Below, in pieces: positions 1-64,000 of a DNA stretch of 64,000 bases. Under the pieces are notes generated by a model. The model did not search any database. It saw only the letters and a program-made list of their open reading frames with translations, and had not been told where the DNA came from. Location: positions 1 through 64,000 of the forward strand of contig CALIHW010000005.1 in the NCBI GenBank assembly GCA_938020525.1, in the 5' to 3' direction. The stretch comes from an uncultured Granulosicoccaceae bacterium. Its GTDB lineage: Bacteria; Pseudomonadota; Gammaproteobacteria; Granulosicoccales; Granulosicoccaceae. Numbering within the stretch: position 1 is the stretch's first letter; the number at the start of each line of letters is the position of its first letter. The position numbers and the translations under genes are program-made.

Positions 1-48
1 GGTTTTGACTCACTTCAAACATTTGACAGTTCTCGGAAGAGTGTTTGC

Positions 49-215
49 CTAGGAGCTTGTCCGAGAATGAATGATCTACTGCGAAAGCGATCTTTTGGCC
101 AGCTATTACGATCGATATCGTTAAATATGAATGACTATTCGTCTCAATCGATCGAAATATCTGACTCAAAATCTCACTTTCTCGCTACGGCCCTCATTCT
201 CGGACAAGCTCCTAG
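49..215. mobile_element. MITE-like element, copy 1
   Basis: A 159-bp element (53-211) begins GAGCTTGTCCGAGAATGA and ends with the inverted counterpart, CATTCTCGGACAAGCTC. It is flanked on both sides by CTAG (49-52 and 212-215), consistent with a 4-bp target duplication. A second copy of exactly the same length lies at 50811-50977 and differs at only four positions that I could find, all transitions. No transposase can be read inside, so it is a non-autonomous miniature element that would need a transposase in trans. IS5-type elements often duplicate YTAR sites, which CTAG fits, but the parental family is not established from this window. Confidence 0.8.
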
Positions 216-705
216 AAGTTGTCTCGCTCTGCGTCCATATCTTCCAGGGACGCTACAACGGAACATGCGCAACACCAGCTCTTTAAATTCCAGTGACTTA
301 ACGTGATTGTGATTTTATCGGATGGGGGATTGCAATAATCGTGTTCCTTCCCGACTGGCCTGAATGCCAAGCTCGGACAACCTTTGATTTGACAATTTAT
401 AAAAATTATTATTAAGCAATCGCTACCACTTGCTGATGCGCACATTGCGGGGAAATTTATCGCGCAAGTTACAAAGGGTGTCCATGTTAGAATGTCGTCC
501 TGAAGCAGGAGGCTAAAACCTTGCGAATTAAGATCAAACCGGCGGCAATGAAACACCTCACATTCAGATCAACAGAAGAAACGCCAACAAACAATGATTT
601 AGCCCAATTAGTGTGGTCAATTTTTGCCAAGGTGAGATAATATGAGAAGAGTTCTGTTTGAGCTCAAAGACACCACCTTGAAATACATTTAAGGATCTTC
701 AGTTC
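216..705. other. Gene-poor stretch upstream of the TRIC-like gene
   Basis: Between the MITE and the GTG start at 706 I see no convincing gene. A 114-codon minus-strand reading frame (212-556) has no family resemblance, and its end overlaps the MITE boundary, so it is taken as chance. An AAGGA ribosome-binding motif at 691-695 belongs to the next gene. Confidence 0.5.
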
Positions 706-2379
706 GTGGAAGTGTTGTATTTACTCGATCTCATCGGTACCGCCGTGTTCGCCTATTCCGGCGCACTCGCGGCACGTGGTCATGGCTATAATATATTGGG
801 TGTGCTTTATATTGCCCTGTTAACCGCCGTTGGCGGTGGTACAGTGCGCTACCTTCTGCTACAGACACCTGGTTTATTCTGGTTCGAATCAAGTGGCTAT
901 GCGTGGGTTGTAATTGCCGCGGTAAGCCTCAGCTATGTGCTTAAGGTGCGCACCAATTCTATTCCGTTTTATTTGCTCGACAGCTTTGCATTGGCGGTGT
1001 TTATCGCGATCGCTTTTAACGCTGCAATCAGTCAGGGTTTTTCCACCCCTGTTGCTATTGGAGTAGGTACCATAACAGGCATCGGTGGTGGCCTGATTCG
1101 AGACGCTATTACCAGCCAGCAACCACAGGCATTGTCTGATCCCGTCTACCCGGGCTTGATATTCTCAGGTTGCGCGGGTTGCATATTAGGGCTTCTCACA
1201 GGCTATCCCATGTGGCCCCTGTCAATTGCTTTCGTATTAACAGTTGCAGCAACCTCAATCGTTATGCGTGAACGTTTGCCTGCAGTTGTTGCCAAGCCTC
1301 CTGACGCTTTAATTGCCAGTTCATTTGCAAACGCAAGCTCAGAAAAAAAACACAGAGGGGAGTCGATACCCAGAGCAATAGCAAAGGCGGCGACGGTTCT
1401 TATTATGGTGCTTGCAATAGGATTTTATTTTTTATCACCATCGTCCAATCAAGCAATTGCCATGAAATCGACCGCTAACAAGTTGCCGTTGGTTACTGCA
1501 TCCTCAGCCGACAGGCTATTTAATAAATACGTTGCTAACGCTCAAACGCAATTGGAAAAAAATGACCTCACTGGAGCCACCCAATCAATCAAAAATGCAA
1601 CTTTACTAAAACCGCAGCATCCACTCATCGATCGGTTGGATGAAGAGCGCGCGCTTTTAGACAGCTACCTGCAACATATTGCTGTGGCAGAGACTGCCTA
1701 CGACGCAGATGATTTTCAAGCCATGCAATACTCGCTTTCACAGGCTGCGGTTTACGATCGTCGTGATCACCGCTACACCAATTTACTAACCGCCTTGAGC
1801 GCACGCTTAAACCAGATAGATATCGACAAAAAGCAACAGGCAATAGCTGAATCCGGCACCGAGTTTCACATCACAAGTGCCAGGTATTATTTGCAAATGG
1901 GTAATACGGAGGCAGCCGGACGCGAGCTTACAAAGGCAGAATCTTACGGGCTGCAGAAAACGCTAATTGCAAACCTTAGGGCTGAATTAAGCTCCAAAGT
2001 GAAACAAGAGTCCAGCAACGCGACACCGGCATTAAATATTCCGAAAGACAAGCTAAGCCCACAGGAACTACAGTACGCTGAGGCGCAATTTAGTCAATTA
2101 CAGAAAGCCATCGAGCTTAGAAATTTAGCCGCCTTGAAAATATTGACGACTAAAAACAATGAAAAATACAATCTATTTGATCAGCTGTTTAATCGATATG
2201 TTCAATTTGATGTGCATCTTACGGAGCTTACAAACCAAAAGAAAAACGTGTCTGTGCAGCTGGAGCTTGAGAGAATGAGACTACCCAGTGGCAACTACAC
2301 CTATCCATCTAGCGAGTATGGTGTGATCGCGTTAAGTCTGAAACTGACAGATGAAGGCTGGACTAAAATACAATGGTAA
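706..2379 (+). CDS. TRIC/YicG-type membrane protein fused to a helical repeat tail
   Basis: A 557-residue protein with two parts. Residues 1 to about 200 match the UPF0126/TRIC (Gly_transporter) fold, which has two copies of a three-helix unit. Each copy carries a glycine-rich motif: GGGTVRYLL near residue 45 and GGGLIRDAI near 127. Family members are normally only about 200 residues and act as small cation or glycine channels. Here a further membrane helix (about 226-246) leads into roughly 300 mostly helical residues that look like TPR-type repeats (about 265-430), followed by a short mixed C-terminal domain. The start is GTG, 10 bases after AAGGA. The next gene begins 6 bases after the stop, suggesting an operon with the SUMF-fold lipoprotein. 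The N-terminal assignment is firm; the role of the tail is unknown. Confidence 0.8.
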   Translation: MEVLYLLDLIGTAVFAYSGALAARGHGYNILGVLYIALLTAVGGGTVRYLLLQTPGLFWFESSGYAWVVIAAVSLSYVLKVRTNSIPFYLLDSFALAVFIAIAFNAAISQGFSTPVAIGVGTITGIGGGLIRDAITSQQPQALSDPVYPGLIFSGCAGCILGLLTGYPMWPLSIAFVLTVAATSIVMRERLPAVVAKPPDALIASSFANASSEKKHRGESIPRAIAKAATVLIMVLAIGFYFLSPSSNQAIAMKSTANKLPLVTASSADRLFNKYVANAQTQLEKNDLTGATQSIKNATLLKPQHPLIDRLDEERALLDSYLQHIAVAETAYDADDFQAMQYSLSQAAVYDRRDHRYTNLLTALSARLNQIDIDKKQQAIAESGTEFHITSARYYLQMGNTEAAGRELTKAESYGLQKTLIANLRAELSSKVKQESSNATPALNIPKDKLSPQELQYAEAQFSQLQKAIELRNLAALKILTTKNNEKYNLFDQLFNRYVQFDVHLTELTNQKKNVSVQLELERMRLPSGNYTYPSSEYGVIALSLKLTDEGWTKIQW

Positions 2380-2385
2380 TATCAA

Positions 2386-3576
2386 GTGTCGACTAACAAC
2401 TCTCTTTCAAACCATTTCAGAGTGGCGATGCTCGGGTTGCTCTTGCTGCTGAATGGATGTCACAGTGAGCCCTCAACAAGCAGCTTCGTACTACCGGAAG
2501 GTATTCGTCAGGCGGCCGCTATAAATCCCGTGGCGTTGTCACTTGAAATTCGAGTTAACAATGGACAACCACAAGTATTTAGAGGTCAGGGAACAAACGA
2601 CTCATGGATTGTACCCCTTGAAGTACCCGCATCATCGAACGTCACTTTGATAGTCACCTGGATAGAAATTGTCGAACAGGAACGTCTGGAGTTGGCGAAT
2701 CAGAGCATTGAGTTCACCACCGATGCAGACGCTATCGACGTTTCCCTCGGCACCGACTACATCACTTCTGGCGCCGGTTTTGACTATGATAGTGACGGAA
2801 TTTCGAATCTTGATGAGCGAATTAACGACACAAACCCATTGATTGCCGATACGGGCACTTTTGTTGTTAATGAGCCAGAAACCGTTCCAGTCTCTTCGGG
2901 GTGTTTTGCGATGGGCAGCCCGGAGACGGAGCCACTTAGAAAGCTCGATGAAAATCAGCACGACGTTTGTGTTAACGACTTTGCAATCGGTAAGTACGAA
3001 ATCACCTTCGAACAATATGATCAGTTTGCCGTACTTACCGAAAGACAAAGACCGGACGATCGCGGTTGGGGTCGCGGTGCGCGGCCAGTGATTTTGGTGA
3101 GTCATACAGACGCGACCGCCTATGCTCAGTGGCTTAGTGAGCAGACGGGTAAGAATTACCGGCTACCTACAGAAGCTGAATGGGAATACGCTGCCAGAGC
3201 CGGAACAACCACCCCATTTAGTACAGGCCAATCGATCTCAGAGGAACAGGCAAATTTTAACGCAAGTGTCACCTACAACGGCGGGCAGCTCGGCAGTCGG
3301 GCGCAAAGCACAGTTCCAGTCGGTTCTTATGCTGCAAACCCGTGGGGTATTCACGATATGAACGGCAATGTCTGGGAGTGGACTTGCAGTGCTTATTCCA
3401 TCGAATACACCGGGGCAGAGCAGAATTGCGACCCCGATCCAAATACCGATACCTATGCCGAACGGGGCGGTGCGTGGGACACACCGCCAGAAGATCTTCG
3501 AAGTGCAAGACGAATGCGTAATACCCGGGATCGTTTCTTTTTCTACCTTGGGTTCAGGATTGCACTGGAAGAGTAG
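2386..3576 (+). CDS. Lipoprotein with SUMF1/FGE-sulfatase fold, non-catalytic
   Basis: The 396-residue protein starts at GTG 2386 with a signal peptide ending in a lipobox, LLNGC, so Cys25 is probably lipidated. Residues about 130-150 hold an Asp-rich, thrombospondin-3-like calcium motif (DYDSDGISNLDE). The C-terminal 230 residues are a SUMF1 fold with the hallmarks RLPTEAEWEYAARAG and MNGNVWEWT. The Cys pair that defines a true formylglycine-generating enzyme (GGSxxCxxSYC) is missing; the equivalent stretch reads GGAWDTPPEDLRSARR. It is therefore a binding or structural SUMF domain on the periplasmic face of a membrane, not a sulfatase activator. It lies 6 bases downstream of the TRIC-like gene and may be coupled to it. 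Confidence 0.82.
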   Translation: MSTNNSLSNHFRVAMLGLLLLLNGCHSEPSTSSFVLPEGIRQAAAINPVALSLEIRVNNGQPQVFRGQGTNDSWIVPLEVPASSNVTLIVTWIEIVEQERLELANQSIEFTTDADAIDVSLGTDYITSGAGFDYDSDGISNLDERINDTNPLIADTGTFVVNEPETVPVSSGCFAMGSPETEPLRKLDENQHDVCVNDFAIGKYEITFEQYDQFAVLTERQRPDDRGWGRGARPVILVSHTDATAYAQWLSEQTGKNYRLPTEAEWEYAARAGTTTPFSTGQSISEEQANFNASVTYNGGQLGSRAQSTVPVGSYAANPWGIHDMNGNVWEWTCSAYSIEYTGAEQNCDPDPNTDTYAERGGAWDTPPEDLRSARRMRNTRDRFFFYLGFRIALEE

Positions 3577-3608
3577 AAGGTATAGAACAGATGCGCTGCA
3601 ATTCCGGG

Positions 3609-4316
3609 TTATCGCGGCAGTGGCACAGTTAGAGTAACGGGTACCGTTGCACCACCACCCTCGCCAACACCGGAATCGGAATCCCCACCACCGGAGGATG
3701 CAAGTACCCCGAGTACTAATAAACTCACGGCACCCCACAGCAGAAGATTGGGTTTTTCAGAGTCATTTGCAATAATAGCCTGGTCTGTAGCGCTGTTGAT
3801 CGAGTCTCGTTGATTGTTGTTTTCACCGGCACTTGTACTAAAAGCATCAGACCCGGTGGAGGCAGGCTGCGTCTCCACGGTATTGGTGATTGCCGTATCG
3901 CTAGCTGGAACTGATAAGGTGCGTTTAAACGGCTCGAACGGAAAGCCGCGCAGCACCTTGTTACCGCCGGTATCTATCACTAAAAAATAATAGTCGAGAT
4001 ATTTTTGTTCGACTGTAGTTGAAGTTGATGCGATAAAATCCTGAGTATCTGGTACCGACTGCATAAGAATTGGTCGGTAGTCGTCCTGCAAGTTGCTTTT
4101 TATCATCAGGTTTACGCTCTGTATCCCCTGAAGATCAAAGGCACGGACCTTAAAAGACTGAGCCTCACCGGCCACTCCTTCAGAGATTGCAACATGCGTG
4201 ACTTCCGGGGGATCAAGATCGAGCCCTGCAGCGTGCACCGCAGTGGTTGCAAACTGCTGAAGCAGGAGCGTAATTACACACAACCACCTGGTTGCTTTGC
4301 TGTTTGTTGTCACCAT
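3609..4316 (-). CDS. Secreted/membrane-anchored protein with Ig-like domain
   Basis: A 235-residue protein of unrecognised family, convergent with the SUMF lipoprotein. It has a signal peptide (cleavage probably after AVHAA). Residues about 35-130 resemble a bacterial Ig-like or fibronectin-type sandwich: DPPEVTHVAIS at the start, then alternating strands and a GGNKVLRGFPF strand. A Ser/Thr/Asn-rich linker follows. A hydrophobic segment near residues 185-205 (LLLWGAVSLLVLGVLASS) is followed by a glycine-rich tail, GGGDSDSGVGEGGGA. This layout suggests a periplasmic domain held by a C-terminal anchor. Function unknown. Confidence 0.65.
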   Translation of the reverse strand: MVTTNSKATRWLCVITLLLQQFATTAVHAAGLDLDPPEVTHVAISEGVAGEAQSFKVRAFDLQGIQSVNLMIKSNLQDDYRPILMQSVPDTQDFIASTSTTVEQKYLDYYFLVIDTGGNKVLRGFPFEPFKRTLSVPASDTAITNTVETQPASTGSDAFSTSAGENNNQRDSINSATDQAIIANDSEKPNLLLWGAVSLLVLGVLASSGGGDSDSGVGEGGGATVPVTLTVPLPR

Positions 4317-4523
4317 TTTTCGCTCCCTGGCGGTCCAATGAAGTACTTAAGCCTCGAAACGCTCGTCGAGACCGACTCTACGTTCAATAGTAACTGTTTC
4401 TGTGCTGCTTATCAGTACTTGCGTCTGTAGCAAACGCTGGCAGCCAGTGGTGCTGAGCTATAGTGGGATGCCCGAAGGCGCAAATAGAAACTATCGGATG
4501 AGTGATGACTGCAATAGATTTAA

Positions 4524-4546
4524 GCCGCCTTTAGTAGAAAGGCGGC
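4524..4546 (-). terminator. Hairpin downstream of the MBL-fold gene
   Basis: Perfect 9-bp inverted repeat GCCGCCTTT / AAAGGCGGC with a 5-base loop, 30 bases past the stop of the minus-strand hydrolase gene. On the minus strand it is followed only by TTAAAT, so it is a weak intrinsic terminator at best. Confidence 0.55.
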
Positions 4547-4575
4547 CTGCCTGGACCGTTTAGGGCGACTAGTTG

Positions 4576-5466
4576 TTACTTGGCTTCTTCCGGGAAGATA
4601 AATGGTAGTACAAAATCGATGGCCGCATCCATTCCAAGGTCGGGGAATGCTTCGGTCATACCATTCTTGAAGTCTTCACCGTTTTTGGTGCTACCCAATA
4701 AGTCACCTGCTTTACCGAGCCATGCTATGTTGGTGTCATAAACTGCTGGGTTAGTTGTGGTTCCATGACCGGATAAGACGATCGGGTAGTCGTCACTGCC
4801 AGCTTTCAGGTCCTTTAGTGCGGCAATCCAGCTTGGGGGTTGACCGGCAAGAATCATATGTACGCCGCTGTATACAATATCTCCAACAGATATGACGCCA
4901 TAGTCGGGTAGCTTAGTCACCAATTGCTCCTCAGCTTCGGCATTCATAACTGATTCAAACAGAAAAGTAACACCATCAATTTTTACTGATCCCGGCTCCA
5001 TAGCTTTCGGTATTACAAATGTGCTGGCAACTGCCTCCCCGAACTGCGCTTTCTTCTCATCAATCTCCTTCTGGCCGTGAGCCTTGATTTTTGCGGCAAC
5101 TGATTTCAGCGCATAGATATCAATATCATTAAAAGCTTCACTACCGAGAAAATGATCCGGGTGCTCATGCGTTATGACCAGCCGCTCAATCGGCTTGTCC
5201 AGACTATCCGCATATGCACGATAGTCATTTGCCATCGGTAATATAAACTGCGTGTCAATTAGTACCAGTTGACTGGCTGTTTCAATAATGTGAGTGTTAT
5301 TGGCAAACACTTGCTGTGGAGAGAGATAGCTGTGCACTTTCACATCACCGAGATCGTTAACGGTAACCGTTGCACCTGTTTCACGTTTTATGGTTGAGCT
5401 TTCGGCAATAGCCTGAGAGCCGAAACATGTCATTGCAACAGTTATTAGGGCCACTATTTTCTTCAT
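4576..5466 (-). CDS. Periplasmic metallo-beta-lactamase-fold hydrolase
   Basis: A 296-residue protein with a signal peptide (MKKIVALITV to about AIA). The MBL-fold zinc motif HxHxDH is intact (His100, His102, Asp104, His105 in HEHPDHFLG). The later ligands can also be seen: an Asp in VGDIVYSG near residue 198 and a His in LSGHGTTT near 237. The subgroup resembles glyoxalase-II/quinoprotein-relay-like hydrolases, which cannot be assigned a substrate by eye. The LysR gene upstream on the same strand is 203 bases away and may regulate it. Confidence 0.85.
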   Translation of the reverse strand: MKKIVALITVAMTCFGSQAIAESSTIKRETGATVTVNDLGDVKVHSYLSPQQVFANNTHIIETASQLVLIDTQFILPMANDYRAYADSLDKPIERLVITHEHPDHFLGSEAFNDIDIYALKSVAAKIKAHGQKEIDEKKAQFGEAVASTFVIPKAMEPGSVKIDGVTFLFESVMNAEAEEQLVTKLPDYGVISVGDIVYSGVHMILAGQPPSWIAALKDLKAGSDDYPIVLSGHGTTTNPAVYDTNIAWLGKAGDLLGSTKNGEDFKNGMTEAFPDLGMDAAIDFVLPFIFPEEAK

Positions 5467-5669
5467 CTTTAGTCCTTTTTGGTAAACTAATGAGGGGAGT
5501 CAGCGAAACCGCCTCTCACAGATTCGTATGTCTGCGACAGTCGTTACACAACGACTAGAGGTTAATCACTAAGAAGGGGTCAGATAAGAGGTTAAATACA
5601 AAACGGATTGTTCTGCTGTGGAGAACAATCAAAGGCTGCTATCAGTGTGTGAAAACTAGATCCGTATAC

Positions 5670-6554
5670 CTACCGATTGGCATTGTCTGCCAGAAATCGA
5701 ACAAAAAGCAGAGCTAAACTCTCCCGTCTTGAACGATCCGGCCAGACAGCCTGCAGTGACAAAGGCATAACTGACCAACCGGGGATGACATGCACCAGCT
5801 CGCCCCGTGCAATACCGCGACTGGCGAGACTTTCAGGGATCATTGTTAGACCCTGATGGCGTATTGCAAACTCGTACAGTGCATAGGCGGAGTCTACTTC
5901 AATACGGTGTTTACACTGCACAGTCTCTGTATGCCCATCTGTAGATACGAACTCGGCTCGTTCGCCACGCATGGAAAAATGTACCCAGTCCCAGGTTTCG
6001 AGATCTACAGGGCTGGATGGCTCCGGTTTTGACATTACATAGTCAGGACTTGCAACCAGCAGCCGGTTTGCATGGCCAATGTTGCGCGACATTAACTCAC
6101 TGTCTTTCAACCAACCTGCCCGAATTCCGACATCGAAACCTTCTTTTATCAGGTCCTGTTGGTGATCGGAGAACTGAATTTTCAGTAATATCTTTTTATA
6201 GTTATTTGAAAATTCAGACAGGGTTGTCATCATCTCTGTCTGTGCGATAAAAGCGGGAGCGGTAACGCGAAGCTCTCCAGTCGGTTCTGTTGAAATTAAA
6301 TTTAGCGCATCCAGGCCAGTTTCTGCTTCCAGTAACATCCCGGTGACCTTTGGGTAAAGAATTTCTCCTTCACTGGTCAAAGACAATTTTCGCGTAGAGC
6401 GATACAGCAGGGTAACACCCAGATCACTTTCAAGATCAGACACTATTTGACTGACCCGGGAGGGAGCAAGATCAAGATGCCCGGCCGCGCCTCGAAAAGA
6501 ACCTTTATCCACCACTGTGGCAAAAATGGCGAGACTCTTAAGCTTTTCTATCAT
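5670..6554 (-). CDS. LysR-family transcriptional regulator
   Basis: A 294-residue regulator. The N-terminal winged helix-turn-helix spans residues about 5-62 (FRGAAGHLDLAPSRVSQIV as recognition region), followed by the LysR substrate-binding domain with the SDHQQDLIKEGFDVGIR segment typical of the CrgA/AaeR-like subgroup. Length is normal. It lies upstream of and on the same strand as the MBL-fold hydrolase; many CrgA-type LysR proteins control adjacent redox or hydrolase genes, but that target is inference. Confidence 0.92.
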   Translation of the reverse strand: MIEKLKSLAIFATVVDKGSFRGAAGHLDLAPSRVSQIVSDLESDLGVTLLYRSTRKLSLTSEGEILYPKVTGMLLEAETGLDALNLISTEPTGELRVTAPAFIAQTEMMTTLSEFSNNYKKILLKIQFSDHQQDLIKEGFDVGIRAGWLKDSELMSRNIGHANRLLVASPDYVMSKPEPSSPVDLETWDWVHFSMRGERAEFVSTDGHTETVQCKHRIEVDSAYALYEFAIRHQGLTMIPESLASRGIARGELVHVIPGWSVMPLSLQAVWPDRSRRESLALLFVRFLADNANR

Positions 6555-6776
6555 CGCTGGTTAAAGGATTAAATCCGCTGCGTGTGTGGTTTTAAAATTA
6601 TACGCTGACAAAATCACCTGTGGCGACTGGCTGCTTTGTATTCGTACACGCAGTATAGTTTTCTCACAAGGAATAATCAGGTTAGGTCGAACCGATATAT
6701 TCTAGCTTCAATAGATTTACGCCATTTGTAAGTAGCGAACCCAGGTTTCTGCACATGAGATAATCTCCACGGAAAG

Positions 6777-7256
6777 TTACTTCTTACCAGCAACAGGTTC
6801 ATCGATATCGTCGATGTTCACAAGACTCCAGGGCATGCCGATCTGGCGAAAAATACGTTTGTTTAAATTGGGGTAATCGCCTACATCATGATCGAGTCGT
6901 TGGCCAACAACGATACATTTCAAAATCGAATCACCGGTATTTTTCAAACAGTGTGCTTCACCACCAGCTCGATAGCCGATGAAGTCCCCTGATTTTACCT
7001 CATATGATTCGTTTCCAATTTGTGCGTCTGCGCACCCCTGTAGAATGTAGACACATTCATCTTCGTGGTAGTGCTTATGAAACTCCGTAGACTCATGTCC
7101 GGGCTGGATTTCAATAATGTGAAACCCGAATCCGGTCAGGCCGGTGAGGTCACCAAGGGACTTATTAATGCGCTGTGCATTGTCGTTCAGGAAATGAGTT
7201 TTTGATGTACCTTCAATTTGCTCGATTTCTTCTTTTGTGATCAGGTAATTATCCAT
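6777..7256 (-). CDS. Cupin-domain protein
   Basis: A 159-residue single-domain cupin. Motif 1 contains the metal-binding pattern in EFHKHYHEDECVYIL (His, His, Glu) and motif 2 the His in GGEAHCLKN. The C-terminus (IFRQIGMPWSLVNIDDI) is an extension seen in small cupins of sugar or amino-acid metabolism. It is 42 bases downstream of the aldo/keto reductase gene on the same strand, so the two probably share a transcript. Substrate unknown. Confidence 0.85.
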   Translation of the reverse strand: MDNYLITKEEIEQIEGTSKTHFLNDNAQRINKSLGDLTGLTGFGFHIIEIQPGHESTEFHKHYHEDECVYILQGCADAQIGNESYEVKSGDFIGYRAGGEAHCLKNTGDSILKCIVVGQRLDHDVGDYPNLNKRIFRQIGMPWSLVNIDDIDEPVAGKK

Positions 7257-7298
7257 TGTGCTCTCCGATAAGATAGATATCGTTGTGAAAATAAACGC

Positions 7299-8273
7299 TC
7301 AGTCCCGCTCGGCATCTGCGTCTTGCATGCGGTCATCTGTGTAGCGGTTGCCAACCACCGTCGATTCATTGATTAACTCATTGAGTGCGTCAACAGTATG
7401 TTGGGAGAGGCTGACAGAAGCGGCGCCAGCATTCTCTTTCATAAACTCGATATGTTTTGTTCCGGGTATAGGTACGTCATTTTTCCGATGTAGTAACCAT
7501 GCAAGGGCCAATTGAGCCATTGAACAATTGTTCTGTTCCGCTATTTCTGCAAACGGTACTAACAGCTTTTTATTTTCTGCATAAGCGTCCGGTTCAAAGC
7601 GGGGACGGGCGATAGTGGTGCGCAAATCGCCTTCAACCAGTTGAGTAACATCCGCTGCCTTGCCGGTTAAGAATGCTCTGCCCAGTGGAGAGAATGGCAC
7701 CATGATGACACCGAGCTCATCACACGCCTCAAGAATGCCGCGTTCCGGTGTTCTTGACCACAAAGAATATTCCGACTGCAATGCTGCTATCGGGTGAACT
7801 TCGTTAGCACGACGCAAGTTCTCACAACATACTTCGGATAATCCGATCTCCCGCACTTTGCCATCCTTGACTAGCTTAGATAGCGCCTCAGTGCTTTCTT
7901 CAATGGGTATATTTGGATCAACGCGGTGTAAATAGTAGAGATCAATAACATCAGTGCGTAAACGCTTCAGGCTGTTTTCACAGCTCTCAACTATACCGGC
8001 GGGGTCGCCATTAATTCCATCGCGTGATAAACCGCATTTTGTAGCAAGGACGTATTCACTTCGTCGGCTTTCGAGTGCTTCGCCAATCAGTGTTTCGTTG
8101 TGACCAGAACCATAAACCTGTGCAGTGTCGAGAAATGTATAACCGACATCCAGTGCCTCGTTGAGCAATCTTTTGGATTCCTCATCATCTGCTTTTCCAT
8201 AGCCCATAGACATGTTCATACAACCTAGTCCAATTTCTGAGACGGACAGGGAGCCGATGGTGCGCGTTTTCAT
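7299..8273 (-). CDS. Aldo/keto reductase
   Basis: A 324-residue NADPH-dependent oxidoreductase of the AKR superfamily (YajO/Tas-like group). The catalytic tetrad is complete: Asp49 and Tyr54 (FLDTAQVYGSG), Lys79 (LATKCG) and His116 (YYLHRVDP). The cofactor-binding end (IPGTKHIEFMKENAGAA) is also present. A single domain of usual length. It precedes the cupin gene in one likely operon. It probably reduces a sugar-like or small aldehyde; the substrate cannot be read from sequence. Confidence 0.93.
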   Translation of the reverse strand: MKTRTIGSLSVSEIGLGCMNMSMGYGKADDEESKRLLNEALDVGYTFLDTAQVYGSGHNETLIGEALESRRSEYVLATKCGLSRDGINGDPAGIVESCENSLKRLRTDVIDLYYLHRVDPNIPIEESTEALSKLVKDGKVREIGLSEVCCENLRRANEVHPIAALQSEYSLWSRTPERGILEACDELGVIMVPFSPLGRAFLTGKAADVTQLVEGDLRTTIARPRFEPDAYAENKKLLVPFAEIAEQNNCSMAQLALAWLLHRKNDVPIPGTKHIEFMKENAGAASVSLSQHTVDALNELINESTVVGNRYTDDRMQDADAERD

Positions 8274-8401
8274 TTGTTTTTCTCGAGTTGGTTAGTAGTG
8301 CTTTTTGTTGTGTTGTCGCGAGCTCTAGTTTATACGATAGTCTGAGTTGTAGTTCGACGTCCGGGCGGCCGAATGCCTGACTCTATTGGTTCATCTGCCG
8401 T

Positions 8402-8539
8402 TCAGATTGACCTTATGAGTACACCATTTTTTACTTTGTTATATTTGAAATCTAAGGTGTCATGACATAAAGTATCCGTACCTGCATAAGACTGAGGCAG
8501 GGAAATTACGTATGCCAAGAACGCTAAGGAGCGAACCAT
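8402..8539 (-). pseudogene. Possible remnant of a secreted glutathione peroxidase
   Basis: A 45-codon minus-strand frame starts MVRSLAFLAYVISLPQSYAG, which looks like a signal peptide, and continues TDTLCHDTLDFKYNKV before a stop. The C-x-D-T-L-D-F block resembles the beginning of exported glutathione peroxidases of Proteobacteria (CPxTLDF...). The redox-active domain that should follow is absent. The call rests on about 15 residues and is tentative. Confidence 0.3.
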
Positions 8540-8769
8540 GATACCCGGACTACTGATGTTTTTATTGTATCTGACTTTCAGATGGCGAAGAGTCGAATGG
8601 TGGTAGATCACCAACACTCCGCTACACAAGCAAGAAAATACGAAGAAATACCTATTGCTGTAAGTCAATTTACATTGTGTTTTATGTGATCGCACTGCGT
8701 GCGCAGTGCGATTCATATGACTTAATTAGTGGGCTGATCTGGTTGGCTAATGTGGCAGGCTAAAAGCTA

Positions 8770-9456
8770 TCAGGTAACGTTGACCGTCATTGACCCAAGT
8801 CCATCCACACTCATTTCCATCACATCGCCGCGCTGCACCGGTCCAACACCGGCTGGTGTACCCGCTAGAATCACATCTCCGGCTTCAAGGGTAAAGTACT
8901 CGGAAAGATAAGAGATCATCTCGGGAACTTTCCAGATCATCTGATTAAGATCGCCTTCTTGGGTAACTTTCTTATTCACCTTAAGTTCGATTCGCCCTTG
9001 ATCCGGGTGGCCGACGCTATCAACTGTATGAATAGGACCTACGGGCGCTGAACGTTCAAAGGCTTTGCCGATCTCCCACGGGCGACCCATCTTTTTCTGC
9101 GCGCCTTGAAGATCGCGTCTGGTCATATCAAGAGACAATGCATACCCGTAGACATGCTCCAGCGCCTTATCGATCGGAATATCGTCACCACCAGCTTTCA
9201 GCATTACGGCAAGTTCTGCTTCATGGTGAACATCACTGGAATGCTTGGGGTAGGGGAAGTCACCGGTGGAATCCAGGTTATTAGGGTTCTTCTGAAAGAA
9301 AAAAGGTGGCTCGCGATCAGGGTCGTGTCCCATCTCAACTGCATGTGCTGCGTAATTTCTGCCAATGCAATACACCCGGCGAACTGGAAATTTTGCGTCA
9401 GTCCCGGCGATGGGTAGTAGGACCGGGGCGGGTGTTTCTATGACTGTGTGAGTCAT
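8770..9456 (-). CDS. Fumarylacetoacetate hydrolase-family protein
   Basis: A 228-residue FAH-fold enzyme of the YcgM/fumarylpyruvate-hydrolase type. The fold signatures are CIGRNYAAHAVEMG, the metal-binding HHEAELAV (Glu pair), the Asp in LDMTRRDLQ and the terminal AGTPAGVGPVQRGD. The start at 9456 is preferred over an upstream in-frame start at 9489 because AGGAG lies 8 bases before it. These Mg/Mn enzymes hydrolyse or decarboxylate 2,4-dioxo acids, including 2,4-diketo-3-deoxyfuconate in non-phosphorylated fucose pathways. It is divergent from a GntR regulator. Confidence 0.9.
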   Translation of the reverse strand: MTHTVIETPAPVLLPIAGTDAKFPVRRVYCIGRNYAAHAVEMGHDPDREPPFFFQKNPNNLDSTGDFPYPKHSSDVHHEAELAVMLKAGGDDIPIDKALEHVYGYALSLDMTRRDLQGAQKKMGRPWEIGKAFERSAPVGPIHTVDSVGHPDQGRIELKVNKKVTQEGDLNQMIWKVPEMISYLSEYFTLEAGDVILAGTPAGVGPVQRGDVMEMSVDGLGSMTVNVT

Positions 9457-9506
9457 GCTGTCTCCTGAGTGCTTTCGCGGAATGAACATTGTGTTGAATT
9501 GATTTG

Positions 9507-9597
9507 GATCAATCAGATCAATGCATGTAAATTGGTTTTATTCGTTGATGATTCGAATTGGTTGTGCCTATAATGCTTGAAAATCGCCTGATTGATC
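9507..9597. promoter_or_regulatory. Inverted GATCAATCAG sites between FAH gene and GntR gene
   Basis: The 10-mer GATCAATCAG (9507-9516) recurs inverted as CTGATTGATC (9588-9597), the second copy covering the start region of the GntR gene. Placement in the divergent promoter region suggests operator sites for this regulator; the role is inferred. Confidence 0.45.
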
Positions 9598-10305
9598 AAC
9601 CAATTTCGAGCTATTGTGCTAGCAAGACAGGAATTTCCAGAGGACAACAACGAGCTATATAAGCTCAGAGCCTTTATTAAAGAAGGAGGTTTTGAACCGG
9701 GTGATCGTCTTCCGTCTGAGCGAAAATTGATTGATGATCTTGGTGTCACGCGATCATCATTGCGCAAAGCTTTGGATACATTAGAGCGTGAGGGTGCTAT
9801 ATGGCGCCATGTAGGTAAAGGGACTTTTGTAGGCGCTAAAAACGGAAGCCAGCCTTTCCCGCACCTGGCAGAACTCAGTCAGCAACTCACACCAATCCAA
9901 ATGATGCGAGCCCGTCTGTCACTGGAGCCAGCGATCACACGCGAAGCTGCCGTTAATGCCTCTGCAGATGCAGTAGGTGCAATAATTACCGCGCGCGACA
10001 AGGCGCATTCTGCTGATGGTTGGGACGCATACGAAGAAGCGGATGATTTATTTCATCGCTGTATAGCCCAGGCGACCGGAAATCTGCTGCTACTTTCTGT
10101 TTTTGATCACTTGAATCACGTACGTCGTGCCGTGGCGTGGCGCCAGGTTATAAGGAAATCAGACAAGCCTTCGCCAGAGCATTCAAGCTTTGCCGAACAC
10201 GATTTAATTGTTGAAGCTATTACCGACCGTGATCCTGCAGCGGCATATTCTGCTATGCATGGTCACCTGACTTCAGTATCAAATCGACTTTACGGGGTTG
10301 CGTAG
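9592..10305 (+). CDS. GntR/FadR-type transcriptional regulator
   Basis: A roughly 237-residue regulator. The N-terminal GntR winged helix has PGDRLPSERKLIDDLGVTRSSLRKAL split over its two helices, and a wing of WRHVGKGTFVG. The C-terminal FCD all-helical ligand domain has the metal-binding pattern Asp...His...His (DDLFHRCI, FAEHDLIVEA, AMHGHL). The start is unsure: TTG 9592 follows directly on a stop, and GTG 9616 is the alternative; neither has a clear ribosome-binding site. It is divergent from the FAH hydrolase and just upstream of an ABC import operon, so it may control either or both. Confidence 0.88.
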   Translation: MINQFRAIVLARQEFPEDNNELYKLRAFIKEGGFEPGDRLPSERKLIDDLGVTRSSLRKALDTLEREGAIWRHVGKGTFVGAKNGSQPFPHLAELSQQLTPIQMMRARLSLEPAITREAAVNASADAVGAIITARDKAHSADGWDAYEEADDLFHRCIAQATGNLLLLSVFDHLNHVRRAVAWRQVIRKSDKPSPEHSSFAEHDLIVEAITDRDPAAAYSAMHGHLTSVSNRLYGVA

Positions 10306-10319
10306 GAGAGTTTCGATAG

Positions 10320-10340
10320 TGCACGGGATTGTCCTGTGCA
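10320..10340. promoter_or_regulatory. Near-perfect palindrome between GntR and ABC operon
   Basis: TGCACGGGA (10320-10328) and TCCTGTGCA (10332-10340) form 9-bp arms with one G:U-type mismatch and a 3-base centre. No T-run follows, so an operator for the downstream ABC operon is more likely than a terminator. Confidence 0.4.
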
Positions 10341-10415
10341 ATTTGGCAGTAAACGTTTCGCCAAACCCCGGGCGAGATGCAACAACTTAAACTGGTTTAT
10401 TGTGAGGAGAAAACC

Positions 10416-11393
10416 ATGCGAAAGTTTATTAAGAAGCTGGCTATTGCAACAGTAGCCATTCCATTAATATTCAGTTTTACTGCATCGATAGCGCATGCAG
10501 AAAAGATCAAGATTGCACTGGCAGAAACGCCATCCGATGAGCTGGCTGCTTTTTTTGTCGCCTTAGAGCGTGCAAAAGCGAATGGCCTTGACTACGAGTG
10601 GACGGCGTTCTCTGATGAAGAGCTAGCGATTCAGGCAGTACTTAGTGGTCAAATGGATATCGGCTTTGGCACACCATACGCTGCCATGCAGAGATCCAAA
10701 GCACCGATCAGAATCATATTTCAGCTATCAAAACTGAAGTTCTTTCCGGTTACAACTAAAAAGTACAGTTCTCTGGAAGATCTGAACGGCGAGCCAATCT
10801 TGCTTCACTCACGCGGCGGTGGTACTGATTCTATTGCCAATGTAATCGAAGATAAGATGGGTATTGAGTTCGGTGAGCGTTCTTATGTTCCGGGTTCATC
10901 TAATCGTGTTGTGGCTCTGGTAGCTGGACAGGCCAATGCGACTATCATTGATCTTTCCAACAAAAATAAGGTTATGCGTCAGCACGCAGACAAGTTTAAT
11001 GTGCTGCCAATGTTTGATGTTGAAGCAAGTGATGAAGCTTTGTTTGCCAACCTTGACTGGATCAAGGAAAACGCAGATGACGTACAAATTTTCGTTGATG
11101 CACTTGCCAGCACCTGGAAAGATATGAGTGAAGATCCGTCTATTGTAGCCAAGGAAACAAATCCTGATGGTCCGATAGGTCAGTTGCCTCCGGAAATTCT
11201 CGGTAACCTTGATGATTTCTACTCAGATGCTGTTGAAGGTGGTTTGTATAGCCCTAACGGCGGTGGTATGACCGCAGCCAAGGCTGATCTGGAATGGTAC
11301 AGCGCCGCGGGCCAGCTTGAAGGTGATATCGATAGCCTCAACATCGAGGACTTCTGGTACATGGACCCGCTGAACAAAGCGACCGGGCAGTAG
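10416..11393 (+). CDS. ABC transporter substrate-binding protein, NMT1/SsuA-like
   Basis: A 325-residue periplasmic binding protein. The start at ATG 10416 has GAGGAGA 5 bases upstream and opens a clear signal peptide (cleavage after IAHA). The fold is the type seen for taurine, alkanesulfonate, nitrate and thiamine-precursor binders: IKIALAETPSDELAAFF, then SGQMDIGFGTPYAAM, then EPILLHSRGGGTDSIANVIEDKMG split across the hinge. It heads the transport operon that ends in two sulfatase-fold genes, so a sulfated or sulfonated organic ligand is plausible. Ligand unproven. Confidence 0.88.
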   Translation: MRKFIKKLAIATVAIPLIFSFTASIAHAEKIKIALAETPSDELAAFFVALERAKANGLDYEWTAFSDEELAIQAVLSGQMDIGFGTPYAAMQRSKAPIRIIFQLSKLKFFPVTTKKYSSLEDLNGEPILLHSRGGGTDSIANVIEDKMGIEFGERSYVPGSSNRVVALVAGQANATIIDLSNKNKVMRQHADKFNVLPMFDVEASDEALFANLDWIKENADDVQIFVDALASTWKDMSEDPSIVAKETNPDGPIGQLPPEILGNLDDFYSDAVEGGLYSPNGGGMTAAKADLEWYSAAGQLEGDIDSLNIEDFWYMDPLNKATGQ

Positions 11394-11400
11394 TTAAACC

Positions 11401-11427
11401 AGTGCACCCGCTCTTTCTGGGTGCACT
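11401..11427 (+). terminator. Stem-loop between SBP and permease genes
   Basis: Perfect 9-bp repeat AGTGCACCC / GGGTGCACT with a 9-base loop, followed by TTTT, 7 bases past the SBP stop. It has intrinsic-terminator form and lies inside the operon, so it probably trims downstream transcription or protects the SBP message. Confidence 0.75.
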
Positions 11428-11455
11428 TTTCAGTGTCTGGGGAGGAATCCTGTTC

Positions 11456-12217
11456 GTGTTCAGTCGTTCACTTACTCTTAAACTGGTATCGGCTTTTGTT
11501 GTGTTTGGTGCCTGGGAAATTGCTGGCCGTATACCGGTAAGCTATGCGTTTCCGACTTTCATTGAATCGATGAAGGCTTTGTACGCCATGGTTGTTGATG
11601 GAAGTTTGTTTGAGGCTTATGCGGAGACCCTGAAGCCATTGGTGATTGGTGTTCTTATTTCTGCAGTGCTGGGTATCATCATTGGACTCTGGATTGGACT
11701 GAGTGCATGGTTTGACTGGTTATTCTCACCAATATTTATTGTGATGCAGGCAGCGCCACTCGCTGCACTCATCCCGTTGCTGGTGATGATTTACGGAATT
11801 GGGCTGACATCCAAGGTATTTGTCGTGTGTATTATGGCAATGCCGGTCATTGTATTGAATACATCCAGTGCGGTGCGTAACACACCGACATCATTTATTG
11901 AAATGAGTAAGTCCTTTCTGGCATCCCGTTGGGAAGTGCTCTTTAAAGTGATTATTCCTGCGGCATCACCGGTTATTTTTTCTGGTCTCAGGTTGGGTGT
12001 TTCAGCAGGTTTTATTGGGGCGATACTGTCAGAACTAAAAATCACCCCGACAGGGGTAGGGGATATTATTACCTTTAGCCGCTCCATTGCAGACTACGCA
12101 AGTATGTATGCGGCGATATTTTCCATCATCGTTCTTGCAGTTGTCTTTCTTAACTTACTAGAGATGCTTGAACGCGTCTTGTTCGAAGGAAATGTACGTG
12201 GCTATGCTTCAGACTAA
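11456..12217 (+). CDS. ABC transporter permease, first of pair
   Basis: A 253-residue inner-membrane protein with about six helices and the EAA-type cytoplasmic loop (EMSKSFLASRWEVLFKVIIPAASP, split) of SsuC/TauC-type permeases. The start at GTG 11456 is chosen because GGAGG sits 11 bases upstream. An earlier in-frame GTG at 11402 lies inside the terminator stem-loop. It overlaps the ATPase gene by 14 bases. With the second permease at 13008 it should form a heterodimeric channel, less common than the homodimers of most taurine/nitrate systems. Confidence 0.88.
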   Translation: MFSRSLTLKLVSAFVVFGAWEIAGRIPVSYAFPTFIESMKALYAMVVDGSLFEAYAETLKPLVIGVLISAVLGIIIGLWIGLSAWFDWLFSPIFIVMQAAPLAALIPLLVMIYGIGLTSKVFVVCIMAMPVIVLNTSSAVRNTPTSFIEMSKSFLASRWEVLFKVIIPAASPVIFSGLRLGVSAGFIGAILSELKITPTGVGDIITFSRSIADYASMYAAIFSIIVLAVVFLNLLEMLERVLFEGNVRGYASD

Positions 12218-13004
12218 TGCGTTGGCAGAAGATCTTGTACATCATCAAACCGACAATGCGGTTGCTGTCAGTGGTGTATCCAAGAATTATGGTGATGTAG
12301 AGGCGCTAAAGAATCTCTCGCTGGATTTTCCACGTGGTCAGCTTACTTCCTTGCTTGGCCCTTCGGGTTGCGGCAAGACCACACTGCTCAAAATAATTGC
12401 AGGGCTGCTTGAGCCGACTGACGGCGAAATTCTGGTTAATGGATCACCGGTTACTGGTCCGGGGGAAGATCGTGCGTTTGTGTTTCAGGATTTTGCATTG
12501 TTACCGTGGGCATCAGTATTGAGAAATGTAGCGTTCGGTCTGGAGTTGCGCGGTGTTGCTAGATCAGAGCGTGAAGATATTGCTATAAAATATATTAAGG
12601 AAGTTGGTCTTGATGGCTTTGAGAAAAGCTTTCCGCATGAATTATCGGGTGGTATGCGTCAACGGGTAGGGCTTGCACGTGCATTGTCTGTTGATTCGGA
12701 TGTCTTGCTTATGGATGAGCCCTTTTCAGCGGTTGATGAACAGACCCGTCGCAAGTTTCAGGAAGATCTTTTGGCGCTTGTCGCAAATGAAAACAAAACC
12801 TTTATATTTGTAACTCACTCTATTGAAGAGGCGGTATATGTCTCTGATCAGATTGCGATTCTTCTGCCAAGGCCCAGCAGAGTAGCCGACATTATCCGAC
12901 CAACCGGATTGAGAGAGAAAGACACGGCAAGTATTCGCAGAGACCCCGAGTATCTCGACATTGTTGACGAGATCTGGGCATCACTGAAGTCTTACGTGGA
13001 GTAA
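12204..13004 (+). CDS. ABC transporter ATPase, SsuB/TauB-like
   Basis: A 266-residue nucleotide-binding subunit. It has Walker A GPSGCGKTT, Q-loop VFQDFALLPW, signature LSGGMRQR, Walker B LLMDEPF and switch His in FVTHSIEEAV. The PW after the Q-loop is typical of the nitrate/taurine/sulfonate group. The start at ATG 12204 overlaps the permease end and follows GAAGGA at 12185; earlier in-frame starts lack a suitable site. It powers the two flanking permeases. Confidence 0.93.
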   Translation: MLQTNALAEDLVHHQTDNAVAVSGVSKNYGDVEALKNLSLDFPRGQLTSLLGPSGCGKTTLLKIIAGLLEPTDGEILVNGSPVTGPGEDRAFVFQDFALLPWASVLRNVAFGLELRGVARSEREDIAIKYIKEVGLDGFEKSFPHELSGGMRQRVGLARALSVDSDVLLMDEPFSAVDEQTRRKFQEDLLALVANENKTFIFVTHSIEEAVYVSDQIAILLPRPSRVADIIRPTGLREKDTASIRRDPEYLDIVDEIWASLKSYVE

Positions 13005-13007
13005 GCC

Positions 13008-13760
13008 ATGAAGGTTTTTGGTATTCGTCTGCCAGGGATGTCTTCACTTTTATTGTGGGGATTATTGTGGGAAATCGTTGGCCGTTCCGGCTATTCTTTT
13101 TTTGTGCCGCCACTTTCAGACGTAGTTACAACGCTGTTTGAAATCATTGGCACGGCGGCATTTCAAAAAGCTTTGTACGAAACCGCATATGCATTTTGCT
13201 CTGGTGTGTTCTTTGCCATTGTGATCGGTATTCCCACAGGTATTCTGATGGGTAAGAACCGGCTTATAGATGAGCTTTTGCTGCCGTGGGTAAATATTTT
13301 TCTCAGCGCACCATTAACTGCACTGGTCCCGGTGTTAATGGTGCTGTTCGGCTTTGGTATGAAGTCGATTATTATCACGACAACGCTCTTTGCGATCTGG
13401 ATCATTATTCTGAATGCCAGGGCGGGCGTTATGCAGATTAATCGTTCATTGGTAGAGATGGCCACTAGTTTTGGTGCAACACCTTGGGCTGCCTTTTCAA
13501 AGATCTACTTTTGGGCTGCACTGCCGGAAATTCTTGGCGGCGTTCGCATTGGTATTATCAGGGCTGTGAAAGGGGTGATTATCGGCCAACTGCTTATTTC
13601 TTTGGTAGGCTTTGGTGCTCTGTTTGAACTGTATTCTAACAACTTTCTGATGAAGCACTTCTGGGCTGTGTTGGTCGTCTTGTTTGCACTCGCCTTTACT
13701 ATCTCCGAGTTTCTGGCTTACCTTGAAAGACGAGTTTCTTACTACGCTGCCAAGCGTTAA
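13008..13760 (+). CDS. ABC transporter permease, second of pair
   Basis: A 250-residue permease of the same SsuC/TauC-like family as the 11456 gene but clearly divergent from it. It has about six membrane helices and the cytoplasmic coupling loop EMATSFGATPWAAFSKIYFW. It starts 3 bases after the ATPase stop. The order SBP-permease-ATPase-permease implies a heterodimeric channel. A 155-base gap separates it from the sulfatase-fold genes. Confidence 0.9.
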   Translation: MKVFGIRLPGMSSLLLWGLLWEIVGRSGYSFFVPPLSDVVTTLFEIIGTAAFQKALYETAYAFCSGVFFAIVIGIPTGILMGKNRLIDELLLPWVNIFLSAPLTALVPVLMVLFGFGMKSIIITTTLFAIWIIILNARAGVMQINRSLVEMATSFGATPWAAFSKIYFWAALPEILGGVRIGIIRAVKGVIIGQLLISLVGFGALFELYSNNFLMKHFWAVLVVLFALAFTISEFLAYLERRVSYYAAKR

Positions 13761-13915
13761 CGCCTCATGGCGCATCATCAACCTCCTTGATTGTGCTTGC
13801 AATTTTGATATACACCTGAAATTGGCACGGATATAATTGGATTGTCAGCTTATTCGGGAACTGAATAGTTCGCTGTCCAAGTTGTCTTGTAATGTAAAAC
13901 AAGAGTCTCATTAAC

Positions 13916-15214
13916 GTGCCTGTTATCGAACATCGCAATATATTATTCTGTCTGTTCGATTCCTTAAGCCTGAAAGATTTTGACCAACTGGAATGTGCCG
14001 GTGCGCTGCCGGCATTGTCCTGTCTGCGATCAGACGGTGTGTTCTTCAATCGTTGCTATACACCCTGTCCTGAAAGTAGTCCTGCGCGTGCAAGTGTTTT
14101 TACAGGGCTGGATCCCGCGGTACACGGGCTGTGGACAAACGGTGTCGCACTACCCCATACGGAAACCACATTTTCTCAACTTCTAAAGAGTGCGGGGTAT
14201 TCAACTTTTCTGGCAGGGCGCTATCAGTTGGCCGGTGTGTCTCGATGGACGACAGAACATGTTCCAGTCAGAGACTTTGAACAAATGGCTTGGGCGCACG
14301 GGCCTTTGCATCGATCGCGGCAGAACGCATACCTCAACTGGTTGAAACAAATCGCGCCTGAAGATTATTCCAGTATATTCACAACGCAGGCCAATCCTGA
14401 TAAAACGCAGCTGTCGCATCAACAAAAAACAGCCTACGAGGCATTGCCAGATGAGTTGAGCTTTAATCATTGGGTTGGTAAAAGTGCAAGTAACTGGATT
14501 AATAAATCGATTGATGATAAGCCTTTGCTTGCAATAGCCGGATTCTGTGTGGGTAACGATCTGGGTGCAGAGCCCCATCCAGATGGTGATGGTGAGGGTG
14601 TTAGTGAGATTGCATTGCGACAGGCAGATACGGCAATCGGAAAAATTGTGGAGCACCTACGTGCCAGTAGCCGGTCGAAAGACACTGTGATTGTAATCGC
14701 CTCTGCTAGAGGTAACTGTGATTTCGCGAGTGGTGACAATCAGATGAATGAGCGTTCCATTAGGGTGCCATTGCTCTTTAGCTATCCTGGTTGCGATCCG
14801 CGGGTTGTAGATTCACTGGTATCGACGATCGACATTGCACCAACTGTTATGGAGCTGGCAAATGTGGTGCGAGGTGGACGAACGCAAGGTTGTTTGTTGC
14901 CAGCTGTTTGTAACGATACAGAAGCGACAAGGGATTGGGCTATGACCCGGCTGCGTACAAGTACTCTTTGCGGTGCGCGTAACTGGAAAACATCGTTCTG
15001 TTTAAATAAATGGAAACTAGTGACGCAGCACAACGCGAGTGCAGATGGTGGCGATAAATTGCGCTTGTACGATCTTGAATCGGATCCAGAGGAACAGAGT
15101 AACCTTGCGCTCGATCAAACTTACGCGGGTACCCTCGAATCTATGATCGATCAGATGATAGACGCACGTTGTGCTCTGGAAGATCGAACTGAACCACGTA
15201 TTGCTGAGTTTTAG
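13916..15214 (+). CDS. Sulfatase-fold protein lacking catalytic residues (probable pseudoenzyme)
   Basis: A 432-residue member of the alkaline phosphatase/sulfatase superfamily, cytoplasmic (no signal peptide). By alignment with the neighbour at 15221, most active-site residues are changed. The modified Cys is Ser54 in SSPAR. The GKxH pair is Arg102/Gln104. The metal-binding DH of SDHG is Ala264-Arg265 in SARGNCD. The following Lys is absent, and the DPHHP motif is NDLGAEPH. The fold landmarks (PARASVFTG, THxVPL-like RVPLLFSYPG, DLESDPEEQSNLA) remain, and the frame is open over full length with normal codon use. It is more likely a maintained binding or scaffold partner than a decayed gene. 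GTG start, weak ribosome-binding site; only 6 bases separate it from the active paralogue. Confidence 0.82.
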   Translation: MPVIEHRNILFCLFDSLSLKDFDQLECAGALPALSCLRSDGVFFNRCYTPCPESSPARASVFTGLDPAVHGLWTNGVALPHTETTFSQLLKSAGYSTFLAGRYQLAGVSRWTTEHVPVRDFEQMAWAHGPLHRSRQNAYLNWLKQIAPEDYSSIFTTQANPDKTQLSHQQKTAYEALPDELSFNHWVGKSASNWINKSIDDKPLLAIAGFCVGNDLGAEPHPDGDGEGVSEIALRQADTAIGKIVEHLRASSRSKDTVIVIASARGNCDFASGDNQMNERSIRVPLLFSYPGCDPRVVDSLVSTIDIAPTVMELANVVRGGRTQGCLLPAVCNDTEATRDWAMTRLRTSTLCGARNWKTSFCLNKWKLVTQHNASADGGDKLRLYDLESDPEEQSNLALDQTYAGTLESMIDQMIDARCALEDRTEPRIAEF

Positions 15215-15220
15215 GCGAAT

Positions 15221-16708
15221 ATGCAAACTTCCAAAAAACGCCCAAATATACTTTTTATTTGTACAGACCAGCAGCGTGGTGACAGTCTACGTTGTACTGG
15301 TGCTACATGGGCAGTCACACCCAGTCTTGACAAATTGGCGGGTGAGGGTGCGTTGTTTAAAAATTGTTATGTACAGAATCCTGTATGTAGTCCTTCAAGG
15401 GCAAGTTTGTTTACCGGCAAGTATGTAGCAAACCATGGGCTTTACGCTAATGGCGTACCATTGCCTGTTAATCAAAAGATGTTTACTCGAACATTGGCTG
15501 ATGCCGGTTACGACTGCGGTATGATTGGTAAGCAACATCTGTCTCCTTGTGACAACTGGCAGACGGAACCGCGTCGTGATGATGGCTATCGTTACTTTAA
15601 ATGGGCGCATGGACCAAATCATCGTGCATTGGAGAATGACTATCACGCGTGGCTGCGCTCTACACAGCCAGAGATTCATGCACAGATATTTCCAGAAGTT
15701 GGTGCCAATGAAAGTACCGCCTACGGTAACAAGGCAAAAATGGGTACACCGATAGATTCTGTGCCAAAGGAAGCCCATTACTCTCATTGGGTAGCAGATT
15801 GTGCGCTTGAGTTTATTAATCACGAGCGTGCGGAAGATGAGAGTTTTTGTCTGGTAGCCAATTTTTTTGATCCGCATCATCCTTTTGGCGCACCGCAGGA
15901 ATTCCGTGATCTGATTAATACTGATGCGATACCTGATCCCAATACACGTGATGATGAACTGAGTAATAAGCCGCCTGAGCAAACGTTTTATTCAGAAAAA
16001 AGTTATGCTGGTGTGGCTCCCGGCTTTAAGGACTATACGCAAGAGCAGATTCGCGAGATCAGGGCGCAGTACTGGGCCATGATTGCCCTTATCGATTATG
16101 AGATCGGGCGTATCTTAAGTGCGTTGGATAGTGCCGGGTTGGCTGAAGATACATTGGTGGTCTTTACCTCCGATCATGGTGAAATGCTGGGTAATCATCA
16201 ACAGTTACTAAAGGGGCCGCAGCTCTATGATGATCTCACGCATGTGCCGCTGATTGCCAGATGGCCTGGGAAGGTCACAGCAGGGCAAATTGTTGATGAG
16301 TTGGTACAGTGGGTTGATTTGCCAGCGACTTTTCTTGATGCATCTGCGTGTGCAAGCGATAACAGCATACAGGGTGATTCACTCCTGCCTCTGATAACAA
16401 CTCAAAATAGCGCGTGGCGAGACTGGGCAATAAGTGAATACAGGGATTCCGGTTTTACTACTGATCCTAAAATTATGACAACCATGCTCAGGTATGAGAA
16501 CTGGAAACTGATCATCTGGCACGGAGCGCCTGCAACCAACGGGCAACGTAATGGGGAGATGTATGATCTCTCTAATGACCCGCACGAACTCTTCAACCTC
16601 TTTCACGAGCCTGAGTATGCAGAAACTCGTAGAAAGTTAAAGATAAAGCTACTTGATGTGATGGCTGAAACCGAGGATCGTACTCAATCACAGGTCCGTA
16701 GTTGGTAG
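15221..16708 (+). CDS. Cytoplasmic Cys-type sulfatase
   Basis: A 495-residue type I sulfatase with a full active site: metal ligands in CTDQQRG (Asp16, Gln17), formylglycine site Cys56 in CSPSRASLFTG, Lys104/His106 in GKQHL, Asp318/His319 in TSDHG and Lys331. The CxPxR form calls for an FGE, which is present at 24292. There is no signal peptide, so it acts in the cytosol on an imported sulfate ester. The C-terminal block YDLSNDPHELFNLF is typical. Substrate class (sugar sulfate or choline-sulfate-like) is not readable; the phosphonate/sulfatase boundary within the superfamily is a residual doubt. Confidence 0.93.
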   Translation: MQTSKKRPNILFICTDQQRGDSLRCTGATWAVTPSLDKLAGEGALFKNCYVQNPVCSPSRASLFTGKYVANHGLYANGVPLPVNQKMFTRTLADAGYDCGMIGKQHLSPCDNWQTEPRRDDGYRYFKWAHGPNHRALENDYHAWLRSTQPEIHAQIFPEVGANESTAYGNKAKMGTPIDSVPKEAHYSHWVADCALEFINHERAEDESFCLVANFFDPHHPFGAPQEFRDLINTDAIPDPNTRDDELSNKPPEQTFYSEKSYAGVAPGFKDYTQEQIREIRAQYWAMIALIDYEIGRILSALDSAGLAEDTLVVFTSDHGEMLGNHQQLLKGPQLYDDLTHVPLIARWPGKVTAGQIVDELVQWVDLPATFLDASACASDNSIQGDSLLPLITTQNSAWRDWAISEYRDSGFTTDPKIMTTMLRYENWKLIIWHGAPATNGQRNGEMYDLSNDPHELFNLFHEPEYAETRRKLKIKLLDVMAETEDRTQSQVRSW

Positions 16709-16741
16709 CATCTATTGGAATCAGCTTGGCGGGAAAGTTCG

Positions 16742-16761
16742 CAGGCATCCCGGGATACCTG
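16742..16761. promoter_or_regulatory. 20-bp near-perfect palindrome
   Basis: CAGGCATCCC / GGGATACCTG with no spacer and one mismatch, 33 bases past the sulfatase stop. With no loop it cannot fold tightly as RNA and looks more like a dimer-binding DNA site. No T-run. Function unknown. Confidence 0.35.
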
Positions 16762-16783
16762 TGACTGTTATAACTTGCGCGTT

Positions 16784-17008
16784 CTACTGCACTTGATCAA
16801 AAGGTAGTGTGAGCACTAGTGTTCCCGGTGCTTGGTTTATGCCCAGCAAAGCGTCATCGAGGAAAAGCACGTTAGCATCATCTACATGAACTAAAACTTC
16901 ATTAGTCATTCCGATTGCTTCGTTAGGCGGGTCACTCGGTCCATCGAGTGTGTTCGTGAAAGTGTCAACTGTCAGACTTGGCAGGTCTAGTGTTACTAGC
17001 CATGCGGG
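16784..17008 (-). pseudogene. Orphan coding fragment, C-terminal part of an unknown protein
   Basis: On the minus strand a 74-codon frame runs from a double stop at its 5' side to TAG. It reads like real protein: LVTLDLPSLTVDTFTN, then LVHVDDANVLFLDDALLG, then LVLTLPFDQVQ. No start codon precedes the conserved-looking part (the first ATG is half way in). The composition suggests a beta-rich secreted protein. Most likely the 3' remnant of a decayed gene. Family not recognised. Confidence 0.4.
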
Positions 17009-17086
17009 CTACTACGGAACTAATTGAGTAGCGCTCAACATCTGAGCAATCCGGTTCGATTGAGTCAATCACGGTGTTGACTGAAT

Positions 17087-17123
17087 ATTCCATATATGGC
17101 ATTCTAGATTTCATATATGGAAT
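17087..17123. promoter_or_regulatory. Paired CATATATGGAAT operator over the IclR start codon
   Basis: ATTCCATATATG (17087-17098) and its exact inverse CATATATGGAAT (17112-17123) are separated by 13 bases. Each half contains the self-palindromic core CATATATG. The start codon of the IclR gene (17117) is part of the right half, and no ribosome-binding site fits before it. A dimeric or tetrameric regulator bound here would block its own gene. Confidence 0.65.
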
Positions 17124-17968
17124 CTGTAGCGATTAAATCAGAGACGTCTCTGAGCCCTACCGCTCGTACTTTGCAGGTATTGGAGTACATCATGGCGGCA
17201 GGGCCGGGGCCTATTAAGCAGATAGATATTGCTCGTGATTGCGGCTTGTCTCCCTCCACGCTTAATCGCATTATCAAGACGCTTTCAGATTGGGGTTACC
17301 TTTTCCGTACCAGTGAGAAGTACTGTGTGCGTAACTTCCGTATGGAGCGCAATGTTCCGATGTCGGAAACTTATCTTGCCAAGCTCGACGACACAATGCG
17401 TGCATTGTCTGAGCAACTTGGTACCTCCGCCGAGGTAGTGGTTGTCGCTGGGCATGAACTGCTTTGGCACTCCAAAACAGAGCACCCAGACCCTGAGGTT
17501 CTGATTCGTGCAAACGTCGGTTTTAGGCGATCATTGTATGAACTGGATTCACTGTCGCAGCTCTATCTCAGTCGGCTTGACTGGGAAGATCTCGAATCAC
17601 GTTTTTATACTGATGGATTCTTTGCCACCGTACGTGATGCTGATGAGCAAACGCGCAGGCTGAGTGCAGGTGCAGTTAAAAAGCAACTGGCATTGGTTCA
17701 GCAACAGACATTCGCCGCTGATCTCGCAGGCAATCATATGGGTATCCGTCGATTTGCTACGGTGGTTGAAGACCCTGATGGCAAGTTTCTGCACTTACTG
17801 ACACTGGCGGAGCCGGTTGGCGATTTAAAAAACGAAAAAGCCCACGTAAAGCGCTATCGCGATGCGCTGCTCGAAGCACGTGACGGCTTAACCGAACTTG
17901 TTTACACCGAAAACCCCGCGTACAGACCGCGGCCGAAACATCATGTTATGCCACAACGAGGCGGTTAG
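17117..17968 (+). CDS. IclR-family transcriptional regulator
   Basis: A 283-residue regulator with an N-terminal winged helix (about residues 13-70; KQIDIARDCGLSPSTLNRI as recognition segment) and a C-terminal IclR effector domain about 90-260. The effector domain is more divergent than usual. It lies 38 bases upstream of the sugar SBP gene of ABC system 2, on the same strand, which makes that operon the obvious target. The start codon is inside a perfect paired palindrome, suggesting autorepression; the message would be nearly leaderless or weakly translated. Confidence 0.85.
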   Translation: MESVAIKSETSLSPTARTLQVLEYIMAAGPGPIKQIDIARDCGLSPSTLNRIIKTLSDWGYLFRTSEKYCVRNFRMERNVPMSETYLAKLDDTMRALSEQLGTSAEVVVVAGHELLWHSKTEHPDPEVLIRANVGFRRSLYELDSLSQLYLSRLDWEDLESRFYTDGFFATVRDADEQTRRLSAGAVKKQLALVQQQTFAADLAGNHMGIRRFATVVEDPDGKFLHLLTLAEPVGDLKNEKAHVKRYRDALLEARDGLTELVYTENPAYRPRPKHHVMPQRGG

Positions 17969-18006
17969 CCTCACTTAACATTTCTACCTGGAGGAAGGAT
18001 ATTCAA

Positions 18007-19281
18007 ATGAAAAGATTACTCACGACGCTATTGTCTGCATCACTGTTTGCGGGTGTAGCAGCCACTACAACTGTACATGCACAAGACGAAATCAATGTCG
18101 TCATGTTTGGCATGCCTTACACCAAAGGCCTTCAAGCCATCGCCGGTGATTTTGAAAAAGAAACCGGTATCAAGGCCAATATTGATGTTATAGGTCAGGA
18201 TGTTTTTGAAAACCGTATAACCCTTTCATTCACTGGTAAAAGCGGTGATATCGATGTAGTGCATACACCGGTTATTCAGGTGCAGCGCTGGGTTGCTGCA
18301 GACTGGTTAAAGCCGATCACCGCCGAAGTAGATGGTATGGCTGTGAAGTCAGACATCATGGCAGGACCGCTGGATGCCTATAAGATCAATGGCGAACAAT
18401 GGGCGGTACCTTATATGGCAGCGACAGGTCTGATGACTTATCGCAAAGATATCCTCGAAGCTGCCGGGGTTGAAGTGCCACAAACGTGGGAAGACATGCT
18501 TGCAGTTGCCGCGAAAGTTCACTCCGACGAGACTGCTGCAATTGCCATGCGTGCGGTGCCGGGGCAGGGTTTTAATATGTTTATCTTCCCAATGGTGATG
18601 CGTGCCTACGGTGGTAAATTCTTTGAAGACTACACCGCAGGTGATCTGACACCGGCTATCAACTCACCAGAAACGCTCGAAGCGTTGAATGTCTATATGA
18701 AGCTGCTTAACGAGTACGGACCACAAGGCGCTGGCAACTTTAACTTTGCGGAAGTTCAGGCTGCAGCGCAAAATGGCCAGATTACTTTTGCAGTCGAGGG
18801 TACAGGAATAGCAGCTTCATTAGTTGACCCTGAGAAAAGTAAGTTTGCTGATAAGACCGGAATTACGTTGCCACCTGGTGGGCCGGCTGGACGATCTCCG
18901 GCGATTGCAGTGCATGGGCTGGGTATTCCCGCATCGGCAAAGAATCCAGAGCTATCTACAAAGTTTATTGAATGGGCCGTAAGTGCCGAGACGATGACCA
19001 AGATTGCGCTGGCACAGCCGTTCTCTAACTTTACTACCCAGTCAGTTGCCCAGAACGAAGAGGTGATCGCCAAGTACTCAAAGGTACATCCTGATTTTCT
19101 GGCGGTACAGGCTGAAGCACTGAATCTGGCGGTCGGTCATTACCGTCCGTTGCTGCCGGAATGGCCAGCGCTCGGGCAGGCGATTGGTGAAAACATCAAC
19201 GGCGCACTCAACGGTTTGATGTCACCGGAAGAAGCACTGGAAGCCGCAGAGCAGGAGATGCGAGACATTCTCGGGCTCTAG
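18007..19281 (+). CDS. ABC transporter sugar-binding protein (family 1)
   Basis: A 424-residue periplasmic binding protein with a signal peptide (cleavage after VHA) and a strong ribosome-binding site, GGAGGAAGG. The fold is the MalE/family-1 type: GLQAIAGDFEKETGIKA, the aromatic-rich cleft region WAVPYMAATGLMTYRKDIL (split), and the C-terminal EEALEAAEQEMRDIL helix. It serves the MalFG-like permeases downstream. Its operon includes a sulfatase and FGE, so the likely cargo is a sulfated sugar or related polyol. Ligand unproven. Confidence 0.92.
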   Translation: MKRLLTTLLSASLFAGVAATTTVHAQDEINVVMFGMPYTKGLQAIAGDFEKETGIKANIDVIGQDVFENRITLSFTGKSGDIDVVHTPVIQVQRWVAADWLKPITAEVDGMAVKSDIMAGPLDAYKINGEQWAVPYMAATGLMTYRKDILEAAGVEVPQTWEDMLAVAAKVHSDETAAIAMRAVPGQGFNMFIFPMVMRAYGGKFFEDYTAGDLTPAINSPETLEALNVYMKLLNEYGPQGAGNFNFAEVQAAAQNGQITFAVEGTGIAASLVDPEKSKFADKTGITLPPGGPAGRSPAIAVHGLGIPASAKNPELSTKFIEWAVSAETMTKIALAQPFSNFTTQSVAQNEEVIAKYSKVHPDFLAVQAEALNLAVGHYRPLLPEWPALGQAIGENINGALNGLMSPEEALEAAEQEMRDILGL

Positions 19282-19303
19282 ATCAACGCACGTAGTTACT
19301 TAC

Positions 19304-19337
19304 AAAGCGCCCGGTCATGTAATCTGCCGGGCGCTTT
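19304..19337 (+). terminator. Stem-loop between sugar SBP and permease genes
   Basis: Perfect 11-bp repeat AAAGCGCCCGG / CCGGGCGCTTT with a 12-base loop, 22 bases after the SBP stop; only the TTT within the right arm serves as a U-tract. It probably sets SBP excess over the permeases. Confidence 0.7.
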
Positions 19338-19371
19338 CATTGGCATCTGTCCAATAGAAGCTTTCACATAA

Positions 19372-20262
19372 ATGACATCAAAATCACAACCTCGTGCAAC
19401 CGCGGAGCTTGAGCGCGGTTATCGAAACATGTTGCTTCCAGCAGTTTTTGCAGTGGGGATATTCGCCATTGTGCCACTCGCTGGAATGCTGGCGCTTTCA
19501 TTTAGTGACTATCACTTAATACGCGGTACCAATTGGGATTTCGGCTTTAAGAATTTTGTCCGTCTGGCATCAGACAAGCGTTTAATGGGGTCTGTCTATG
19601 CGATGTCTGTTTTGTCTTTCTTTGGGGTGTTAACACAGGTTCTCATTGGTGCTGCGATTGCTGTGGGTTTGAGTAAAATTGTTGGTAAGTGGCGCCTGGG
19701 GCGGGTGCTCTTTCTGTTGCCTTATGCGGTGCCTCATGTAGCAGTGGCGCTTATCTGGTTGTCATTGTTTACCCCGACCCTTTCACCGGTAAATGCGTTT
19801 TTCGATTTATTCGGTATAACGGTGCCATCTTTTCTGACCACACAAAACGGTGCATTGTTAGCCATTGTTATGGCAGATACCTGGACCAACTTTCCGTTCA
19901 CCATGCTAATTATTCTTGCGGCTTTGCAGGGTATATCACCAGATCTTGAAGAGGCGGCGGCATTGGATGGTGCTACCCGTGTGCAGTCTTTTTTCTACGT
20001 GACTTTGCCACTATTGATACCCGCATTTTTAATGGTGACGCTGTTTCGGTTTATTGATTCGCTAAAGCACTTCCCAATGATCTTCGTCATGACCAAAGGT
20101 GGGCCGGGCAGATCAACGCAGGCGACTAACTATTACGCCTATATACAAACGTTTCAGAATTCCAATGTCGCCTACGGTGCCGCCATCGCGGTGACACTGT
20201 TTATTGTGGCGGCTTTTATCAGTTTCTATGTGGCCAGGCTTAATCAGCGGATAACATCGTGA
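19372..20262 (+). CDS. ABC sugar permease, MalF/UgpA-like
   Basis: A 296-residue permease with six membrane helices and the EAA loop (LEEAAALDGATRVQSFFYVTLP, in two parts) characteristic of carbohydrate uptake family 1. It pairs with the 20259 permease; the two genes overlap by four bases (GTGA), which usually means coupled translation and equal amounts. Confidence 0.94.
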   Translation: MTSKSQPRATAELERGYRNMLLPAVFAVGIFAIVPLAGMLALSFSDYHLIRGTNWDFGFKNFVRLASDKRLMGSVYAMSVLSFFGVLTQVLIGAAIAVGLSKIVGKWRLGRVLFLLPYAVPHVAVALIWLSLFTPTLSPVNAFFDLFGITVPSFLTTQNGALLAIVMADTWTNFPFTMLIILAALQGISPDLEEAAALDGATRVQSFFYVTLPLLIPAFLMVTLFRFIDSLKHFPMIFVMTKGGPGRSTQATNYYAYIQTFQNSNVAYGAAIAVTLFIVAAFISFYVARLNQRITS

Positions 20263-21089
20263 TTGATAACACGTCTTCATTTCGGGTTAAAAAAGCATTT
20301 GGTGTCACCATGATGCTTGTGCTGCTGTTTTTTGCAGCACTGCCAACCGTCTGGGTGTTGATCATGTCATTCAGGGAGCAGGCGGCAATCTTTGAGCCGA
20401 TCTGGGAAAGCCCGTTGGCTGTGACGCTAGACAACTACAGGGGTATTGCACGCTCCGATTTCCCTAAAGCATTGTTAAACAGTTTTATCTGTGCTGGCAG
20501 CTCAACATTACTTGCAATGATAGTCGGAGTGCCTGCGGGTTTTGCACTCGCCAAGTCACGTCTGTCTGGGAAGTTCTATGCGTCCTGGCTATTGTTGTTG
20601 TTACGCATGGCACCACCGGTCGGGTTTGTGATACCGCTGTTCCTACTCTATGTGAATGCAGGTTTAATCGATACTTACTTCGGCTTGATTGTCGCGTATA
20701 TGACGCTGACACTGCCGTTGATTGTCTGGTCTATGTGGAATTCATTTGCGCAGGTCCCGGATGAATTGATCGAGGCTGCGATTATGGACGGTGCGACTCT
20801 TGGCAAAGCGTTTATGCAGGTTGCACTTCCCGCAGCAAGACCCGGTGCAGTAGCGGCTGCCATACTGGGTTTTCTCATCGTCTGGAATGACTTCTTCTAT
20901 GCGCTGATTATCACTCGATCATCAACGGTTACTGCACCTGTAGCGGTAATGAATTTTATTTCCTACGATAGTGTTGACTGGGGTTCAATTGCTGTTGCGA
21001 GTATTGCACTTACATTGCCTATATTGCCGCTTATGGTAATCGCGAATCGCTATATTGTTCAGTCCTTATCGGGCGCGGTTAAAGGATAA
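20259..21089 (+). CDS. ABC sugar permease, MalG/UgpE-like
   Basis: A 276-residue permease starting at GTG 20259 inside the stop region of its partner. Six helices; the coupling loop reads ELIEAAIMDGATLGKAFMQV. The terminal segment ends IVQSLSGAVKG, as in MalG-type subunits. The sulfatase gene begins 3 bases after its stop. Confidence 0.94.
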   Translation: MIDNTSSFRVKKAFGVTMMLVLLFFAALPTVWVLIMSFREQAAIFEPIWESPLAVTLDNYRGIARSDFPKALLNSFICAGSSTLLAMIVGVPAGFALAKSRLSGKFYASWLLLLLRMAPPVGFVIPLFLLYVNAGLIDTYFGLIVAYMTLTLPLIVWSMWNSFAQVPDELIEAAIMDGATLGKAFMQVALPAARPGAVAAAILGFLIVWNDFFYALIITRSSTVTAPVAVMNFISYDSVDWGSIAVASIALTLPILPLMVIANRYIVQSLSGAVKG

Positions 21090-21092
21090 AGA

Positions 21093-22586
21093 ATGTCAGA
21101 TCGACCGAATATTGTTTTTATACTCACCGATCAGCAGCGCTATGACACTATCGCTGCGATGGGCTTTGATCACATGATCACTCCCAATCTTGATCGGCTG
21201 GCGCGTCAGGGTACCGCTTTTGAAAACATGTATATCACAGCGCCTTCCTGTGCGCCGTCTCGTGCTTCGTTGTTTAGTGGTGTCTATCCACATACCAATG
21301 GTGTATTCCGCAACGATGAGCCATGGAACTACTGCTGGGTAAAAGACCTTGCGGAGGGTGGTTATCGAACTGTTAATGTTGGCAAAATGCACACCATGCC
21401 GGTAGAAGGGCCGTTTGGTTTTCATGAGCGGCACGTCGTAGAAAACAAGGATCGTGATCATCCCAATCTGCCGTTCTATCTTGATAACTGGGATAAAGCC
21501 TATTTTTTACGTGGTCTGCGTAAGCCATCACGCGTATCTCAACGTGAGCGTGATGATTACGATGAACTACTTGGTGCATGGGTGTGGGAGCACGATGAGA
21601 TTATGCACCCCGATGTTTTTGTCGGTCAGATGGCGTGTTGGTGGATAGACCGTTATCCGGGTGATGATCCTTTCTTTCTGCAAGTCGGTTTACCGGGGCC
21701 ACACCCGCCTTACGATCCAACAAAAGAATACCTTGAGATGTATGCGGGCCGTGAAATGCCGGCGCCTATACCGCCAGACCCTGAATCTCAACCTGAAGCC
21801 ATGCAGGAGTTACGTAAGTTTCACCTTGGTGAAGATGCTGATGGTGTTGTTCATCTTGCCGACCCTACGCCTGAACAGTCACAGCGGCAGAGAGCGCATT
21901 ACTACGCCAACGTGACCATGATCGATAAGCAGGTTGGCGATATTCTGGACACGCTTGAGAAGCGCGGCGCACTGGATAACACAATAATCATCTTCACCTC
22001 AGACCATGGTGATTGCCTTGGTGATCACGGCCATTCACAAAAGTGGAATATGTATGAACCCACCGTTCATGTACCAGCGTTGATTTCGTGGCCCGGGCGT
22101 ATACCTGAAGGGCAGCGGGTGAGTGATCTGGTAGCGTTGTTTGACCTTGGGCCGACAATACTTGAATACGCCGGTGTTGAACCGCCAGCGTGGATGGAGG
22201 CAACTTCACTGCAACCCTATCTAGGGGGTACACGGCAGGCAGAGCGGCAACGGGTGTATGCAGAGCACTCTAATGATGCGCTGCTTACCGGTACGCGCTT
22301 CATGACAATGATTCGTGATGGTGCAATAAAACTGGTGCATTTTGTCGATTCTGAAAATGGTCAGTTGTTTGATCTTGATAATGATCCGGATGAGCGAGTT
22401 AACTTATGGCACGACCCGTCCTATGCTGAAAAACGTGCGTATCTGATCAATGAAATTCTTAACTGGCGACTGGAGAGCAGCCTGCATACACAGGGATTTA
22501 CAGAAGCCTGTATGCGTGGTGAGCAGGCAATGATGTCGCCACCGTGCATACCTGCACGAGGCCAGCATCGTGAAGGAAGCAGATAA
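21093..22586 (+). CDS. Cytoplasmic Cys-type sulfatase within ABC operon
   Basis: A 497-residue type I sulfatase with the full residue set: Asp13/Gln14 (LTDQQRYD), Cys53 of [11 protein letters not shown], Lys98/His100 (GKMHT), DH of [12 protein letters not shown], and Lys in QKWNMYE. No signal peptide. The gene is embedded between permease and ATPase genes of a sugar ABC transporter, with gaps of 3 and 2 bases. This is strong evidence that its substrate is what the transporter imports. Needs FGE maturation, supplied by the gene at 24292. Confidence 0.94.
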
Positions 22587-22588
22587 CA

Positions 22589-23590
22589 ATGGCGAGGATT
22601 GAGCTTAAAAATGTTGAGAAGGCATTCGGTAAAGTAGAAGTTATCAAACCGTTGAATCTTGATATAGAAGACGGTGAGTTTGTGGTTTTTGTCGGCCCCT
22701 CAGGATGTGGCAAATCGACACTGCTCAGACTAATTGCCGGGCTCGAAGATACGACCGCAGGTACCATTGAAATAGATGGCAAAGACTCAACCAGCATGCC
22801 TCCGGGTAAGCGTGGTCTTGCCATGGTGTTTCAAAGCTATGCGTTGTACCCACATATGACCGTACGAAAAAACATTGCTTTTCCTATGCGAATGGCGAAG
22901 ATCCCTCGTGCCGAACAGAAACGGCGAATAGAATCTGCAGCGGAAGTACTCAACTTGACGGACTATCTTGATAGAAGACCTGGCCAACTCTCTGGCGGGC
23001 AGCGTCAACGAGTCGCAATTGGTCGTGCGATTGTACGTGAGCCGTCAGCTTTCCTGTTTGATGAGCCGCTTTCAAACCTTGATGCTGCCTTACGAGTCGG
23101 GATGCGCATGGAGATCACTGAACTACACAAGCGGCTTGAAACAACAATGATCTATGTCACGCATGATCAGGTTGAAGCAATGACAATGGCAGACAAAATT
23201 GTGGTTCTGCATGATGGTGTTATTGAGCAGACAGGTAGTCCGCTGGAGCTTTACAACAGGCCGGTGAATCTTTTTGTGGCAGAGTTTATTGGTTCACCGA
23301 AGATGAATATTATCAATGGTGAGCAAGCATCGGGAATTGATGCGTATAAAATTGGAATCAGGCCCGAGCATATCAGTATCTCAACTCAGAGCGGACTGTG
23401 GAAGGCAACGGTTGGTGTCGCAGAACATCTGGGTAGCGATACTTTCTTTCACGCTAAAGTAGAGGGAATGTCTGATCCAATAACCGTACGTACAGACGGT
23501 AATATGCAGGTTGACCGTGGTAGTACTATTTATCTTTCACCGGATGAACAGAAAGTTCACCGTTTTGACTCTCAGGGTATACGCATTTGA
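22589..23590 (+). CDS. ABC transporter ATPase, UgpC/MsmK-like
   Basis: A 333-residue ATPase: Walker [10 protein letters not shown], signature LSGGQRQR, Walker [12 protein letters not shown], switch [10 protein letters not shown], and a C-terminal TOBE/MOP domain (about 235-333) with [11 protein letters not shown]. That tail is typical of sugar importers and is often a docking site for regulation. It completes ABC system 2 with the 18007, 19372 and 20259 products. Confidence 0.95.
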
Positions 23591-23602
23591 TTAATATTTA
23601 AC

Positions 23603-24295
23603 ATGTCGCGGATTCAAGAGGTATGGGAACTGTTGGACTTTGAAATTGTGGTCGAGGAAGTAGAGTCAGGGGTGCTTCGATACCAGCTCTATGTGTTGAA
23701 TCAACCTGTTACTTTCAGGCAGTTTATCAACGCCCTTGCCAGTGATAAGGCCAGTGATAAGGCCAATGATAAGGCTAGCGATAAGGCCAGTGATACTGAG
23801 CTTCGACAGAAGTTTAATTCTTTACTTACTGAAGCGCCGTTTGAAGCGTATCGCATTGAGACACCCGCGTTATCGTTGTTGTCTCTTGATGATCCGTTCG
23901 AGTTTGTACTAATTAATGCACCGGCGTTGGTGACACGTACGGCAGATGCGTTGACCTTCGCACAGTATTTTAAAGAGCCCGGTGTAGAGGTAGTCGAGTT
24001 TAAGAGCCTCGGTGGCGATGCAATCCTGCTAGCGCCGACACCAGTGGGTGGACATGAATCTTACAATCACCTCGCAGTCTTTGTTCGTAATGCTCCTGAG
24101 TCTCAGGTGCATTCGTTGTGGCAAATGGTGGGGCAGGTGCTGATGCGGGTTGTGTCTGCAGAACCGCGCTGGTTCAACACAGAAGGAAGTGGCGTCGCGT
24201 GGCTGCATGTTCGTATTGACTCTCGACCGAAGTACTACGGTTATCAACCGTACAAAGTTGTGCATGGCGGGTGTGGTCCGGAGGGTTTGAAATGA
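23603..24295 (+). CDS. DUF6940-like protein with internal SDKA repeat
   Basis: A 230-residue soluble protein whose C-terminal half (FKSLGGDAILLAPTP, then HSLWQMVGQVL, then WLHVRIDSRPKYYGYQPYK) matches, from memory, the family catalogued as DUF6940; the family number should be checked. Function unknown. Residues about 46-64 are four copies of (S/N)DKA encoded by a 12-bp tandem repeat, inserted in a surface loop. Its stop overlaps the FGE start (ATGA), so the two are translationally coupled. This suggests a part in sulfatase maturation or in handling the desulfated product. Confidence 0.7.
   Translation: MSRIQEVWELLDFEIVVEEVESGVLRYQLYVLNQPVTFRQFINALASDKASDKANDKASDKASDTELRQKFNSLLTEAPFEAYRIETPALSLLSLDDPFEFVLINAPALVTRTADALTFAQYFKEPGVEVVEFKSLGGDAILLAPTPVGGHESYNHLAVFVRNAPESQVHSLWQMVGQVLMRVVSAEPRWFNTEGSGVAWLHVRIDSRPKYYGYQPYKVVHGGCGPEGLK
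23738..23794 (+). repeat. In-frame 12-bp tandem repeat
   Basis: Four full units and a partial fifth of GCCAGTGATAAG, with the third unit GCCAATGATAAG and the fourth GCTAGCGATAAG. The reading frame is preserved because the unit is 12 bp. Length variation between strains is likely. Confidence 0.9.
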
Positions 24296-25224
24296 CCTGC
24301 TGTCCACCGTCGTCATCATCACCTGCTAAAGAGGCTTTTAAACCAGTGGTGTTCACAGCGTCGGAAGCCGTAGTGCGGCCTGCATCTGTCAGGGTACCTG
24401 GCGGCACGGGTTTGATAGGGACAGACAATCCTTACATCCGGTTTGATGGTGAAGGCCCGTTAAGAAAAGGCCAAGTGAGTGCTTACCGTATGTCTAAAGG
24501 CTCAATAAGCAATGCTGATTTTGCCGCGTTTATAGCGGATACCGGTTACATATCAGAGGCGGAGCACTATGGCTGGTCGTTCGTATTCTGGAGTCAGGTA
24601 CCGGACTATGTCGGTGATACACAGGCAGTACCTGGTGCTACCTGGTGGCGTCGGGTTGATGGTGCATCATGGCGATCTATTACCGGACCTCGTTGTACAT
24701 TAATTGATGATTTACAGGATCATCCGGTGGTACATGTTTCATGGAATGATGCTGTGGCCTATTGCTCCTGGGCAGGGGGCAGGTTGCCGACAGAGCTTGA
24801 GTGGGAGCATGCAGCTCGTGGTGGTCTAACAGACGCACGCTTTCCCTGGGGCGATGCAGAGCCGAATGATGAAGAGAATATTTTATGTAATATCTGGCAA
24901 GGCCGTTTTCCACAAAACAACACGTTGAAAGATGGCTATCAAACCACGGCACCAGCATTGTCGTTCGAGCCGAATGGATATGGCTTGTACAATATGGTTG
25001 GTAATGTGTGGGACTGGACTGCGGACCCGCATCGAGCTCAAGGTACACGCCGTGCATCTGGTTCCAATCATTTACAGGCGGACAATCCCAACAAAGTTGC
25101 AAAGGGTGGTTCTTTCCTGTGCCACAAAAGCTATTGCTACCGATATCGTATTGCAGCGCGAATAGGCAATGCAGCGGACAGCACAACCACTCATATGGGG
25201 TTCAGGGTGGTGTGGGATGACTAA
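24292..25224 (+). CDS. Formylglycine-generating enzyme
   Basis: A 310-residue true FGE. The catalytic copper-binding Cys pair is present as Cys277 and Cys282 in GGSFLCHKSYCYRYR. Other SUMF1 landmarks are PTELEWEHAARGG and NMVGNVWDWTAD. The enzyme oxidises the Cys of CxPxR motifs to formylglycine, so it should activate the sulfatases at 15221 and 21093. The start at ATG 24292 overlaps the previous stop; an upstream in-frame GTG at 24271 is less likely. The N-terminus MTCCPPSSSS is not a signal peptide, so maturation occurs in the cytosol. Confidence 0.95.
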   Translation: MTCCPPSSSSPAKEAFKPVVFTASEAVVRPASVRVPGGTGLIGTDNPYIRFDGEGPLRKGQVSAYRMSKGSISNADFAAFIADTGYISEAEHYGWSFVFWSQVPDYVGDTQAVPGATWWRRVDGASWRSITGPRCTLIDDLQDHPVVHVSWNDAVAYCSWAGGRLPTELEWEHAARGGLTDARFPWGDAEPNDEENILCNIWQGRFPQNNTLKDGYQTTAPALSFEPNGYGLYNMVGNVWDWTADPHRAQGTRRASGSNHLQADNPNKVAKGGSFLCHKSYCYRYRIAARIGNAADSTTTHMGFRVVWDD

Positions 25225-25237
25225 AAGAACGTCTATG

Positions 25238-26068
25238 TTATGTGTTAAGGCTGTAAGCTCGAATAGCATTTAGCCCAAGAATATCTGCTTTGTCAGAATC
25301 GCTTAGCTCGTCGATTAGCTGACTGGTTGCATCGCACCACTGGTCATAGGTACTTGCCAGAGTGCATACTGGCCAATCGCTGCCCCATATCATTCGCTGC
25401 GGTCCGAAGTGTTCCAGTAAGTGATCAACGTAGGGCTTGAGCTGCTTGACAGACCAGTCAGAGCCGGCTTCCGTGACCATTCCAGATAACTTGACATCGG
25501 CATTGCTCATAGATGCAATGTCTGCCATTTGAGTTGCCCATTCATCAAATTGTCCCGCTTCTATTTCAGGTTTTGACGCGTGGTCGATTACCACTTTTAG
25601 ATCAGGGTGGCGTTCAATGAGTTGTTTAAGATTAGCCAGATGTTTCGGCAGGGTGAGTGCGTCGAACACGATAGTCTTACTAATTAACTGTTGATACACA
25701 GGGGAAAATTGTTCTTTAAGCATCCAGTCATTATCTGCAATATCCTGAATCATTGGGCGGATTCCAACAAGCTTTGGCAGGTCAGCTAGCTCGCTTAGAA
25801 TCTCAAGAGTGTCATCAGTTTCAAAATCTACCCAGCCAACCACACCTTTAATAAAATCGTTACGATCAGCGATTGATAACATGTATCTTGTTTCGGCCAC
25901 AGTAGGTGCTGCCTGAACCAGTACGGTGCCGTCAATGCCGTTGGCATTTAATAAGGGAGTGAGGTCATCTGCTGTAAAATCTTTATAGAGCGGCTTCAGA
26001 TCCGGTGTCAGCCAGCCATAGTCACCACGCTGTATCTCCCAGAAATGCTGATGCGCGTCTATCTTCAT
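25238..26068 (-). CDS. Amidohydrolase-family sugar lactonase, L-fuconolactonase-like
   Basis: A 276-residue TIM-barrel hydrolase of the amidohydrolase_2 family. Motif DAHQHFW near residue 4 and the ending HFGPQRMIWGSDWPV are those of L-fucono-1,5-lactonase and L-rhamnono-lactonase. It opens the lactone formed by sugar dehydrogenation. The gene overlaps fucU by four bases, which favours L-fucose as the pathway sugar. It is convergent with the FGE gene, 13 bases apart, tying fucose metabolism physically to the sulfatase cluster. Confidence 0.88.
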   Translation of the reverse strand: MKIDAHQHFWEIQRGDYGWLTPDLKPLYKDFTADDLTPLLNANGIDGTVLVQAAPTVAETRYMLSIADRNDFIKGVVGWVDFETDDTLEILSELADLPKLVGIRPMIQDIADNDWMLKEQFSPVYQQLISKTIVFDALTLPKHLANLKQLIERHPDLKVVIDHASKPEIEAGQFDEWATQMADIASMSNADVKLSGMVTEAGSDWSVKQLKPYVDHLLEHFGPQRMIWGSDWPVCTLASTYDQWCDATSQLIDELSDSDKADILGLNAIRAYSLNT

Positions 26069-26493
26069 TTAATCACGCCTTTTTTGAGAATAATGTTGCC
26101 GTACAATCGTCGTTCACCGGTTTGCACTACAGCAAAAGATTGCTTTGCGCGATCATAGAACGCGAACCGTTCTATTGATTGAATTTCTCTTGGTACATCT
26201 GCGACTTCATTAATGATCAACTGAAAATCTTTTACAGTATCAGGTACTGCTTTTGGATCGTCGACTACTTGCATGCACAATGCCGGGTCTGGCACAAAGG
26301 TGTCGAGCGGCATTACCTCCAGCACGGCTTTTAGAATGACGCTGTTATCTGAGCCGTCTGCACGTACACAATCCGGTCCGAGTGATTCGGCGGGGAAATT
26401 CGAATCAACCAGCGCGATTTCATCTCCATGTCCCATGGCTCTGAGCGCGTAAAGTAATTCTGGTGAAAGAATCGGATTAATGTTTCGTAGCAT
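26065..26493 (-). CDS. fucU: L-fucose mutarotase (RbsD/FucU family)
   Basis: A 142-residue protein of the RbsD/FucU family, which interconverts alpha and beta anomers. N-terminal PILSPELLYALRAMGHGDEI contains the catalytic His, and the C-terminal RFAFYDRAKQSFAVVQTGE is FucU-like. Length is that of FucU rather than of RbsD. Overlap with the lactonase gene shows a shared transcript. Confidence 0.88.
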   Translation of the reverse strand: MLRNINPILSPELLYALRAMGHGDEIALVDSNFPAESLGPDCVRADGSDNSVILKAVLEVMPLDTFVPDPALCMQVVDDPKAVPDTVKDFQLIINEVADVPREIQSIERFAFYDRAKQSFAVVQTGERRLYGNIILKKGVIK

Positions 26494-26661
26494 TTTTTCC
26501 TACCTTGTCTTTAGCTATTCTTGAATTGTCCGGGCCAGGGCCCGGTTAGGTTCAGTTGCGTGAGTGTCGCTGTGTCTGGCAATAATATTCTTTCTGTCTG
26601 ATTTTGCCAGCGTAGTTGACACGATCCACAGACACAAGTAGAGCTTTAGTAGAGCTGATTT

Positions 26662-26897
26662 ATGCTTAAAGACTTGTCCACACAACCGACATTTTTGCAA
26701 CATACAGCGCAGGCTGACGGCATTGTGATTTCTTTTGAGGTGGATAATGGGGAATCAGCCTACAAGCAAGCCCGCAAAGATAGGCTCGACATTTTCTTTA
26801 AGTTAAAAGAGGAGCGCTGGAAACAGGCGCACTTATGGTGCGGGATCCGCCTGGGCTGGTGATTGATATCGTTGAGGATTCCAATCAGCCAGAATAA
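26662..26897 (+). pseudogene. Frameshifted fragment of a VOC/glyoxalase-fold protein
   Basis: The frame beginning at 26662 reads DGIVISFEVDNGESAYKQA, a typical second half of a VOC (glyoxalase/bleomycin-resistance) protein. It loses frame near 26830-26840. In the next frame the expected end follows: RDPPGLVIDIVEDSNQPE and a stop at 26895-26897. The N-terminal half with its first metal ligands is missing. So the gene is both truncated and frameshifted and is not expected to work. Confidence 0.7.
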
Positions 26898-26973
26898 TCT
26901 GAAACAAAATTCTGTATGGGCATAGCGCCCTTAAAGGTCTCGCTTCAGATCCTGGACAATGTTTAAAAAGCGG

Positions 26974-27189
26974 TTACAGAGATTCTTGGCGAGCTCGCAG
27001 AGTACTAACAAGCCACCCTATCAACGGTGAAATCACCATCAACAGAGCGAGAATTTCGACCGGCAGGTGGACCCAAACAATATGAAACACAGGATCTGAT
27101 GAATGATGAAGCACGAACATCGTGATCAACCCTGCGATCATCATTATCAGGCAGACAGGGCTTATCTGGTTTTGATGAGAACCGGTCAT
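26974..27189 (-). CDS. Small two-helix membrane protein
   Basis: A 71-residue protein with two hydrophobic segments (about 11-30 and 40-62) linked by a short loop containing two His residues. It ends in a charged tail, STLRARQESL. No family recognised; ribosome-binding site weak. It lies downstream, on the same strand, of another small hydrophobic frame without a start (27283-27570), so the two may be relics of one larger locus. Confidence 0.4.
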   Translation of the reverse strand: MTGSHQNQISPVCLIMMIAGLITMFVLHHSSDPVFHIVWVHLPVEILALLMVISPLIGWLVSTLRARQESL

Positions 27190-27282
27190 ATTTCTTGTCT
27201 TTCAAGTTCTATTCCACAGAAAACTCAACAAAACGCAGGTCACAATTTTCCGATCCCGGTCGGAAGTGTAGTGGTAAAAGTT

Positions 27283-27570
27283 CTACTGGTAAATTCTACT
27301 GACGGTTCTTAATAATATCCAGGAGAGTGCCATCATGACGATAATCACTATTTCTGTATCCTGCAATAGTATTGTGGGATTAAGTTGATCGCTTACCGGT
27401 CCGTTTAGACCTCCCTGAACTGATAGAGGGCCCATGGGAAACCAACAGATATCTAAATATCTGATCTGTCTATAATCAAAATACCAGTAGATAAATACCG
27501 GTGCGCAAAATAACGCCGTAGTAATTGCCCAGACCGTAGGGAAGGAACGATGTCCATGTTTTTTCGTGCG
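27283..27570 (-). pseudogene. Start-less hydrophobic reading frame
   Basis: A 95-codon minus-strand frame after a stop at its 5' side. It has protein-like composition: RSFPTVWAITTALFCAPVF near its start (one membrane helix) and EIVIIVMMALSWILLRTVS near its end (a second helix). No ATG, GTG or TTG precedes the first helix. It looks like the body of a small membrane protein whose start has been lost. Family unknown. Confidence 0.4.
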
Positions 27571-27803
27571 TTAATCTCTAATCGAGTCATCGTCCAGCTG
27601 CGCTATTCCAGATAGTTACAACTATAACGGATGACAGTAGACTGCGGACTGTGAGGCAAGTGACAGCAGTAAAAAAGGGTGGGAAGTAGCGACGTAGTAA
27701 CTGAAAGTTCTAATGCGTATGGCTAATTGCAGCGTTGTATGCATTCTCTATACTGGGTTCCGAGCACCAGCCTTGGGCGTTCCCGGACAGTGCCTTTCCA
27801 GCG

Positions 27804-27833
27804 AACTTCACGGGTTGGAACTTCACGGGTTGG
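27804..27833. repeat. 15-bp tandem duplication
   Basis: AACTTCACGGGTTGG occurs twice without spacer (27804-27818 and 27819-27833), with a third degenerate unit after it (CGACTTCGCTGGCTG). It sits about 70 bases before the small ORF at 27900. Confidence 0.8.
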
Positions 27834-27899
27834 CGACTTCGCTGGCTGATAGCTTCACGTGCTAACAACCTCTGTTACCTGATCGGACAGGACGTCCCT

Positions 27900-28100
27900 A
27901 TGAGTATGCGTAAACACAAAGGTATTGTCACCGTTACTGTTCTCGGCATTCTTTTGAGCATCAGTATCCTGATCTTTTTTGGATATGTGATAGCACTGAG
28001 TGTTGTGGCAGGAGTCGGTGGCGGGTCCGTTGCAACGTGGTTAAGCAATGGTATACGACGATATCCAAATCACTATATTGATGTTAGCGATACGGACTGA
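27900..28100 (+). CDS. Small single-helix membrane protein
   Basis: A 66-residue protein with a basic N-terminus (MSMRKHKG) followed by a long hydrophobic segment (TVTVLGILLSISILIFFGYV) and a Gly-rich turn. The start at 27900 follows AGGACG by 9 bases; a longer frame open from 27735 has unlikely composition and crosses the 15-bp duplication. No family recognised. Convergent with the zinc dehydrogenase gene. Confidence 0.45.
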   Translation: MSMRKHKGIVTVTVLGILLSISILIFFGYVIALSVVAGVGGGSVATWLSNGIRRYPNHYIDVSDTD

Positions 28101-28123
28101 TTGCCACACGTTACATTGTGGGT

Positions 28124-29110
28124 TTATGTTACGGCAATAGCGCGAACTTCACCATCCGGTGCATCGTTGGATACCACCTCTGCGATGTCGGCAATCGATA
28201 TCTCACGGCTGATTAGTGGCTCGACTTCTATCATGCCGTTGGCAATCATTTGTGATGCCCGTTCGTGCGTAAACGGATTAAGAAAACTGTAGTGCATTTG
28301 AATCTCTCGAAATAGCAAGTCAAATGGTTCAATCGAAACTTTTGTGCCTTGTGGTAAAACCCCCAAAACAACGATACGACCGCCGGTTCGGGTTAATGCA
28401 GGAGCCATTTCGACGGTTGCTTTAACTCCTGCGCATTCAACTACAAGGTCAGCACCTTGCGGCCAGTGTTCAAGTGCTTGTTCAGGAGAAGAGGATGTGT
28501 GGGTTGCACCAAGCGATCGGCCAAGGTCTTGCTTTGAGGGGTTGCGTGTTAACAGCATGACTTCGGCACCTGCAGCTCTGGCGATCTGCACTGCCATTAA
28601 ACCTATAACGCCACCGCCTATAACAATGACTCGTTCACCAGCCTGCGCATTGCCAATATCCATGCCGTGGAGTGTGCAAGCCAGGGGTTCGCAAAAAGCA
28701 CCGAATAGAGGGTTCAGATCAGAAGGCAGAACATGTGCTTTGTGAGCTGGAAATGCACAGTATTCTGCAAAGCCCCCGTCACGTGCGATGCCTGTTGCGA
28801 TATTGTTAATACACAAGTTCACCTTACCTCTGCGGCATTGATTGCAGGCACCACACCAGGTGTTTGGATCGCAAGTGACGCGGGTGCCTTTTTTTATTTC
28901 CGAGTCTCCGGACTCAACCACAATGCCTGAGAATTCATGGCCCAGTGTGGTATTCGGCACAGAGGGAAATTCCCCCTTAAACAGGTGCCGATCGGTACCG
29001 CAGATACCTGCAGCCTCTACTTTGATGACAATATCACCCTCGCGTGGTTCAGGTGTGTCGATCTCAATGGTTTGTATATCGCCTACATCAATTAATCTGG
29101 TAGCCTGCAT
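28124..29110 (-). CDS. Zinc-dependent alcohol dehydrogenase (MDR family)
   Basis: A 328-residue medium-chain dehydrogenase. The catalytic zinc region GHEFSG and the structural-zinc Cys set in CGACNQCRRGKVNLC are complete. The Rossmann motif is VIVIGGGVIGLMAV. The group resembles L-threonine, sorbitol and galactonate dehydrogenases (YjjN/RspB type, often in uronate regulons). The start could be ATG 29110 or the adjacent GTG 29113. Located among fucose and uronate genes, it probably oxidises a sugar acid or polyol such as L-gulonate or a fuconate derivative. Confidence 0.88.
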   Translation of the reverse strand: MQATRLIDVGDIQTIEIDTPEPREGDIVIKVEAAGICGTDRHLFKGEFPSVPNTTLGHEFSGIVVESGDSEIKKGTRVTCDPNTWCGACNQCRRGKVNLCINNIATGIARDGGFAEYCAFPAHKAHVLPSDLNPLFGAFCEPLACTLHGMDIGNAQAGERVIVIGGGVIGLMAVQIARAAGAEVMLLTRNPSKQDLGRSLGATHTSSSPEQALEHWPQGADLVVECAGVKATVEMAPALTRTGGRIVVLGVLPQGTKVSIEPFDLLFREIQMHYSFLNPFTHERASQMIANGMIEVEPLISREISIADIAEVVSNDAPDGEVRAIAVT

Positions 29111-29206
29111 CACACGGTTCCGGTTCGAAGTGCACAACGCAATAGATTAACTGGACATTAAATAGATTGCAGTGCTTTATAAGTTAGTTTTGTCCAGTGT
29201 AGTTTG

Positions 29207-30424
29207 CTAGTGAATTTTCCAGAGTCCGGCGCGGGCACCTTCTGTTAGCGCCAGTACGATATGATAAAGCAAACGGCTGAGTGCCTCTGACCATATCGGC
29301 TTACCGGTATTATCCAGTTGGTTCACAAATGCTGCCTGGTTTGCAAAGTACTTATGAAAAACAAGCATCATCAGGTGATGTGCGTTTTTTGCATGATCTG
29401 GCTGGTCTTTCCTGATGGCATAGGTCTTTATCGCTTCTGTCTGTGGCCAGAGTAAAAATTTGTCTTCCTGCCAGCTGGTGTCTTCTGCCACTGCATCAAA
29501 TGCGGCACCTTGCATAACGCCGCTTGAGGCAAAGCCATATTGGTCTGCAAACGCCAGCAAAGTATCTGCAATGCTGCATACGTGGTCGTCTCCACCGAGT
29601 TCAGCCTCACGATAAAGTAACCAGGCCCATTCGCATTGGTGTCCGATTTCACGTCGCTGGCCGTCGCGTCCTGCAAGCGTTTTCAAATCCGGGGCTATGA
29701 ACTCGATGATGGTGCCGGTGACTTCATCGTAAAAATACTCGAGACCTTTGGCTCTAATTTGTTTAGCACGTTCAATCCATATCGAGTTGTTTGTCATCTC
29801 ATAAGCCTGAAGGGCGGCTTCATAGAGATGCATATGCGGGTTTTGCGCTCGCCATGGCGCATTGGGGTTATTTGGCGCAATAAGCCCGTCATATTCCAGC
29901 AGCAGACCGGTAGTACTGTCAGTAAGGTTATTTTCAATCGACAGCCAGCACGCTTCGAGTTCGGCTTCTATATTGTCATCCGGATTTAGCTTTGCCCAGG
30001 TAGAAAGCCCAAGTATCACGAAGCTCTGATCATAACTCAGCGCCAGGTCGTCATCTTTGTTGCCGGTAGTTTGCTTACTATTATTGCGGGCGCGGCTGTA
30101 GCCTCCAGATGTCTTTAGAAATGCGGGTAGTGCATCTTGCGCAACCCGTGCTGCATTATGAAAAACAGTGCTATCGGTGATTAGAGCCAGATGCGAGAAT
30201 GTAAAGAGCAACCGTGCCTGGGCAAGTACCGTTCGTCTGTCTTGTTGCAATGGCTTGGCGTTGTTGTCTAGCAGGTCGTAAAAACCAAATCCGTCAGGAT
30301 CCTGAGCGTGTTCAATCCATTCCGGTAGAAATGATTGATAAAACCAGTCTATCCATTCTTGTAGCTGAGCATTATGGTCTGGTTGAGGTATCGCAATTGA
30401 TCTTATTGAAGCATGGGTATTCAA
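29207..30424 (-). CDS. AGE-family sugar epimerase/isomerase
   Basis: A 405-residue (alpha/alpha)6-barrel protein of the N-acylglucosamine 2-epimerase family, which includes D-mannose isomerase (YihS-like) and cellobiose epimerase. Characteristic stretches are RTVLAQARLLFTFSHLA, NPHMHLYEAALQAYE, GHQCEWAWLLYRE and KFLLWPQTEAIKTYA, with the catalytic His pair in the last helices. It overlaps the GntR regulator gene by four bases. With uxuA/uxuB next door it probably feeds a mannose- or mannuronate-type sugar into the pathway. Confidence 0.87.
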   Translation of the reverse strand: MNTHASIRSIAIPQPDHNAQLQEWIDWFYQSFLPEWIEHAQDPDGFGFYDLLDNNAKPLQQDRRTVLAQARLLFTFSHLALITDSTVFHNAARVAQDALPAFLKTSGGYSRARNNSKQTTGNKDDDLALSYDQSFVILGLSTWAKLNPDDNIEAELEACWLSIENNLTDSTTGLLLEYDGLIAPNNPNAPWRAQNPHMHLYEAALQAYEMTNNSIWIERAKQIRAKGLEYFYDEVTGTIIEFIAPDLKTLAGRDGQRREIGHQCEWAWLLYREAELGGDDHVCSIADTLLAFADQYGFASSGVMQGAAFDAVAEDTSWQEDKFLLWPQTEAIKTYAIRKDQPDHAKNAHHLMMLVFHKYFANQAAFVNQLDNTGKPIWSEALSRLLYHIVLALTEGARAGLWKIH

Positions 30425-31128
30425 ATTTCGGTAAGTACCTCAGTGTCTTCAAAGTAGTCCGGGTAGGTTGCAACTACTTGTGGCAGATCTTTCTTAATTT
30501 CCCGTAAGTGTGCACGCATAGCTTTGTCTGCACTTTTAGCGTTGCCTTTTTTGATCGCTTCAACAATTGCTGTGTGCTGAGTGAGAAGTTTTCCCGGTGA
30601 GAATTCTCTGGCGCTGATGTTCCTGACGCGAGTCATTGGCAGATTGAGGCCTTCAAGATAGTCGGATACTTCCGGTGATCTTGCGTAATTCGCCAATGAC
30701 TTATGAAATGACTCATCGAGGTGCATAAACTCGTCAGGAGCTGATGCTTGTACTGCTTTTTGTTGTAACGCGAGTTGAGATTCAAGCTCAGCGATCAACT
30801 CTGGTGTTACATTATCCACAACACTGCGCACCAGGTCTGCCTCCACTGCCTCACGAATGAATCGTGCGGTAAGTGCGGCTGACACTGAAATACGTTTTAT
30901 AAAAGTACCGCGCTGCGGGCGAATGCTAACCAGATTTTCTTCCGCGAGCTTTATAAATGCTTCACGAACCGGTTGGCGTGATACTTCATAACTGGCGGCA
31001 ATTTCTGTCTCGGAAATGCGTTGCCCGGGAGCGAGTTCGCAGGAAACTATTCTGTCTCGCAGTCGTTTGTGCAGCTGCGGGGAGACGGCATTTTCAAGAG
31101 ATAACGGGGTGAGGGTGGTGGTGCTCAT
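30421..31128 (-). CDS. GntR/FadR-type regulator of the sugar-acid cluster
   Basis: A 235-residue regulator: GntR winged helix (SETEIAASYEVSRQPVREAF as recognition region) followed by a FCD ligand domain. Divergent from uxuA across a 109-base gap and overlapping the AGE gene downstream, it is placed to control both arms. This arrangement matches UxuR/ExuR-type control of hexuronate genes. Confidence 0.9.
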   Translation of the reverse strand: MSTTTLTPLSLENAVSPQLHKRLRDRIVSCELAPGQRISETEIAASYEVSRQPVREAFIKLAEENLVSIRPQRGTFIKRISVSAALTARFIREAVEADLVRSVVDNVTPELIAELESQLALQQKAVQASAPDEFMHLDESFHKSLANYARSPEVSDYLEGLNLPMTRVRNISAREFSPGKLLTQHTAIVEAIKKGNAKSADKAMRAHLREIKKDLPQVVATYPDYFEDTEVLTEI

Positions 31129-31162
31129 TAGGCAAGTTCATTGGGAGTGTATGAGTTATAAC

Positions 31163-31185
31163 GTCGACAGGTCTTTGTTGTCAAC
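31163..31185. promoter_or_regulatory. Candidate operator between GntR and uxuA
   Basis: GTCGACA (31163-31169) and TGTCAAC (31179-31185) form a one-mismatch inverted repeat in the divergent promoter gap, a plausible GntR-type site. Short, so uncertain. Confidence 0.3.
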
Positions 31186-31237
31186 TAGTATGGAAGCATG
31201 GTAGATTATTTCCATTAGCGAGGAGGAAGGTAGAAAA

Positions 31238-32455
31238 ATGCTGCCGACTTGGCGTTGGTTCGGCCCGAACGACGCGGTTTCAATCGATGAGTTATTGCAG
31301 GCAGGAGTGCAGGGTGTTGTCACTGCGTTGCACCACGTGCCGCCGGGTCAAGTGTGGGCAAATGAGCAGATTGGGCAACGTCAACTTGAAGTCTCGCGTA
31401 TGGCTGATGGGTCTCGCTCAAATCTTCAGTGGCAGGTCGTTGAAAGCCTGCCGGTTTCAGAAGATATCAAACGGCAAACCGGTGATTGGAAACAGCATAC
31501 TGAAAACTACCGTCAAAGTCTGACCAACCTGCATACCGCGGGTATTGAGGTCGTCTGCTACAACTTCATGCCGGTACTCGACTGGACGCGCACCGATTTA
31601 GCTTATCGATTGCCAAATGGTGCAACCTGCATGCGTTTTGATTTTACGGACTTTGCAGTGTTTGATATTCACCTGCTTGAGCGTGATGATGCTGCTACAG
31701 ATTTCCCTGAAGAAGTTGTCGAATCAGCCAATGTGCGTTTTGCAGGTATGTCTGATTCAACCAAGGCAGCGCTGCTGGATAATCTTGTTTGTGGATTGCC
31801 CGGGACTGATGTCACTCTGTCCATAGAAGATGTGCGTTCACATCTGTCTGCTTATAACAACATCTCTGCTGAGCAATTGCGTGCCAATTTAGTAGACTTT
31901 CTGGCGGAGATCGCACCACATGCTGAATCCCTTGGGATAAGGCTGTGCTGTCACCCTGATGATCCGCCTTATCCGTTGATGGGTCTGCCAAGAATCATGT
32001 CGACTGAAAAGCACTACCAACAAATACTGGACGCTGTCGATATAAATTCAAATGGTGTGACGCTTTGTTCCGGTTCCCTTGGCGCGCGCTCCGATAATGA
32101 TTTGCCGGGCATGATGCAACGACTTGGTGATCGTGTGCATTTTCTTCACCTGCGCAACGTGCAGCGTGAAAGTGATGCGATGTTCGGTAGCTTCCATGAG
32201 TCTGAGCATCTTGATGGTGGCACAGATATGGTCGCGTTGATTGCTGCAATACTTGAGGAAGAGCACAAGCGTAAGCTTGCGGGCCGCTCCGATAATTCGA
32301 TTCCATTCAGGCCGGACCACGGGCAGAACATTCTGGATGATCACAAGCGTACTGTGCAACCCGGTTATCCTGCGATTGGACGGTTAAAAGGGCTTGCGGA
32401 GTTACGCGGTATAGAAACAACACTTAGCCATACGGCTCACGGTACTTTGTGCTGA
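31238..32455 (+). CDS. uxuA: Mannonate dehydratase
   Basis: A 405-residue UxuA-family enzyme that dehydrates D-mannonate to 2-keto-3-deoxygluconate. Family signatures: MLPTWRWFGPNDAVSI at the start, GIEVVCYNFMPVLDWTRTDL (split), LCCHPDDPPYPLMGLPRI around the metal site, and HLRNV and FRPDHGQ later. The ribosome-binding site is GAGGAGGAAGG, 9 bases before ATG. It overlaps uxuB by one base (TGATG). Confidence 0.96.
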   Translation: MLPTWRWFGPNDAVSIDELLQAGVQGVVTALHHVPPGQVWANEQIGQRQLEVSRMADGSRSNLQWQVVESLPVSEDIKRQTGDWKQHTENYRQSLTNLHTAGIEVVCYNFMPVLDWTRTDLAYRLPNGATCMRFDFTDFAVFDIHLLERDDAATDFPEEVVESANVRFAGMSDSTKAALLDNLVCGLPGTDVTLSIEDVRSHLSAYNNISAEQLRANLVDFLAEIAPHAESLGIRLCCHPDDPPYPLMGLPRIMSTEKHYQQILDAVDINSNGVTLCSGSLGARSDNDLPGMMQRLGDRVHFLHLRNVQRESDAMFGSFHESEHLDGGTDMVALIAAILEEEHKRKLAGRSDNSIPFRPDHGQNILDDHKRTVQPGYPAIGRLKGLAELRGIETTLSHTAHGTLC

Positions 32456-34002
32456 TGTGTGCTCGATTGACATCTATTGACGATGCAGGCTCGTCGGTGC
32501 AGAGACCAGGCTACGAGCCTGAAGAACACGGTATTGGCATTGTTCATATTGGAGTGGGGGCTTTTCATCGTGCGCATCAGGCAGTATTCACTGATGATGC
32601 GCTGGCTCAACACGGCGGTGACTGGCGAATTGCCGGTGTAAGTTTGCGTTCAAAAGAGATAGCTACCGAGCTTAATGCCCAAAACGGTTTATACACACTA
32701 ATTGAAAAGGGCCATGTGAATGGCAAGGCAGACACCACAGCAAGAATCATAGCGGCGATTGATCATGTCATAGCAGCGGAATCTGAAGCCACATTGTCAA
32801 TGCTGTGTGACCCCGGGGTGCGCGTTGTTACTCTAACGGTGACGGAAGCCGGTTACGGAATTGATCGAGAAAGCCGACTGCCGGATAAGAACAATCCAAC
32901 AGTTATGGCAGATCTTTTTGATCCGGCTAATGCTGTGGGAGTGTTAGGCCTGCTTGTCGAATCACTTTATCGTCGTCGTGAATCAGGGATTGAGCCTTAT
33001 ACAATACTGTCGTGCGATAACCTGCCGGCTAACGGAGAATTTCTGCGCGATGGTGTTGTCGGGTTTTCACGCATTGCCTATAACGATGAGCTGGCAGACT
33101 GGATCAAAGGCGCTGTAGCATTTCCGAACTCGATGGTTGATCGAATAACACCTGCATCCACCATTGAAACCTATAAAGACGCTAAAAGATTAACCGGTTG
33201 TGAAGACAAGGCTGCGGTTGAAACAGAACCTTTTATCCAATGGATTATTGAAGACACCTTTCACTCTGGCCGGCCAAATTGGGAGGCGGGTGGGGCGCTC
33301 TTCGTTGACGATGTAACGCAGTACGAGCGTATGAAACTAACGATGCTCAATGGTAGTCACTCAATGCTGGCTTATAGCGGGTATCTGACCGGCAATTCGT
33401 TTGTGCGTGATGTGATGCAGGATACGCATCTTTCACTGCTGGTACACCGGCACTTGCAAGCGTCAGCGGAGTTGTTACAGCCGTTGCCGGGTATGGATTA
33501 CAGTGACTATGTAAACGCTCTGGCTGATCGTTTTGCTAATCCGTCTATTGCGCATCAAACATTTCAGATTGCGAGCGATGGTACTGAAAAGCTGCCGCAA
33601 CGAATATTTCAACCAGCCATCGAAGCCCTCAATGCGAATAGTGACATCAGACCATTTGCATTTGCGACCGCTATGTGGATGCGGTTTTGTTTACAGAGAC
33701 AAGATGACGGTACAAGGTATGAATTGAATGATCCACGCGCTGATGAAATAGCACTCGCATTAAAAAACAATGATCAAGACGGATTATTACTTTCTAAAGC
33801 TATTCACAGGTTGCCAGAGTTCGTGCCCGTTGAGCTGAGTACGAATAGTTTATGGGAAGAGTCTGTTGCGGATGTTCTTGGTTTCGCGTTAAGTGATGGC
33901 TGTGCCGCTGCTGTGACACGGGAAGCTGAGATGTATTGCAGGATGCCAAAACATATCGCTAACGATCAAACAGAACCTGTTACAGCGTTGGGTGGAGGGT
34001 AA
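32455..34002 (+). CDS. uxuB: Fructuronate reductase / mannitol dehydrogenase family
   Basis: A 515-residue polyol dehydrogenase-type enzyme. N-terminal Rossmann part with GIGIVHIGVGAFHRAHQA (nucleotide site) and the family's catalytic Lys region KLTMLNGSHSMLAYSGYL, in which Lys, Asn and His are conserved. Immediate coupling to uxuA points to D-fructuronate reduction to D-mannonate (UxuB), although tagaturonate or mannitol activity cannot be excluded by eye. ATG 32455 lies inside the uxuA stop; a GTG two codons earlier is possible. Confidence 0.9.
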   Translation: MCARLTSIDDAGSSVQRPGYEPEEHGIGIVHIGVGAFHRAHQAVFTDDALAQHGGDWRIAGVSLRSKEIATELNAQNGLYTLIEKGHVNGKADTTARIIAAIDHVIAAESEATLSMLCDPGVRVVTLTVTEAGYGIDRESRLPDKNNPTVMADLFDPANAVGVLGLLVESLYRRRESGIEPYTILSCDNLPANGEFLRDGVVGFSRIAYNDELADWIKGAVAFPNSMVDRITPASTIETYKDAKRLTGCEDKAAVETEPFIQWIIEDTFHSGRPNWEAGGALFVDDVTQYERMKLTMLNGSHSMLAYSGYLTGNSFVRDVMQDTHLSLLVHRHLQASAELLQPLPGMDYSDYVNALADRFANPSIAHQTFQIASDGTEKLPQRIFQPAIEALNANSDIRPFAFATAMWMRFCLQRQDDGTRYELNDPRADEIALALKNNDQDGLLLSKAIHRLPEFVPVELSTNSLWEESVADVLGFALSDGCAAAVTREAEMYCRMPKHIANDQTEPVTALGGG

Positions 34003-34190
34003 TTTGGATAAATGCAAACACAATTCCCATGGCAACGACAAGAGATTAGTCCAGCAGGAAGTTCCTGTTTGTAAAGAAGTACGAAGTCAGATCGCAACCC
34101 CTATATCTGCTTCGCAAGGCCCGGTTGTCCGGGAGTTATCAAGCTTAATCGCGGTATAGCCGCATTTTTTTAAACCTTTTGGAGGATGTA

Positions 34191-35192
34191 ATGAGTATTT
34201 TAAAATCTAGTTTCACTATCGCGAAGGCTACGGCCGTTGCAGCCGTCTTTTCAACGATTTCACTTTCTGCGAGTGCTGCTGATATTACACTACGTGGTGC
34301 CAGCCTTTTTGATGAGAATCACGCCTATACAAAAACACTGCGTGAGTTCGAGAAGCTCATTGGTGAAGGCTATGATGGTGACGTTGAGTTTGAGATGCAT
34401 TTGAATGGTGAGTTGGGTGACGAGAGTGATTTTGTTACCTTCCTGCAGCAAGGGGTCGCCATCGACTACGCGATTATGGCGCCGTCTAACATGGCAGTTT
34501 TTGCACCCGCCATTCCACTAATGGATATGCCGTTCCTGTTCCGTGATCTTGATCATTGGAATGCTGTTCTTTCATCTGATGTGCTGAAGCCGCTTGAAGA
34601 TGAACTACTGGAAAAAGCAGATATAAAAGTCATTGGCTATGCAGGTGGCGGTACCCGTAACCTGGCGTCAGCCAATGCTATCGCCAATATGGATGAGCTT
34701 GCAGGTCACAAAATGCGTGTTATGGGTGCGCCTATTCAGGCAAAGATATTCTCAGCGATCAGTGCAGCGCCATCAGCGATTGCCTATAACGAAGTGTATA
34801 ACGCCATTCAAACCGGTGTTATCGCAGGCTTTGAAAATGAAGCGGCATCTATCCAGAACCTCAAGTTCTACGAGGTAGCACCTAACATCACTCTGACTAA
34901 ACATGCCATTACTGTGCGCCCTCTGACCATGAGCGGTAAAACATTTCGCAAGCTGCCGGAAGATCTTCAGGCTGTTGTGCTTGAGGCGGGTGCCAAAGCC
35001 GGTGCAATTGGGCGTGAGATTGAAAGTCGTGAAGACGGAGAGAAGCTGCAGGAAATGGCTGATGCCGGTCATATCACTGTTACCGAGTTCGAAGGTCGCG
35101 AGAAGCTACTTGATCTTGTAGTGCCGGTACAGGATAAATTTGCTGCAGAATTAGGTGCTACTGAACTGCTTGAATCTATCCGTTCAATGTAA
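34191..35192 (+). CDS. dctP: TRAP transporter solute-binding protein
   Basis: A 333-residue DctP-family periplasmic protein. ATG 34191 follows GGAGG by 5 bases and gives a standard signal peptide (cleavage after SASA). The ligand Arg motif is present as AHKMRVMG-like LAGHKMRVMGAP, preceded by MDMPFLFRDLDHW. Following uxuA/uxuB, hexuronates (glucuronate, galacturonate) are the likely ligands, a known specificity for DctP proteins. Confidence 0.95.
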   Translation: MSILKSSFTIAKATAVAAVFSTISLSASAADITLRGASLFDENHAYTKTLREFEKLIGEGYDGDVEFEMHLNGELGDESDFVTFLQQGVAIDYAIMAPSNMAVFAPAIPLMDMPFLFRDLDHWNAVLSSDVLKPLEDELLEKADIKVIGYAGGGTRNLASANAIANMDELAGHKMRVMGAPIQAKIFSAISAAPSAIAYNEVYNAIQTGVIAGFENEAASIQNLKFYEVAPNITLTKHAITVRPLTMSGKTFRKLPEDLQAVVLEAGAKAGAIGREIESREDGEKLQEMADAGHITVTEFEGREKLLDLVVPVQDKFAAELGATELLESIRSM

Positions 35193-35235
35193 ACCTTTTC
35201 GGTAACGGGCTTTTTACTCAAATGTCTTGAAGTTT

Positions 35236-35262
35236 CAGCGTGCCGTATTCAACGGCACGCTG
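35236..35262 (+). terminator. Strong stem-loop between dctP and dctQ
   Basis: Perfect 11-bp repeat CAGCGTGCCGT / ACGGCACGCTG with a 5-base loop and TTTTT directly after, 43 bases past the dctP stop. A textbook intrinsic terminator placed inside the TRAP operon. Confidence 0.85.
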
Positions 35263-35287
35263 TTTTTCTATAATTACTGTCACTAAT

Positions 35288-35339
35288 CACTTTCACTGGC
35301 CACTTTCACTGGCCACTTTCACTGAACACTCTCACTGAC
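35288..35339. repeat. 13-bp tandem array in the dctQ leader
   Basis: Four contiguous units of CACTTTCACTGGC: two identical, the third ending GAA, the fourth CACTCTCACTGAC. The array lies between the terminator and the dctQ ribosome-binding site, ending 2 bases before GGAGAA. Confidence 0.88.
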
Positions 35340-35353
35340 TGGAGAAATTCACC

Positions 35354-35845
35354 TTGATCGGTATAGCGCTTGAACGCTTTTGCATGGTGCTGCGTGTATT
35401 AATCGGTGTATTGATGATGGCTTTAGCCGTGCCGGTAGCAGCCCAGGTGATTGCGCGGTACACAGGTATTATTCCGGTTTATCTGTGGACGGAAGAACTC
35501 GCGACATTTATTTTCGTATGGGTGGTAATGATCGGTTCGATGATAGCGGTATGGGACGGTACACACTTCCATGTTGAAGTATTGCGTGAAGCAAAGTCTC
35601 CATTACTAAAGCTGCTGCAAAACGGTTTTGTGCTGGTGCTGTTGATTCTTTTCGGGTTGTTATTTGCCTGGTACGGAATCGAGTACACGAAGTTTGGCTC
35701 TATTCAAAACTCTGTCATGATGGGGGCAAACATGGCGGTCACGCATGTATCAGTACCGTTGGCGGGTATGGTGTGGACCGTATTTGCGACCTACAGGCTT
35801 ACGGAAGCAGTCCGTGAGTATCGCCAGTCGAGTACTGCATCATGA
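35354..35845 (+). CDS. dctQ: TRAP transporter small permease
   Basis: A 163-residue four-helix DctQ protein (helix starts near 9, 46, 88 and 128) with the typical pattern WTEELATFIFVWVVMIGS. Start at TTG 35354, 8 bases after GGAGAA; no better start in range. Its stop overlaps the dctM start. Confidence 0.92.
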   Translation: MIGIALERFCMVLRVLIGVLMMALAVPVAAQVIARYTGIIPVYLWTEELATFIFVWVVMIGSMIAVWDGTHFHVEVLREAKSPLLKLLQNGFVLVLLILFGLLFAWYGIEYTKFGSIQNSVMMGANMAVTHVSVPLAGMVWTVFATYRLTEAVREYRQSSTAS

Positions 35846-37158
35846 TGATAATCCCGACTGGTATGGCCTGCGGCTTGTTGGTAGGGATCTTTCTGTTGCT
35901 CGTGTTGCTACGGGTACCTGTGGCTTTTGCTTTGGGGCTTGCAACTATTCCTATTGTTGTTCTCGACTTACGATTAACACCGTTCATTCTGATTGACAGA
36001 ATGTTCCAGTCGTACAATTCGTTTATCTTACTCGCCGTGCCGTTTTTTTTGCTTGCCGCCAATTTAATGAACTCCGGCAAGATCACGGATCGTATGATCG
36101 AGCTGGCTAAAGTAATGACAGGCTGGCTGCCCGGTGGACTTGGTCACGTCAATGTGGTTGTATCCATGTTGTTTGCAGGTATCTCCGGTTCGTCCACAGC
36201 GGATGCTGCCGGTTGTGGAAAGATTCTTATCCCCGCGATGAAGCGTGAAGGCTTTGATGCACGTTTTGCTGTAGCAATAACTGCTTGTTCATCAGTGATG
36301 GGGGTAATTATTCCGCCTAGCATCCTGATGGTGGTATGGGGTGGGGTAATGCAGATTTCGGTTGGAGCACTTTTTCTTGCCGGAGCGATTCCCGGTTTAC
36401 TTATCGGCCTTGCGCTGCTGTGTACGGTATATGGCTACGCTAAAGTCTATGGCTACCCAACGACCGGGCGGCCGACTTTTAAAGAATTCTGGAATGCCTT
36501 TTCCGGCGCCATACTGGCATTGCTGACGCCGGTATTTGTGGTAGGTGGCATTGTGGGTGGTATTGTCACACCAACTGAAAGTGCAATCATTGCAGCAGCC
36601 TATGCCATGATATTGGGTTTGTTTGTATATCGAACGGTCAGCTTTCGGGAACTTGGCCATATCTTTTACGATACCGGGCGTTTTGCCTCCATCTCTTTGT
36701 TTGCCATCGGCACAGCTACCGCGTTCGGGTGGTTGCTTGCTTACTACAAAGTACCACGACTCATTGTAGAGTGGCTGACGCTATTTAATGCAGGTCCTTT
36801 TGAAACCGGGCTTATAATCGCGTTGCTGTTTCTGTTATTTGGTCTGTTCATTGATGCTATTCCCACAATCATTATATTGGGAACCGTGTTAATGCCTGTC
36901 GCTGCAGGTGCGGGAATACACCCTGTGGTATTTGCGATTATTGGAATCATCTCATTGGCGTTTGGACTGGTGACTCCGCCGTATGGCTTGTGTTTACTGA
37001 TCTCCTCGGCAATCGGTGAGCTCAATGTTGTCCAGGTACTGCGGGATGTAGTTATTATATTGATACCGATGTTGATCATATTATTGTTAGTCATACTATT
37101 TCCTGAGTTAGCCCTCTGGCTTCCCAGGCAATTAATGCCTACCACTTTCTCGGGCTGA
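35842..37158 (+). CDS. dctM: TRAP transporter large permease
   Basis: A 438-residue DctM protein with about 12 membrane helices and the family motifs LAVPFFLLAANLMNSG, MLFAGISGSSTADAAG and ITACSSVMGVIIPPS. Starts ATGATG overlapping the dctQ stop. It forms the sodium-driven channel with DctQ. Confidence 0.96.
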   Translation: MMIIPTGMACGLLVGIFLLLVLLRVPVAFALGLATIPIVVLDLRLTPFILIDRMFQSYNSFILLAVPFFLLAANLMNSGKITDRMIELAKVMTGWLPGGLGHVNVVVSMLFAGISGSSTADAAGCGKILIPAMKREGFDARFAVAITACSSVMGVIIPPSILMVVWGGVMQISVGALFLAGAIPGLLIGLALLCTVYGYAKVYGYPTTGRPTFKEFWNAFSGAILALLTPVFVVGGIVGGIVTPTESAIIAAAYAMILGLFVYRTVSFRELGHIFYDTGRFASISLFAIGTATAFGWLLAYYKVPRLIVEWLTLFNAGPFETGLIIALLFLLFGLFIDAIPTIIILGTVLMPVAAGAGIHPVVFAIIGIISLAFGLVTPPYGLCLLISSAIGELNVVQVLRDVVIILIPMLIILLLVILFPELALWLPRQLMPTTFSG

Positions 37159-37177
37159 TTTTCTGCACTCCAATATA

Positions 37178-37424
37178 ATTAGCAGGGGAGAACGAAAGGC
37201 TACACAAGACTCGATGGTGGGGGGCATACGGTTTTGAACCCGGCGCCAGGTATACCGGTACGATGGTTCTTGAAAGGCTTGCGGGTGGAGTAATAATTTC
37301 AGGATCTTTAAGTCAGGGTGGGGAAATACTCAGTGAGTTCTCATTTACCGATGAGGGCAATGAGATTAACAATATCGGTATGCCGGCCTTTCACGTCAAT
37401 GGCAAGATGTTTGGCTATTCATAG
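37178..37424 (+). pseudogene. C-terminal fragment of an unknown beta-rich protein
   Basis: From a stop just before 37178 to TAG at 37422-37424 runs an 81-codon frame of coding character: WWGAYGFEPGARYTGTMVLE, then GGEILSEFSFTDEGNEI, then FHVNGKMFGYS. No start lies before the conserved-looking part. It resembles a jelly-roll carbohydrate-binding or lyase end domain, so it may be a relic of a polysaccharide-degrading gene following the TRAP operon. Family not recognised. Confidence 0.4.
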
Positions 37425-37480
37425 AAGCCAGTTACACCGGACAATGGTCTGGACTTTAAGAATATAAAACTCGAGGTTCA

Positions 37481-37606
37481 ATGTTAAAAAGACTGCGAAA
37501 GGCCCCGAATCTTGTTGTTGAGATAGCACTTACGGTTTGTGTGGTGGTGGCAGTAAAATGGCAGATTCTGTTGACAACACCTCATTTCACCGTGTATGCA
37601 CGGTGA
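37481..37606 (+). CDS. Possible 41-residue membrane peptide
   Basis: ATG 37481 with GAGG four bases upstream opens a 41-codon frame: basic start MLKRLRKAP, then a hydrophobic stretch LVVEIALTVCVVVAVKW. Its end coincides with a 10-bp stem-loop (37585-37608). Could be a small membrane peptide or chance. Confidence 0.3.
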   Translation: MLKRLRKAPNLVVEIALTVCVVVAVKWQILLTTPHFTVYAR

Positions 37607-37608
37607 AA
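37585..37608. other. Perfect 10-bp stem-loop
   Basis: TTTCACCGTG / CACGGTGAAA with a TATG loop, overlapping the end of the short ORF. No T-run on either side, so not a standard terminator. Confidence 0.5.
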
Positions 37609-37710
37609 ATGGATATTTATAGTGTGTGCGGCAATAAATACCTTGTAATTCATACAATAACCTCCACAATACAGGAATAGGCGATAAATATTGCCTTTGT
37701 TGTTGTGTCC

Positions 37711-37776
37711 AGGTTTTGACTGCACCCAGTTTTTAACTGTACCCGGTTTTTGACTGCACCGGTTTTTACTGCACAG
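37711..37776. repeat. 16-17-bp tandem array upstream of the cold-shock gene
   Basis: Four degenerate units: AGGTTTTGACTGCACCC, AGTTTTTAACTGTACCC, GGTTTTTGACTGCACC and GGTTTTTACTGCACAG. The array ends 75 bases before the csp start and may fall within its 5' leader. Confidence 0.85.
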
Positions 37777-37851
37777 AGAACAACGCACTACCGATTGCAA
37801 TGGTGATAACGACGGTAGTTTTTGATTTTCACCACAATATAGAGTGTAGGT

Positions 37852-38058
37852 ATGAGTAAAGGTACAGTTAAGTGGTTCAACGCTGATAAAGGTTTTGGAT
37901 TCATCACACCGGAAGATGGCGGCAAAGATTTGTTTGTTCATCATTCTGAAATTGAAGCCGGTGGTGGCTACGCAACTTTGAACGACGGCCAAGCCGTAGA
38001 GTTTGAAGTTGGTCAAGGCGAAAAAGGTCCTTGCGCTAACAAAGTACAGGCTGTTTAA
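37852..38058 (+). CDS. Cold-shock protein (CspA family)
   Basis: A 68-residue OB-fold protein with both RNA-binding motifs, KGFGFITP and DLFVHHSEI. Such proteins act as RNA chaperones. It has its own terminator, so it is a single-gene unit. The 5' leader contains a tandem array rather than an obvious cold-box; translation signals before ATG are weak. Confidence 0.96.
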
Positions 38059-38098
38059 CAACTGCTGCTAACACCAGGATGAAAGTCCTGCTGTTACT

Positions 38099-38125
38099 AA
38101 AGCCGTAGCTTTTTGCTGCGGCTTT
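38099..38125 (+). terminator. Intrinsic terminator of the cold-shock gene
   Basis: AAAGCCGTAGC / GCTGCGGCTTT, an 11-bp stem with one G:U pair and a TTTTT loop, followed by TTT, 40 bases past the stop. Confidence 0.88.
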
Positions 38126-38335
38126 TTTATTTTTAAACGGATTTTTTCCTGGTTGGTTCCGCTAGAGGATGCAGTCCTGCATTTCATCGCTGCACTGGAT
38201 ACCCACTAGTAGATTGGAGTGAATTCCGTACAACCCACCTGTCGGGCGCGAATTTTCCCGCTCCACGCCTTGCTGTGCGCTCTCAAATGCCGGTAAAGTG
38301 ATACACTTTATTCGTTGAATGCTGGAAGGCACGCC

Positions 38336-38605
38336 ATGGTTACCTCTATTATTCTGTTGACCACAGATCGATTGAAAGTAAATGAAGTAGCTGAAAAGCT
38401 GACCCAGGTGGAAGGGATTTCCGAGGTTTATTCGGTGAGTGGTAACTACGATCTGGTGGCGATTGCGCGCGTGGCAAATAACGATGCACTGGCAAGTATG
38501 GTTACCAACAGTTTTGTTGAAATCGATGGTATTGAAACCACCGACACCATGCTTGCATTTAAGGCCTACTCCAAACACGATCTAGAAGCCATGTTTTCCG
38601 TTTAA
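38336..38605 (+). CDS. Stand-alone Lrp/AsnC ligand-binding (RAM) domain protein
   Basis: An 89-residue protein consisting only of the alpha/beta effector domain of Lrp/AsnC regulators (VAEKLTQVEGISEVYSVSGNYDLVAI), without the DNA-binding helix-turn-helix. ATG 38336 is preferred over an upstream in-frame start because GGAAGG lies 7-8 bases before it. Such proteins form rings and may modulate full-length Lrp proteins or bind amino acids. Confidence 0.9.
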   Translation: MVTSIILLTTDRLKVNEVAEKLTQVEGISEVYSVSGNYDLVAIARVANNDALASMVTNSFVEIDGIETTDTMLAFKAYSKHDLEAMFSV

Positions 38606-38650
38606 CCGTTCGACGAATCTTGTCCTGATGTGCGTGTTGGCCTTGGCAAT

Positions 38651-39538
38651 TTAGACATTCTTATTTGCCTCTCTAAGGCCTGTGTATCCCTGCATCAGTA
38701 CGGCGATCAAAACTATCGCGCCCCCTATGAGTGTATTGGTGGCCGGGATTTCGTTCACCACCCACCAAACCCACAGTGGTGATAGTGCAGTTTCTGACAG
38801 GCTTAACAAAGGTATTTGAGCCGCAGGAACGCTTTTGGAGCCCAGAGTTATAAAAATAAATCCACAGCCGACCTGTACGCTACCGAGGCAAATTGCTATC
38901 AATAAGTCTCGACCAGAGATAGCAAGATTGTCCGCAAGTGGTAGTAACATGGGAAGGCACATAATCGCGGCGAACAAGCCTGCCAGGGCGGTAGGTGCCA
39001 TCATGTCGCGCTGTGGTCCCAGGTATCGCAACAATACAACAAAAAACGCAAATGCCACGACTGCACAGAGTGCGAACAGAATACCGGTGACATCACTTGC
39101 GTCGACACCGCCTGAAACCATTACGCAGACACCAGCAATAGCCAGCGCCATTGCTGCCCAGGTTAGAGCTCTTAGGGGTTCACTAAGAACAAAATAAGCT
39201 AGCACTCCGGCGACAACCGGGCCTGTGCTTAGCAACAGCACCGTGTTCGCAACACTGGTATTAAACAGGCTAAGCAGGTAGCAAATAAATCCGATTGCCA
39301 GTAGTAGTGATACCAATAGATCAATGGCTTTGATTTTCAGGAACTGTTTTTTAAAGGATCGCCGGTCTCGAGCTAACACGAACAATGTAACTGTCGCTGT
39401 GAATATCAATGAGCGATAAAACAATATAGTCCAGGGGCTCGCCTGATCTACAAATCGAACCAGCAGTCCGCCAGTACTTAGAAATACGCCCGCAAGGACG
39501 ACGTATAGTACGCCCTTGGAATAGGTTTGGTCATTCAA
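38651..39538 (-). CDS. DMT-superfamily EamA transporter
   Basis: A 295-residue inner-membrane protein with ten predicted helices in two EamA halves (first: GVLYVVLAGVFLSTGGLLVRF; second: VTGILFALCAVVAFAFFVVL, each quoted in part). Family members export amino acids or metabolites. No context clue to substrate. Confidence 0.92.
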   Translation of the reverse strand: MNDQTYSKGVLYVVLAGVFLSTGGLLVRFVDQASPWTILFYRSLIFTATVTLFVLARDRRSFKKQFLKIKAIDLLVSLLLAIGFICYLLSLFNTSVANTVLLLSTGPVVAGVLAYFVLSEPLRALTWAAMALAIAGVCVMVSGGVDASDVTGILFALCAVVAFAFFVVLLRYLGPQRDMMAPTALAGLFAAIMCLPMLLPLADNLAISGRDLLIAICLGSVQVGCGFIFITLGSKSVPAAQIPLLSLSETALSPLWVWWVVNEIPATNTLIGGAIVLIAVLMQGYTGLREANKNV

Positions 39539-39546
39539 CTAGATTG

Positions 39547-39933
39547 CTAATCGAAGCTGAGTTCAAAGCCATTATTGATTACAAAAGGAGCGCGAAAGTC
39601 CTCTCCGAGGAAGTAGTAGATATTCTGTTCTTCATCATGAGCAATGTTGAAGCAGCCGTAGTCTTCTTTGTTCCATAAGCCTGTCCAGCTTGAGCAGTAC
39701 TGGTCGTTTTCTATTTTGTACCGCGCCTCCGACGGTTTTTCATCGCCAGTTTTTATCCAGAGAGTTAGCCCGGATTCGGAGAAATACTGTCTTGTTTCTA
39801 CACCGTAGTGGATTCCCTTAATTGTCGCCCCGGTCAGGAGGTCTGTTATCTGTTGGCTAGTCAGATTCTTCTCAGCGGCGAACAGTGGGGTGCCTAGCAG
39901 TGATGTGGCTAGTGCAAGCGTCAGTTTTTTCAT
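39547..39933 (-). CDS. Periplasmic protein of unknown function
   Basis: A 128-residue protein with a signal peptide (cleavage after LFAA). ATG 39933 has GAGGAG 8 bases before it, better than an upstream start. The mature part has two Cys (YCSSW, YGCFNIA) that may form a disulfide and a stretch resembling small DUF995-type proteins (ITDLLTGATIKGIHYG and YYFLGEDFRAPFVI). Eight bases separate it from the EamA gene downstream. Confidence 0.75.
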   Translation of the reverse strand: MKKLTLALATSLLGTPLFAAEKNLTSQQITDLLTGATIKGIHYGVETRQYFSESGLTLWIKTGDEKPSEARYKIENDQYCSSWTGLWNKEDYGCFNIAHDEEQNIYYFLGEDFRAPFVINNGFELSFD

Positions 39934-39989
39934 TTGAGAAACTCCTCGGTTTATTCGAATTACCAAGATCAATATAACAGGTTCAGCAG

Positions 39990-41060
39990 TTAGTATTTAC
40001 GCACGCCTTCTTCAGGTGCGGCGCGTGGTACCAGTGCTCTGACAAGGCTTGTCATATCCAGAATACCAACGGGTTGGTTGTCTTGCATAACAACGTAGGA
40101 GTGAGAAGTGTCACCGCCAGAGCGGGCAATCATGCTCTCCAGTGTGTCGTCGTAGTCTACTTCACCGTGCGCATTATCTGGAATCGGTCCGTTCAGAGGA
40201 GTCATGATCGAACGCACTCTTAATACGCGTGCTCGATTAATATCGCTGACGAAATCTTCAATATAAGGGTCAGCGGGGTGAAGCAATATGTGTTGCGGCT
40301 CTCCCTGTTGTACAACGTAGCCGTCTTTTAGAATAACCAGGTGATCTGCGAGTTTCAATGCCTCGTCGAGATCGTGCGATATAAAGACAATCGTCTTGTG
40401 TAATTCCTGTTGTAGCTCCAGTAACAAGTCTTGCATGTCTGTACGAATTAGAGGATCCAACGCCGAGAATGCTTCATCCATTAGCATTATCGGGGAGTTA
40501 GAGGTTAGTGCCCGCGCAATGCCAACGCGCTGCTGCATGCCACCGGATAACTGATGCGGGTAATGATCTCCATAGCCGTCAAGACCTACGCGTTTTATCC
40601 ATTTGTCTGCTTCTTTATGGTACTCGCGTTTAGAGACCCCGCGTACCTTGAGTGTAGTGCCGGCGTTTTCGAGTACCGAGCGATGGGGAAGCAGGGCGAA
40701 CTTCTGAAACACCATGGACATTACCTGGCGTCGAAGTTCTCTTAGTTTGTCTTCGTCGTAAGCGAGGACATCTTCTCCATCAACATCTATTTGTCCGGCA
40801 GTCGGTTCAATTAACCGGTTAAGGTGTCGTATCAGTGTTGATTTTCCGGAGCCGGAAAGGCCCATAACCACAGTGATATCACCCGCCCGCATGTCAACGT
40901 TAATGTCTCTCAAGCCAAGCACATGGCCGTGCTCGCTGAGTAAATCTGCTTTGGATGTTCCATCATAAACGTGCTGCAGAGCGCTAGCGGGATCCAACCC
41001 GAAAATTTTATACAGGTTACGGATTGAGACTTTGATATCGCCATTCATAAGATCAGACAC
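39990..41060 (-). CDS. proV: Glycine betaine/proline ABC transporter ATPase
   Basis: A 356-residue ProV/OpuAA-type ATPase: Walker A GLSGSGKST, Q-loop VFQKFALLPH, signature LSGGMQQR, Walker B MLMDEAFSALD, and C-terminal CBS-like region (about 280-345) that in relatives senses ionic strength. The family insertion ADLLSEHGHVLGLRDINVD near residue 37 is present. Start at GTG 41060 or ATG 41048. Last gene of the proXWV set. Confidence 0.95.
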   Translation of the reverse strand: MSDLMNGDIKVSIRNLYKIFGLDPASALQHVYDGTSKADLLSEHGHVLGLRDINVDMRAGDITVVMGLSGSGKSTLIRHLNRLIEPTAGQIDVDGEDVLAYDEDKLRELRRQVMSMVFQKFALLPHRSVLENAGTTLKVRGVSKREYHKEADKWIKRVGLDGYGDHYPHQLSGGMQQRVGIARALTSNSPIMLMDEAFSALDPLIRTDMQDLLLELQQELHKTIVFISHDLDEALKLADHLVILKDGYVVQQGEPQHILLHPADPYIEDFVSDINRARVLRVRSIMTPLNGPIPDNAHGEVDYDDTLESMIARSGGDTSHSYVVMQDNQPVGILDMTSLVRALVPRAAPEEGVRKY

Positions 41061-41075
41061 TTGGGCTTAACTCGC

Positions 41076-42107
41076 TTAAGTTTTCTGTGCGGCATTGACA
41101 CGGTTAAGTGCAGCCTTGGTGACACGGTCAAGAATTATCGCGAGCAGCACGATACCAAACCCGGATACCAATCCTACACCCAGCTCAAGATTACGAATGC
41201 CCCGTAGTACCAGAACACCAAGGCCCGGTGCTGACACCAGTGATGCAATGACTACCATAGCGAGACTCATCATAATGGTCTGATTGATACCGGCCATAAT
41301 GTTAGGCAGTGCCAGTGGAATCTGTACGCCAAAAAGTTTCTGTCGATCAGTCATGCCGAAAGAGTGTGCAGCTTCGATGACATCTTCATCGACCAGTCTA
41401 ATGCCCAGGTCAGTCAGTCGGATGACAGGCACAATGGCGTAGAGAATAATCGCAATACCGTAAAGCTTGGGCTCGGTAATAGAAAATAAGAATATTAGTG
41501 GTATCAAATATACAAACGGCGGCAGCGTTTGCAACATATCGAGTATTGGGATCACTATTCGCTGCATCCGGTCACTGCGTGACATGGCGATACCAATTGG
41601 CACACCCAACAACACACATAAAAACGCGCAGACGTAGATCACTGCAAGGGTTTGCATGGCGTGATCGTAGTGATCAATAAAAGCCAGAAACGCCAGGCAT
41701 CCTAAAACGAAGGCAATCAGTTTCCACGACTTGGAGGCCAGATACACAACCAGTCCGAGGACCGGAAACATTATCCACCAGGGTGTTGCCTCGATGGTTG
41801 AGAGAGCGAATTCCAGAAGCCAGCTAAGTGGTTGTGTGATGGGATCAAGTACAAAGCGAAGCGCGCCTTTGATAGCGAGAAATCCGTCTTCTACTCCCTT
41901 GGTGACATCGCGTGACTGACCAATCGAACCGCAAGCTTTGTGTAATTCATCGAGCGATGGAAAAGGAATATTAATTCCTGATTCTTCTTTTTTGACTCCG
42001 GCTTTTGCAAGCAGGTCTGCCATTGAGACAGGGCCATCTGCAGTTTTACCGGCATCACACCAGTCTCGCAGGCCAATTTTGTCAAAAAAGGAATCATAGT
42101 AAGCCAT
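41076..42107 (-). CDS. proW: Glycine betaine/proline ABC transporter permease
   Basis: A 343-residue ProW-type permease with a long hydrophilic N-terminus, about seven helices and the coupling loop DVIEAAHSFGMTDRQKLFGVQ. AGGA lies 10 bases before ATG 42107. Confidence 0.94.
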   Translation of the reverse strand: MAYYDSFFDKIGLRDWCDAGKTADGPVSMADLLAKAGVKKEESGINIPFPSLDELHKACGSIGQSRDVTKGVEDGFLAIKGALRFVLDPITQPLSWLLEFALSTIEATPWWIMFPVLGLVVYLASKSWKLIAFVLGCLAFLAFIDHYDHAMQTLAVIYVCAFLCVLLGVPIGIAMSRSDRMQRIVIPILDMLQTLPPFVYLIPLIFLFSITEPKLYGIAIILYAIVPVIRLTDLGIRLVDEDVIEAAHSFGMTDRQKLFGVQIPLALPNIMAGINQTIMMSLAMVVIASLVSAPGLGVLVLRGIRNLELGVGLVSGFGIVLLAIILDRVTKAALNRVNAAQKT

Positions 42108-42167
42108 TTCTATATGTCCTTAATCCTGCATCAGGTCGTGTACAAAAGTAATGAGTAGATAACAAAA

Positions 42168-42192
42168 CATCGGGCGAAAAATGCGCCCGATG
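42168..42192 (-). terminator. Stem-loop between proX and proW
   Basis: Perfect 9-bp repeat CATCGGGCG / CGCCCGATG with a 7-base loop. On the minus strand it is followed by TTTTGTT, giving terminator form inside the proXWV operon. Confidence 0.75.
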
Positions 42193-42242
42193 CAACAACG
42201 CTCTTAGCGATTAAATAACCAAATGGTCTATTTAACCAATGT

Positions 42243-43217
42243 TTATTTGATAAGTGCTGAGAGCTTTTCCTTTGCTTCATCGCTAACCCAGCCAGACCAT
42301 ACATCTGAGTGGTTCGACAAGAAGTGTACGGCAGCTTCTTCCGCAGAGGCGCTGTTGTCATCCTGCCATGCCAGGGTGCTGTTCAGAATGTCGATATCGA
42401 AACTGATTGTACTCATTAGTGTCGCAATATCCGGCTCACGCTCTGCTAGTGCTGATGTAGCGACTGTCAACACAGGTGCTGGTGGGAAATCAGATACACC
42501 GGGTGTTGCGCTATCTTTGTTGCCGTTCTCTTTGTGGATGGCTTCGTCAATATCACCGATCTTGACCTGCACCATGGGGTATTTACCCAGTACGGCAGTC
42601 GGTGCCCAGTAGTAACCGAACCATGGTTTTTTATCTTCGTAAGCTGACGCGATTGAAGTACCCAGAGTTTCGCCTGATCCGTGATCAAAGACTTCCATCT
42701 TGTCGCGCAGGCCAAGGGCTGTAATGATGTTATCGTTAACGTTGCGGCAACCCCATCCATCAGGACAGTTGTTGAAAGTACCGCCAACAAGTTCAGGGTT
42801 AGCCATCACACCTTCGATGGTGGTTAGTTCAGGGTTAGATTCTGCAAGGTATGCAGGAATCCACCAGCCTTCAACCCCACCGGGATTGAACACTTCAGCT
42901 AAGCGCTTAACTTTGCCGTCAGCTTCAAGCTTTTGATAGACATCACCGGTTGAGTTCAGCCACAGTTCCGTGACAATGTCGGGCTCGCCGTTTTCTGCCA
43001 GTGAAGCAACAGAGGTAGTTGTTGCAGAGGGTACTTTTTCTACAGTACAACCATAGCCTTGCTCCATCAGGAACTTGGATACTTCAGTGATGATCTGGGA
43101 AGATGCCCAGTTCATTTCGGTAATAGAAACCTCACCACAATCAGCGAATGCAGGAGATGCTGTAGACATCGCGGCTGCAGCGGCTAAGCCGGCAGCAAGT
43201 TTAAGAAACCTTCTCAT
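42243..43217 (-). CDS. proX: Glycine betaine/quaternary amine-binding protein
   Basis: A 324-residue OpuAC/ProX-type binding protein. ATG 43217 with GGAGAAA before it starts a signal peptide (cleavage after AFA); the frame is open further upstream but without a signal. Binding-fold segments: ITEMNWASSQIITEVSKFL, DIVTELWLNSTGDVY, GWWIPAYLAE and KPWFGYYWAPTAVLG, with Trp residues likely to form the aromatic cage. Probably binds betaine-like compounds for the catabolic genes nearby. Confidence 0.93.
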   Translation of the reverse strand: MRRFLKLAAGLAAAAAMSTASPAFADCGEVSITEMNWASSQIITEVSKFLMEQGYGCTVEKVPSATTTSVASLAENGEPDIVTELWLNSTGDVYQKLEADGKVKRLAEVFNPGGVEGWWIPAYLAESNPELTTIEGVMANPELVGGTFNNCPDGWGCRNVNDNIITALGLRDKMEVFDHGSGETLGTSIASAYEDKKPWFGYYWAPTAVLGKYPMVQVKIGDIDEAIHKENGNKDSATPGVSDFPPAPVLTVATSALAEREPDIATLMSTISFDIDILNSTLAWQDDNSASAEEAAVHFLSNHSDVWSGWVSDEAKEKLSALIK

Positions 43218-43530
43218 ATTTTCTCCAGAAAGATTTATTAGCCCCGCTGTCCTTAGTACTACGAGACCCCGGGGTGGAGTGGACTCGCTCAAAATTCCTA
43301 CGGCGCACTATGTGCTTACCGCTTAAAACCCGAATAACTTAACCCAATTAACGTTTTGTCCTAACTACCGGGTGCGACTTTTGTGGACGTATTTGTATCC
43401 TATTTGCAGCTATGCGACCTATGTCGGCTTGTCAGAGACACTTGCTGGAAACATTTGCATTACCTGATTTGGATGAAGAGATAAAAGAGACTGGTGAGGC
43501 AGCTAAATGCAGAGCACACATCACCTGTGA
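43218..43530. other. proX leader / intergenic region
   Basis: About 310 bases between proX and the M24 gene, both on the minus strand. The part near proX contains the proX leader. I looked for a known riboswitch form and saw none; no clear gene. Confidence 0.4.
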
Positions 43531-44700
43531 TCAAATAACAGGCAACTCTTCTGGTGCCCTCTCAGTCAGCAGTCGTGCACCATCTGCAGTAATGACGATA
43601 TTTTCTTCGTGAACCATCATGAGCCCGTTGCCATAGGCAAGTGACGGTTCAATAGTCAGTACCATATTTTCCTTTAGCACCGTCTCATCGAAAATAGCGT
43701 GCGATGGCTGTTCGGTTAATTGCATGCCCAGTCCGTGACCTAGGCGCCCAATATCTCCGCCACTTTTATCGAGTTCTGCTATGACGGAAGACATCGATTC
43801 GAATAGATCACGGCAAGTGTTGCCAACGCGAGATGCATCAATACCTGCTTGTGTTGCGCGCCACAACACATCATAGGCTTGTTTTGCATCGTCGCTAGCG
43901 TGTCCTATGGCCCAGTTGCGATCAAAATCGCAGAAGTACCCATCCCATGTGCAACCGGTATCCATCATTAATACATCACCTGATTGAAGTGGCCTTTGCG
44001 ACGGTGGAGAAATAACATCTGCGTAACCACCTTGATCTGCAGCCCCAACGACGTAAGGTGAGTCATCTGCACCCTGACCTATGGCCGTGCGGCGGAACTC
44101 TCGAAACACGGTCTCGAGCGGCATGCCCTCTTTGGCAAAGTTGGGTACTTGTGCAAATGCATCTGAACCAACGGAGCAGATATAGCTGAGCTTTTCTATC
44201 TCTGCCTCTGACTTAACGATACGCAGGCTTTGCACAATACCTGTTGCATCTGCGATTTTTAGACCTGGAAGGGCTGCTATTAAACGCTCCCAGTCGCCCA
44301 ATGGCATTCTTAAAAAGGTCTCATGGCCTTTCATCACACCGATGGTTGCGGCATTTGATGCCAGTGGTGAAAGCAGGTCAGTGAGTAGACTAATACCGTC
44401 ATCAGTCGGTGCTGGTGCGCTCCAGGTGCGAACATCGTCGAGCCAGCTCTGACGCATTAATGCCGCACCTATCTCGGGGATGACAGCGATCGGCTTGCCT
44501 TCCAATGGTACAAACACAAACCATGGGCGCGTCGGGCTCTGCCAAAATAAAGTATGAAAGCCGGTAAAGTAGCGAACGTCGGGTTCGCTCATCAACAGGA
44601 TGCCGTCCAGACCGTCTATCGCCATTTTTTCTTGCGCGCTTTTTGTGCGGGTGCTGAATTCCGCTGATTTAAATCCACGTGCTGGTGCTTGAAGCTGCAT
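43531..44700 (-). CDS. M24-family metallo-hydrolase (pita-bread fold)
   Basis: A 389-residue enzyme of the Xaa-Pro peptidase/DddP/ectoine-hydrolase superfamily. The five metal ligands appear intact: Asp247 (MMDTGC), Asp258 (FCDFDR), His322 (GHGLGM), Glu351 (TIEPS) and Glu366 (HEENIVI). In this context (betaine uptake, EutA-like enzyme) it is more likely to hydrolyse a small amine derivative than to act as a peptidase. It is divergent from the dioxygenase operon across a 138-base gap. Confidence 0.88.
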   Translation of the reverse strand: MQLQAPARGFKSAEFSTRTKSAQEKMAIDGLDGILLMSEPDVRYFTGFHTLFWQSPTRPWFVFVPLEGKPIAVIPEIGAALMRQSWLDDVRTWSAPAPTDDGISLLTDLLSPLASNAATIGVMKGHETFLRMPLGDWERLIAALPGLKIADATGIVQSLRIVKSEAEIEKLSYICSVGSDAFAQVPNFAKEGMPLETVFREFRRTAIGQGADDSPYVVGAADQGGYADVISPPSQRPLQSGDVLMMDTGCTWDGYFCDFDRNWAIGHASDDAKQAYDVLWRATQAGIDASRVGNTCRDLFESMSSVIAELDKSGGDIGRLGHGLGMQLTEQPSHAIFDETVLKENMVLTIEPSLAYGNGLMMVHEENIVITADGARLLTERAPEELPVI

Positions 44701-44838
44701 GTAACTAGTCCAAATTTTTAGATCAATATCTCGTCATGGATGACATGGAAATCAAATCAAAACGACCTGCCGATATTGTGCGCTTGATTTTGATTAAATG
44801 TTGCTGTTATACAGCAGATAGTGCAGGAGAGGGTTGTC

Positions 44839-45708
44839 ATGAACAAGTTAACGCAATCGCAAAAAGACCAGTTCTGGCGTGATGGTGTATTGGTTGTCGA
44901 AAATGCTGTTGACCCGCAGGACCTTGCGAGCCTTAAAAAACAGTTTGCCACTTGGGTTGAACAGAGCAGGCAGGAAGCTGATGATTATGGCGAGACACTG
45001 GACGGTCGACCGCGCTTTGATTTGCAGCCTGGCCATTGTTCCAAGCGGCCGGCGCTTCGCCGTGTGCAATCTCCGGAGGAGGTTTCGAAGGCTTATGCAA
45101 ATGTTATGCGTAATGCACATATGGTAGACTACTGCGCTGAACTCATCGGGCCTGCCATTCGATTTCACCACGGTAAAGTGAATTCAAAGTTGCCGGGTAC
45201 CGCCACGCAGGTGAAATGGCATCAGGACTTCCTGTTTCAGCCAATGACCCACCACGATATGATAACCTGCCTGTTGTTTGTTGATGAAGTGACGCTTGAA
45301 AATGGACCTCTTGAAGTTCTGCCGGGGACACACAAGGGGCCACTCTACTCACACTGGCACAATGGAGTCTTCACCGGTGCGGTAAGTGATGAAATTATCG
45401 AGCCGCAGAAACACAATGTTGTAAAGTGTACCGGACCCGCCGGTGCTGTCTGTCTGATGCATGTTAATCTGTTACACGGCTCTGCCCCCAACTTGTCTGA
45501 CAAACCGCGAACACTCTATATAACAACCTACTACGGTGAAGATGCTATTGAGCTTAGTGAGAATCACCTGCCCAGCAAATTTACCCATGAGCTGGTACGT
45601 GGTGAAGCATCTGGTCGGGTTCGCTGTGTGCCGTATGAAATGGAATTGCCCGCTGTGCCGAAGGCAACTTCGTTTTTTGCACAGCAAGAAGGTACCGACA
45701 ACAGTTAA
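44839..45708 (+). CDS. Phytanoyl-CoA dioxygenase-family Fe(II)/2-oxoglutarate oxygenase
   Basis: A 289-residue PhyH-family enzyme. Iron triad: His128 and Asp130 in KWHQDF, distal His213 in LLHGSAPN; Arg224 probably binds 2-oxoglutarate. ATG 44839 has AGGAGAGG upstream; an in-frame GTG at 44821 is less likely. Relatives include ectoine hydroxylase and N-methyl/betaine hydroxylases. As first gene of the run leading to the DMGDH-like flavoprotein, hydroxylation or demethylation of a methylated amine is a reasonable inference. Confidence 0.92.
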   Translation: MNKLTQSQKDQFWRDGVLVVENAVDPQDLASLKKQFATWVEQSRQEADDYGETLDGRPRFDLQPGHCSKRPALRRVQSPEEVSKAYANVMRNAHMVDYCAELIGPAIRFHHGKVNSKLPGTATQVKWHQDFLFQPMTHHDMITCLLFVDEVTLENGPLEVLPGTHKGPLYSHWHNGVFTGAVSDEIIEPQKHNVVKCTGPAGAVCLMHVNLLHGSAPNLSDKPRTLYITTYYGEDAIELSENHLPSKFTHELVRGEASGRVRCVPYEMELPAVPKATSFFAQQEGTDNS

Positions 45709-45740
45709 GCTGATTTCTGCAATATTATTGGAAGCATCTT

Positions 45741-46511
45741 GTGACGCATAGTCAGGTCAGCCTCGAAACGCTCAACTTCACAACCGATGACGGCTTAGGT
45801 CAGAGGGCACGTATCGGTTTAATCGTGCTTCAATCTGATCAAACCATAGAACACGAAATGGCGCAGCTTTTAAGCGATGAGGGTGTAGCGTTATATCACG
45901 CACGTATTGCCAATGATGCCGAGGTTACCCCGGAGTCTCTTCGACAGATGGAGATTGACTTACCACGTACCGCAGCGTTACTTCCTTCGTCTTTCCAGTT
46001 TGATGCTATTGGTTACGCTTGTACTTCGGGGGCTACGGTGATTGGTGAAGACAGGGTTGACCAGATTATTCGGAGCGTTCACCCAAATGCTAAAACCAGC
46101 AACCCGATCAGCGCGTGTAAAGCAGCTCTGACAGCACTTGGTCTTAATCGCATTGCACTCTTAACTCCGTACTCACCGGATGTAACTTCCGAAATGCAGG
46201 AGAATCTTCGTGCTGCAGGTTTTCTTATTAATGCAGTGGCTTCATTTAACGAGTCGGATGATTTTACTGTCGCACGTATTAGTTCAGACAGTATTCTGAA
46301 AGCTGTATTAAAAGTCGGTGCACGTGATGATTGTGATGGTGTGTTTGTCTCGTGCACAAGCCTTCGGGCACTTGAGGTTATTGCTCAGGCAGAACAAGAG
46401 CTCGGTAAGCCTGTAATCTCAAGCAATCAAACACTAGCCTGGCATCTGATGCGGCTTGCGGGCCTTAATTCATTGCATGAAGACTGCGGTTGGCTTTTTC
46501 AGCAGGGCTGA
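45741..46511 (+). CDS. Asp/Glu racemase-superfamily enzyme, EutA/maleate isomerase-like
   Basis: A 256-residue protein of the arylmalonate decarboxylase/maleate isomerase group. Both half-site Cys are present: Cys94 (YACTSGATVIGE) and Cys205 (FVSCTSLRA). The start GLIVLQSDQTIEHEM and NDAEVTPESLRQME closely resemble EutA of (hydroxy)ectoine utilisation clusters. GTG start, GGAAG 6 bases upstream. EutB/EutC partners are not in the window, so the exact reaction is open. Confidence 0.85.
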   Translation: MTHSQVSLETLNFTTDDGLGQRARIGLIVLQSDQTIEHEMAQLLSDEGVALYHARIANDAEVTPESLRQMEIDLPRTAALLPSSFQFDAIGYACTSGATVIGEDRVDQIIRSVHPNAKTSNPISACKAALTALGLNRIALLTPYSPDVTSEMQENLRAAGFLINAVASFNESDDFTVARISSDSILKAVLKVGARDDCDGVFVSCTSLRALEVIAQAEQELGKPVISSNQTLAWHLMRLAGLNSLHEDCGWLFQQG

Positions 46512-46558
46512 AGCGCGACCATCTGTTAATTGACTGGCATACGGTAGGTATCAATCAC

Positions 46559-49000
46559 ATGACAAAGCCACTGCCGGCTAAGGCGCAAGTTGTCATCATT
46601 GGTGGTGGTATTCATGGCTGTTCTGTTGCTTATCATCTAGCCAAAGGCGGCTGGACTGACATTGTGTTGCTGGAGCGCAAACAACTCACTAGTGGTACAA
46701 CGTGGCACGCTGCAGGATTAGTCGGTCAGCTGCAGGGGAGTCATTCAACCACAGCATTTGCAAGCTATGGAGTCGAGTTACTGCAACAGATAGAAGCGGA
46801 GACTGGTCAGAATCCGGGATTTCGACAATCCGGTTCCATATCCATAGCGATTAATGGGGAGCGCCTGGCTGAACTAAAGCGTAAAGCCGACTTTGCATCA
46901 TTGTTTAATGTTGACGCGCAATTTATGCAAACGGCAGAGATAAATGAACGCTGGCCTTTAATGAATGATGAAGGTGTATTGGGTGGCATTTACATGCCGG
47001 GCGATGGATCGGCCGACCCTGTAGCACTCACTCAAGCTCTGGCAAAAGGCGCACGGATAAACGGTGCCAGTGTGTTTGAGCAAGTTAAAGTCGAGCAGGT
47101 GTTAACTCAGGCAGGCAAGGTGAGTGGTGTTGTAACTGATCATGGCACCATAGAGACTGAACATGTTGTTAACTGTGGCGGCATGTGGGCCAGAGAGCTT
47201 GCGCGTAAGAATGATGTCGGCGTACCTATCCACGCCTGTGAGCACTATTATCTGGTGACTGAACCGATAGAAGACCTGCCAGCGGATCTGCCGGTACTGC
47301 GCTCCTATTGTGATGGTACTTACTGGAAAGAAGATGCAGGTAAACTGCTTTTTGGTTTTGCACATTTTAATAGTAAAGCATGGGGTACCGATGGCATACC
47401 CGATAACTTTGAATTTGACAGTCTGCCATTCATTGACAATGATGTGATGGAGGTTATAGAGCTTGCGATGAACCGGGTTCCGGCTCTTCGGGACGTAGGC
47501 ATCAGAACTTTCTTTAATGGCCCTGAAAGCTATTCACATGATGGTCGTTTTACATTAGGTGAAGCACCGAATTTACCAGGCTACTTTGTATTGGCAGGGG
47601 TCAACTCAACTGGTATTCAATCTGGCCCGGGGGCGGGTAAGGCATTGGCTGACTGGATTATGCAAGGTTATGCGCCGATGGATTTGGCAGAGATGGACCC
47701 GGCTCGCATAGAAGAATTTCAAGCTCGTGATCCTTACTTGCAGGAACGGTGTGCTGAAACCCTGGTGCTCACCTATGGTATGCACTGGCCTGGTCGGCAA
47801 AGGGAAACGGTGCGCAACCTGCGACGAACACCGTTTCATCATGCCATGAAAGCTCATGGTGCTGTCTATGCAGAAGCACAAGGGTGGGAGCGTCCTGCGT
47901 GGTTTGCACCTGAAGGTGCTGATATCACTTACGATTACTCGTTCTACAAACCGGGTTGGTTCGAGCACACACAAAGAGAGCAGAAAGCCGCCAGAGAGAG
48001 CGCTGCAATGATCGACTATTCAATGCTTGGCAAGTTAATAGTTGAAGGATCAAGTGCTGAAGCTTTTCTGCAACGGATGTGCACAAATGATGTTGCAGTG
48101 CCAGTAGGGAGGGTTGTCTACACCTTGATGCTAAATGAACGTGGTGGTATAGAAAGCGATATTACTGTTGCACGGCATGGGGCAGAAACCTTTATGGTAA
48201 TGAGTTCCATATCCCACACACGCCGAGATCGTGACTATTTGCAGCGTAATATCAACTCGAATGAGGATGTCCGTTTGCGAGATGTGACTACATCCTATGG
48301 CGTTTTGTCGGTGTGTGGTCCCAGGTCACGCGAGCTTTTGCAGTCAGTATGCAAGATCGATTTATCTGACGATGCCTTCCCGTTTAACAGCTTTCAGACC
48401 TTTCAGATCGGACATGCCACAGTCACTGCCCAACGTTTGTCATACACAGGTGAATTGGGTTGGGAGATTTTTATTACGCCAGATTTTGCCGAGCATGTCT
48501 TTGAAGTTCTCTATGCGGCTGGAAAAAAGTATGATCTGCAGCTTGTGGGCGGGGAGGCCCTTAATGCTTTGCGGATCGAAAAAGGCTTTGTGCATTGGGG
48601 GCATGATGTTTCCTACACTGAATCGCCCTACCAAATCGGACTGGAGTTTGTATGCAAAGCCAATAAAGATATTGCGTTCATCGGGTGCGATGCCTATTTA
48701 TCACGCAGGTCGGATGATGAGGGGCCGTTTCTGTGTTCTATAATTCTGCAGGATTCGGATGCCATGCTGTTTCATAATGAGCCTGTACTTCGTGATGGTG
48801 AGATAGCGGGATTTGTTACCAGCGGAGCCTTTTCCTATACGCAGAGTGCATCGATTGGGCTATGTTTTGTATCGTTGCCAGAGGGCGATGCGGGCAAAAC
48901 TGCACTTGAGACAGGGCACTATGAGGTAGTGGTTGAAGGGAAAAAGATTCCAGTCAGCCTGAGTACTAAAGCGCTATTGACACCTTGTACCTCCGGATAA
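46559..49000 (+). CDS. Dimethylglycine/sarcosine dehydrogenase-like flavoprotein with GcvT domain
   Basis: An 813-residue two-part enzyme. The N-terminal DAO-type FAD domain (about 10-370) has VVIIGGGIHGCSVAYHLA and the covalent-flavin-type GTTWHAAGLVGQ (His likely linked to FAD). After a FAO_M linker, the C-terminal GcvT/aminomethyltransferase domain (about 430-810) binds tetrahydrofolate. The reaction type is oxidative N-demethylation of dimethylglycine or sarcosine with transfer of the C1 unit to folate. ATG 46559 is chosen; the longer frame from 46490 overlaps the previous gene without gain. Confidence 0.93.
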   Translation: MTKPLPAKAQVVIIGGGIHGCSVAYHLAKGGWTDIVLLERKQLTSGTTWHAAGLVGQLQGSHSTTAFASYGVELLQQIEAETGQNPGFRQSGSISIAINGERLAELKRKADFASLFNVDAQFMQTAEINERWPLMNDEGVLGGIYMPGDGSADPVALTQALAKGARINGASVFEQVKVEQVLTQAGKVSGVVTDHGTIETEHVVNCGGMWARELARKNDVGVPIHACEHYYLVTEPIEDLPADLPVLRSYCDGTYWKEDAGKLLFGFAHFNSKAWGTDGIPDNFEFDSLPFIDNDVMEVIELAMNRVPALRDVGIRTFFNGPESYSHDGRFTLGEAPNLPGYFVLAGVNSTGIQSGPGAGKALADWIMQGYAPMDLAEMDPARIEEFQARDPYLQERCAETLVLTYGMHWPGRQRETVRNLRRTPFHHAMKAHGAVYAEAQGWERPAWFAPEGADITYDYSFYKPGWFEHTQREQKAARESAAMIDYSMLGKLIVEGSSAEAFLQRMCTNDVAVPVGRVVYTLMLNERGGIESDITVARHGAETFMVMSSISHTRRDRDYLQRNINSNEDVRLRDVTTSYGVLSVCGPRSRELLQSVCKIDLSDDAFPFNSFQTFQIGHATVTAQRLSYTGELGWEIFITPDFAEHVFEVLYAAGKKYDLQLVGGEALNALRIEKGFVHWGHDVSYTESPYQIGLEFVCKANKDIAFIGCDAYLSRRSDDEGPFLCSIILQDSDAMLFHNEPVLRDGEIAGFVTSGAFSYTQSASIGLCFVSLPEGDAGKTALETGHYEVVVEGKKIPVSLSTKALLTPCTSG

Positions 49001-49048
49001 GCCTGACTTCCCGTTTAATGTTTCATTTGGCACAACTACGGAAATTCC

Positions 49049-50194
49049 ATGTTTGATAAACGTCTGGCTGATTTCAGAGCCCGGTTGGCTGCCGCAGATA
49101 TTGATGTTGCACTAATCACGGATGAAGACAATGTTTATTATCTTACCGGCTACTACGACTATCTGCATATGGAGTTTGGCCGTCCCACCATTCTGATTGT
49201 CTTCAAAGACGAATCCAGTCTTCTCGTCACACCAACAATAGATTTGGAAAGTGCAAAAGTGCTTGCTCATGCAGACAGAATTATTGCATGGAATGATGGT
49301 ATGGGTAATGAGTGGCGTGAGGAGTTGCCGGGTGCGTTAAAGAGTTCGTCCAGAGTCGGCATAGAGCCGGAGTATATGCCGCCGTTGGTAAAACAGTATA
49401 TCGATACGCTGGTTAAGCCAGAGGCATTAAAAAACGTTACACCCATATTGTCTGATCTGCGAATGATAAAGTCACCGGAGGAACTTCAGCTTGCACGCCA
49501 CGCGGGTGAAGTTGCCAATGCGATGATGAATGCCGGAAGAGAAGCCATAGCAGACGGTGTGGCTGAGTTTGAGGTAGCGCTTGCAACTTCACAAGCGGGT
49601 ACCAGAAAAGCAGCACAGTTGCTGGAAGTGCATTACAACACTACAGACATGTCACCGAACATACACTTCCTGCAGATTATGGCCTCTGGTGATGAGATTA
49701 TTAAAACCCACCACCGGGCCAGTACACGAGTCATGAAAAGAGGTGAGCCCGTATTTCTTTGTTTTTGCGGGATGACAAACTTCCATCGCTTTAAGCTGGG
49801 TTTCGACAGAACTTTCTGGATTGGTGAAGTCGCCGATACATCACAACAGCAAGTGTACGAGGTTGCAGTATCCAGTCAAAAAGCCGCACTTGAAGCACTA
49901 CGCCCCGGTGTGACTGCCGAGAGTGTTCATGCAGCCTATGCCGAGGTAATAGAGAGTGCCGGCTATGATTATCCGTTTCGCTGTGGTCGTGCCACCGGAT
50001 TCAGTTTTCTGGAAAAGCCACAGCTGGTCACCGGTGATAAAACAGTTTTGCAGCCAGGTATGGTACTCGCTATCGACGGATCAGTGGCTACTGACACCTT
50101 TCGTGCGCAGGTTGGTGACAGTGTTATTATTACTGAACAAGGTTACGAGCAGATCACTGATCATCCTAAGCAGGTAGAACAGATAGTTCTATAA
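49049..50194 (+). CDS. Creatinase-like pita-bread hydrolase without M24 metal site
   Basis: A 381-residue protein of creatinase/M24 fold. The metal ligands of M24 peptidases are replaced: the Asp pair becomes Cys/Gly (VFLCFCGMTNFH and LGFDRTFW), the His segment is RATGFS, and the two Glu are Asp (AIDGS, GDSVII). This matches metal-free creatinase better than an aminopeptidase; a His equivalent to creatinase His232 occurs in IKTHHRAS. Creatinase splits creatine to sarcosine and urea, and sarcosine would be a substrate for the flavoprotein 48 bases upstream. The exact substrate is inferred. Confidence 0.78.
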   Translation: MFDKRLADFRARLAAADIDVALITDEDNVYYLTGYYDYLHMEFGRPTILIVFKDESSLLVTPTIDLESAKVLAHADRIIAWNDGMGNEWREELPGALKSSSRVGIEPEYMPPLVKQYIDTLVKPEALKNVTPILSDLRMIKSPEELQLARHAGEVANAMMNAGREAIADGVAEFEVALATSQAGTRKAAQLLEVHYNTTDMSPNIHFLQIMASGDEIIKTHHRASTRVMKRGEPVFLCFCGMTNFHRFKLGFDRTFWIGEVADTSQQQVYEVAVSSQKAALEALRPGVTAESVHAAYAEVIESAGYDYPFRCGRATGFSFLEKPQLVTGDKTVLQPGMVLAIDGSVATDTFRAQVGDSVIITEQGYEQITDHPKQVEQIVL

Positions 50195-50198
50195 AAGA

Positions 50199-50759
50199 TT
50201 ATTGATGCGAATTATTATAATGGCCAACAAGCACACCACTATAAGAAACCAACTCGCCTATTAGTGGTGCGTTGAAACCAACATAGAAATTGTAATACCC
50301 GTTGTCTATAAACTTGTAGGCTTTCGATTCGGGAAAAAGCCATGCAGGTAGTGGCAGCCCGCAAAGACGGAAGCCCAGACATCGCCAATACCAACCATTG
50401 TTTTTAATTTCTACTGTGAGCTTGATATGTAGTGGGCCGGTTTTCTCTATCCAATAGCCATTTTTAATAGTGCCGACGGGATAGAAAGTTGATTTCATTT
50501 CTATTGTGTTGTTGAAGTTCCGATCCCAGTGGAGGGCTGTTTCAGAATGAGTGATCGTGACTACTAGTTTGTTGTTTCCCGCAGGTGGCAGGCCGAGCTT
50601 TCTGGATAGTCGCCTGCCTATAACACCGGCGATTCTATGTCCGACAGCGACATTAACCTCGCCCGCCAGCAGCCCGCCGTGAGTGTGCAGTTGTTGTAGT
50701 TCAGGGGCCAGTTTTGAAAATTCGTCACCAAACCAGTTTTTCACGATGTTGCTTGCCAC
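50199..50759 (-). CDS. DUF4166-type protein
   Basis: A 186-residue protein resembling the DUF4166 family: start FSKLAPELQQLHTHGG, middle VTITHSETALHWDRNFNN, and the WYWRCLGFRLCGLPLPAWLFPES signature (split). Family function is unknown; members often sit beside short-chain reductases or epimerases. No signal peptide. Convergent with the creatinase-like gene, 4 bases apart. Confidence 0.7.
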   Translation of the reverse strand: MASNIVKNWFGDEFSKLAPELQQLHTHGGLLAGEVNVAVGHRIAGVIGRRLSRKLGLPPAGNNKLVVTITHSETALHWDRNFNNTIEMKSTFYPVGTIKNGYWIEKTGPLHIKLTVEIKNNGWYWRCLGFRLCGLPLPAWLFPESKAYKFIDNGYYNFYVGFNAPLIGELVSYSGVLVGHYNNSHQ

Positions 50760-50810
50760 ACTCAGTACCAGTTTGGATCGGGTTTAGGCTCTGAGAGTAT
50801 CAAAACGCTA

Positions 50811-50977
50811 CTAGGAGCTTGTCCGAGAATGAATGATCTACTGCGAAAGCGATCTTTTGGCCAGCTATTACGATCGATATCGTTAGATATGAATAACTAT
50901 TCGCCTCAATCGATCGAAATATCTGACTCAAAATCTCACTTTCTCGCTACGACCCTCATTCTCGGACAAGCTCCTAG
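50811..50977. mobile_element. MITE-like element, copy 2
   Basis: The same 159-bp element as at 49-215, here 50815-50973, flanked by CTAG (50811-50814 and 50974-50977). It lies between the DUF4166 gene and the cox regulator, ending 94 bases before the regulator start. Near-identity between the copies suggests recent movement. Confidence 0.85.
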
Positions 50978-51071
50978 TGGCGGCGTAATTTGAATCAGGC
51001 TTGACGAGTTTGCTCGCAATGCTCAACAATTACTGTAATGTCCGCAATTCCTCTTCCCGGGTAAATATCTG

Positions 51072-52304
51072 TTGATCGCCGTGTCGCACAATATGGTTCT
51101 GGTGTTTGCGTCGATAGCAGTGTCACTGGTCGCGGCATTTACCGGTTTGGCGATAAGCAATAACATCGCATCACTGCCGGATACCAGGCGTAAAGCGCTT
51201 GTTGTTATGTCTGCCTTTGTGATTGGCGGCGGAATCTGGTCCATGCACTTTGTAGCGATGCTGGCGCATGAGATTTCAGTGCCGGTTTACTACGACTCTC
51301 TGCAAACGCTGGGTTCAGCGCTTATAGCAATACTGGTGGTTGGTGCAGCTTTCCTCATGTTGCACTTTTCAAATAGAACACCGGCAACTTTAACGGTTGC
51401 AGGTCTGATGTTCGGGGCAGGTGTTATCGTTATGCATTACGTCGGTATGCTGGCGATCAGAGGTGTTATTCCTCAATTTAGCCTGGTCTCTGTGTTGATG
51501 GCGATAGTAGTGGCGGCATTGGCAGGTATCGTCGCGGTCCGTGTGGCGTACGGCCATAGATCAAAACAAAACATTGTCTTTGGTGCGGTGGTGTTCGGGC
51601 TGGCGGTGGCAGCAGTGCATTATGCGGCAATGCTGGGCACGACCTTTCAGGCGGATGACAGTTTTGAGTCCGTGCCGGTAGCCATGTCAAACCATTCACT
51701 TGCCATCTCGGTCGCTGTGGCTTCGTTTGTAATTTGCGGTGCGTTCTTGTTGGCGACCACCAGTTTTTTAACCCAGGCACCTGCGGTCGAGCAATCTCAC
51801 GGAGACATCGGGAGTCTTGCTGTACCCGATAGTCCTGATGTGAGTCTGTCATCGACTCCGGACTCGGGCACAAACAAAAATGCAGGCACAAATGCGAGTC
51901 TCCAACGTGCCGGTACTGAAGCTGATTCAACAGTTCAGATCCCTTTTGAGAAGAATAAAAAAATTGGCTATCTCGATGCGTCAGCGGTGGCAGCGGCCAG
52001 AGCAGATGGTCACTACTCACATCTTTACACCCGGTCTGGTGTGCATTTTTGTCCCTGGTCAATCAAAGAGGTGGAAGCCCGGTTGGCGGGCGCCGGTTTT
52101 CACCGGACGCATAGGAGCTATCTGGTGAACATCAATGCTGTGGATAACTTCGAGAAACGAAAGGACACAGGCGTCTGTTTGTTTAACGGTTATCCGAATC
52201 TTTCCAGTGTGCCTGTCAGCCGAAACCGGGTTATCAGTTTGCAGCAGGTGCTTGATGCGAGGCCCGATCATTCGCCGGAGCAAATTCCGGGGCAGACGGC
52301 TTAG
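51072..52304 (+). CDS. MHYT-LytTR sensor-regulator, CoxC/CoxH-like
   Basis: A 410-residue membrane-bound regulator. Residues 1-235 form an MHYT domain: seven helices with three metal-site motifs, WSMHFVAM, VMHYVGM and AVHYAAM, proposed elsewhere to bind copper and sense diatomic gas. After a hydrophilic linker comes a LytTR DNA-binding domain (about 295-400; RTHRSYLVNINAV). The same two-domain build occurs in CoxC and CoxH of CO dehydrogenase clusters. TTG 51072 is kept as start because the SHN at residue 5 belongs to the domain. It probably controls the cox genes starting at 52468. Confidence 0.87.
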   Translation: MIAVSHNMVLVFASIAVSLVAAFTGLAISNNIASLPDTRRKALVVMSAFVIGGGIWSMHFVAMLAHEISVPVYYDSLQTLGSALIAILVVGAAFLMLHFSNRTPATLTVAGLMFGAGVIVMHYVGMLAIRGVIPQFSLVSVLMAIVVAALAGIVAVRVAYGHRSKQNIVFGAVVFGLAVAAVHYAAMLGTTFQADDSFESVPVAMSNHSLAISVAVASFVICGAFLLATTSFLTQAPAVEQSHGDIGSLAVPDSPDVSLSSTPDSGTNKNAGTNASLQRAGTEADSTVQIPFEKNKKIGYLDASAVAAARADGHYSHLYTRSGVHFCPWSIKEVEARLAGAGFHRTHRSYLVNINAVDNFEKRKDTGVCLFNGYPNLSSVPVSRNRVISLQQVLDARPDHSPEQIPGQTA

Positions 52305-52467
52305 TACTGTTTTAATTTAGGAAAATCAAAAAGATACTTGAGTTTCTGCACGAACGTCGTTGGTGAGTGTCAACGTAGGTCATGAAAAACCGGCTTTCTT
52401 CGTAAAGAAATTCTTCTCCGTGTAAGCCCCACCGCGTAACCTGTACCTCCCTAACAGGAGGCGGAAC

Positions 52468-53322
52468 ATGATTACCGGAAACTTCGAGTACCACCAACCG
52501 GGCTCAATACCAGAGGCAGTAGCGCTGCTGTCGAAACTCGGCGACGACGCACGAGTGATTGCAGGCGGGCACAGTTTGATACCTACCATGAAATTGCGTC
52601 TGGCGATGCCGGAGCATTTGATCGATTTGCAGGCCGTAAAAGAGCTTAAGAAGATTTCCGTTTCCGGCGGTGAGATTTGTATCGGTGCGATGACCACTCA
52701 GGCCGAATTGATTGCCAGCGATGAATTGCACAAAGCGGCACCGATTGTCCGCGAGACCTCGCTTCAAATCGCGGACCCTCAGGTTAGGTATATGGGGACA
52801 ATAGGTGGCAATGTGGCCAACGGCGACCCGGGCAACGACATGCCAGCCCTGATGCAATGTCTCAACGCCAACTTTACTTTAAGCGGCCCTGATGGCGAGC
52901 GAACAGTGAATGCTCGCGAATTTTACGAGGCTGCCTATTTCACGGCGCGCGATGATCTGGAAATTCTCACTGAAATCCGGTTTCCGACATGTACCGGTGG
53001 TTACGCTTATGAGAAGCAAAAGCGCAAGATAGGTGATTACGCGACAGCCGCGGCGGCAGTGTTACTGACCAAGAGTGGTGATAGTTGTGAGTCTGCATCG
53101 ATCGCTTTGACAAATTTGGCAGACACGCCCGTGTATTGTGAAGAAGCATCGCAGCAACTGGTCAGTAACGGTTTAGGCGATGACTCTGTTAAAAGTGCCG
53201 TCGCATCGGCGATGGGGCAGATTGATCCGGTTGATGACAACCGAGGGCCTGCCGAATTTAAACGCCATGCAGCCGCGATCATTCTGCGTAAAGCCATTCA
53301 ACAAGCCTGGGCACGGGCGTAG
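52468..53322 (+). CDS. coxM: Aerobic CO dehydrogenase, medium FAD subunit
   Basis: A 284-residue flavoprotein subunit. The two FAD signatures AGGHS (32-36) and TIGGN (111-115) lie at the positions known from Oligotropha CoxM. GGAGGCGG precedes ATG. It passes electrons from the iron-sulfur subunit to the quinone pool. Confidence 0.96.
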
Positions 53323-53336
53323 ATAAGGGGAGCACT

Positions 53337-53825
53337 ATGTCGAAACAAAAAATCAATCTGAATGTGAACGGCCAGAGTGTGACTGCAGAGGCTGAGCCTC
53401 GTGAGCTGTTGATACATGTTTTACGAGAGCAGCTTGAGATCACCGGCCCACACATTGGTTGCGAGACAACACACTGCGGTGCATGTACTGTTGAAATGGA
53501 TGGTATGTCGGTTAAGTCCTGCACCATATTCGCAGTACAGGCGCAAGGTAAGGAAATAACTACTATTGAAGGTCTGGGTGATCCGGACAAGCTGCATGTA
53601 TTGCAGGAGAAGTTCAAAGAACACCATGGGCTGCAATGCGGCTTCTGTACACCAGGCATGATTACCCGTGCTCATCGTCTGCTTGAAGAAAACCCCAACC
53701 CGACAGAAGAAGACGTGCGCTTTGGTATCGCAGGCAATCTTTGTCGCTGCACCGGTTATCAGAATATCGTCAAATCGGTAATGGCCGCCGCAGAAGAAAT
53801 CAACAACCCGGAGTCAGCCACATGA
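53337..53825 (+). CDS. coxS: Aerobic CO dehydrogenase, small 2Fe-2S subunit
   Basis: A 162-residue subunit with two [2Fe-2S] clusters. The plant-type set is Cys42, 47, 50 and 62 ([13 protein letters not shown]); the helical-domain set is Cys101, 104, 136 and 138 (CGFC, CRC). Stop overlaps the coxL start (ATGA). Confidence 0.96.
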
Positions 53826-56248
53826 GTGCAACAGCAGAGTCAGTACAGGAAAGACGTGCCGCACTGAAAGGTCTGGGTACTTCACGTAAACGTGTAGAAG
53901 ATGCACGTTTTACTCAGGGTAAAGGCAACTACGTTGATGACATCAAACTACCGGATATGTTGTTCGGTGATTTTGTTCGTTCTCAACATGCGCATGCTCG
54001 TGTTAAGTCGATCGATACATCGGCCGCAATGGAGCTGCCGGGTGTTATTGCAGTATTAACTGCCAAAGATCTCGAACCATTAAATCTGCACTGGATGCCA
54101 ACACTTGCGGGTGACAAGCAGATGGTTTTGGCAGATGGCAAAGTGCTGTTTCAAGGGCAGGAAATTGCGTTTGTAATTGCAGAGGATCGTTATATAGCTG
54201 CAGACGCAGTTGATCTTGTCAAAGTTGAATTTGAAGAACTGCCTGTGCTGGTTGACCCGTTTAAAGCAGAACTTCCCGACGCGCCGATACTGCGTGAAGA
54301 CATTGCAGATGAAAAAGAAGGTGCGCATGGTGCACGCAGACACCCCAACCATATCTTTACCTGGGAGCAGGGCGACAAAGCCGCGACCGAATCAGTGTTA
54401 AGTGAAGCAGATGTGGTTGCAGAGGAAATGGTTTACTACCATCGCACCCACCCGTGCCCGATGGAAACCTGTGGATCGGTTGCATCGATGGATAAGGTCA
54501 ACGGTAAGCTGACACTTTGGGGCACTTTTCAGGCGCCGCATGTTGTGCGTACCGTGGCATCTTTGTTGTCAGGCATTGCAGAACATAACATTCGTGTTGT
54601 ATCACCGGACATTGGTGGTGGTTTTGGTAATAAGGTAGGGGTTTACCCGGGTTACGTTTGTTCTATCGTTGCATCGATTGTCACAGGTAAGCCTGTGAAG
54701 TGGGTGGAAGACAGAATGGAAAATCTGAGCGCTACTGCATTTGCCAGAGATTACTGGATGCAAGGCAAAATAGCGGCAACCAAAGATGGCAAGATAACCG
54801 GTCTTTGGTGTCATACAACGGCCGATCACGGTGCATTTGACGCCTGCGCAGATCCAACTAAATACCCTGCAGGATTTATGAGCATCTGTACCGGCTCTTA
54901 TGATATTCCAACGGCCTATCTTGCGGTAGACGGTATTTACACCAACAAAGCCCCAGGTGGTGTTGCCTACCGTTGTTCTTTCCGGGTGACGGAAGCCGCG
55001 TACTTTATTGAGCGTATGATTGAGGTGCTGGCTATCAAGCTCAATATGGATGCAGCGGAACTACGAGCGAAAAACTTTATTCGCAAAGATCAGTTTCCGT
55101 ATCAGTCAGCGCTGGGTTGGGAGTATGACTCTGGTGACTACCACACGGCATGGGAGAAAGCGCTCGAGTCTGTAGGCTATAGCAAGCTAAGAGAAGAGCA
55201 GGCCCAGCGGGTTGAAGACTTTAAAGCCGGAAAGACACGCAAGCTGATGGGAATTGGTCTTTGTCACTTCACCGAGATTGTCGGTGCAGGTCCGGTAAAG
55301 AACTGCGACATTCTCGGTATGGGTATGTTTGACAGCTGCGAGATTCGTATTCACCCAACCGGTTCTGCACTGGCAAGGCTTGGTACCATTTCGCAGGGGC
55401 AGGGCCATGCTACGACGTTTGCACAGATACTCGCCACAGAGATAGGTATTTCTGCAGACGATATCACCATTGAAGAAGGTGATACTGACACAGCACCTTA
55501 TGGTCTTGGGACCTATGGCTCACGTTCTACACCGGTTGCCGGTGCTGCTACAGCAATGGCTGGTCGTAAGATCCGGGCTAAGGCCCAAATGATTGCGGCA
55601 TACTTGCTTGAAGTGCATGACAATGACATCGAGTGGGAAGTTGATCGCTTTGTGGTAAAGGGTGCACCTGAGAAGTTTAAGACCATGAAAGAAATAGCCT
55701 ACGCTTCATACAACCAGGCTATTCCGGGTGTTGAGCCGGGGCTTGAAGCCGTTAGCTACTACGATCCGCCAAATATGACCTATCCGTTTGGTGCCTACGT
55801 CTGCGTGATGGATGTAGACGTCGATACCGGTGTCTCAGACATCCGCCAGTTCTATGCGCTCGATGATTGCGGTACGCGTATCAACCCGATGATCATTGAA
55901 GGGCAGGTACATGGTGGCTTAACAGAAGCGCTGGCTATCGCACTGGGTCAGGAGATTGCCTACGATGAACTGGGTAACATAAAGACCGGTACATTGATGG
56001 ACTTCTTTATCCCGACCAGCTGGGAAACGCCAAACTATGAAACAGACTTTACTGAAACGCCCAGCCCGCATCATCCGATCGGTGCCAAGGGTGTGGGTGA
56101 GAGTCCGAACGTAGGTGGTGTTCCAGCGTTCTCGAATGCGATTAATGATGCGTTTAGAGCGTTTGGACTGACTCATACCCATATGCCACATGATCATTGG
56201 CGTATCTGGAAAACTGCGAACGAACTCGGCTTACATGCCGATTCTTAA
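53822..56248 (+). CDS. coxL: Aerobic CO dehydrogenase, large Mo-Cu subunit, form I
   Basis: An 808-residue molybdenum hydroxylase large subunit. The active-site loop is AYRCSFR (382-388) with Cys385, the residue that binds Cu in the Mo-S-Cu centre. That loop separates form I (true CO dehydrogenase) from form II (AYRGAGR). Other cofactor motifs: GGGFGNKVG, and near the C-terminus [16 protein letters not shown] with the base Glu. Length nearly equals the 809-residue Oligotropha enzyme. Oxidises CO to CO2 for energy. Confidence 0.97.
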
Positions 56249-56266
56249 AAGCGGTTTTTGTTTTAT

Positions 56267-57151
56267 ATGAGTTGGAAAAAACTCCAGCAGAGCCTTGCTA
56301 ACGAGCGCTACATCGCCAGTGATGAACTGGCGATGGCGGTATATCTTGCAACCGAACAACAGCGCCCTCTATTGTTAGAGGGCGCTGCGGGTGTTGGTAA
56401 AACAGAGATCGCCAAGCAGCTCGCCGATATTCATGACACGCAGCTTATCCGGTTGCAGTGCTACGAAGGGCTGGATGCCAGTACGTCTATTTATGAGTGG
56501 AACTATCAGAAGCAGCTTTTACGTGTACAAGCGGTACGAGAGAGTCTCGCCGATGATCTGGCCGATGATGTTGAGTCGCAGATTTTCTCTGAAGCCTATT
56601 TGCTTAAACGCCCACTGCTTGAAGCTATAACTCAATCAAAAGCACCAGTGCTATTGATTGATGAAATTGACCGTGCAGATGAAGAGTTTGAAGCCTATCT
56701 GCTAGAAGTGTTGTCTGATTATCAGGTATCGATCCCGGAGCTCGGTACAGTAAAAGCGACTTCCAAACCGATTGTGGTGCTGACTTCAAACGGCAGTCGT
56801 GATCTTTCCGATGCGTTGCGACGCCGTTGTTTCTATACCTACGTTGAATACCCCGACTTTAAAACAGAGTTGGCGATCCTTAAGGCAAGAATCCCTGATC
56901 TCGACAACAGTCTGGCAGAACAAATTGTCGGCTTTGTGCAATCTTTACGTAAGGAAGAACTCGAGAAAAAACCTGGTGTTGCAGAGATGCTCGACTGGTC
57001 TGCGGCTCTGGCAGGACTCGGTATATCAAAACTCAATGATGATCCAGTCGAGTTGCAGGCCACCATGGTCTGTCTGTTGAAGACACAGATTGATCAATAC
57101 TCAATGCCGCGTGAAGTCACTGAAAGGCTTGTTGGTAAGGTCGTCGCTTGA
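56267..57151 (+). CDS. coxD: CoxD AAA+ chaperone for CO dehydrogenase maturation
   Basis: A 294-residue MoxR-type AAA+ ATPase: Walker A EGAAGVGKTEIA, Walker B VLLIDEIDRADEEFEAYLLE, sensor TSNGSRDLSDALRRRC. CoxD helps insert sulfur and copper at the active site of CoxL. ATG 56267 is taken over an in-frame start at 56258. The stop overlaps the coxE start. Confidence 0.94.
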   Translation: MSWKKLQQSLANERYIASDELAMAVYLATEQQRPLLLEGAAGVGKTEIAKQLADIHDTQLIRLQCYEGLDASTSIYEWNYQKQLLRVQAVRESLADDLADDVESQIFSEAYLLKRPLLEAITQSKAPVLLIDEIDRADEEFEAYLLEVLSDYQVSIPELGTVKATSKPIVVLTSNGSRDLSDALRRRCFYTYVEYPDFKTELAILKARIPDLDNSLAEQIVGFVQSLRKEELEKKPGVAEMLDWSAALAGLGISKLNDDPVELQATMVCLLKTQIDQYSMPREVTERLVGKVVA

Positions 57152-58338
57152 AGACGACGCGATTCCCCAGAACCGCCAGTGGCGTCACTGAAAGAATGGC
57201 AGGTTTTATAGCCCACCTTCGATACAACGGCTACCGTGCAGGTGTTGCAGAAACAGAGGCAACCCTGAGCGCGCTGCAATCAATTGATATAGAAGAACAT
57301 CGTCAGGTCAGACTAGCCTGTAAAGCAGTGTGCGCATCAAACAAGGAAAACTATGATCAATTTGACGAACTGTTTGACAGCTACTGGTTTAATCGTGGAC
57401 GTGAACAATCTGGTACCGTTGCCGCAAGTAAACAAAGTACCGAGAAGCAGCAGAACAGGTTTCGACCAGGAGCAGATGAATCGCAGAGTGTTGCCGGTGC
57501 AGGTGCTGCTGAGCAGCCGGAGAATAATGACGAAGACGGCGAGGCGATCCATAGTGGTGAAGGCAGACTGATCGCATCTAAAGCGGGCAATCTGAATAAA
57601 ACAGACTTTCGCGAGATGATGACGCCTGAGTTAATGCAGCAGGCTGAAGTGCTTGCCTGCAAACTGGCCAAAGCAATGCGTGACCGGCGCTCCAGAAGAT
57701 ATCGGCACAACCAGCGTGGCAATAAACTAAATTTGCGCAAAACCATAAGAAACAGCGTCAATCAAGGTGGTGTGCCGATACGGCTTTACCGTCAGCAAAG
57801 ACCTGAACGGCCAGTCAGGATAGTAACTCTGCTTGACGTATCAGGATCAATGACAGTATATGCCAGAGTATTTCTGGCCTTTCTTAAAGGTTTGATCAGC
57901 CATGACACTCGCGCAGATGCTTATTTGTTTCATACAGCGTTGGTGCGAATTGGTGATGCCTTAAGAGATCACGACACAATGCGCGCGATGAATCGCTTAT
58001 CGATCATGGCACAGGGGTTTGGTGGCGGTACAAAAATCGGCTCTAACCTGAAACTATTCAATGACCAGTATGCAGCGACTTGTGTTGATGGAAGAACAGT
58101 GGTGATTATTTTATCGGATGGATACGACACCGATTCCCCCGAATTGCTATCGGAAGGATTGCAGAAACTAAAAAAACGGAATTGTAAGATCATTTGGCTT
58201 AATCCGTTAAAAGGCTGGAAGGACTATGAGCCGGTAGCACAAGGTATGGCTGCCGCATTGCCGTGGCTTGATCACTTTGCAGCGGCCAATACGCTTGAGA
58301 GTCTGGCAGAGCTAGAGCCGGCATTGCAGCGGTTGTAA
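57148..58338 (+). CDS. coxE: CoxE von Willebrand A-domain maturation protein
   Basis: A 396-residue VWA protein. The MIDAS motif DxSxS is in LLDVSGSMTVYARVF, with the downstream Thr/Asp in GGTKIGS and LSDGYDTDSPE. A charged low-complexity stretch (about 90-135) precedes the VWA domain. It works with CoxD in active-site assembly. Starts with TTG inside the coxD stop. Confidence 0.93.
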   Translation: MKTTRFPRTASGVTERMAGFIAHLRYNGYRAGVAETEATLSALQSIDIEEHRQVRLACKAVCASNKENYDQFDELFDSYWFNRGREQSGTVAASKQSTEKQQNRFRPGADESQSVAGAGAAEQPENNDEDGEAIHSGEGRLIASKAGNLNKTDFREMMTPELMQQAEVLACKLAKAMRDRRSRRYRHNQRGNKLNLRKTIRNSVNQGGVPIRLYRQQRPERPVRIVTLLDVSGSMTVYARVFLAFLKGLISHDTRADAYLFHTALVRIGDALRDHDTMRAMNRLSIMAQGFGGGTKIGSNLKLFNDQYAATCVDGRTVVIILSDGYDTDSPELLSEGLQKLKKRNCKIIWLNPLKGWKDYEPVAQGMAAALPWLDHFAAANTLESLAELEPALQRL

Positions 58339-58390
58339 TCGATGTCAATGTTAACTCTGACTTACAACAAGAATCATCTGACAAAGCTTT

Positions 58391-59260
58391 GTGAGCATAA
58401 GTGTGACCGATAACGACGGAAATCCTATGTCTTTTGACATAGCGGCAACGATGCACCACATGAAAGAGGGGGGTGATCAGTTTGCTGTCGCGACAGTCGT
58501 TCGTACCGTATCGGTGACAGCGGCCAAGCCCGGCGCCAAGGCAATAATCAACGCAGATGGCGATATTGTTGACGGCTGGATCGGAGGTGGCTGTGCAAGG
58601 AGTGCTGTGGTTAAAGCGGCGGTTAAGGCTATTAAAGATGGTGAGCCGAAATTGGTTAGTCTGCAACCCGAAGAGCTGCTTGAGGAGAGTGGACTTACAG
58701 CCGGTGAAGAAAGCGACGGTGTGCTTGCGGCTAACAACATGTGTCCAAGTCGAGGTTCAATGGATATTTTCATTGAACCGATATTGTGCGAGCCGGAAGT
58801 GCTAATACTGGGTGCAAGTCCTGTGGCTCGTGTACTTGCAACCATGGTTAACTCGTTCTCATTTAAGCTCGTTTGTGCCTGTGAAGATCCGTCGCAGTGG
58901 GAAGGTACAGCTATCAATGCAACAACGTATGAAAGCTTATCGCAAGAACATGAGCATCGATTTATCGTGGTCTCAACGCAAGGCAGCGGTGATGCTATTG
59001 CGTTGCAAAAAGCATTGTCCCTGCAATCCAGACAGGTGTGTTTTGTTGGTAGTCGTCGCAAGCTGGAACATTTAAAAGATAAGTTACGCACGTCAAATGT
59101 GCCGCAGGATCAAATTGATTCGATAAAAGGGCCGGCAGGTTTGGATATCGGTGGTGTTACTCCGCAGGAAATCGCATTGTCGATAATGGCGGAACTTGTC
59201 GCGCTGCGCCGTAGCAAGTTGGCAGCGTATGAAGTCGGCCAGAAGTCGGCCAAAGGTTAG
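58391..59260 (+). CDS. coxF: CoxF, XdhC/CoxI-type cofactor maturation protein
   Basis: A 289-residue protein with an XdhC/CoxI N-terminal domain (VATVVRTVSVTAAKPGAKA and GWIGGGCARSAVVKA, where the Cys is conserved) and a Rossmann-type C-terminal domain (VLILGASPVARVLATMV). It probably handles sulfuration or loading of the molybdenum cofactor. GTG 58391 or GTG 58403 could start it. The last nine codons and the stop lie in a short tandem array (59232-59287). Confidence 0.9.
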   Translation: MSISVTDNDGNPMSFDIAATMHHMKEGGDQFAVATVVRTVSVTAAKPGAKAIINADGDIVDGWIGGGCARSAVVKAAVKAIKDGEPKLVSLQPEELLEESGLTAGEESDGVLAANNMCPSRGSMDIFIEPILCEPEVLILGASPVARVLATMVNSFSFKLVCACEDPSQWEGTAINATTYESLSQEHEHRFIVVSTQGSGDAIALQKALSLQSRQVCFVGSRRKLEHLKDKLRTSNVPQDQIDSIKGPAGLDIGGVTPQEIALSIMAELVALRRSKLAAYEVGQKSAKG

Positions 59261-59287
59261 CCATAAAGTCGGCTATAAGGCGGCCAT
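59232..59287. repeat. 11-12-bp tandem array across the coxF stop codon
   Basis: Five degenerate units: AAGTCGGCCAG, AAGTCGGCCAA, AGGTTAGCCATA, AAGTCGGCTAT and AAGGCGGCCAT. The stop TAG (59258-59260) is in the third unit, so the CoxF tail residues are repeat-coded. Confidence 0.8.
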
Positions 59288-59349
59288 AATTCGTATGTAT
59301 TCGAAGTTCAACAGCATTTTAAATTACCTAATAATCAGGAGATCAAACT

Positions 59350-59799
59350 ATGGTCCTCGAAGAAGAAGTTCAAATTCCGCTTGATCGCAATACTGTGTTT
59401 CATGCTTTGAATGATCCCGAAGTATTGAAGCAGAGTATTCCCGGTTGTGAGGAGCTTAAGCAAATCAGTGATACAGAGCTTGAAGCCACTGTTGTTATAA
59501 AGTTCGGTCCAGTGAAGGCAAGTTTTAACAGCAATGTAGAGATCGATCCAAGTCAGGGCCCAGAGCTCTTTAAACTCGCCGGCAAGGGTGACGCCGGGGT
59601 GGCTGGTTTTGCGTCTGGCGGTGCCGATGTTCATCTGGAAGAGAATGATGCTGGGACCCTGCTTAAGTATGTCGTCAATATTGATATCAGTGGCAAGCTT
59701 GCCCAGGTTGGCGGGCGTCTTATAGAAGGTACCTCAAAGCGGATTGCTAAAAAATTCTTTGCAAACTTTGAGGAGATCCTGCTGCAAAGACAAACCTGA
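59350..59799 (+). CDS. coxG: CoxG-family SRPBCC protein, short form
   Basis: A 149-residue SRPBCC-fold protein starting MVLEEEVQIPLDRNTVFHAL, with KISGKLAQVGGRLI-like end (DISGKLAQVGGRLIEG) as in CoxG. In Oligotropha, CoxG is longer (about 200 residues) and its C-terminal tail is needed to hold the enzyme at the membrane. That tail is missing here. In the +1 frame right after the stop, about 40 lysine-rich codons are open. AGGAG lies 8 bases before ATG. Confidence 0.9.
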   Translation: MVLEEEVQIPLDRNTVFHALNDPEVLKQSIPGCEELKQISDTELEATVVIKFGPVKASFNSNVEIDPSQGPELFKLAGKGDAGVAGFASGGADVHLEENDAGTLLKYVVNIDISGKLAQVGGRLIEGTSKRIAKKFFANFEEILLQRQT

Positions 59800-59818
59800 T
59801 ATAAAAGGGGCAGGGCCT

Positions 59819-59873
59819 AAGGCACAGAAAAAAAGGCTCAGAAAGAAAGGCACCGGAAGAAAGGCTCAGGAAG
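59819..59873. repeat. 14-bp tandem array downstream of coxG
   Basis: Three clear units, AAAGGCTCAGAAAG, AAAGGCACCGGAAG and AAAGGCTCAGGAAG (59832-59873), preceded by a degenerate one. It starts 20 bases after the coxG stop and codes for a lysine-rich stretch in the +1 frame. Confidence 0.82.
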
Positions 59874-60022
59874 ATATTTGTGATGAGCCGGGCTGTCGCC
59901 TGAAGTAGAGGCAGTGGGTTATTACGACCCACTATAATCTGGTATCAACTAACGGCCAAGATGCATGCGTTATTAAGTATGGGTTATTAAGAACCTGCGT
60001 ACGACGCTCTTATTGTTTTTGG

Positions 60023-60637
60023 CTATAAGAATTTCTTAACCAGTAAAATGCCAATAGCAACACAAGGCCCTACACCAAAAGCAAACAGTACCGTTCCAAC
60101 TCCGACAACACCGCCCAGGTACCAGCCTATTGAGACCACGGTCACTTCAATAGCTATTCGAATCCAGGCTATTGGAAAGCCAGTTACCGCTTGCAGGCCA
60201 GTCATCAGACCATCTCTGGGACCTGCACCAAGGTTAGCTGCGAGATATATCCCGGAAGCGAGGCCAACTACAAGTACACCGAATGCCGCCTGCAGTAACT
60301 GTAGTGGTATGTTTTGTGGGGCGGGTAACAAGGGCAGTGAAAAGTCGATCATGAATGCAATAATCAGTGCGTTCAGGATGGTCGCCATCCCAGGTTTACG
60401 TTTGAGAGGAATCCAGAGTATCAGTACGGATAAGCTGATGATCATTGTCGTAAAACCGATGCTCCAGTTCACTCTGCCTGCAATTCCCTGAGCCAATACG
60501 GTCCATGGACTGACGCCACCACCGCTGGCGATCATTATTGCTTCACCGAGTCCAAACAAAGTCAAACCCAGAATCAGGTATAAGAATGTTTTGAGTTTGG
60601 GCTTAAGGTTGTAAGGTGTTGGGGAACTCCACGGCAT
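60023..60637 (-). CDS. YczE/YitT-type integral membrane protein
   Basis: A 204-residue protein with five helices of the YczE/YyaS family: FLYLILGLTLFGLGEAIMIA at the start, GVSPWTVLAQGIAGRV, and GIYLAANLGAGPRDGLMTGL (each within one helix-loop). ATG 60637 is preferred because AAGGAA lies 9 bases before it; the frame is open to 60769 but the added residues are not family-like. Function unknown. Confidence 0.8.
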   Translation of the reverse strand: MPWSSPTPYNLKPKLKTFLYLILGLTLFGLGEAIMIASGGGVSPWTVLAQGIAGRVNWSIGFTTMIISLSVLILWIPLKRKPGMATILNALIIAFMIDFSLPLLPAPQNIPLQLLQAAFGVLVVGLASGIYLAANLGAGPRDGLMTGLQAVTGFPIAWIRIAIEVTVVSIGWYLGGVVGVGTVLFAFGVGPCVAIGILLVKKFL

Positions 60638-60993
60638 CACCGGGATTTCCTTTACCGAAAATATTTGCTTCATGGCCGGACGATAACAGATTCCAGACCC
60701 AGAAAGACACTCTGATCTTTGGCTTACGGCATTGACAGCGCAAAGCAAAGCCAAAACAGACATTGTCAAATGGAGGAGGGAGTATTGCTAAATTTGCAGC
60801 CAATCAAAACCCCGAATAGCCATTCTCCCTCTGGGAGAATACAAAGCGTAGTTTGCTTTGCAAGAGGGGCCAGTCACCAGTCACCAGCTATCACTTACCA
60901 GAGAACTCACTCTTATAGCAGGATCCAGGACCACCCCCGCTGTATAGATAGCTGAGCTTAACAACGCCTTGGTCGAAGAGGCTCAAAAGATTA
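60638..60993. other. Intergenic region with a small hairpin
   Basis: No convincing gene. Contains a perfect 8-bp hairpin, ATTCTCCC / GGGAGAAT (60822-60840, 3-base loop), and AGTCACC twice in tandem near 60872. Confidence 0.45.
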
Positions 60994-62691
60994 TTACTGT
61001 AGTGGCGGTCGTATCTTGCGCTGTTGTATATCGGTAAGCTTAATTTCAGGCAACGCGGTTGGAAATAACTGTTCATAAGCATCGCGTGAAATTTGATCAA
61101 TGCTATCGACATGTTGTGCAAGATACTTGTAGGAGCGTGCGACATCGCTGAGTGTTAAAGCAGGGTCAGGCGGAATGCTACCCAGAGTGCCTTCGTTCAT
61201 CTGGTGCAGGATCGGAAACAACATACGGATGCTGTAGTAGTGTGGCTGGTCACGTAGCAGCGGGTTGAGCGTGATGGCCGCAAACTCGTTCAATAAGATA
61301 CCTTTCAGCTCCTTGCCGTACGCCAGATGTGTGAAAAAAGCCGATAGCTCCCACAGTACATGATTACTGAATTGAGGTGTGATCGGTGTATTACCGGCAA
61401 CCTGGGTCAACAGATCGTTAAACCAGGGTGGTTCCTGAAGATCGTTGAACTGGTCAATCAGATGTTGTACTTCATGAAAGGCAGTGGCGTCTGCCACTCT
61501 GCGTTGAAGCTTTGCCGTAGCGTGTGGCAGCAGACTCGATTCTGATCCCGTTAACCGACTCCAGACTTGTTCAAATTTCCATTTCCATGACTGCTGTAGT
61601 TCATCGGCATATTGATCAACCACACGGGACTGTAAGCGTCGGGCAATTGATTCAAGCCCGTATACGTCGGGCATGCCTTGTGGCATCAGTTTGGTTTGTA
61701 CTTGTCCGTCACTCAAGGCGACAGTTGAGCTGGCACTGGTCGCATCTATATTGCTCAGCAGAATCTGTGCGCTGTCATCACCAAGGTGTACTTTACCGAG
61801 AATATTTTCATTCAATGGTAATCCGTCAAGACGCCGTGTGAAGAAGGCCAGGTGGTCTTCACTGTCGTTGTTGTAGTAGCGAAACTCATCCACGTGAAAT
61901 GAAAGCAACGCATATATCACACATCTCTCACCGGAACCCTGGGTAGCGCCTCCAAACAGTCGGGTAAGGAACGAACTTAGCGGCAAGTGGGAGCAGTCGG
62001 CCGTTTCTACCATTGGGCTGATGTAATAAGGCACGCGATTTACAAAGAGTTCATCATTGGCCAGTTTAACCAGTTTATAGAGCTCCTCAGGCGGAATCTC
62101 TTTTTCCTTAATCGCATCTAACAGTGCGGTGAGCTTTTCAACTACCCCAGGTGACTCGCTAAAGTGAGCGCGAACATTATTTCTAAGTGACTCAACTTCA
62201 GCAGTCTGCTTTTCGATGTTTTGATTTATTTGCTCTAAAATTTCCGGGTTAATCTGAGTATCTGCAGCGACTAAACTCGCCTTTAGTATATACACTGAGT
62301 CGGAGTAAGCTGGAATATCATTTTTGAATACAGCACGCTCGATTGAGGCGAGATGGCTTCGCCATAAGCCAAAAGCAGCTGCAAGCAATAGCAAAAGAAA
62401 AAGTGGCAGTACGACTGCCGGCCTTAGCACTGCCGGCCAGATTCCACTGCCAGCAGTAAATTTGGTTTGTACCTGCTGTTGAATCTCGTCAGTGCTGACA
62501 TCGTAGCGAAGGGATTGCTTGTTATCGATCAGTACAGATTCTTTTGCGTTGAGATAACGCAGGCGAAGTAGTGACCTGATACCCGGCATCCAGCGCTTGT
62601 ACGGCGCAGGCGTTTCATGTATGTCTGCGGTTGACTGTGGCTGATTGCTGTTTTGTATCTGCTTTTGTAGCAGCTGATCCCGAATTGCCAT
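60994..62691 (-). CDS. Large membrane-anchored protein of unknown family
   Basis: A 565-residue protein with one strong hydrophobic segment (about residues 85-110; PAVVLPLFLLLLLAAAFGLW), so a basic N-terminal part of about 85 residues is cytosolic and about 450 residues are periplasmic. The periplasmic part begins with a coiled-coil-like region (about 145-190; EQINQNIEKQTAEVESL). A stretch ATAFHEVQHLIDQFND contains HExxH-like spacing (HEVQH), which could be a zincin-type site. Its start overlaps the stop of the upstream gene (TAATG). Not recognised; the putative metallopeptidase motif is the only functional hint. Confidence 0.65.
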   Translation of the reverse strand: MAIRDQLLQKQIQNSNQPQSTADIHETPAPYKRWMPGIRSLLRLRYLNAKESVLIDNKQSLRYDVSTDEIQQQVQTKFTAGSGIWPAVLRPAVVLPLFLLLLLAAAFGLWRSHLASIERAVFKNDIPAYSDSVYILKASLVAADTQINPEILEQINQNIEKQTAEVESLRNNVRAHFSESPGVVEKLTALLDAIKEKEIPPEELYKLVKLANDELFVNRVPYYISPMVETADCSHLPLSSFLTRLFGGATQGSGERCVIYALLSFHVDEFRYYNNDSEDHLAFFTRRLDGLPLNENILGKVHLGDDSAQILLSNIDATSASSTVALSDGQVQTKLMPQGMPDVYGLESIARRLQSRVVDQYADELQQSWKWKFEQVWSRLTGSESSLLPHATAKLQRRVADATAFHEVQHLIDQFNDLQEPPWFNDLLTQVAGNTPITPQFSNHVLWELSAFFTHLAYGKELKGILLNEFAAITLNPLLRDQPHYYSIRMLFPILHQMNEGTLGSIPPDPALTLSDVARSYKYLAQHVDSIDQISRDAYEQLFPTALPEIKLTDIQQRKIRPPLQ

Positions 62692-64000
62692 TAGTTTCCA
62701 CCCACGGCAGAGAGTACTTTGGTCAGTCTTTGTAGTGAGTCTGGCGGACGATCAGATGCAAGTGCAATTCTGAGCTCTTTGATCAGTTCATCAACGGCCG
62801 CACTGCGGCTGGATTTGGTTTTTTCCTGCCAGCGATCAAATGCATCCCAGGACCAAACGGTAGTGAATTCTGTAAGAGCCTGGTAGCGCGGGATGATTCG
62901 ATTTAAGTGATTTCTTGCAGACTCTTTTTTGTTATCTACGAGATCCTGCATGACCAACAAACCCTGTGCAACAAGCCTGTCACCATCTTCAAGCATCGGG
63001 TTGCTCTTTAAGTCTTCAAATAATTCGTACAGAGGCTCGGACTCACCAAGTGTTAAATAACCTTCCATTAGATTCATCTGCAGTATAAGCATGACCTCCA
63101 GCAGATCTTCTATCTGGTATTCTTCAGCCGTGGGTGCAAGATCGCGTGCTGCAGCAAGCCCTTTTTCTTCCACCCGGATTGACTCTCGAGTGTCACCGGT
63201 TAGTTCATAGTGCATTAAGGCCAAAGTAATGTAGTTGTTCAGTGTGTTGACATCGGGCTCTGTCTGCAGGTGGTAGTCCAGCAGGTCTTCGCTGCATTGT
63301 GTGTAGTTGTTAACCTGTTGCATGTCTTGCACTAGAAATGCAATTTTTGCCAAACCATACATAGAGTTCATGGCTTCGTGCGGATCAGGGTTTGATACTG
63401 AAGCGCAGTACGCACGCGTATAGTGAAGCTGTGCGTTGTTTGTGTCTTCATCCTCCATAAAACACTTGGCGACAGATATCTCTAACAGTGACTTTGTGAT
63501 GGCTTCCGTCTCGCGCCAGCCAAACATACTGTCGTATTCACCAATAAGATTGACTGTTGCCTCGCAGTTGCCGTTCTCGACCAGCATGGAGTTAGCGTTG
63601 CGTACCAAATGACTAAGCTCTATACGTCCGTCACCTGCAGCGCCCGGGATATCTTCAGCCAGACACGGAATAGGAGCCGCTGCACATTGGAATGGAACAA
63701 AGCCGGGTTCGCCTGAAGATTCCTCTTCTTCAGGGTTTTGCAGGTCGGGGCTTAACTTGATTTGATCCAGCCAGGCTTGCAGTTCTTCAAGGTTTTGCGG
63801 TGGGGGTAGATCACTTTGCGCCTCGCCGTTGTTTATCCATTGTTGAATCTGGGAGACCTGTCTGAGCATTTTCTGTTGCTCAATCCAGGTTGCCAGGCTT
63901 TGTGGCGCTTGCTGATCACTGGATGGAGTAAAATTTTTGTAGGCGAAAGCTGCCAACAAAAGCAGACCTGCGCAAACAGTGACACGTCTGATAAGTTTGA
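62691..64000 (-). CDS. TPR-like exported/anchored protein, partial at window edge
   Basis: The reading frame continues through the right end of the window, so the true start is outside. The visible N-terminus is KLIRRVTVCAGLLLLAAFAY, a basic region plus hydrophobic anchor or signal. The remaining 400 residues are mainly helical pairs resembling TPR units (about 130-380; for example YTRAYCASVSNP and NNYITLALMHYELTGDTRES). Several Cys pairs suggest an extracytoplasmic site. Translationally coupled with the 60994 gene; the two probably act together. Confidence 0.65.
   Translation of the reverse strand, partial: KLIRRVTVCAGLLLLAAFAYKNFTPSSDQQAPQSLATWIEQQKMLRQVSQIQQWINNGEAQSDLPPPQNLEELQAWLDQIKLSPDLQNPEEEESSGEPGFVPFQCAAAPIPCLAEDIPGAAGDGRIELSHLVRNANSMLVENGNCEATVNLIGEYDSMFGWRETEAITKSLLEISVAKCFMEDEDTNNAQLHYTRAYCASVSNPDPHEAMNSMYGLAKIAFLVQDMQQVNNYTQCSEDLLDYHLQTEPDVNTLNNYITLALMHYELTGDTRESIRVEEKGLAAARDLAPTAEEYQIEDLLEVMLILQMNLMEGYLTLGESEPLYELFEDLKSNPMLEDGDRLVAQGLLVMQDLVDNKKESARNHLNRIIPRYQALTEFTTVWSWDAFDRWQEKTKSSRSAAVDELIKELRIALASDRPPDSLQRLTKVLSAVGGN

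Follow-up and report, generated by a model that had tools for sequence, protein, structure and literature searches.

The stretch of DNA analysed here, referred to as the window, covers positions 1 to 64,000 of contig CALIHW010000005.1 from the assembly of an uncultured Granulosicoccaceae bacterium (GCA_938020525.1; genome G000 in the following). Close to its start, three genes lie side by side: a fusion gene that joins a TRIC-type channel to a further membrane helix and a C-terminal tail, a gene for a lipoprotein with a SUMF domain and, on the opposite strand, a gene for an Ig-like protein, SML. Their features are as follows.

706-2379, + strand: fusion gene, GTG start, 557 residues; TRIC domain, linker, eighth membrane helix, helical stalk and NTF2-like domain
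712-1266, + strand: TRIC domain (PF03458, twice), residues 3-187; seven hydrophobic segments and a fold match to prokaryotic TRICs
832-852, + strand: first GGGxxR motif, residues 43-49 (GGGTVRY), in which the acidic residue after R is absent
1084-1104, + strand: second motif, residues 127-133 (GGGLIRD), intact
1267-1377, + strand: linker, residues 188-224 (37 residues), with seven K and R against four D and E; low model confidence
1378-1434, + strand: eighth membrane helix, residues 225-243, from hydropathy; modelled as helical with pLDDT <50
1504-2016, + strand: helical stalk, residues 267-437, from the model; TPR-like in shape and homologous to the stalk of kinase paralogues
2053-2376, + strand: NTF2-like C-terminal domain, residues 450-557, from a fold match; common to the kinase paralogues
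2386-3576, + strand: SUMF lipoprotein, with a signal sequence, a lipobox-like LLNGC (Cys25), a LIPN domain and a SUMF domain
3609-4316, - strand: SML, with a signal-like N-terminal hydrophobic helix, an Ig-like beta-sandwich and another hydrophobic helix at the C-terminus; the gene converges with that of the SUMF lipoprotein

Domain composition of the fusion protein

The original prediction of a TRIC-type channel, an extra membrane helix and a tail within a single frame of 557 residues is borne out. The protein matches PF03458 in two stretches (whole-protein E 1.2e-28; best stretch, residues 6-79), with a score of 99.2 bits against a curated cut-off of 23.5 and with 66.1 and 47.7 bits for the two repeats, and its nearest solved structure by sequence is the prokaryotic TRIC 5wuf (residues 3-183, E 1.2e-26). 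At a threshold of at least 1.3 for the 19-residue hydropathy mean, the protein shows seven membrane segments within its TRIC part and an eighth at residues 225-243. Finally, the TRIC part of the structural model, which is of low confidence (block means 44-81), superimposes on seven prokaryotic TRIC entries with Z 21.1-23.6 over 185-197 residues.

The tail is for the most part modelled at good confidence. Seven helices form the stalk (residues 267-437; block means 81-96 for residues 271-430), which is followed by an alpha+beta domain (residues 450-557) that the original prediction had missed, as it had the convergent gene at 3609-4316. The best fold match of this domain is 3d9r_D (Z 10.4, 103 aligned residues, rmsd 2.8), with more NTF2-like entries ranking below it. 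Its fold is also like that of the accessory domains in PBP5 of Enterococcus faecium, Csd6 and RsgI9 (S1C-NTF2; Z 8.9-9.8); these, however, occur with other partner domains and show no convincing sequence relation, and a shared fold does not imply a shared function. Searching solved structures with tail profiles on the sequence level yielded nothing convincing, and a Pfam scan of the fusion protein gave no match to a kinase domain. DUF2852 (E 0.012) and PAS_2 (E 0.36) matched the tail below the Pfam cut-off, and these weak matches were set aside.

The tail had been described as TPR-like; the seven-helix stalk of the model may have such a shape, and profile searches bear the description out only in part. 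In the seven tails that we collected from homologous loci and the window, none of the TPR models matched significantly (TPR_19, E 0.025 in one tail; TPR_14, best E 0.062 in two; TPR_8, E 0.53 in one), which speaks against a TPR array proper. The TPR structure of P58(IPK) aligns to the tail model with Z 9.1 and an rmsd of 16.8.

Conservation of the fusion

As a possible refutation, the original prediction had named a sequencing error that joins two frames. Such a frame error, and likewise a chimeric assembly, can be dismissed, because the same fusion is kept in one frame in five further genomes: L039 (G006), L040 (G008; its first dozen residues are out of frame), L042 (G017), L043 (G010) and L044 (G002). 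In a sixth homologue, L041 (8209-9972, G004), a single in-frame TAA separates TRIC and tail, and the tail frame restarts about 30 bases after this stop with its own ATG, ahead of the membrane helix. This split may represent a real fission or an assembly error, and in this organism the channel and the chassis may function as two individual proteins; being split, L041 was omitted from the structure alignment. Together with the window, the fusion is thus found in seven genomes, with six one-frame copies and one split copy. All homologues are derived from MAGs, and five sequences compared to the protein of the window are 34-55% identical to it. An eighth copy, in G007, has decayed to a TRIC fragment with a stop, which is followed within a few hundred bases by the apparent start of a lipoprotein, leaving no room for a tail.

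Overall, the locus is present in 8 of 48 Granulosicoccaceae genomes, namely in 7 of the 14 genomes of the window's genus and in G017 from another genus; the remaining seven genomes of the window's genus, whose assemblies are 80-98% complete, have no PF03458 match. Three of the eight copies are damaged, through the stop in G004, the loss of the tail in G007 and the out-of-frame start in G008, so either some genomes do not retain the fusion intact or their assemblies contain errors. Given this narrow distribution and the damaged copies, one might regard the fusion as a passing event without a function of its own that has survived by chance in a few relatives. We consider this very improbable, since frames that persist at 34-55% identity, a conserved three-gene cassette and flanks that differ between the genomes point to long-term selection. 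We conclude that the fusion is a real and conserved architecture of single origin.

Similar fusions to this tail were not seen among the PF03458 matches listed for our sample of the class Gammaproteobacteria. Three frames there exceed 400 residues (G131, G154 and G233), and we examined these together with a 346-residue frame from G337: in three of the four, TRIC lies C-terminal to a stretch without Pfam match, while the frame of G131, if read from its first start codon, is of an ordinary length of 223 residues.

Channel residues of the TRIC head

In its membrane part, the fusion resembles the prokaryotic TRIC/UPF0126 proteins SaTRIC, CpTRIC and RsTRIC, with which it shares seven predicted membrane helices, a GGG motif in each of TM2 and TM5, the pore phenylalanines and the lock in the C-half. 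Assigning pore and lock residues according to how far they lie from these motifs, we found both motifs, the phenylalanines at the pore positions (Phe 15 and Phe 99) and the cytoplasmic-side lock of the C-half (D92-R132-D133-Y148) to be kept in all seven fusions. For SaTRIC, the closed state is described as locked on the cytoplasmic side by D99-R139-D140-Y155, with N13-S53-N54-Y70 of the N-half unlocked (PMC5477506).

Unlike the known prokaryotic TRICs, which are described as membrane domains of about 210 residues (PMC5477506), the fusion adds an eighth helix, a stalk and an NTF2-like domain, and the acidic residue of the first motif is gone. The residue following the first GGGxxR is acidic in none of the seven fusions (Y, N, H, G, G, S and S), as opposed to all 20 distinct stand-alone TRICs in a small and non-random set of 21 rows (L026 and L163 being the same gene), where it is D in 18 and E in 2. 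An acidic residue at this position is common but not strictly defining for TRIC, since SaTRIC does without it: it has N54 there and yet conducts (PMC5477506). Nevertheless, the altered first motif could denote a changed or lost channel.

A second deviation concerns position 137, which is N in 5wuf and corresponds, by distance from the second GGG, to N144 of SaTRIC, reported as an ion site near the three-fold axis (PMC5477506); it is S in six fusions and G in one. Taken together with the first motif, this would suit a head that merely anchors the chassis in the membrane or oligomerises it as a trimer and for which transport no longer matters. We find this rather improbable, given that the GGG motifs, both phenylalanines and the C-half lock are retained throughout, that position 137 also varies in stand-alone TRICs, and that the asparagine in the first motif of SaTRIC does not abolish conduction. 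In our reading, the pore would be open to the outside and its gate would lie in the C-half, which continues into TM7, the linker and helix 8.

As a side observation, two genomes of a sister genus, G019 and G022 (L162, L163 and L165), each encode a pair of divergent stand-alone TRICs, and the lock is altered in some of these; in L163, for example, Q replaces D133 and N replaces Y148.

The tail as a family-wide chassis

The tail of the fusion is far more widespread than the fusion itself. A profile of its NTF2-like domain (A2) matches 47 of the 48 Granulosicoccaceae genomes, and 15 of 369 genomes in the class sample (four of them Granulosicoccaceae); among the 398 genomes of the phylum sample, it matches one, the window's own. 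Viewing up to 1,500 bases upstream of the 27 matches in the class sample, we found a TRIC head in one case, that of the window; SML lies beside 18 of the 27, the window's genome included. In the family, the 107 matches comprise the gene of the window, three fragments that were left out (G019:C210, G020:C66 and G061:C29) and 103 tail genes, with L050 dropped as the same gene as L086. These 103 genes divide into 59 with a kinase head, 6 TRIC loci, 7 stand-alone tails, 30 with other or cut heads and 1 chain of caspase, NTF2-like domain and SML.

Several of the rows with other heads are cut by contig ends; L176 and L181, which fall inside the long-kinase clade of the tree described below, are probably cut kinases. 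Four of the other heads were scanned and gave no Pfam match. In L124, L126, L129, L131, L136, L140 and similar proteins, the N-terminus is long and disordered-looking, with an acidic motif (E/D-S-M-F-D-F-L) and a proline-rich stretch, followed by an Ala/Glu-rich coil and the NTF2-like end; SML adjoins them, and often a LIPN lipoprotein. The caspase chain (L156:3838-5475, from G066 of the same family) combines a PF00656 domain, an NTF2-like domain and SML in one protein.

The genome of the window itself encodes three further tail carriers: a Ser/Thr kinase (C59), a longer kinase (C160) and a short protein (C201). Residues 341-557 of the fusion match a kinase of the same genome with E 2.9e-16, and a profile comparison of its stalk with seven kinase stalks gave a probability of 91.4 (E 9e-7). 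Transmembrane Ser/Thr kinases such as G000:C59 and L046 thus share the membrane helix, the stalk and the NTF2-like domain with the fusion, and often the adjoining SML; they differ in having a kinase head instead of a channel, and the SUMF lipoprotein lies beside none of the 59.

To place the TRIC tails among their relatives, we used a tree of 103 NTF2 domains over 119 columns, in which the window was included and one kinase row (L153) was left out as too short. A branch with a support of 96/98 sets the seven TRIC tails apart from all other rows, which requires one change, and it recurs in 94% of 200 bootstrap trees. In this alignment of few columns, the TRIC clade emerges from an unresolved fork, which it shares with kinase clades and with the other-head rows of the family. 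Ranked by mean tree distance, the next 18 rows consist of kinases throughout, and the closest 15 of these come from the same genus and G017. On these sequence grounds, the TRIC-bearing tails have one origin, probably through a head swap on a kinase chassis; its direction, TRIC replacing the kinase, is not fixed by the tree and is suggested by kinases being both the commonest head and the nearest rows.

This kinship also bears on the topology. A kinase domain has to lie in the cytoplasm, and in all seven kinases checked it is separated from the tail by the most hydrophobic segment, so the tail should be periplasmic. TRIC proteins have seven helices and a cytoplasmic C-terminus, and an eighth helix is therefore needed to put the tail of the fusion into the periplasm. 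In the linkers of all seven fusions, K and R outnumber D and E.

The cassette partners

In agreement with the original prediction, the gene next to the fusion encodes a SUMF lipoprotein; its start at 2386 is separated by 6 bases from the stop of the fusion gene. The FGE-sulfatase/SUMF domain of the lipoprotein spans residues 163-393 and is preceded by a TSP3-like DYDSDG stretch (residues 133-155, by eye). An active formylglycine-generating enzyme can be ruled out: the catalytic cysteine pair of FGE lies in the C-terminal region, and the protein of the window has no cysteine after residue 348, nor do the five others have one in the aligned region. Like GldK/PorK and PvdO, it carries a SUMF domain in an exported protein, GldK/PorK also being named lipoproteins; unlike them, it carries a LIPN domain, and it scores far below the cut-offs of the GldK and PvdO models.

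The model of SML has a mean pLDDT of 63.7, with block means of 85-94 for residues 41-110, and consists of an Ig-like sandwich and a C-terminal helix. Its best Foldseek match is a peptidylarginine deiminase (E 6.4e-6), followed by Ig-type chains.

The order of fusion, SUMF lipoprotein and convergent SML is found in the window and in four of the six other loci (L039, L040, L042 and L043), while in L044 and L041 the contig ends before the full cassette. Comparing the first 14 kb of the window to the fetched flanks of the homologous loci, we found no shared genes at E 1e-15 outside the cassette, save for one match of 31% identity at different distances.

Of the two partners, the lipoprotein follows the channel. 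A LIPN protein with a SUMF domain lies beside five of the six TRIC rows, the sixth being cut, and beside none of the 96 kinase, stand-alone and other-head rows, which implies that head and lipoprotein vary together. Elsewhere, 13 profile-matched LIPN proteins that we scanned have TSP3, CBM9 or CBM96-like stretches, some of them below the cut-off. By contrast, the commonest neighbour of the chassis is SML and not the SUMF protein. SML shares the fetched locus with all 7 stand-alone tails, with 27 of the 30 rows with other or cut heads, with 4 of the 6 TRIC rows and with 27 of the 59 kinases.

A further locus of the window's genome, G000:C201, encodes an 840-residue protein with four Calx-beta stretches (L047:2893-5415), adjoining SML and a stand-alone tail gene. 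Its resemblance to LIPN is weak (BLAST E 1e-4) and without a profile match, and it was not counted as a LIPN protein.

A possible mechanism of control from outside the cell

The initial suggestion of a channel linked to an interaction platform gains from the stalk and NTF2-like domain, from their periplasmic location by the topology argument and from the conserved cassette with the SUMF lipoprotein. It needs revision in that the tail is not peculiar to the channel but is a family-wide chassis, mostly with Ser/Thr kinases, and ends in an NTF2-like domain. Accordingly, it seems to us about equally probable as not that the fusion is a head-swapped member of this chassis whose TRIC channel is controlled by the envelope, with gating set from outside. 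The architecture is well supported, whereas gating, substrate and partner contacts are inferred.

In such a channel, the eighth helix would return the tail to the periplasmic side, on which the tails of the kinase paralogues should lie as well. There, stalk and NTF2-like domain would meet the membrane-anchored, Ig-like SML and the lipoprotein. The C-terminal domain of the latter, which is exchangeable and of the SUMF type here, might detect a ligand or the state of the surface. Via helix 8 and the linker, the signal could then reach the TRIC bundle and switch the cytoplasmic gate between open and closed, so that the flux of a cation (K+, by homology) or possibly of glycine would be set from outside; in the kinase paralogues, a signal of this kind would lead to phosphorylation instead. 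We count the L156 chain, which unites the NTF2-like domain and SML, in favour of this reading; the presence of SML in only 27 of the 59 fetched kinase loci and the pLDDT of helix 8 (<50) speak against the gating reading.

The fusion could instead be a glycine transporter with an assembly tail, which anchors it to envelope partners for placement or stability and has no part in signal gating. UPF0126 genes are important for glycine utilisation in 11 bacteria and are predicted to encode a glycine transporter, as a review has it (PMC12173739), and Pfam's name for PF03458 accords with this. Still, we deem this unlikely, if worth keeping in mind: the same chassis bears kinases and other heads, which suggests signalling and not a transporter accessory, and the solved prokaryotic relatives are described as conducting cations (PMC5477506).

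Extending the idea of an externally gated channel to the whole family, we tentatively propose, with less confidence than for the fusion itself, a trans-envelope receptor kit of the Granulosicoccaceae. In this kit, exchangeable outputs (kinase, TRIC and possibly caspase) would sit on the stalk-NTF2 chassis and be coupled through SML to lipoproteins with exchangeable C-terminal domains (SUMF, CBM9 or TSP3), and the fusion would be a ligand-gated TRIC with its gate on the cytoplasmic side.

To our knowledge, it is not settled what bacterial TRIC channels do natively or how they are controlled. The natural joining of such a channel to a chassis on which kinases are the commonest head points to control from outside and brings the tail, the Ig-like SML and the SUMF lipoprotein to the fore as candidate TRIC regulators to examine. 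Such channel-on-chassis fusions occur in some marine bacteria and may be controlled from outside the cell. They also draw attention to receptor-like proteins across the whole family in which the heads have been exchanged; in the open-licence literature searched, we found no description of these proteins, of the TRIC fusion or of the set of kinase, NTF2-like and SUMF proteins.

A repeated palindrome at the contig start

Apart from its genes, the window contains a palindrome, about 167 bases long and bounded by CTAG, at positions 49-215 (arms 49-97 and 167-215) and again around 50811-50977; one copy thus lies upstream of the fusion gene. A 19-base motif of its arm has 95 matches in the genome with at most one mismatch, compared to none for the reversed control. 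The motif forms 13 pairs that are 142-143 bases apart, and many other matches lie within 160 bases of a contig start. The element resembles a high-copy MITE and seems to interrupt the assembly.

Follow-up and report, generated by a model that had tools for sequence, protein, structure and literature searches.

The window, that is, the whole 64,000-nucleotide stretch analysed (positions 1 to 64,000 of contig CALIHW010000005.1, from an uncultured Granulosicoccaceae bacterium), carries two neighbouring genes of the sulfatase fold. The first encodes a protein with a dismantled active site (PS) and the second an intact enzyme (AS), followed by a module of transport and sulfatase genes. The features concerned are the following.

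13916..15214, + strand: PS, pseudo-sulfatase; GTG start, 432 aa, PF00884 fold, catalytic residues lost
14075..14077, + strand: Ser54 codon of PS, at the position of the formylglycine Cys; Ser in 6/11, Gly in 3/11 and Ala in 2/11 orthologues
14219..14221, + strand: Arg102 of PS, in place of the catalytic Lys104 of AS; invariant in the 11 PS proteins
14291..14347, + strand: HRSxQNAYLxWL block of PS (WAHGPLHRSRQNAYLNWL), residues 126-144, second in conservation within the protein
14705..14710, + strand: Ala264-Arg265 of PS, in place of the metal-binding Asp-His of SDHG; Arg265 invariant
15143..15211, + strand: C-terminal tail of PS, residues 410-432, ending in IDARCALEDRTEPRIAEF; hyperconserved, final residues unfolded in the monomer model
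15221..16708, + strand: AS, intact formylglycine-type sulfatase with CSPSR, SDHG and the K/H residues present and a diverged tail; proposed partner of PS
17117..17968, + strand: IclR-type regulator of the module
18007..19281, + strand: sugar-type solute-binding protein (SBP_bac_1)
19372..21089, + strand: two ABC permease genes of the module
21093..22586, + strand: Sulf2, a second intact sulfatase, conserved in the module
22589..23590, + strand: UgpC/MalK-like ABC ATPase of the module
24271..25224, + strand: formylglycine-generating enzyme (PF03781), needed for activation of AS and Sulf2

The PS frame is unbroken over its 432 codons and ends 6 bases before the AS start. A first, sequence-only reading of this DNA had described it as a full-length sulfatase paralogue lying beside an active copy, and the profile search bears this out, with a PF00884 match of E=2.9e-25 for PS and a match to the same family for AS. 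The two proteins are 33% identical, and PS is 26% identical to Sulf2. An AlphaFold2 (AF2) monomer model of PS was obtained with a pLDDT of 85.1 and a pTM of 0.90, and its structure matches were sulfatases and hydrolases. Among the structures nearest to both PS and AS, in sequence and fold, are the dimeric arylsulfatases SpAS1/SpAS2 and the phosphonate monoester hydrolases (4UPI, 4UPL, 4UPH, 2VQR, 2W8S), which, unlike PS, are established active homo-oligomers with intact metal sites (PMC5870055). Both proteins scored well under the cut-off of the choline sulfatase family TIGR03417 (105.6 bits for PS and 207.1 for AS, versus 433.45), as did PS with the YejM/PbgA family NF038282 (36.6 versus 825 bits). 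In the model PS begins right at strand 1 of the fold, with no transmembrane N-terminal part of the YejM/PbgA type, and reading of the sequences revealed neither a signal peptide in PS or AS nor an N-terminal extension ahead of that strand.

Alignment of the window PS with AS showed all the active-site changes named in the sequence-only reading to be real: C56 is replaced by S54, K104 by R102, H106 by Q104 and D318-H319 by A264-R265, while K331 is absent, and no other Asp or His is conserved as a replacement in the metal site. Four features had been missed, namely the loss of the metal-site Q17 of AS (S16 in PS), the deletion of PHH and of the roughly 60 residues after it, the clade-wide extent of the nucleophile and metal-site changes, and the hyperconserved tail. 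Across the 11 PS proteins the metal Asp (D318) is Ala or Gly, the metal His is Arg in every case, K104 is invariably Arg, H106 is Gln or His, and PHH and K331 are lost. Neither the formylglycine precursor, nor the set of metal ligands (Asp, Asp/Gln, Asp, His/Asn), nor the Lys/His pairs of a catalytic type I sulfatase are found in PS. The occurrence of Ser, Gly or Ala at the nucleophile position, combined with Arg for the metal His in 11/11, indicates a clade-wide loss rather than a Ser-type sulfatase. What PS does retain is D15, R58 and H70, and it has gained the invariant arginines R102, R265 and R345, which suggest a remodelled, metal-free pocket.

The module surrounding the pair has the setting of an uptake locus for sulfated compounds. 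Genes for UxuA, a mannitol-dehydrogenase-family protein and a GlcNAc-2-epimerase-family protein also lie near it, and the overall gene content suggests sulfated uronate-containing algal material as a possible substrate. At 31238-37158 of the window, UxuA and the mannitol-dehydrogenase-family gene are accompanied by TRAP transporter genes, suggesting a uronate catabolic locus. Directly upstream of PS (10377-13760) are genes for an NMT1-type binding protein and taurine/nitrate-type ABC components, a block that occupies the same place in the closest relative (G014) and was not seen beside PS in the Rhodobacteraceae modules. A gene at 23603-24295, flanked by those for the ATPase and the formylglycine-generating enzyme, encodes a DUF6940 protein that contains an SDKA-type repeat.

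In 11/11 genomes found to carry it, PS is intact and AS is the next gene downstream, both within one conserved module of transporter and sulfatase genes; in two of these genomes AS is truncated by the end of a contig. The hosts are marine bacteria of two distant classes of Pseudomonadota: five Granulosicoccaceae (the window genome, G007, G014, G015 and G027), two members of another family of Gammaproteobacteria (G496, G1191) and four Rhodobacteraceae (G048, G049, G212, G293). In the phylogeny all PS proteins form one clade (support 100/100) and the AS proteins another. The linkage is obligate, in the sense that no module-type AS gene without PS was found in the genome samples searched wherever the upstream side was assembled (in G003 it is cut at the contig edge). 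Selection was estimated with tree-based codon models because pairwise dS was saturated for most pairs; over nine genomes, omega was 0.13-0.15 for PS and 0.06-0.07 for AS, and three-genome fits gave 0.14 to 0.23 for PS. The idea that a pseudoenzyme has been retained beside its active copy, in a gene pair recurring elsewhere under a dN/dS well below 1, is therefore upheld. No relative carries stops, and the one truncated relic belongs to a genome from which AS has also been lost (G035).

Within the module PS is the fastest-evolving gene, with 43-62% identity between genomes versus 70-98% for most other genes. The G035 relic (L014:943-1914) is a frame fusing the N-terminal third of PS to a piece of the formylglycine-generating enzyme, and looks like a deletion scar from module loss. 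In G049, a second copy of the module (L022:9221-11844) has AS split by a transposase-bearing insert and PS intact, the intact copy being on contig L023. A plasmid search returned no PS orthologue (best match 27%), and the tandem sulfatases of Falsirhodobacter were rejected as a dead/active pair since both contain the catalytic motifs.

Along the two proteins, the relation of their conservation reverses towards the C-terminal end. Over the whole protein, mean pairwise identity in the same nine genomes is 51.6% for PS and 75.5% for AS, whereas over the last 11 residues (EDRTEPRIAxF in PS) it is 92.7% and 59.3%, respectively. When columns present in both proteins are compared, the eight windows in which PS conservation most exceeds that of AS are all C-terminal, and it is essentially only in the tail that PS is the more conserved protein. 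Such conservation could be imagined to reflect the ribosome-binding site of AS, its start, or an overlap. This explanation was rejected, as third codon positions at same-residue pairs agree in 47% of cases in the tail versus 40% elsewhere; they vary about as freely in both, which points to constraint at the protein level. The tail is also poorly folded in the otherwise confident monomer model (pLDDT 33-62, falling below 50 at residues 428-432). A segment that is conserved, and yet unfolded when modelled alone, is as expected for one that docks on a partner. The paired AS proteins mostly have Gln for the tail Arg and Arg for Ala/Ser, and HRALEN at the internal block, where Ser134 and Gln136, retained in PS, are both altered. 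The AS tail is diverged but not absent: E485-D486 remain, as does a terminal Trp in most cases, so that AS may work alone.

AS relatives that have no PS partner gene offer a comparison. Two of them, from G025 and a second copy in G048, are 58% identical to AS and end in EDRSQPRVANW and EDRSQPRVSNW, both also having HRSPQNAY; these are the PS-like versions, and the paired AS proteins lack the PRV(A/S)NW end. Remoter unpaired homologues mostly retain the Arg and the terminal aromatic residue of the tail. Good unpaired controls are few, these two being the best, and a third (G115) is weaker because its N-terminus is damaged. A related situation was met in G199, where two AS-like paralogues lie 5.4 kb apart with other genes between them (L070:4479-6044 and 11415-12947), the dead copy upstream. 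The dead copy has lost catalytic residues (D16 to S, C to S, K104 to R, PHH to PQG, K331 to N) and kept the tail EDQTRPRVAKW, whereas the active copy has its catalytic residues intact and has lost the tail (TDDLSAERLGCD). Since the dead copy groups with PS in the tree (support 97/97), the same division of features is present in an early branch, and the G199 paralogues are possibly an early stage of the PS/AS split.

A function for such a tail is known from the choline sulfatase BetC of Sinorhizobium meliloti (6FNY), which has the same fold as PS and AS. In this enzyme the C-terminal tail of one protomer crosses to its neighbour and forms part of the active-site tunnel there (Leu499, Leu502, Arg507), and removal of 12 residues lowered the native-substrate kcat/KM about 2500-fold, removal of 23 being worse (PMC5870055); gating was confirmed in PMC9063841. 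BetC is a homotetramer of identical active protomers, whereas the arrangement proposed here would combine a dead, tail-conserving protomer with an active, tail-diverged one. On this precedent we propose that PS is the non-catalytic subunit of a PS-AS heteromer, its tail completing the AS active site, a reading that we hold to be somewhat probable. Heterodimer formation had been one of several options of the sequence-only reading and appears to be the best fit; complementary loss, and the retention of the C-terminal tail by the dead copy, are added to it here.

In the proposed model, the ancestor would have been a homo-oligomeric sulfatase in which the tail of one protomer closed the active site of its neighbour, as in choline sulfatase. 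Duplication of its gene would have allowed the roles to separate, the AS branch retaining the formylglycine/metal site while its tail became free to diverge, and the PS branch losing the metal site while keeping the EDRTEPRIAxF tail and the HRSxQNAYLxWL block. In the resulting heteromer the PS tail would complete the substrate pocket of AS, which would then depend on PS to be fully active or specific towards a sulfated compound taken up through the ABC transporter of the module. The pattern suggests that the dead copy may provide the tail now missing from the working enzyme, one enzyme being split over two genes. The physical complex, the direction of tail exchange, the effect on activity and the substrate are what we infer. 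The more complete scenario, in which complementary loss from a homo-oligomer partitioned a composite sulfatase active site between an active, tail-diverged subunit and a dead tail donor, with G199 at an early stage, is more tentative, being perhaps a little short of an even chance. AF2 prediction of a read-through fusion of PS and AS (in frame in the window) gave a pTM of only 0.66 and a mean pLDDT of 70, with the tail still disordered at values of 27-37, figures obtained from a shallow AS alignment and with a 3-residue linker.

The principle invoked has been experimentally shown in trypanosomatids, where dead paralogues activate active ones by forming heteromers, as in DHSc/DHSp and AdoMetDC/prozyme (PMC3663545, PMC5201418); DHSc/DHSp, with a 3000-fold activation in the heterotetramer (PMC3663545), is the closest working parallel. 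Those systems are eukaryotic and of unrelated folds, whereas the case for PS-AS is drawn from sequence. PS shares with prozymes the loss of catalytic residues in a retained fold and purifying selection beside an adjacent active paralogue.

Other roles for PS were considered. It could bind sulfate or the sulfated substrate without a metal, the invariant R58, R102, R265 and R345 holding the anion, and would then store, present or sense the ligand, possibly without touching AS. Four invariant arginines that occupy once-catalytic positions or lie close to them (R58 being retained and the others new), with D15 and H70 kept, agree with such a role, as does the bacterial YejM/PbgA/LapC, a pseudo-hydrolase of arylsulfatase fold without catalytic residues that senses lipid A (PMC13125744). 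YejM is the closest bacterial dead relative by fold, but it is membrane-anchored, has no active-sulfatase partner, and its family is matched by PS only far under the cut-off. Anion binding accounts neither for the tail being the most constrained part of PS, nor for its being unfolded in the monomer, nor for the same tail loss in AS and the G199 active copy, and R265 may merely stand in for the metal as the partner of D15. We regard this role as unlikely, and still more improbable is that of a decoy or adaptor of the formylglycine-generating enzyme, in which PS, by keeping the xPARASLFTG recognition motif without its Cys, would regulate that enzyme or recruit it for AS. PARASVFTGLD does count as one of the best-conserved stretches of PS, and the module has a gene for the enzyme (window 24271), but the motif doubles as a structural helix at the active site, and both the PS tail and the AS tail loss would be left unexplained.

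Residual catalysis by another route, as a Ser-type or metal-free hydrolase, is strongly disfavoured. The SSPAR of the window PS fits the (C/S)xPxR pattern, but the Ser is Gly or Ala in 5/11 orthologues, on which ground the Ser-type reading was rejected, and none of the 11 has the metal Asp-His, the catalytic Lys or PHH. Finally, decay under relaxed selection could be suspected from the fast evolution of PS and from the G035 relic. This relic sits in a genome without AS too, and PS is intact in 11/11 genomes, with an omega of about 0.14 and invariant blocks, and kept in two classes, so that dN/dS and intact frames refute the relaxed pseudogene reading.

The best-documented cases of dead paralogues activating a live partner are eukaryotic. 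The earlier remark that such pairs are little described in bacteria agrees with the literature searched, as no report of a pseudo-sulfatase partner was found among 5.39 million open-access publications. If correct, the proposal would provide a clear-cut example from bacteria, in a large and well-studied enzyme family, together with an early-branching pair, and the transition from homo-oligomer to obligate hetero-oligomer would become testable. It would also mean that AS-type sulfatases of marine genomes may appear inactive in assays when expressed without their dead partner.
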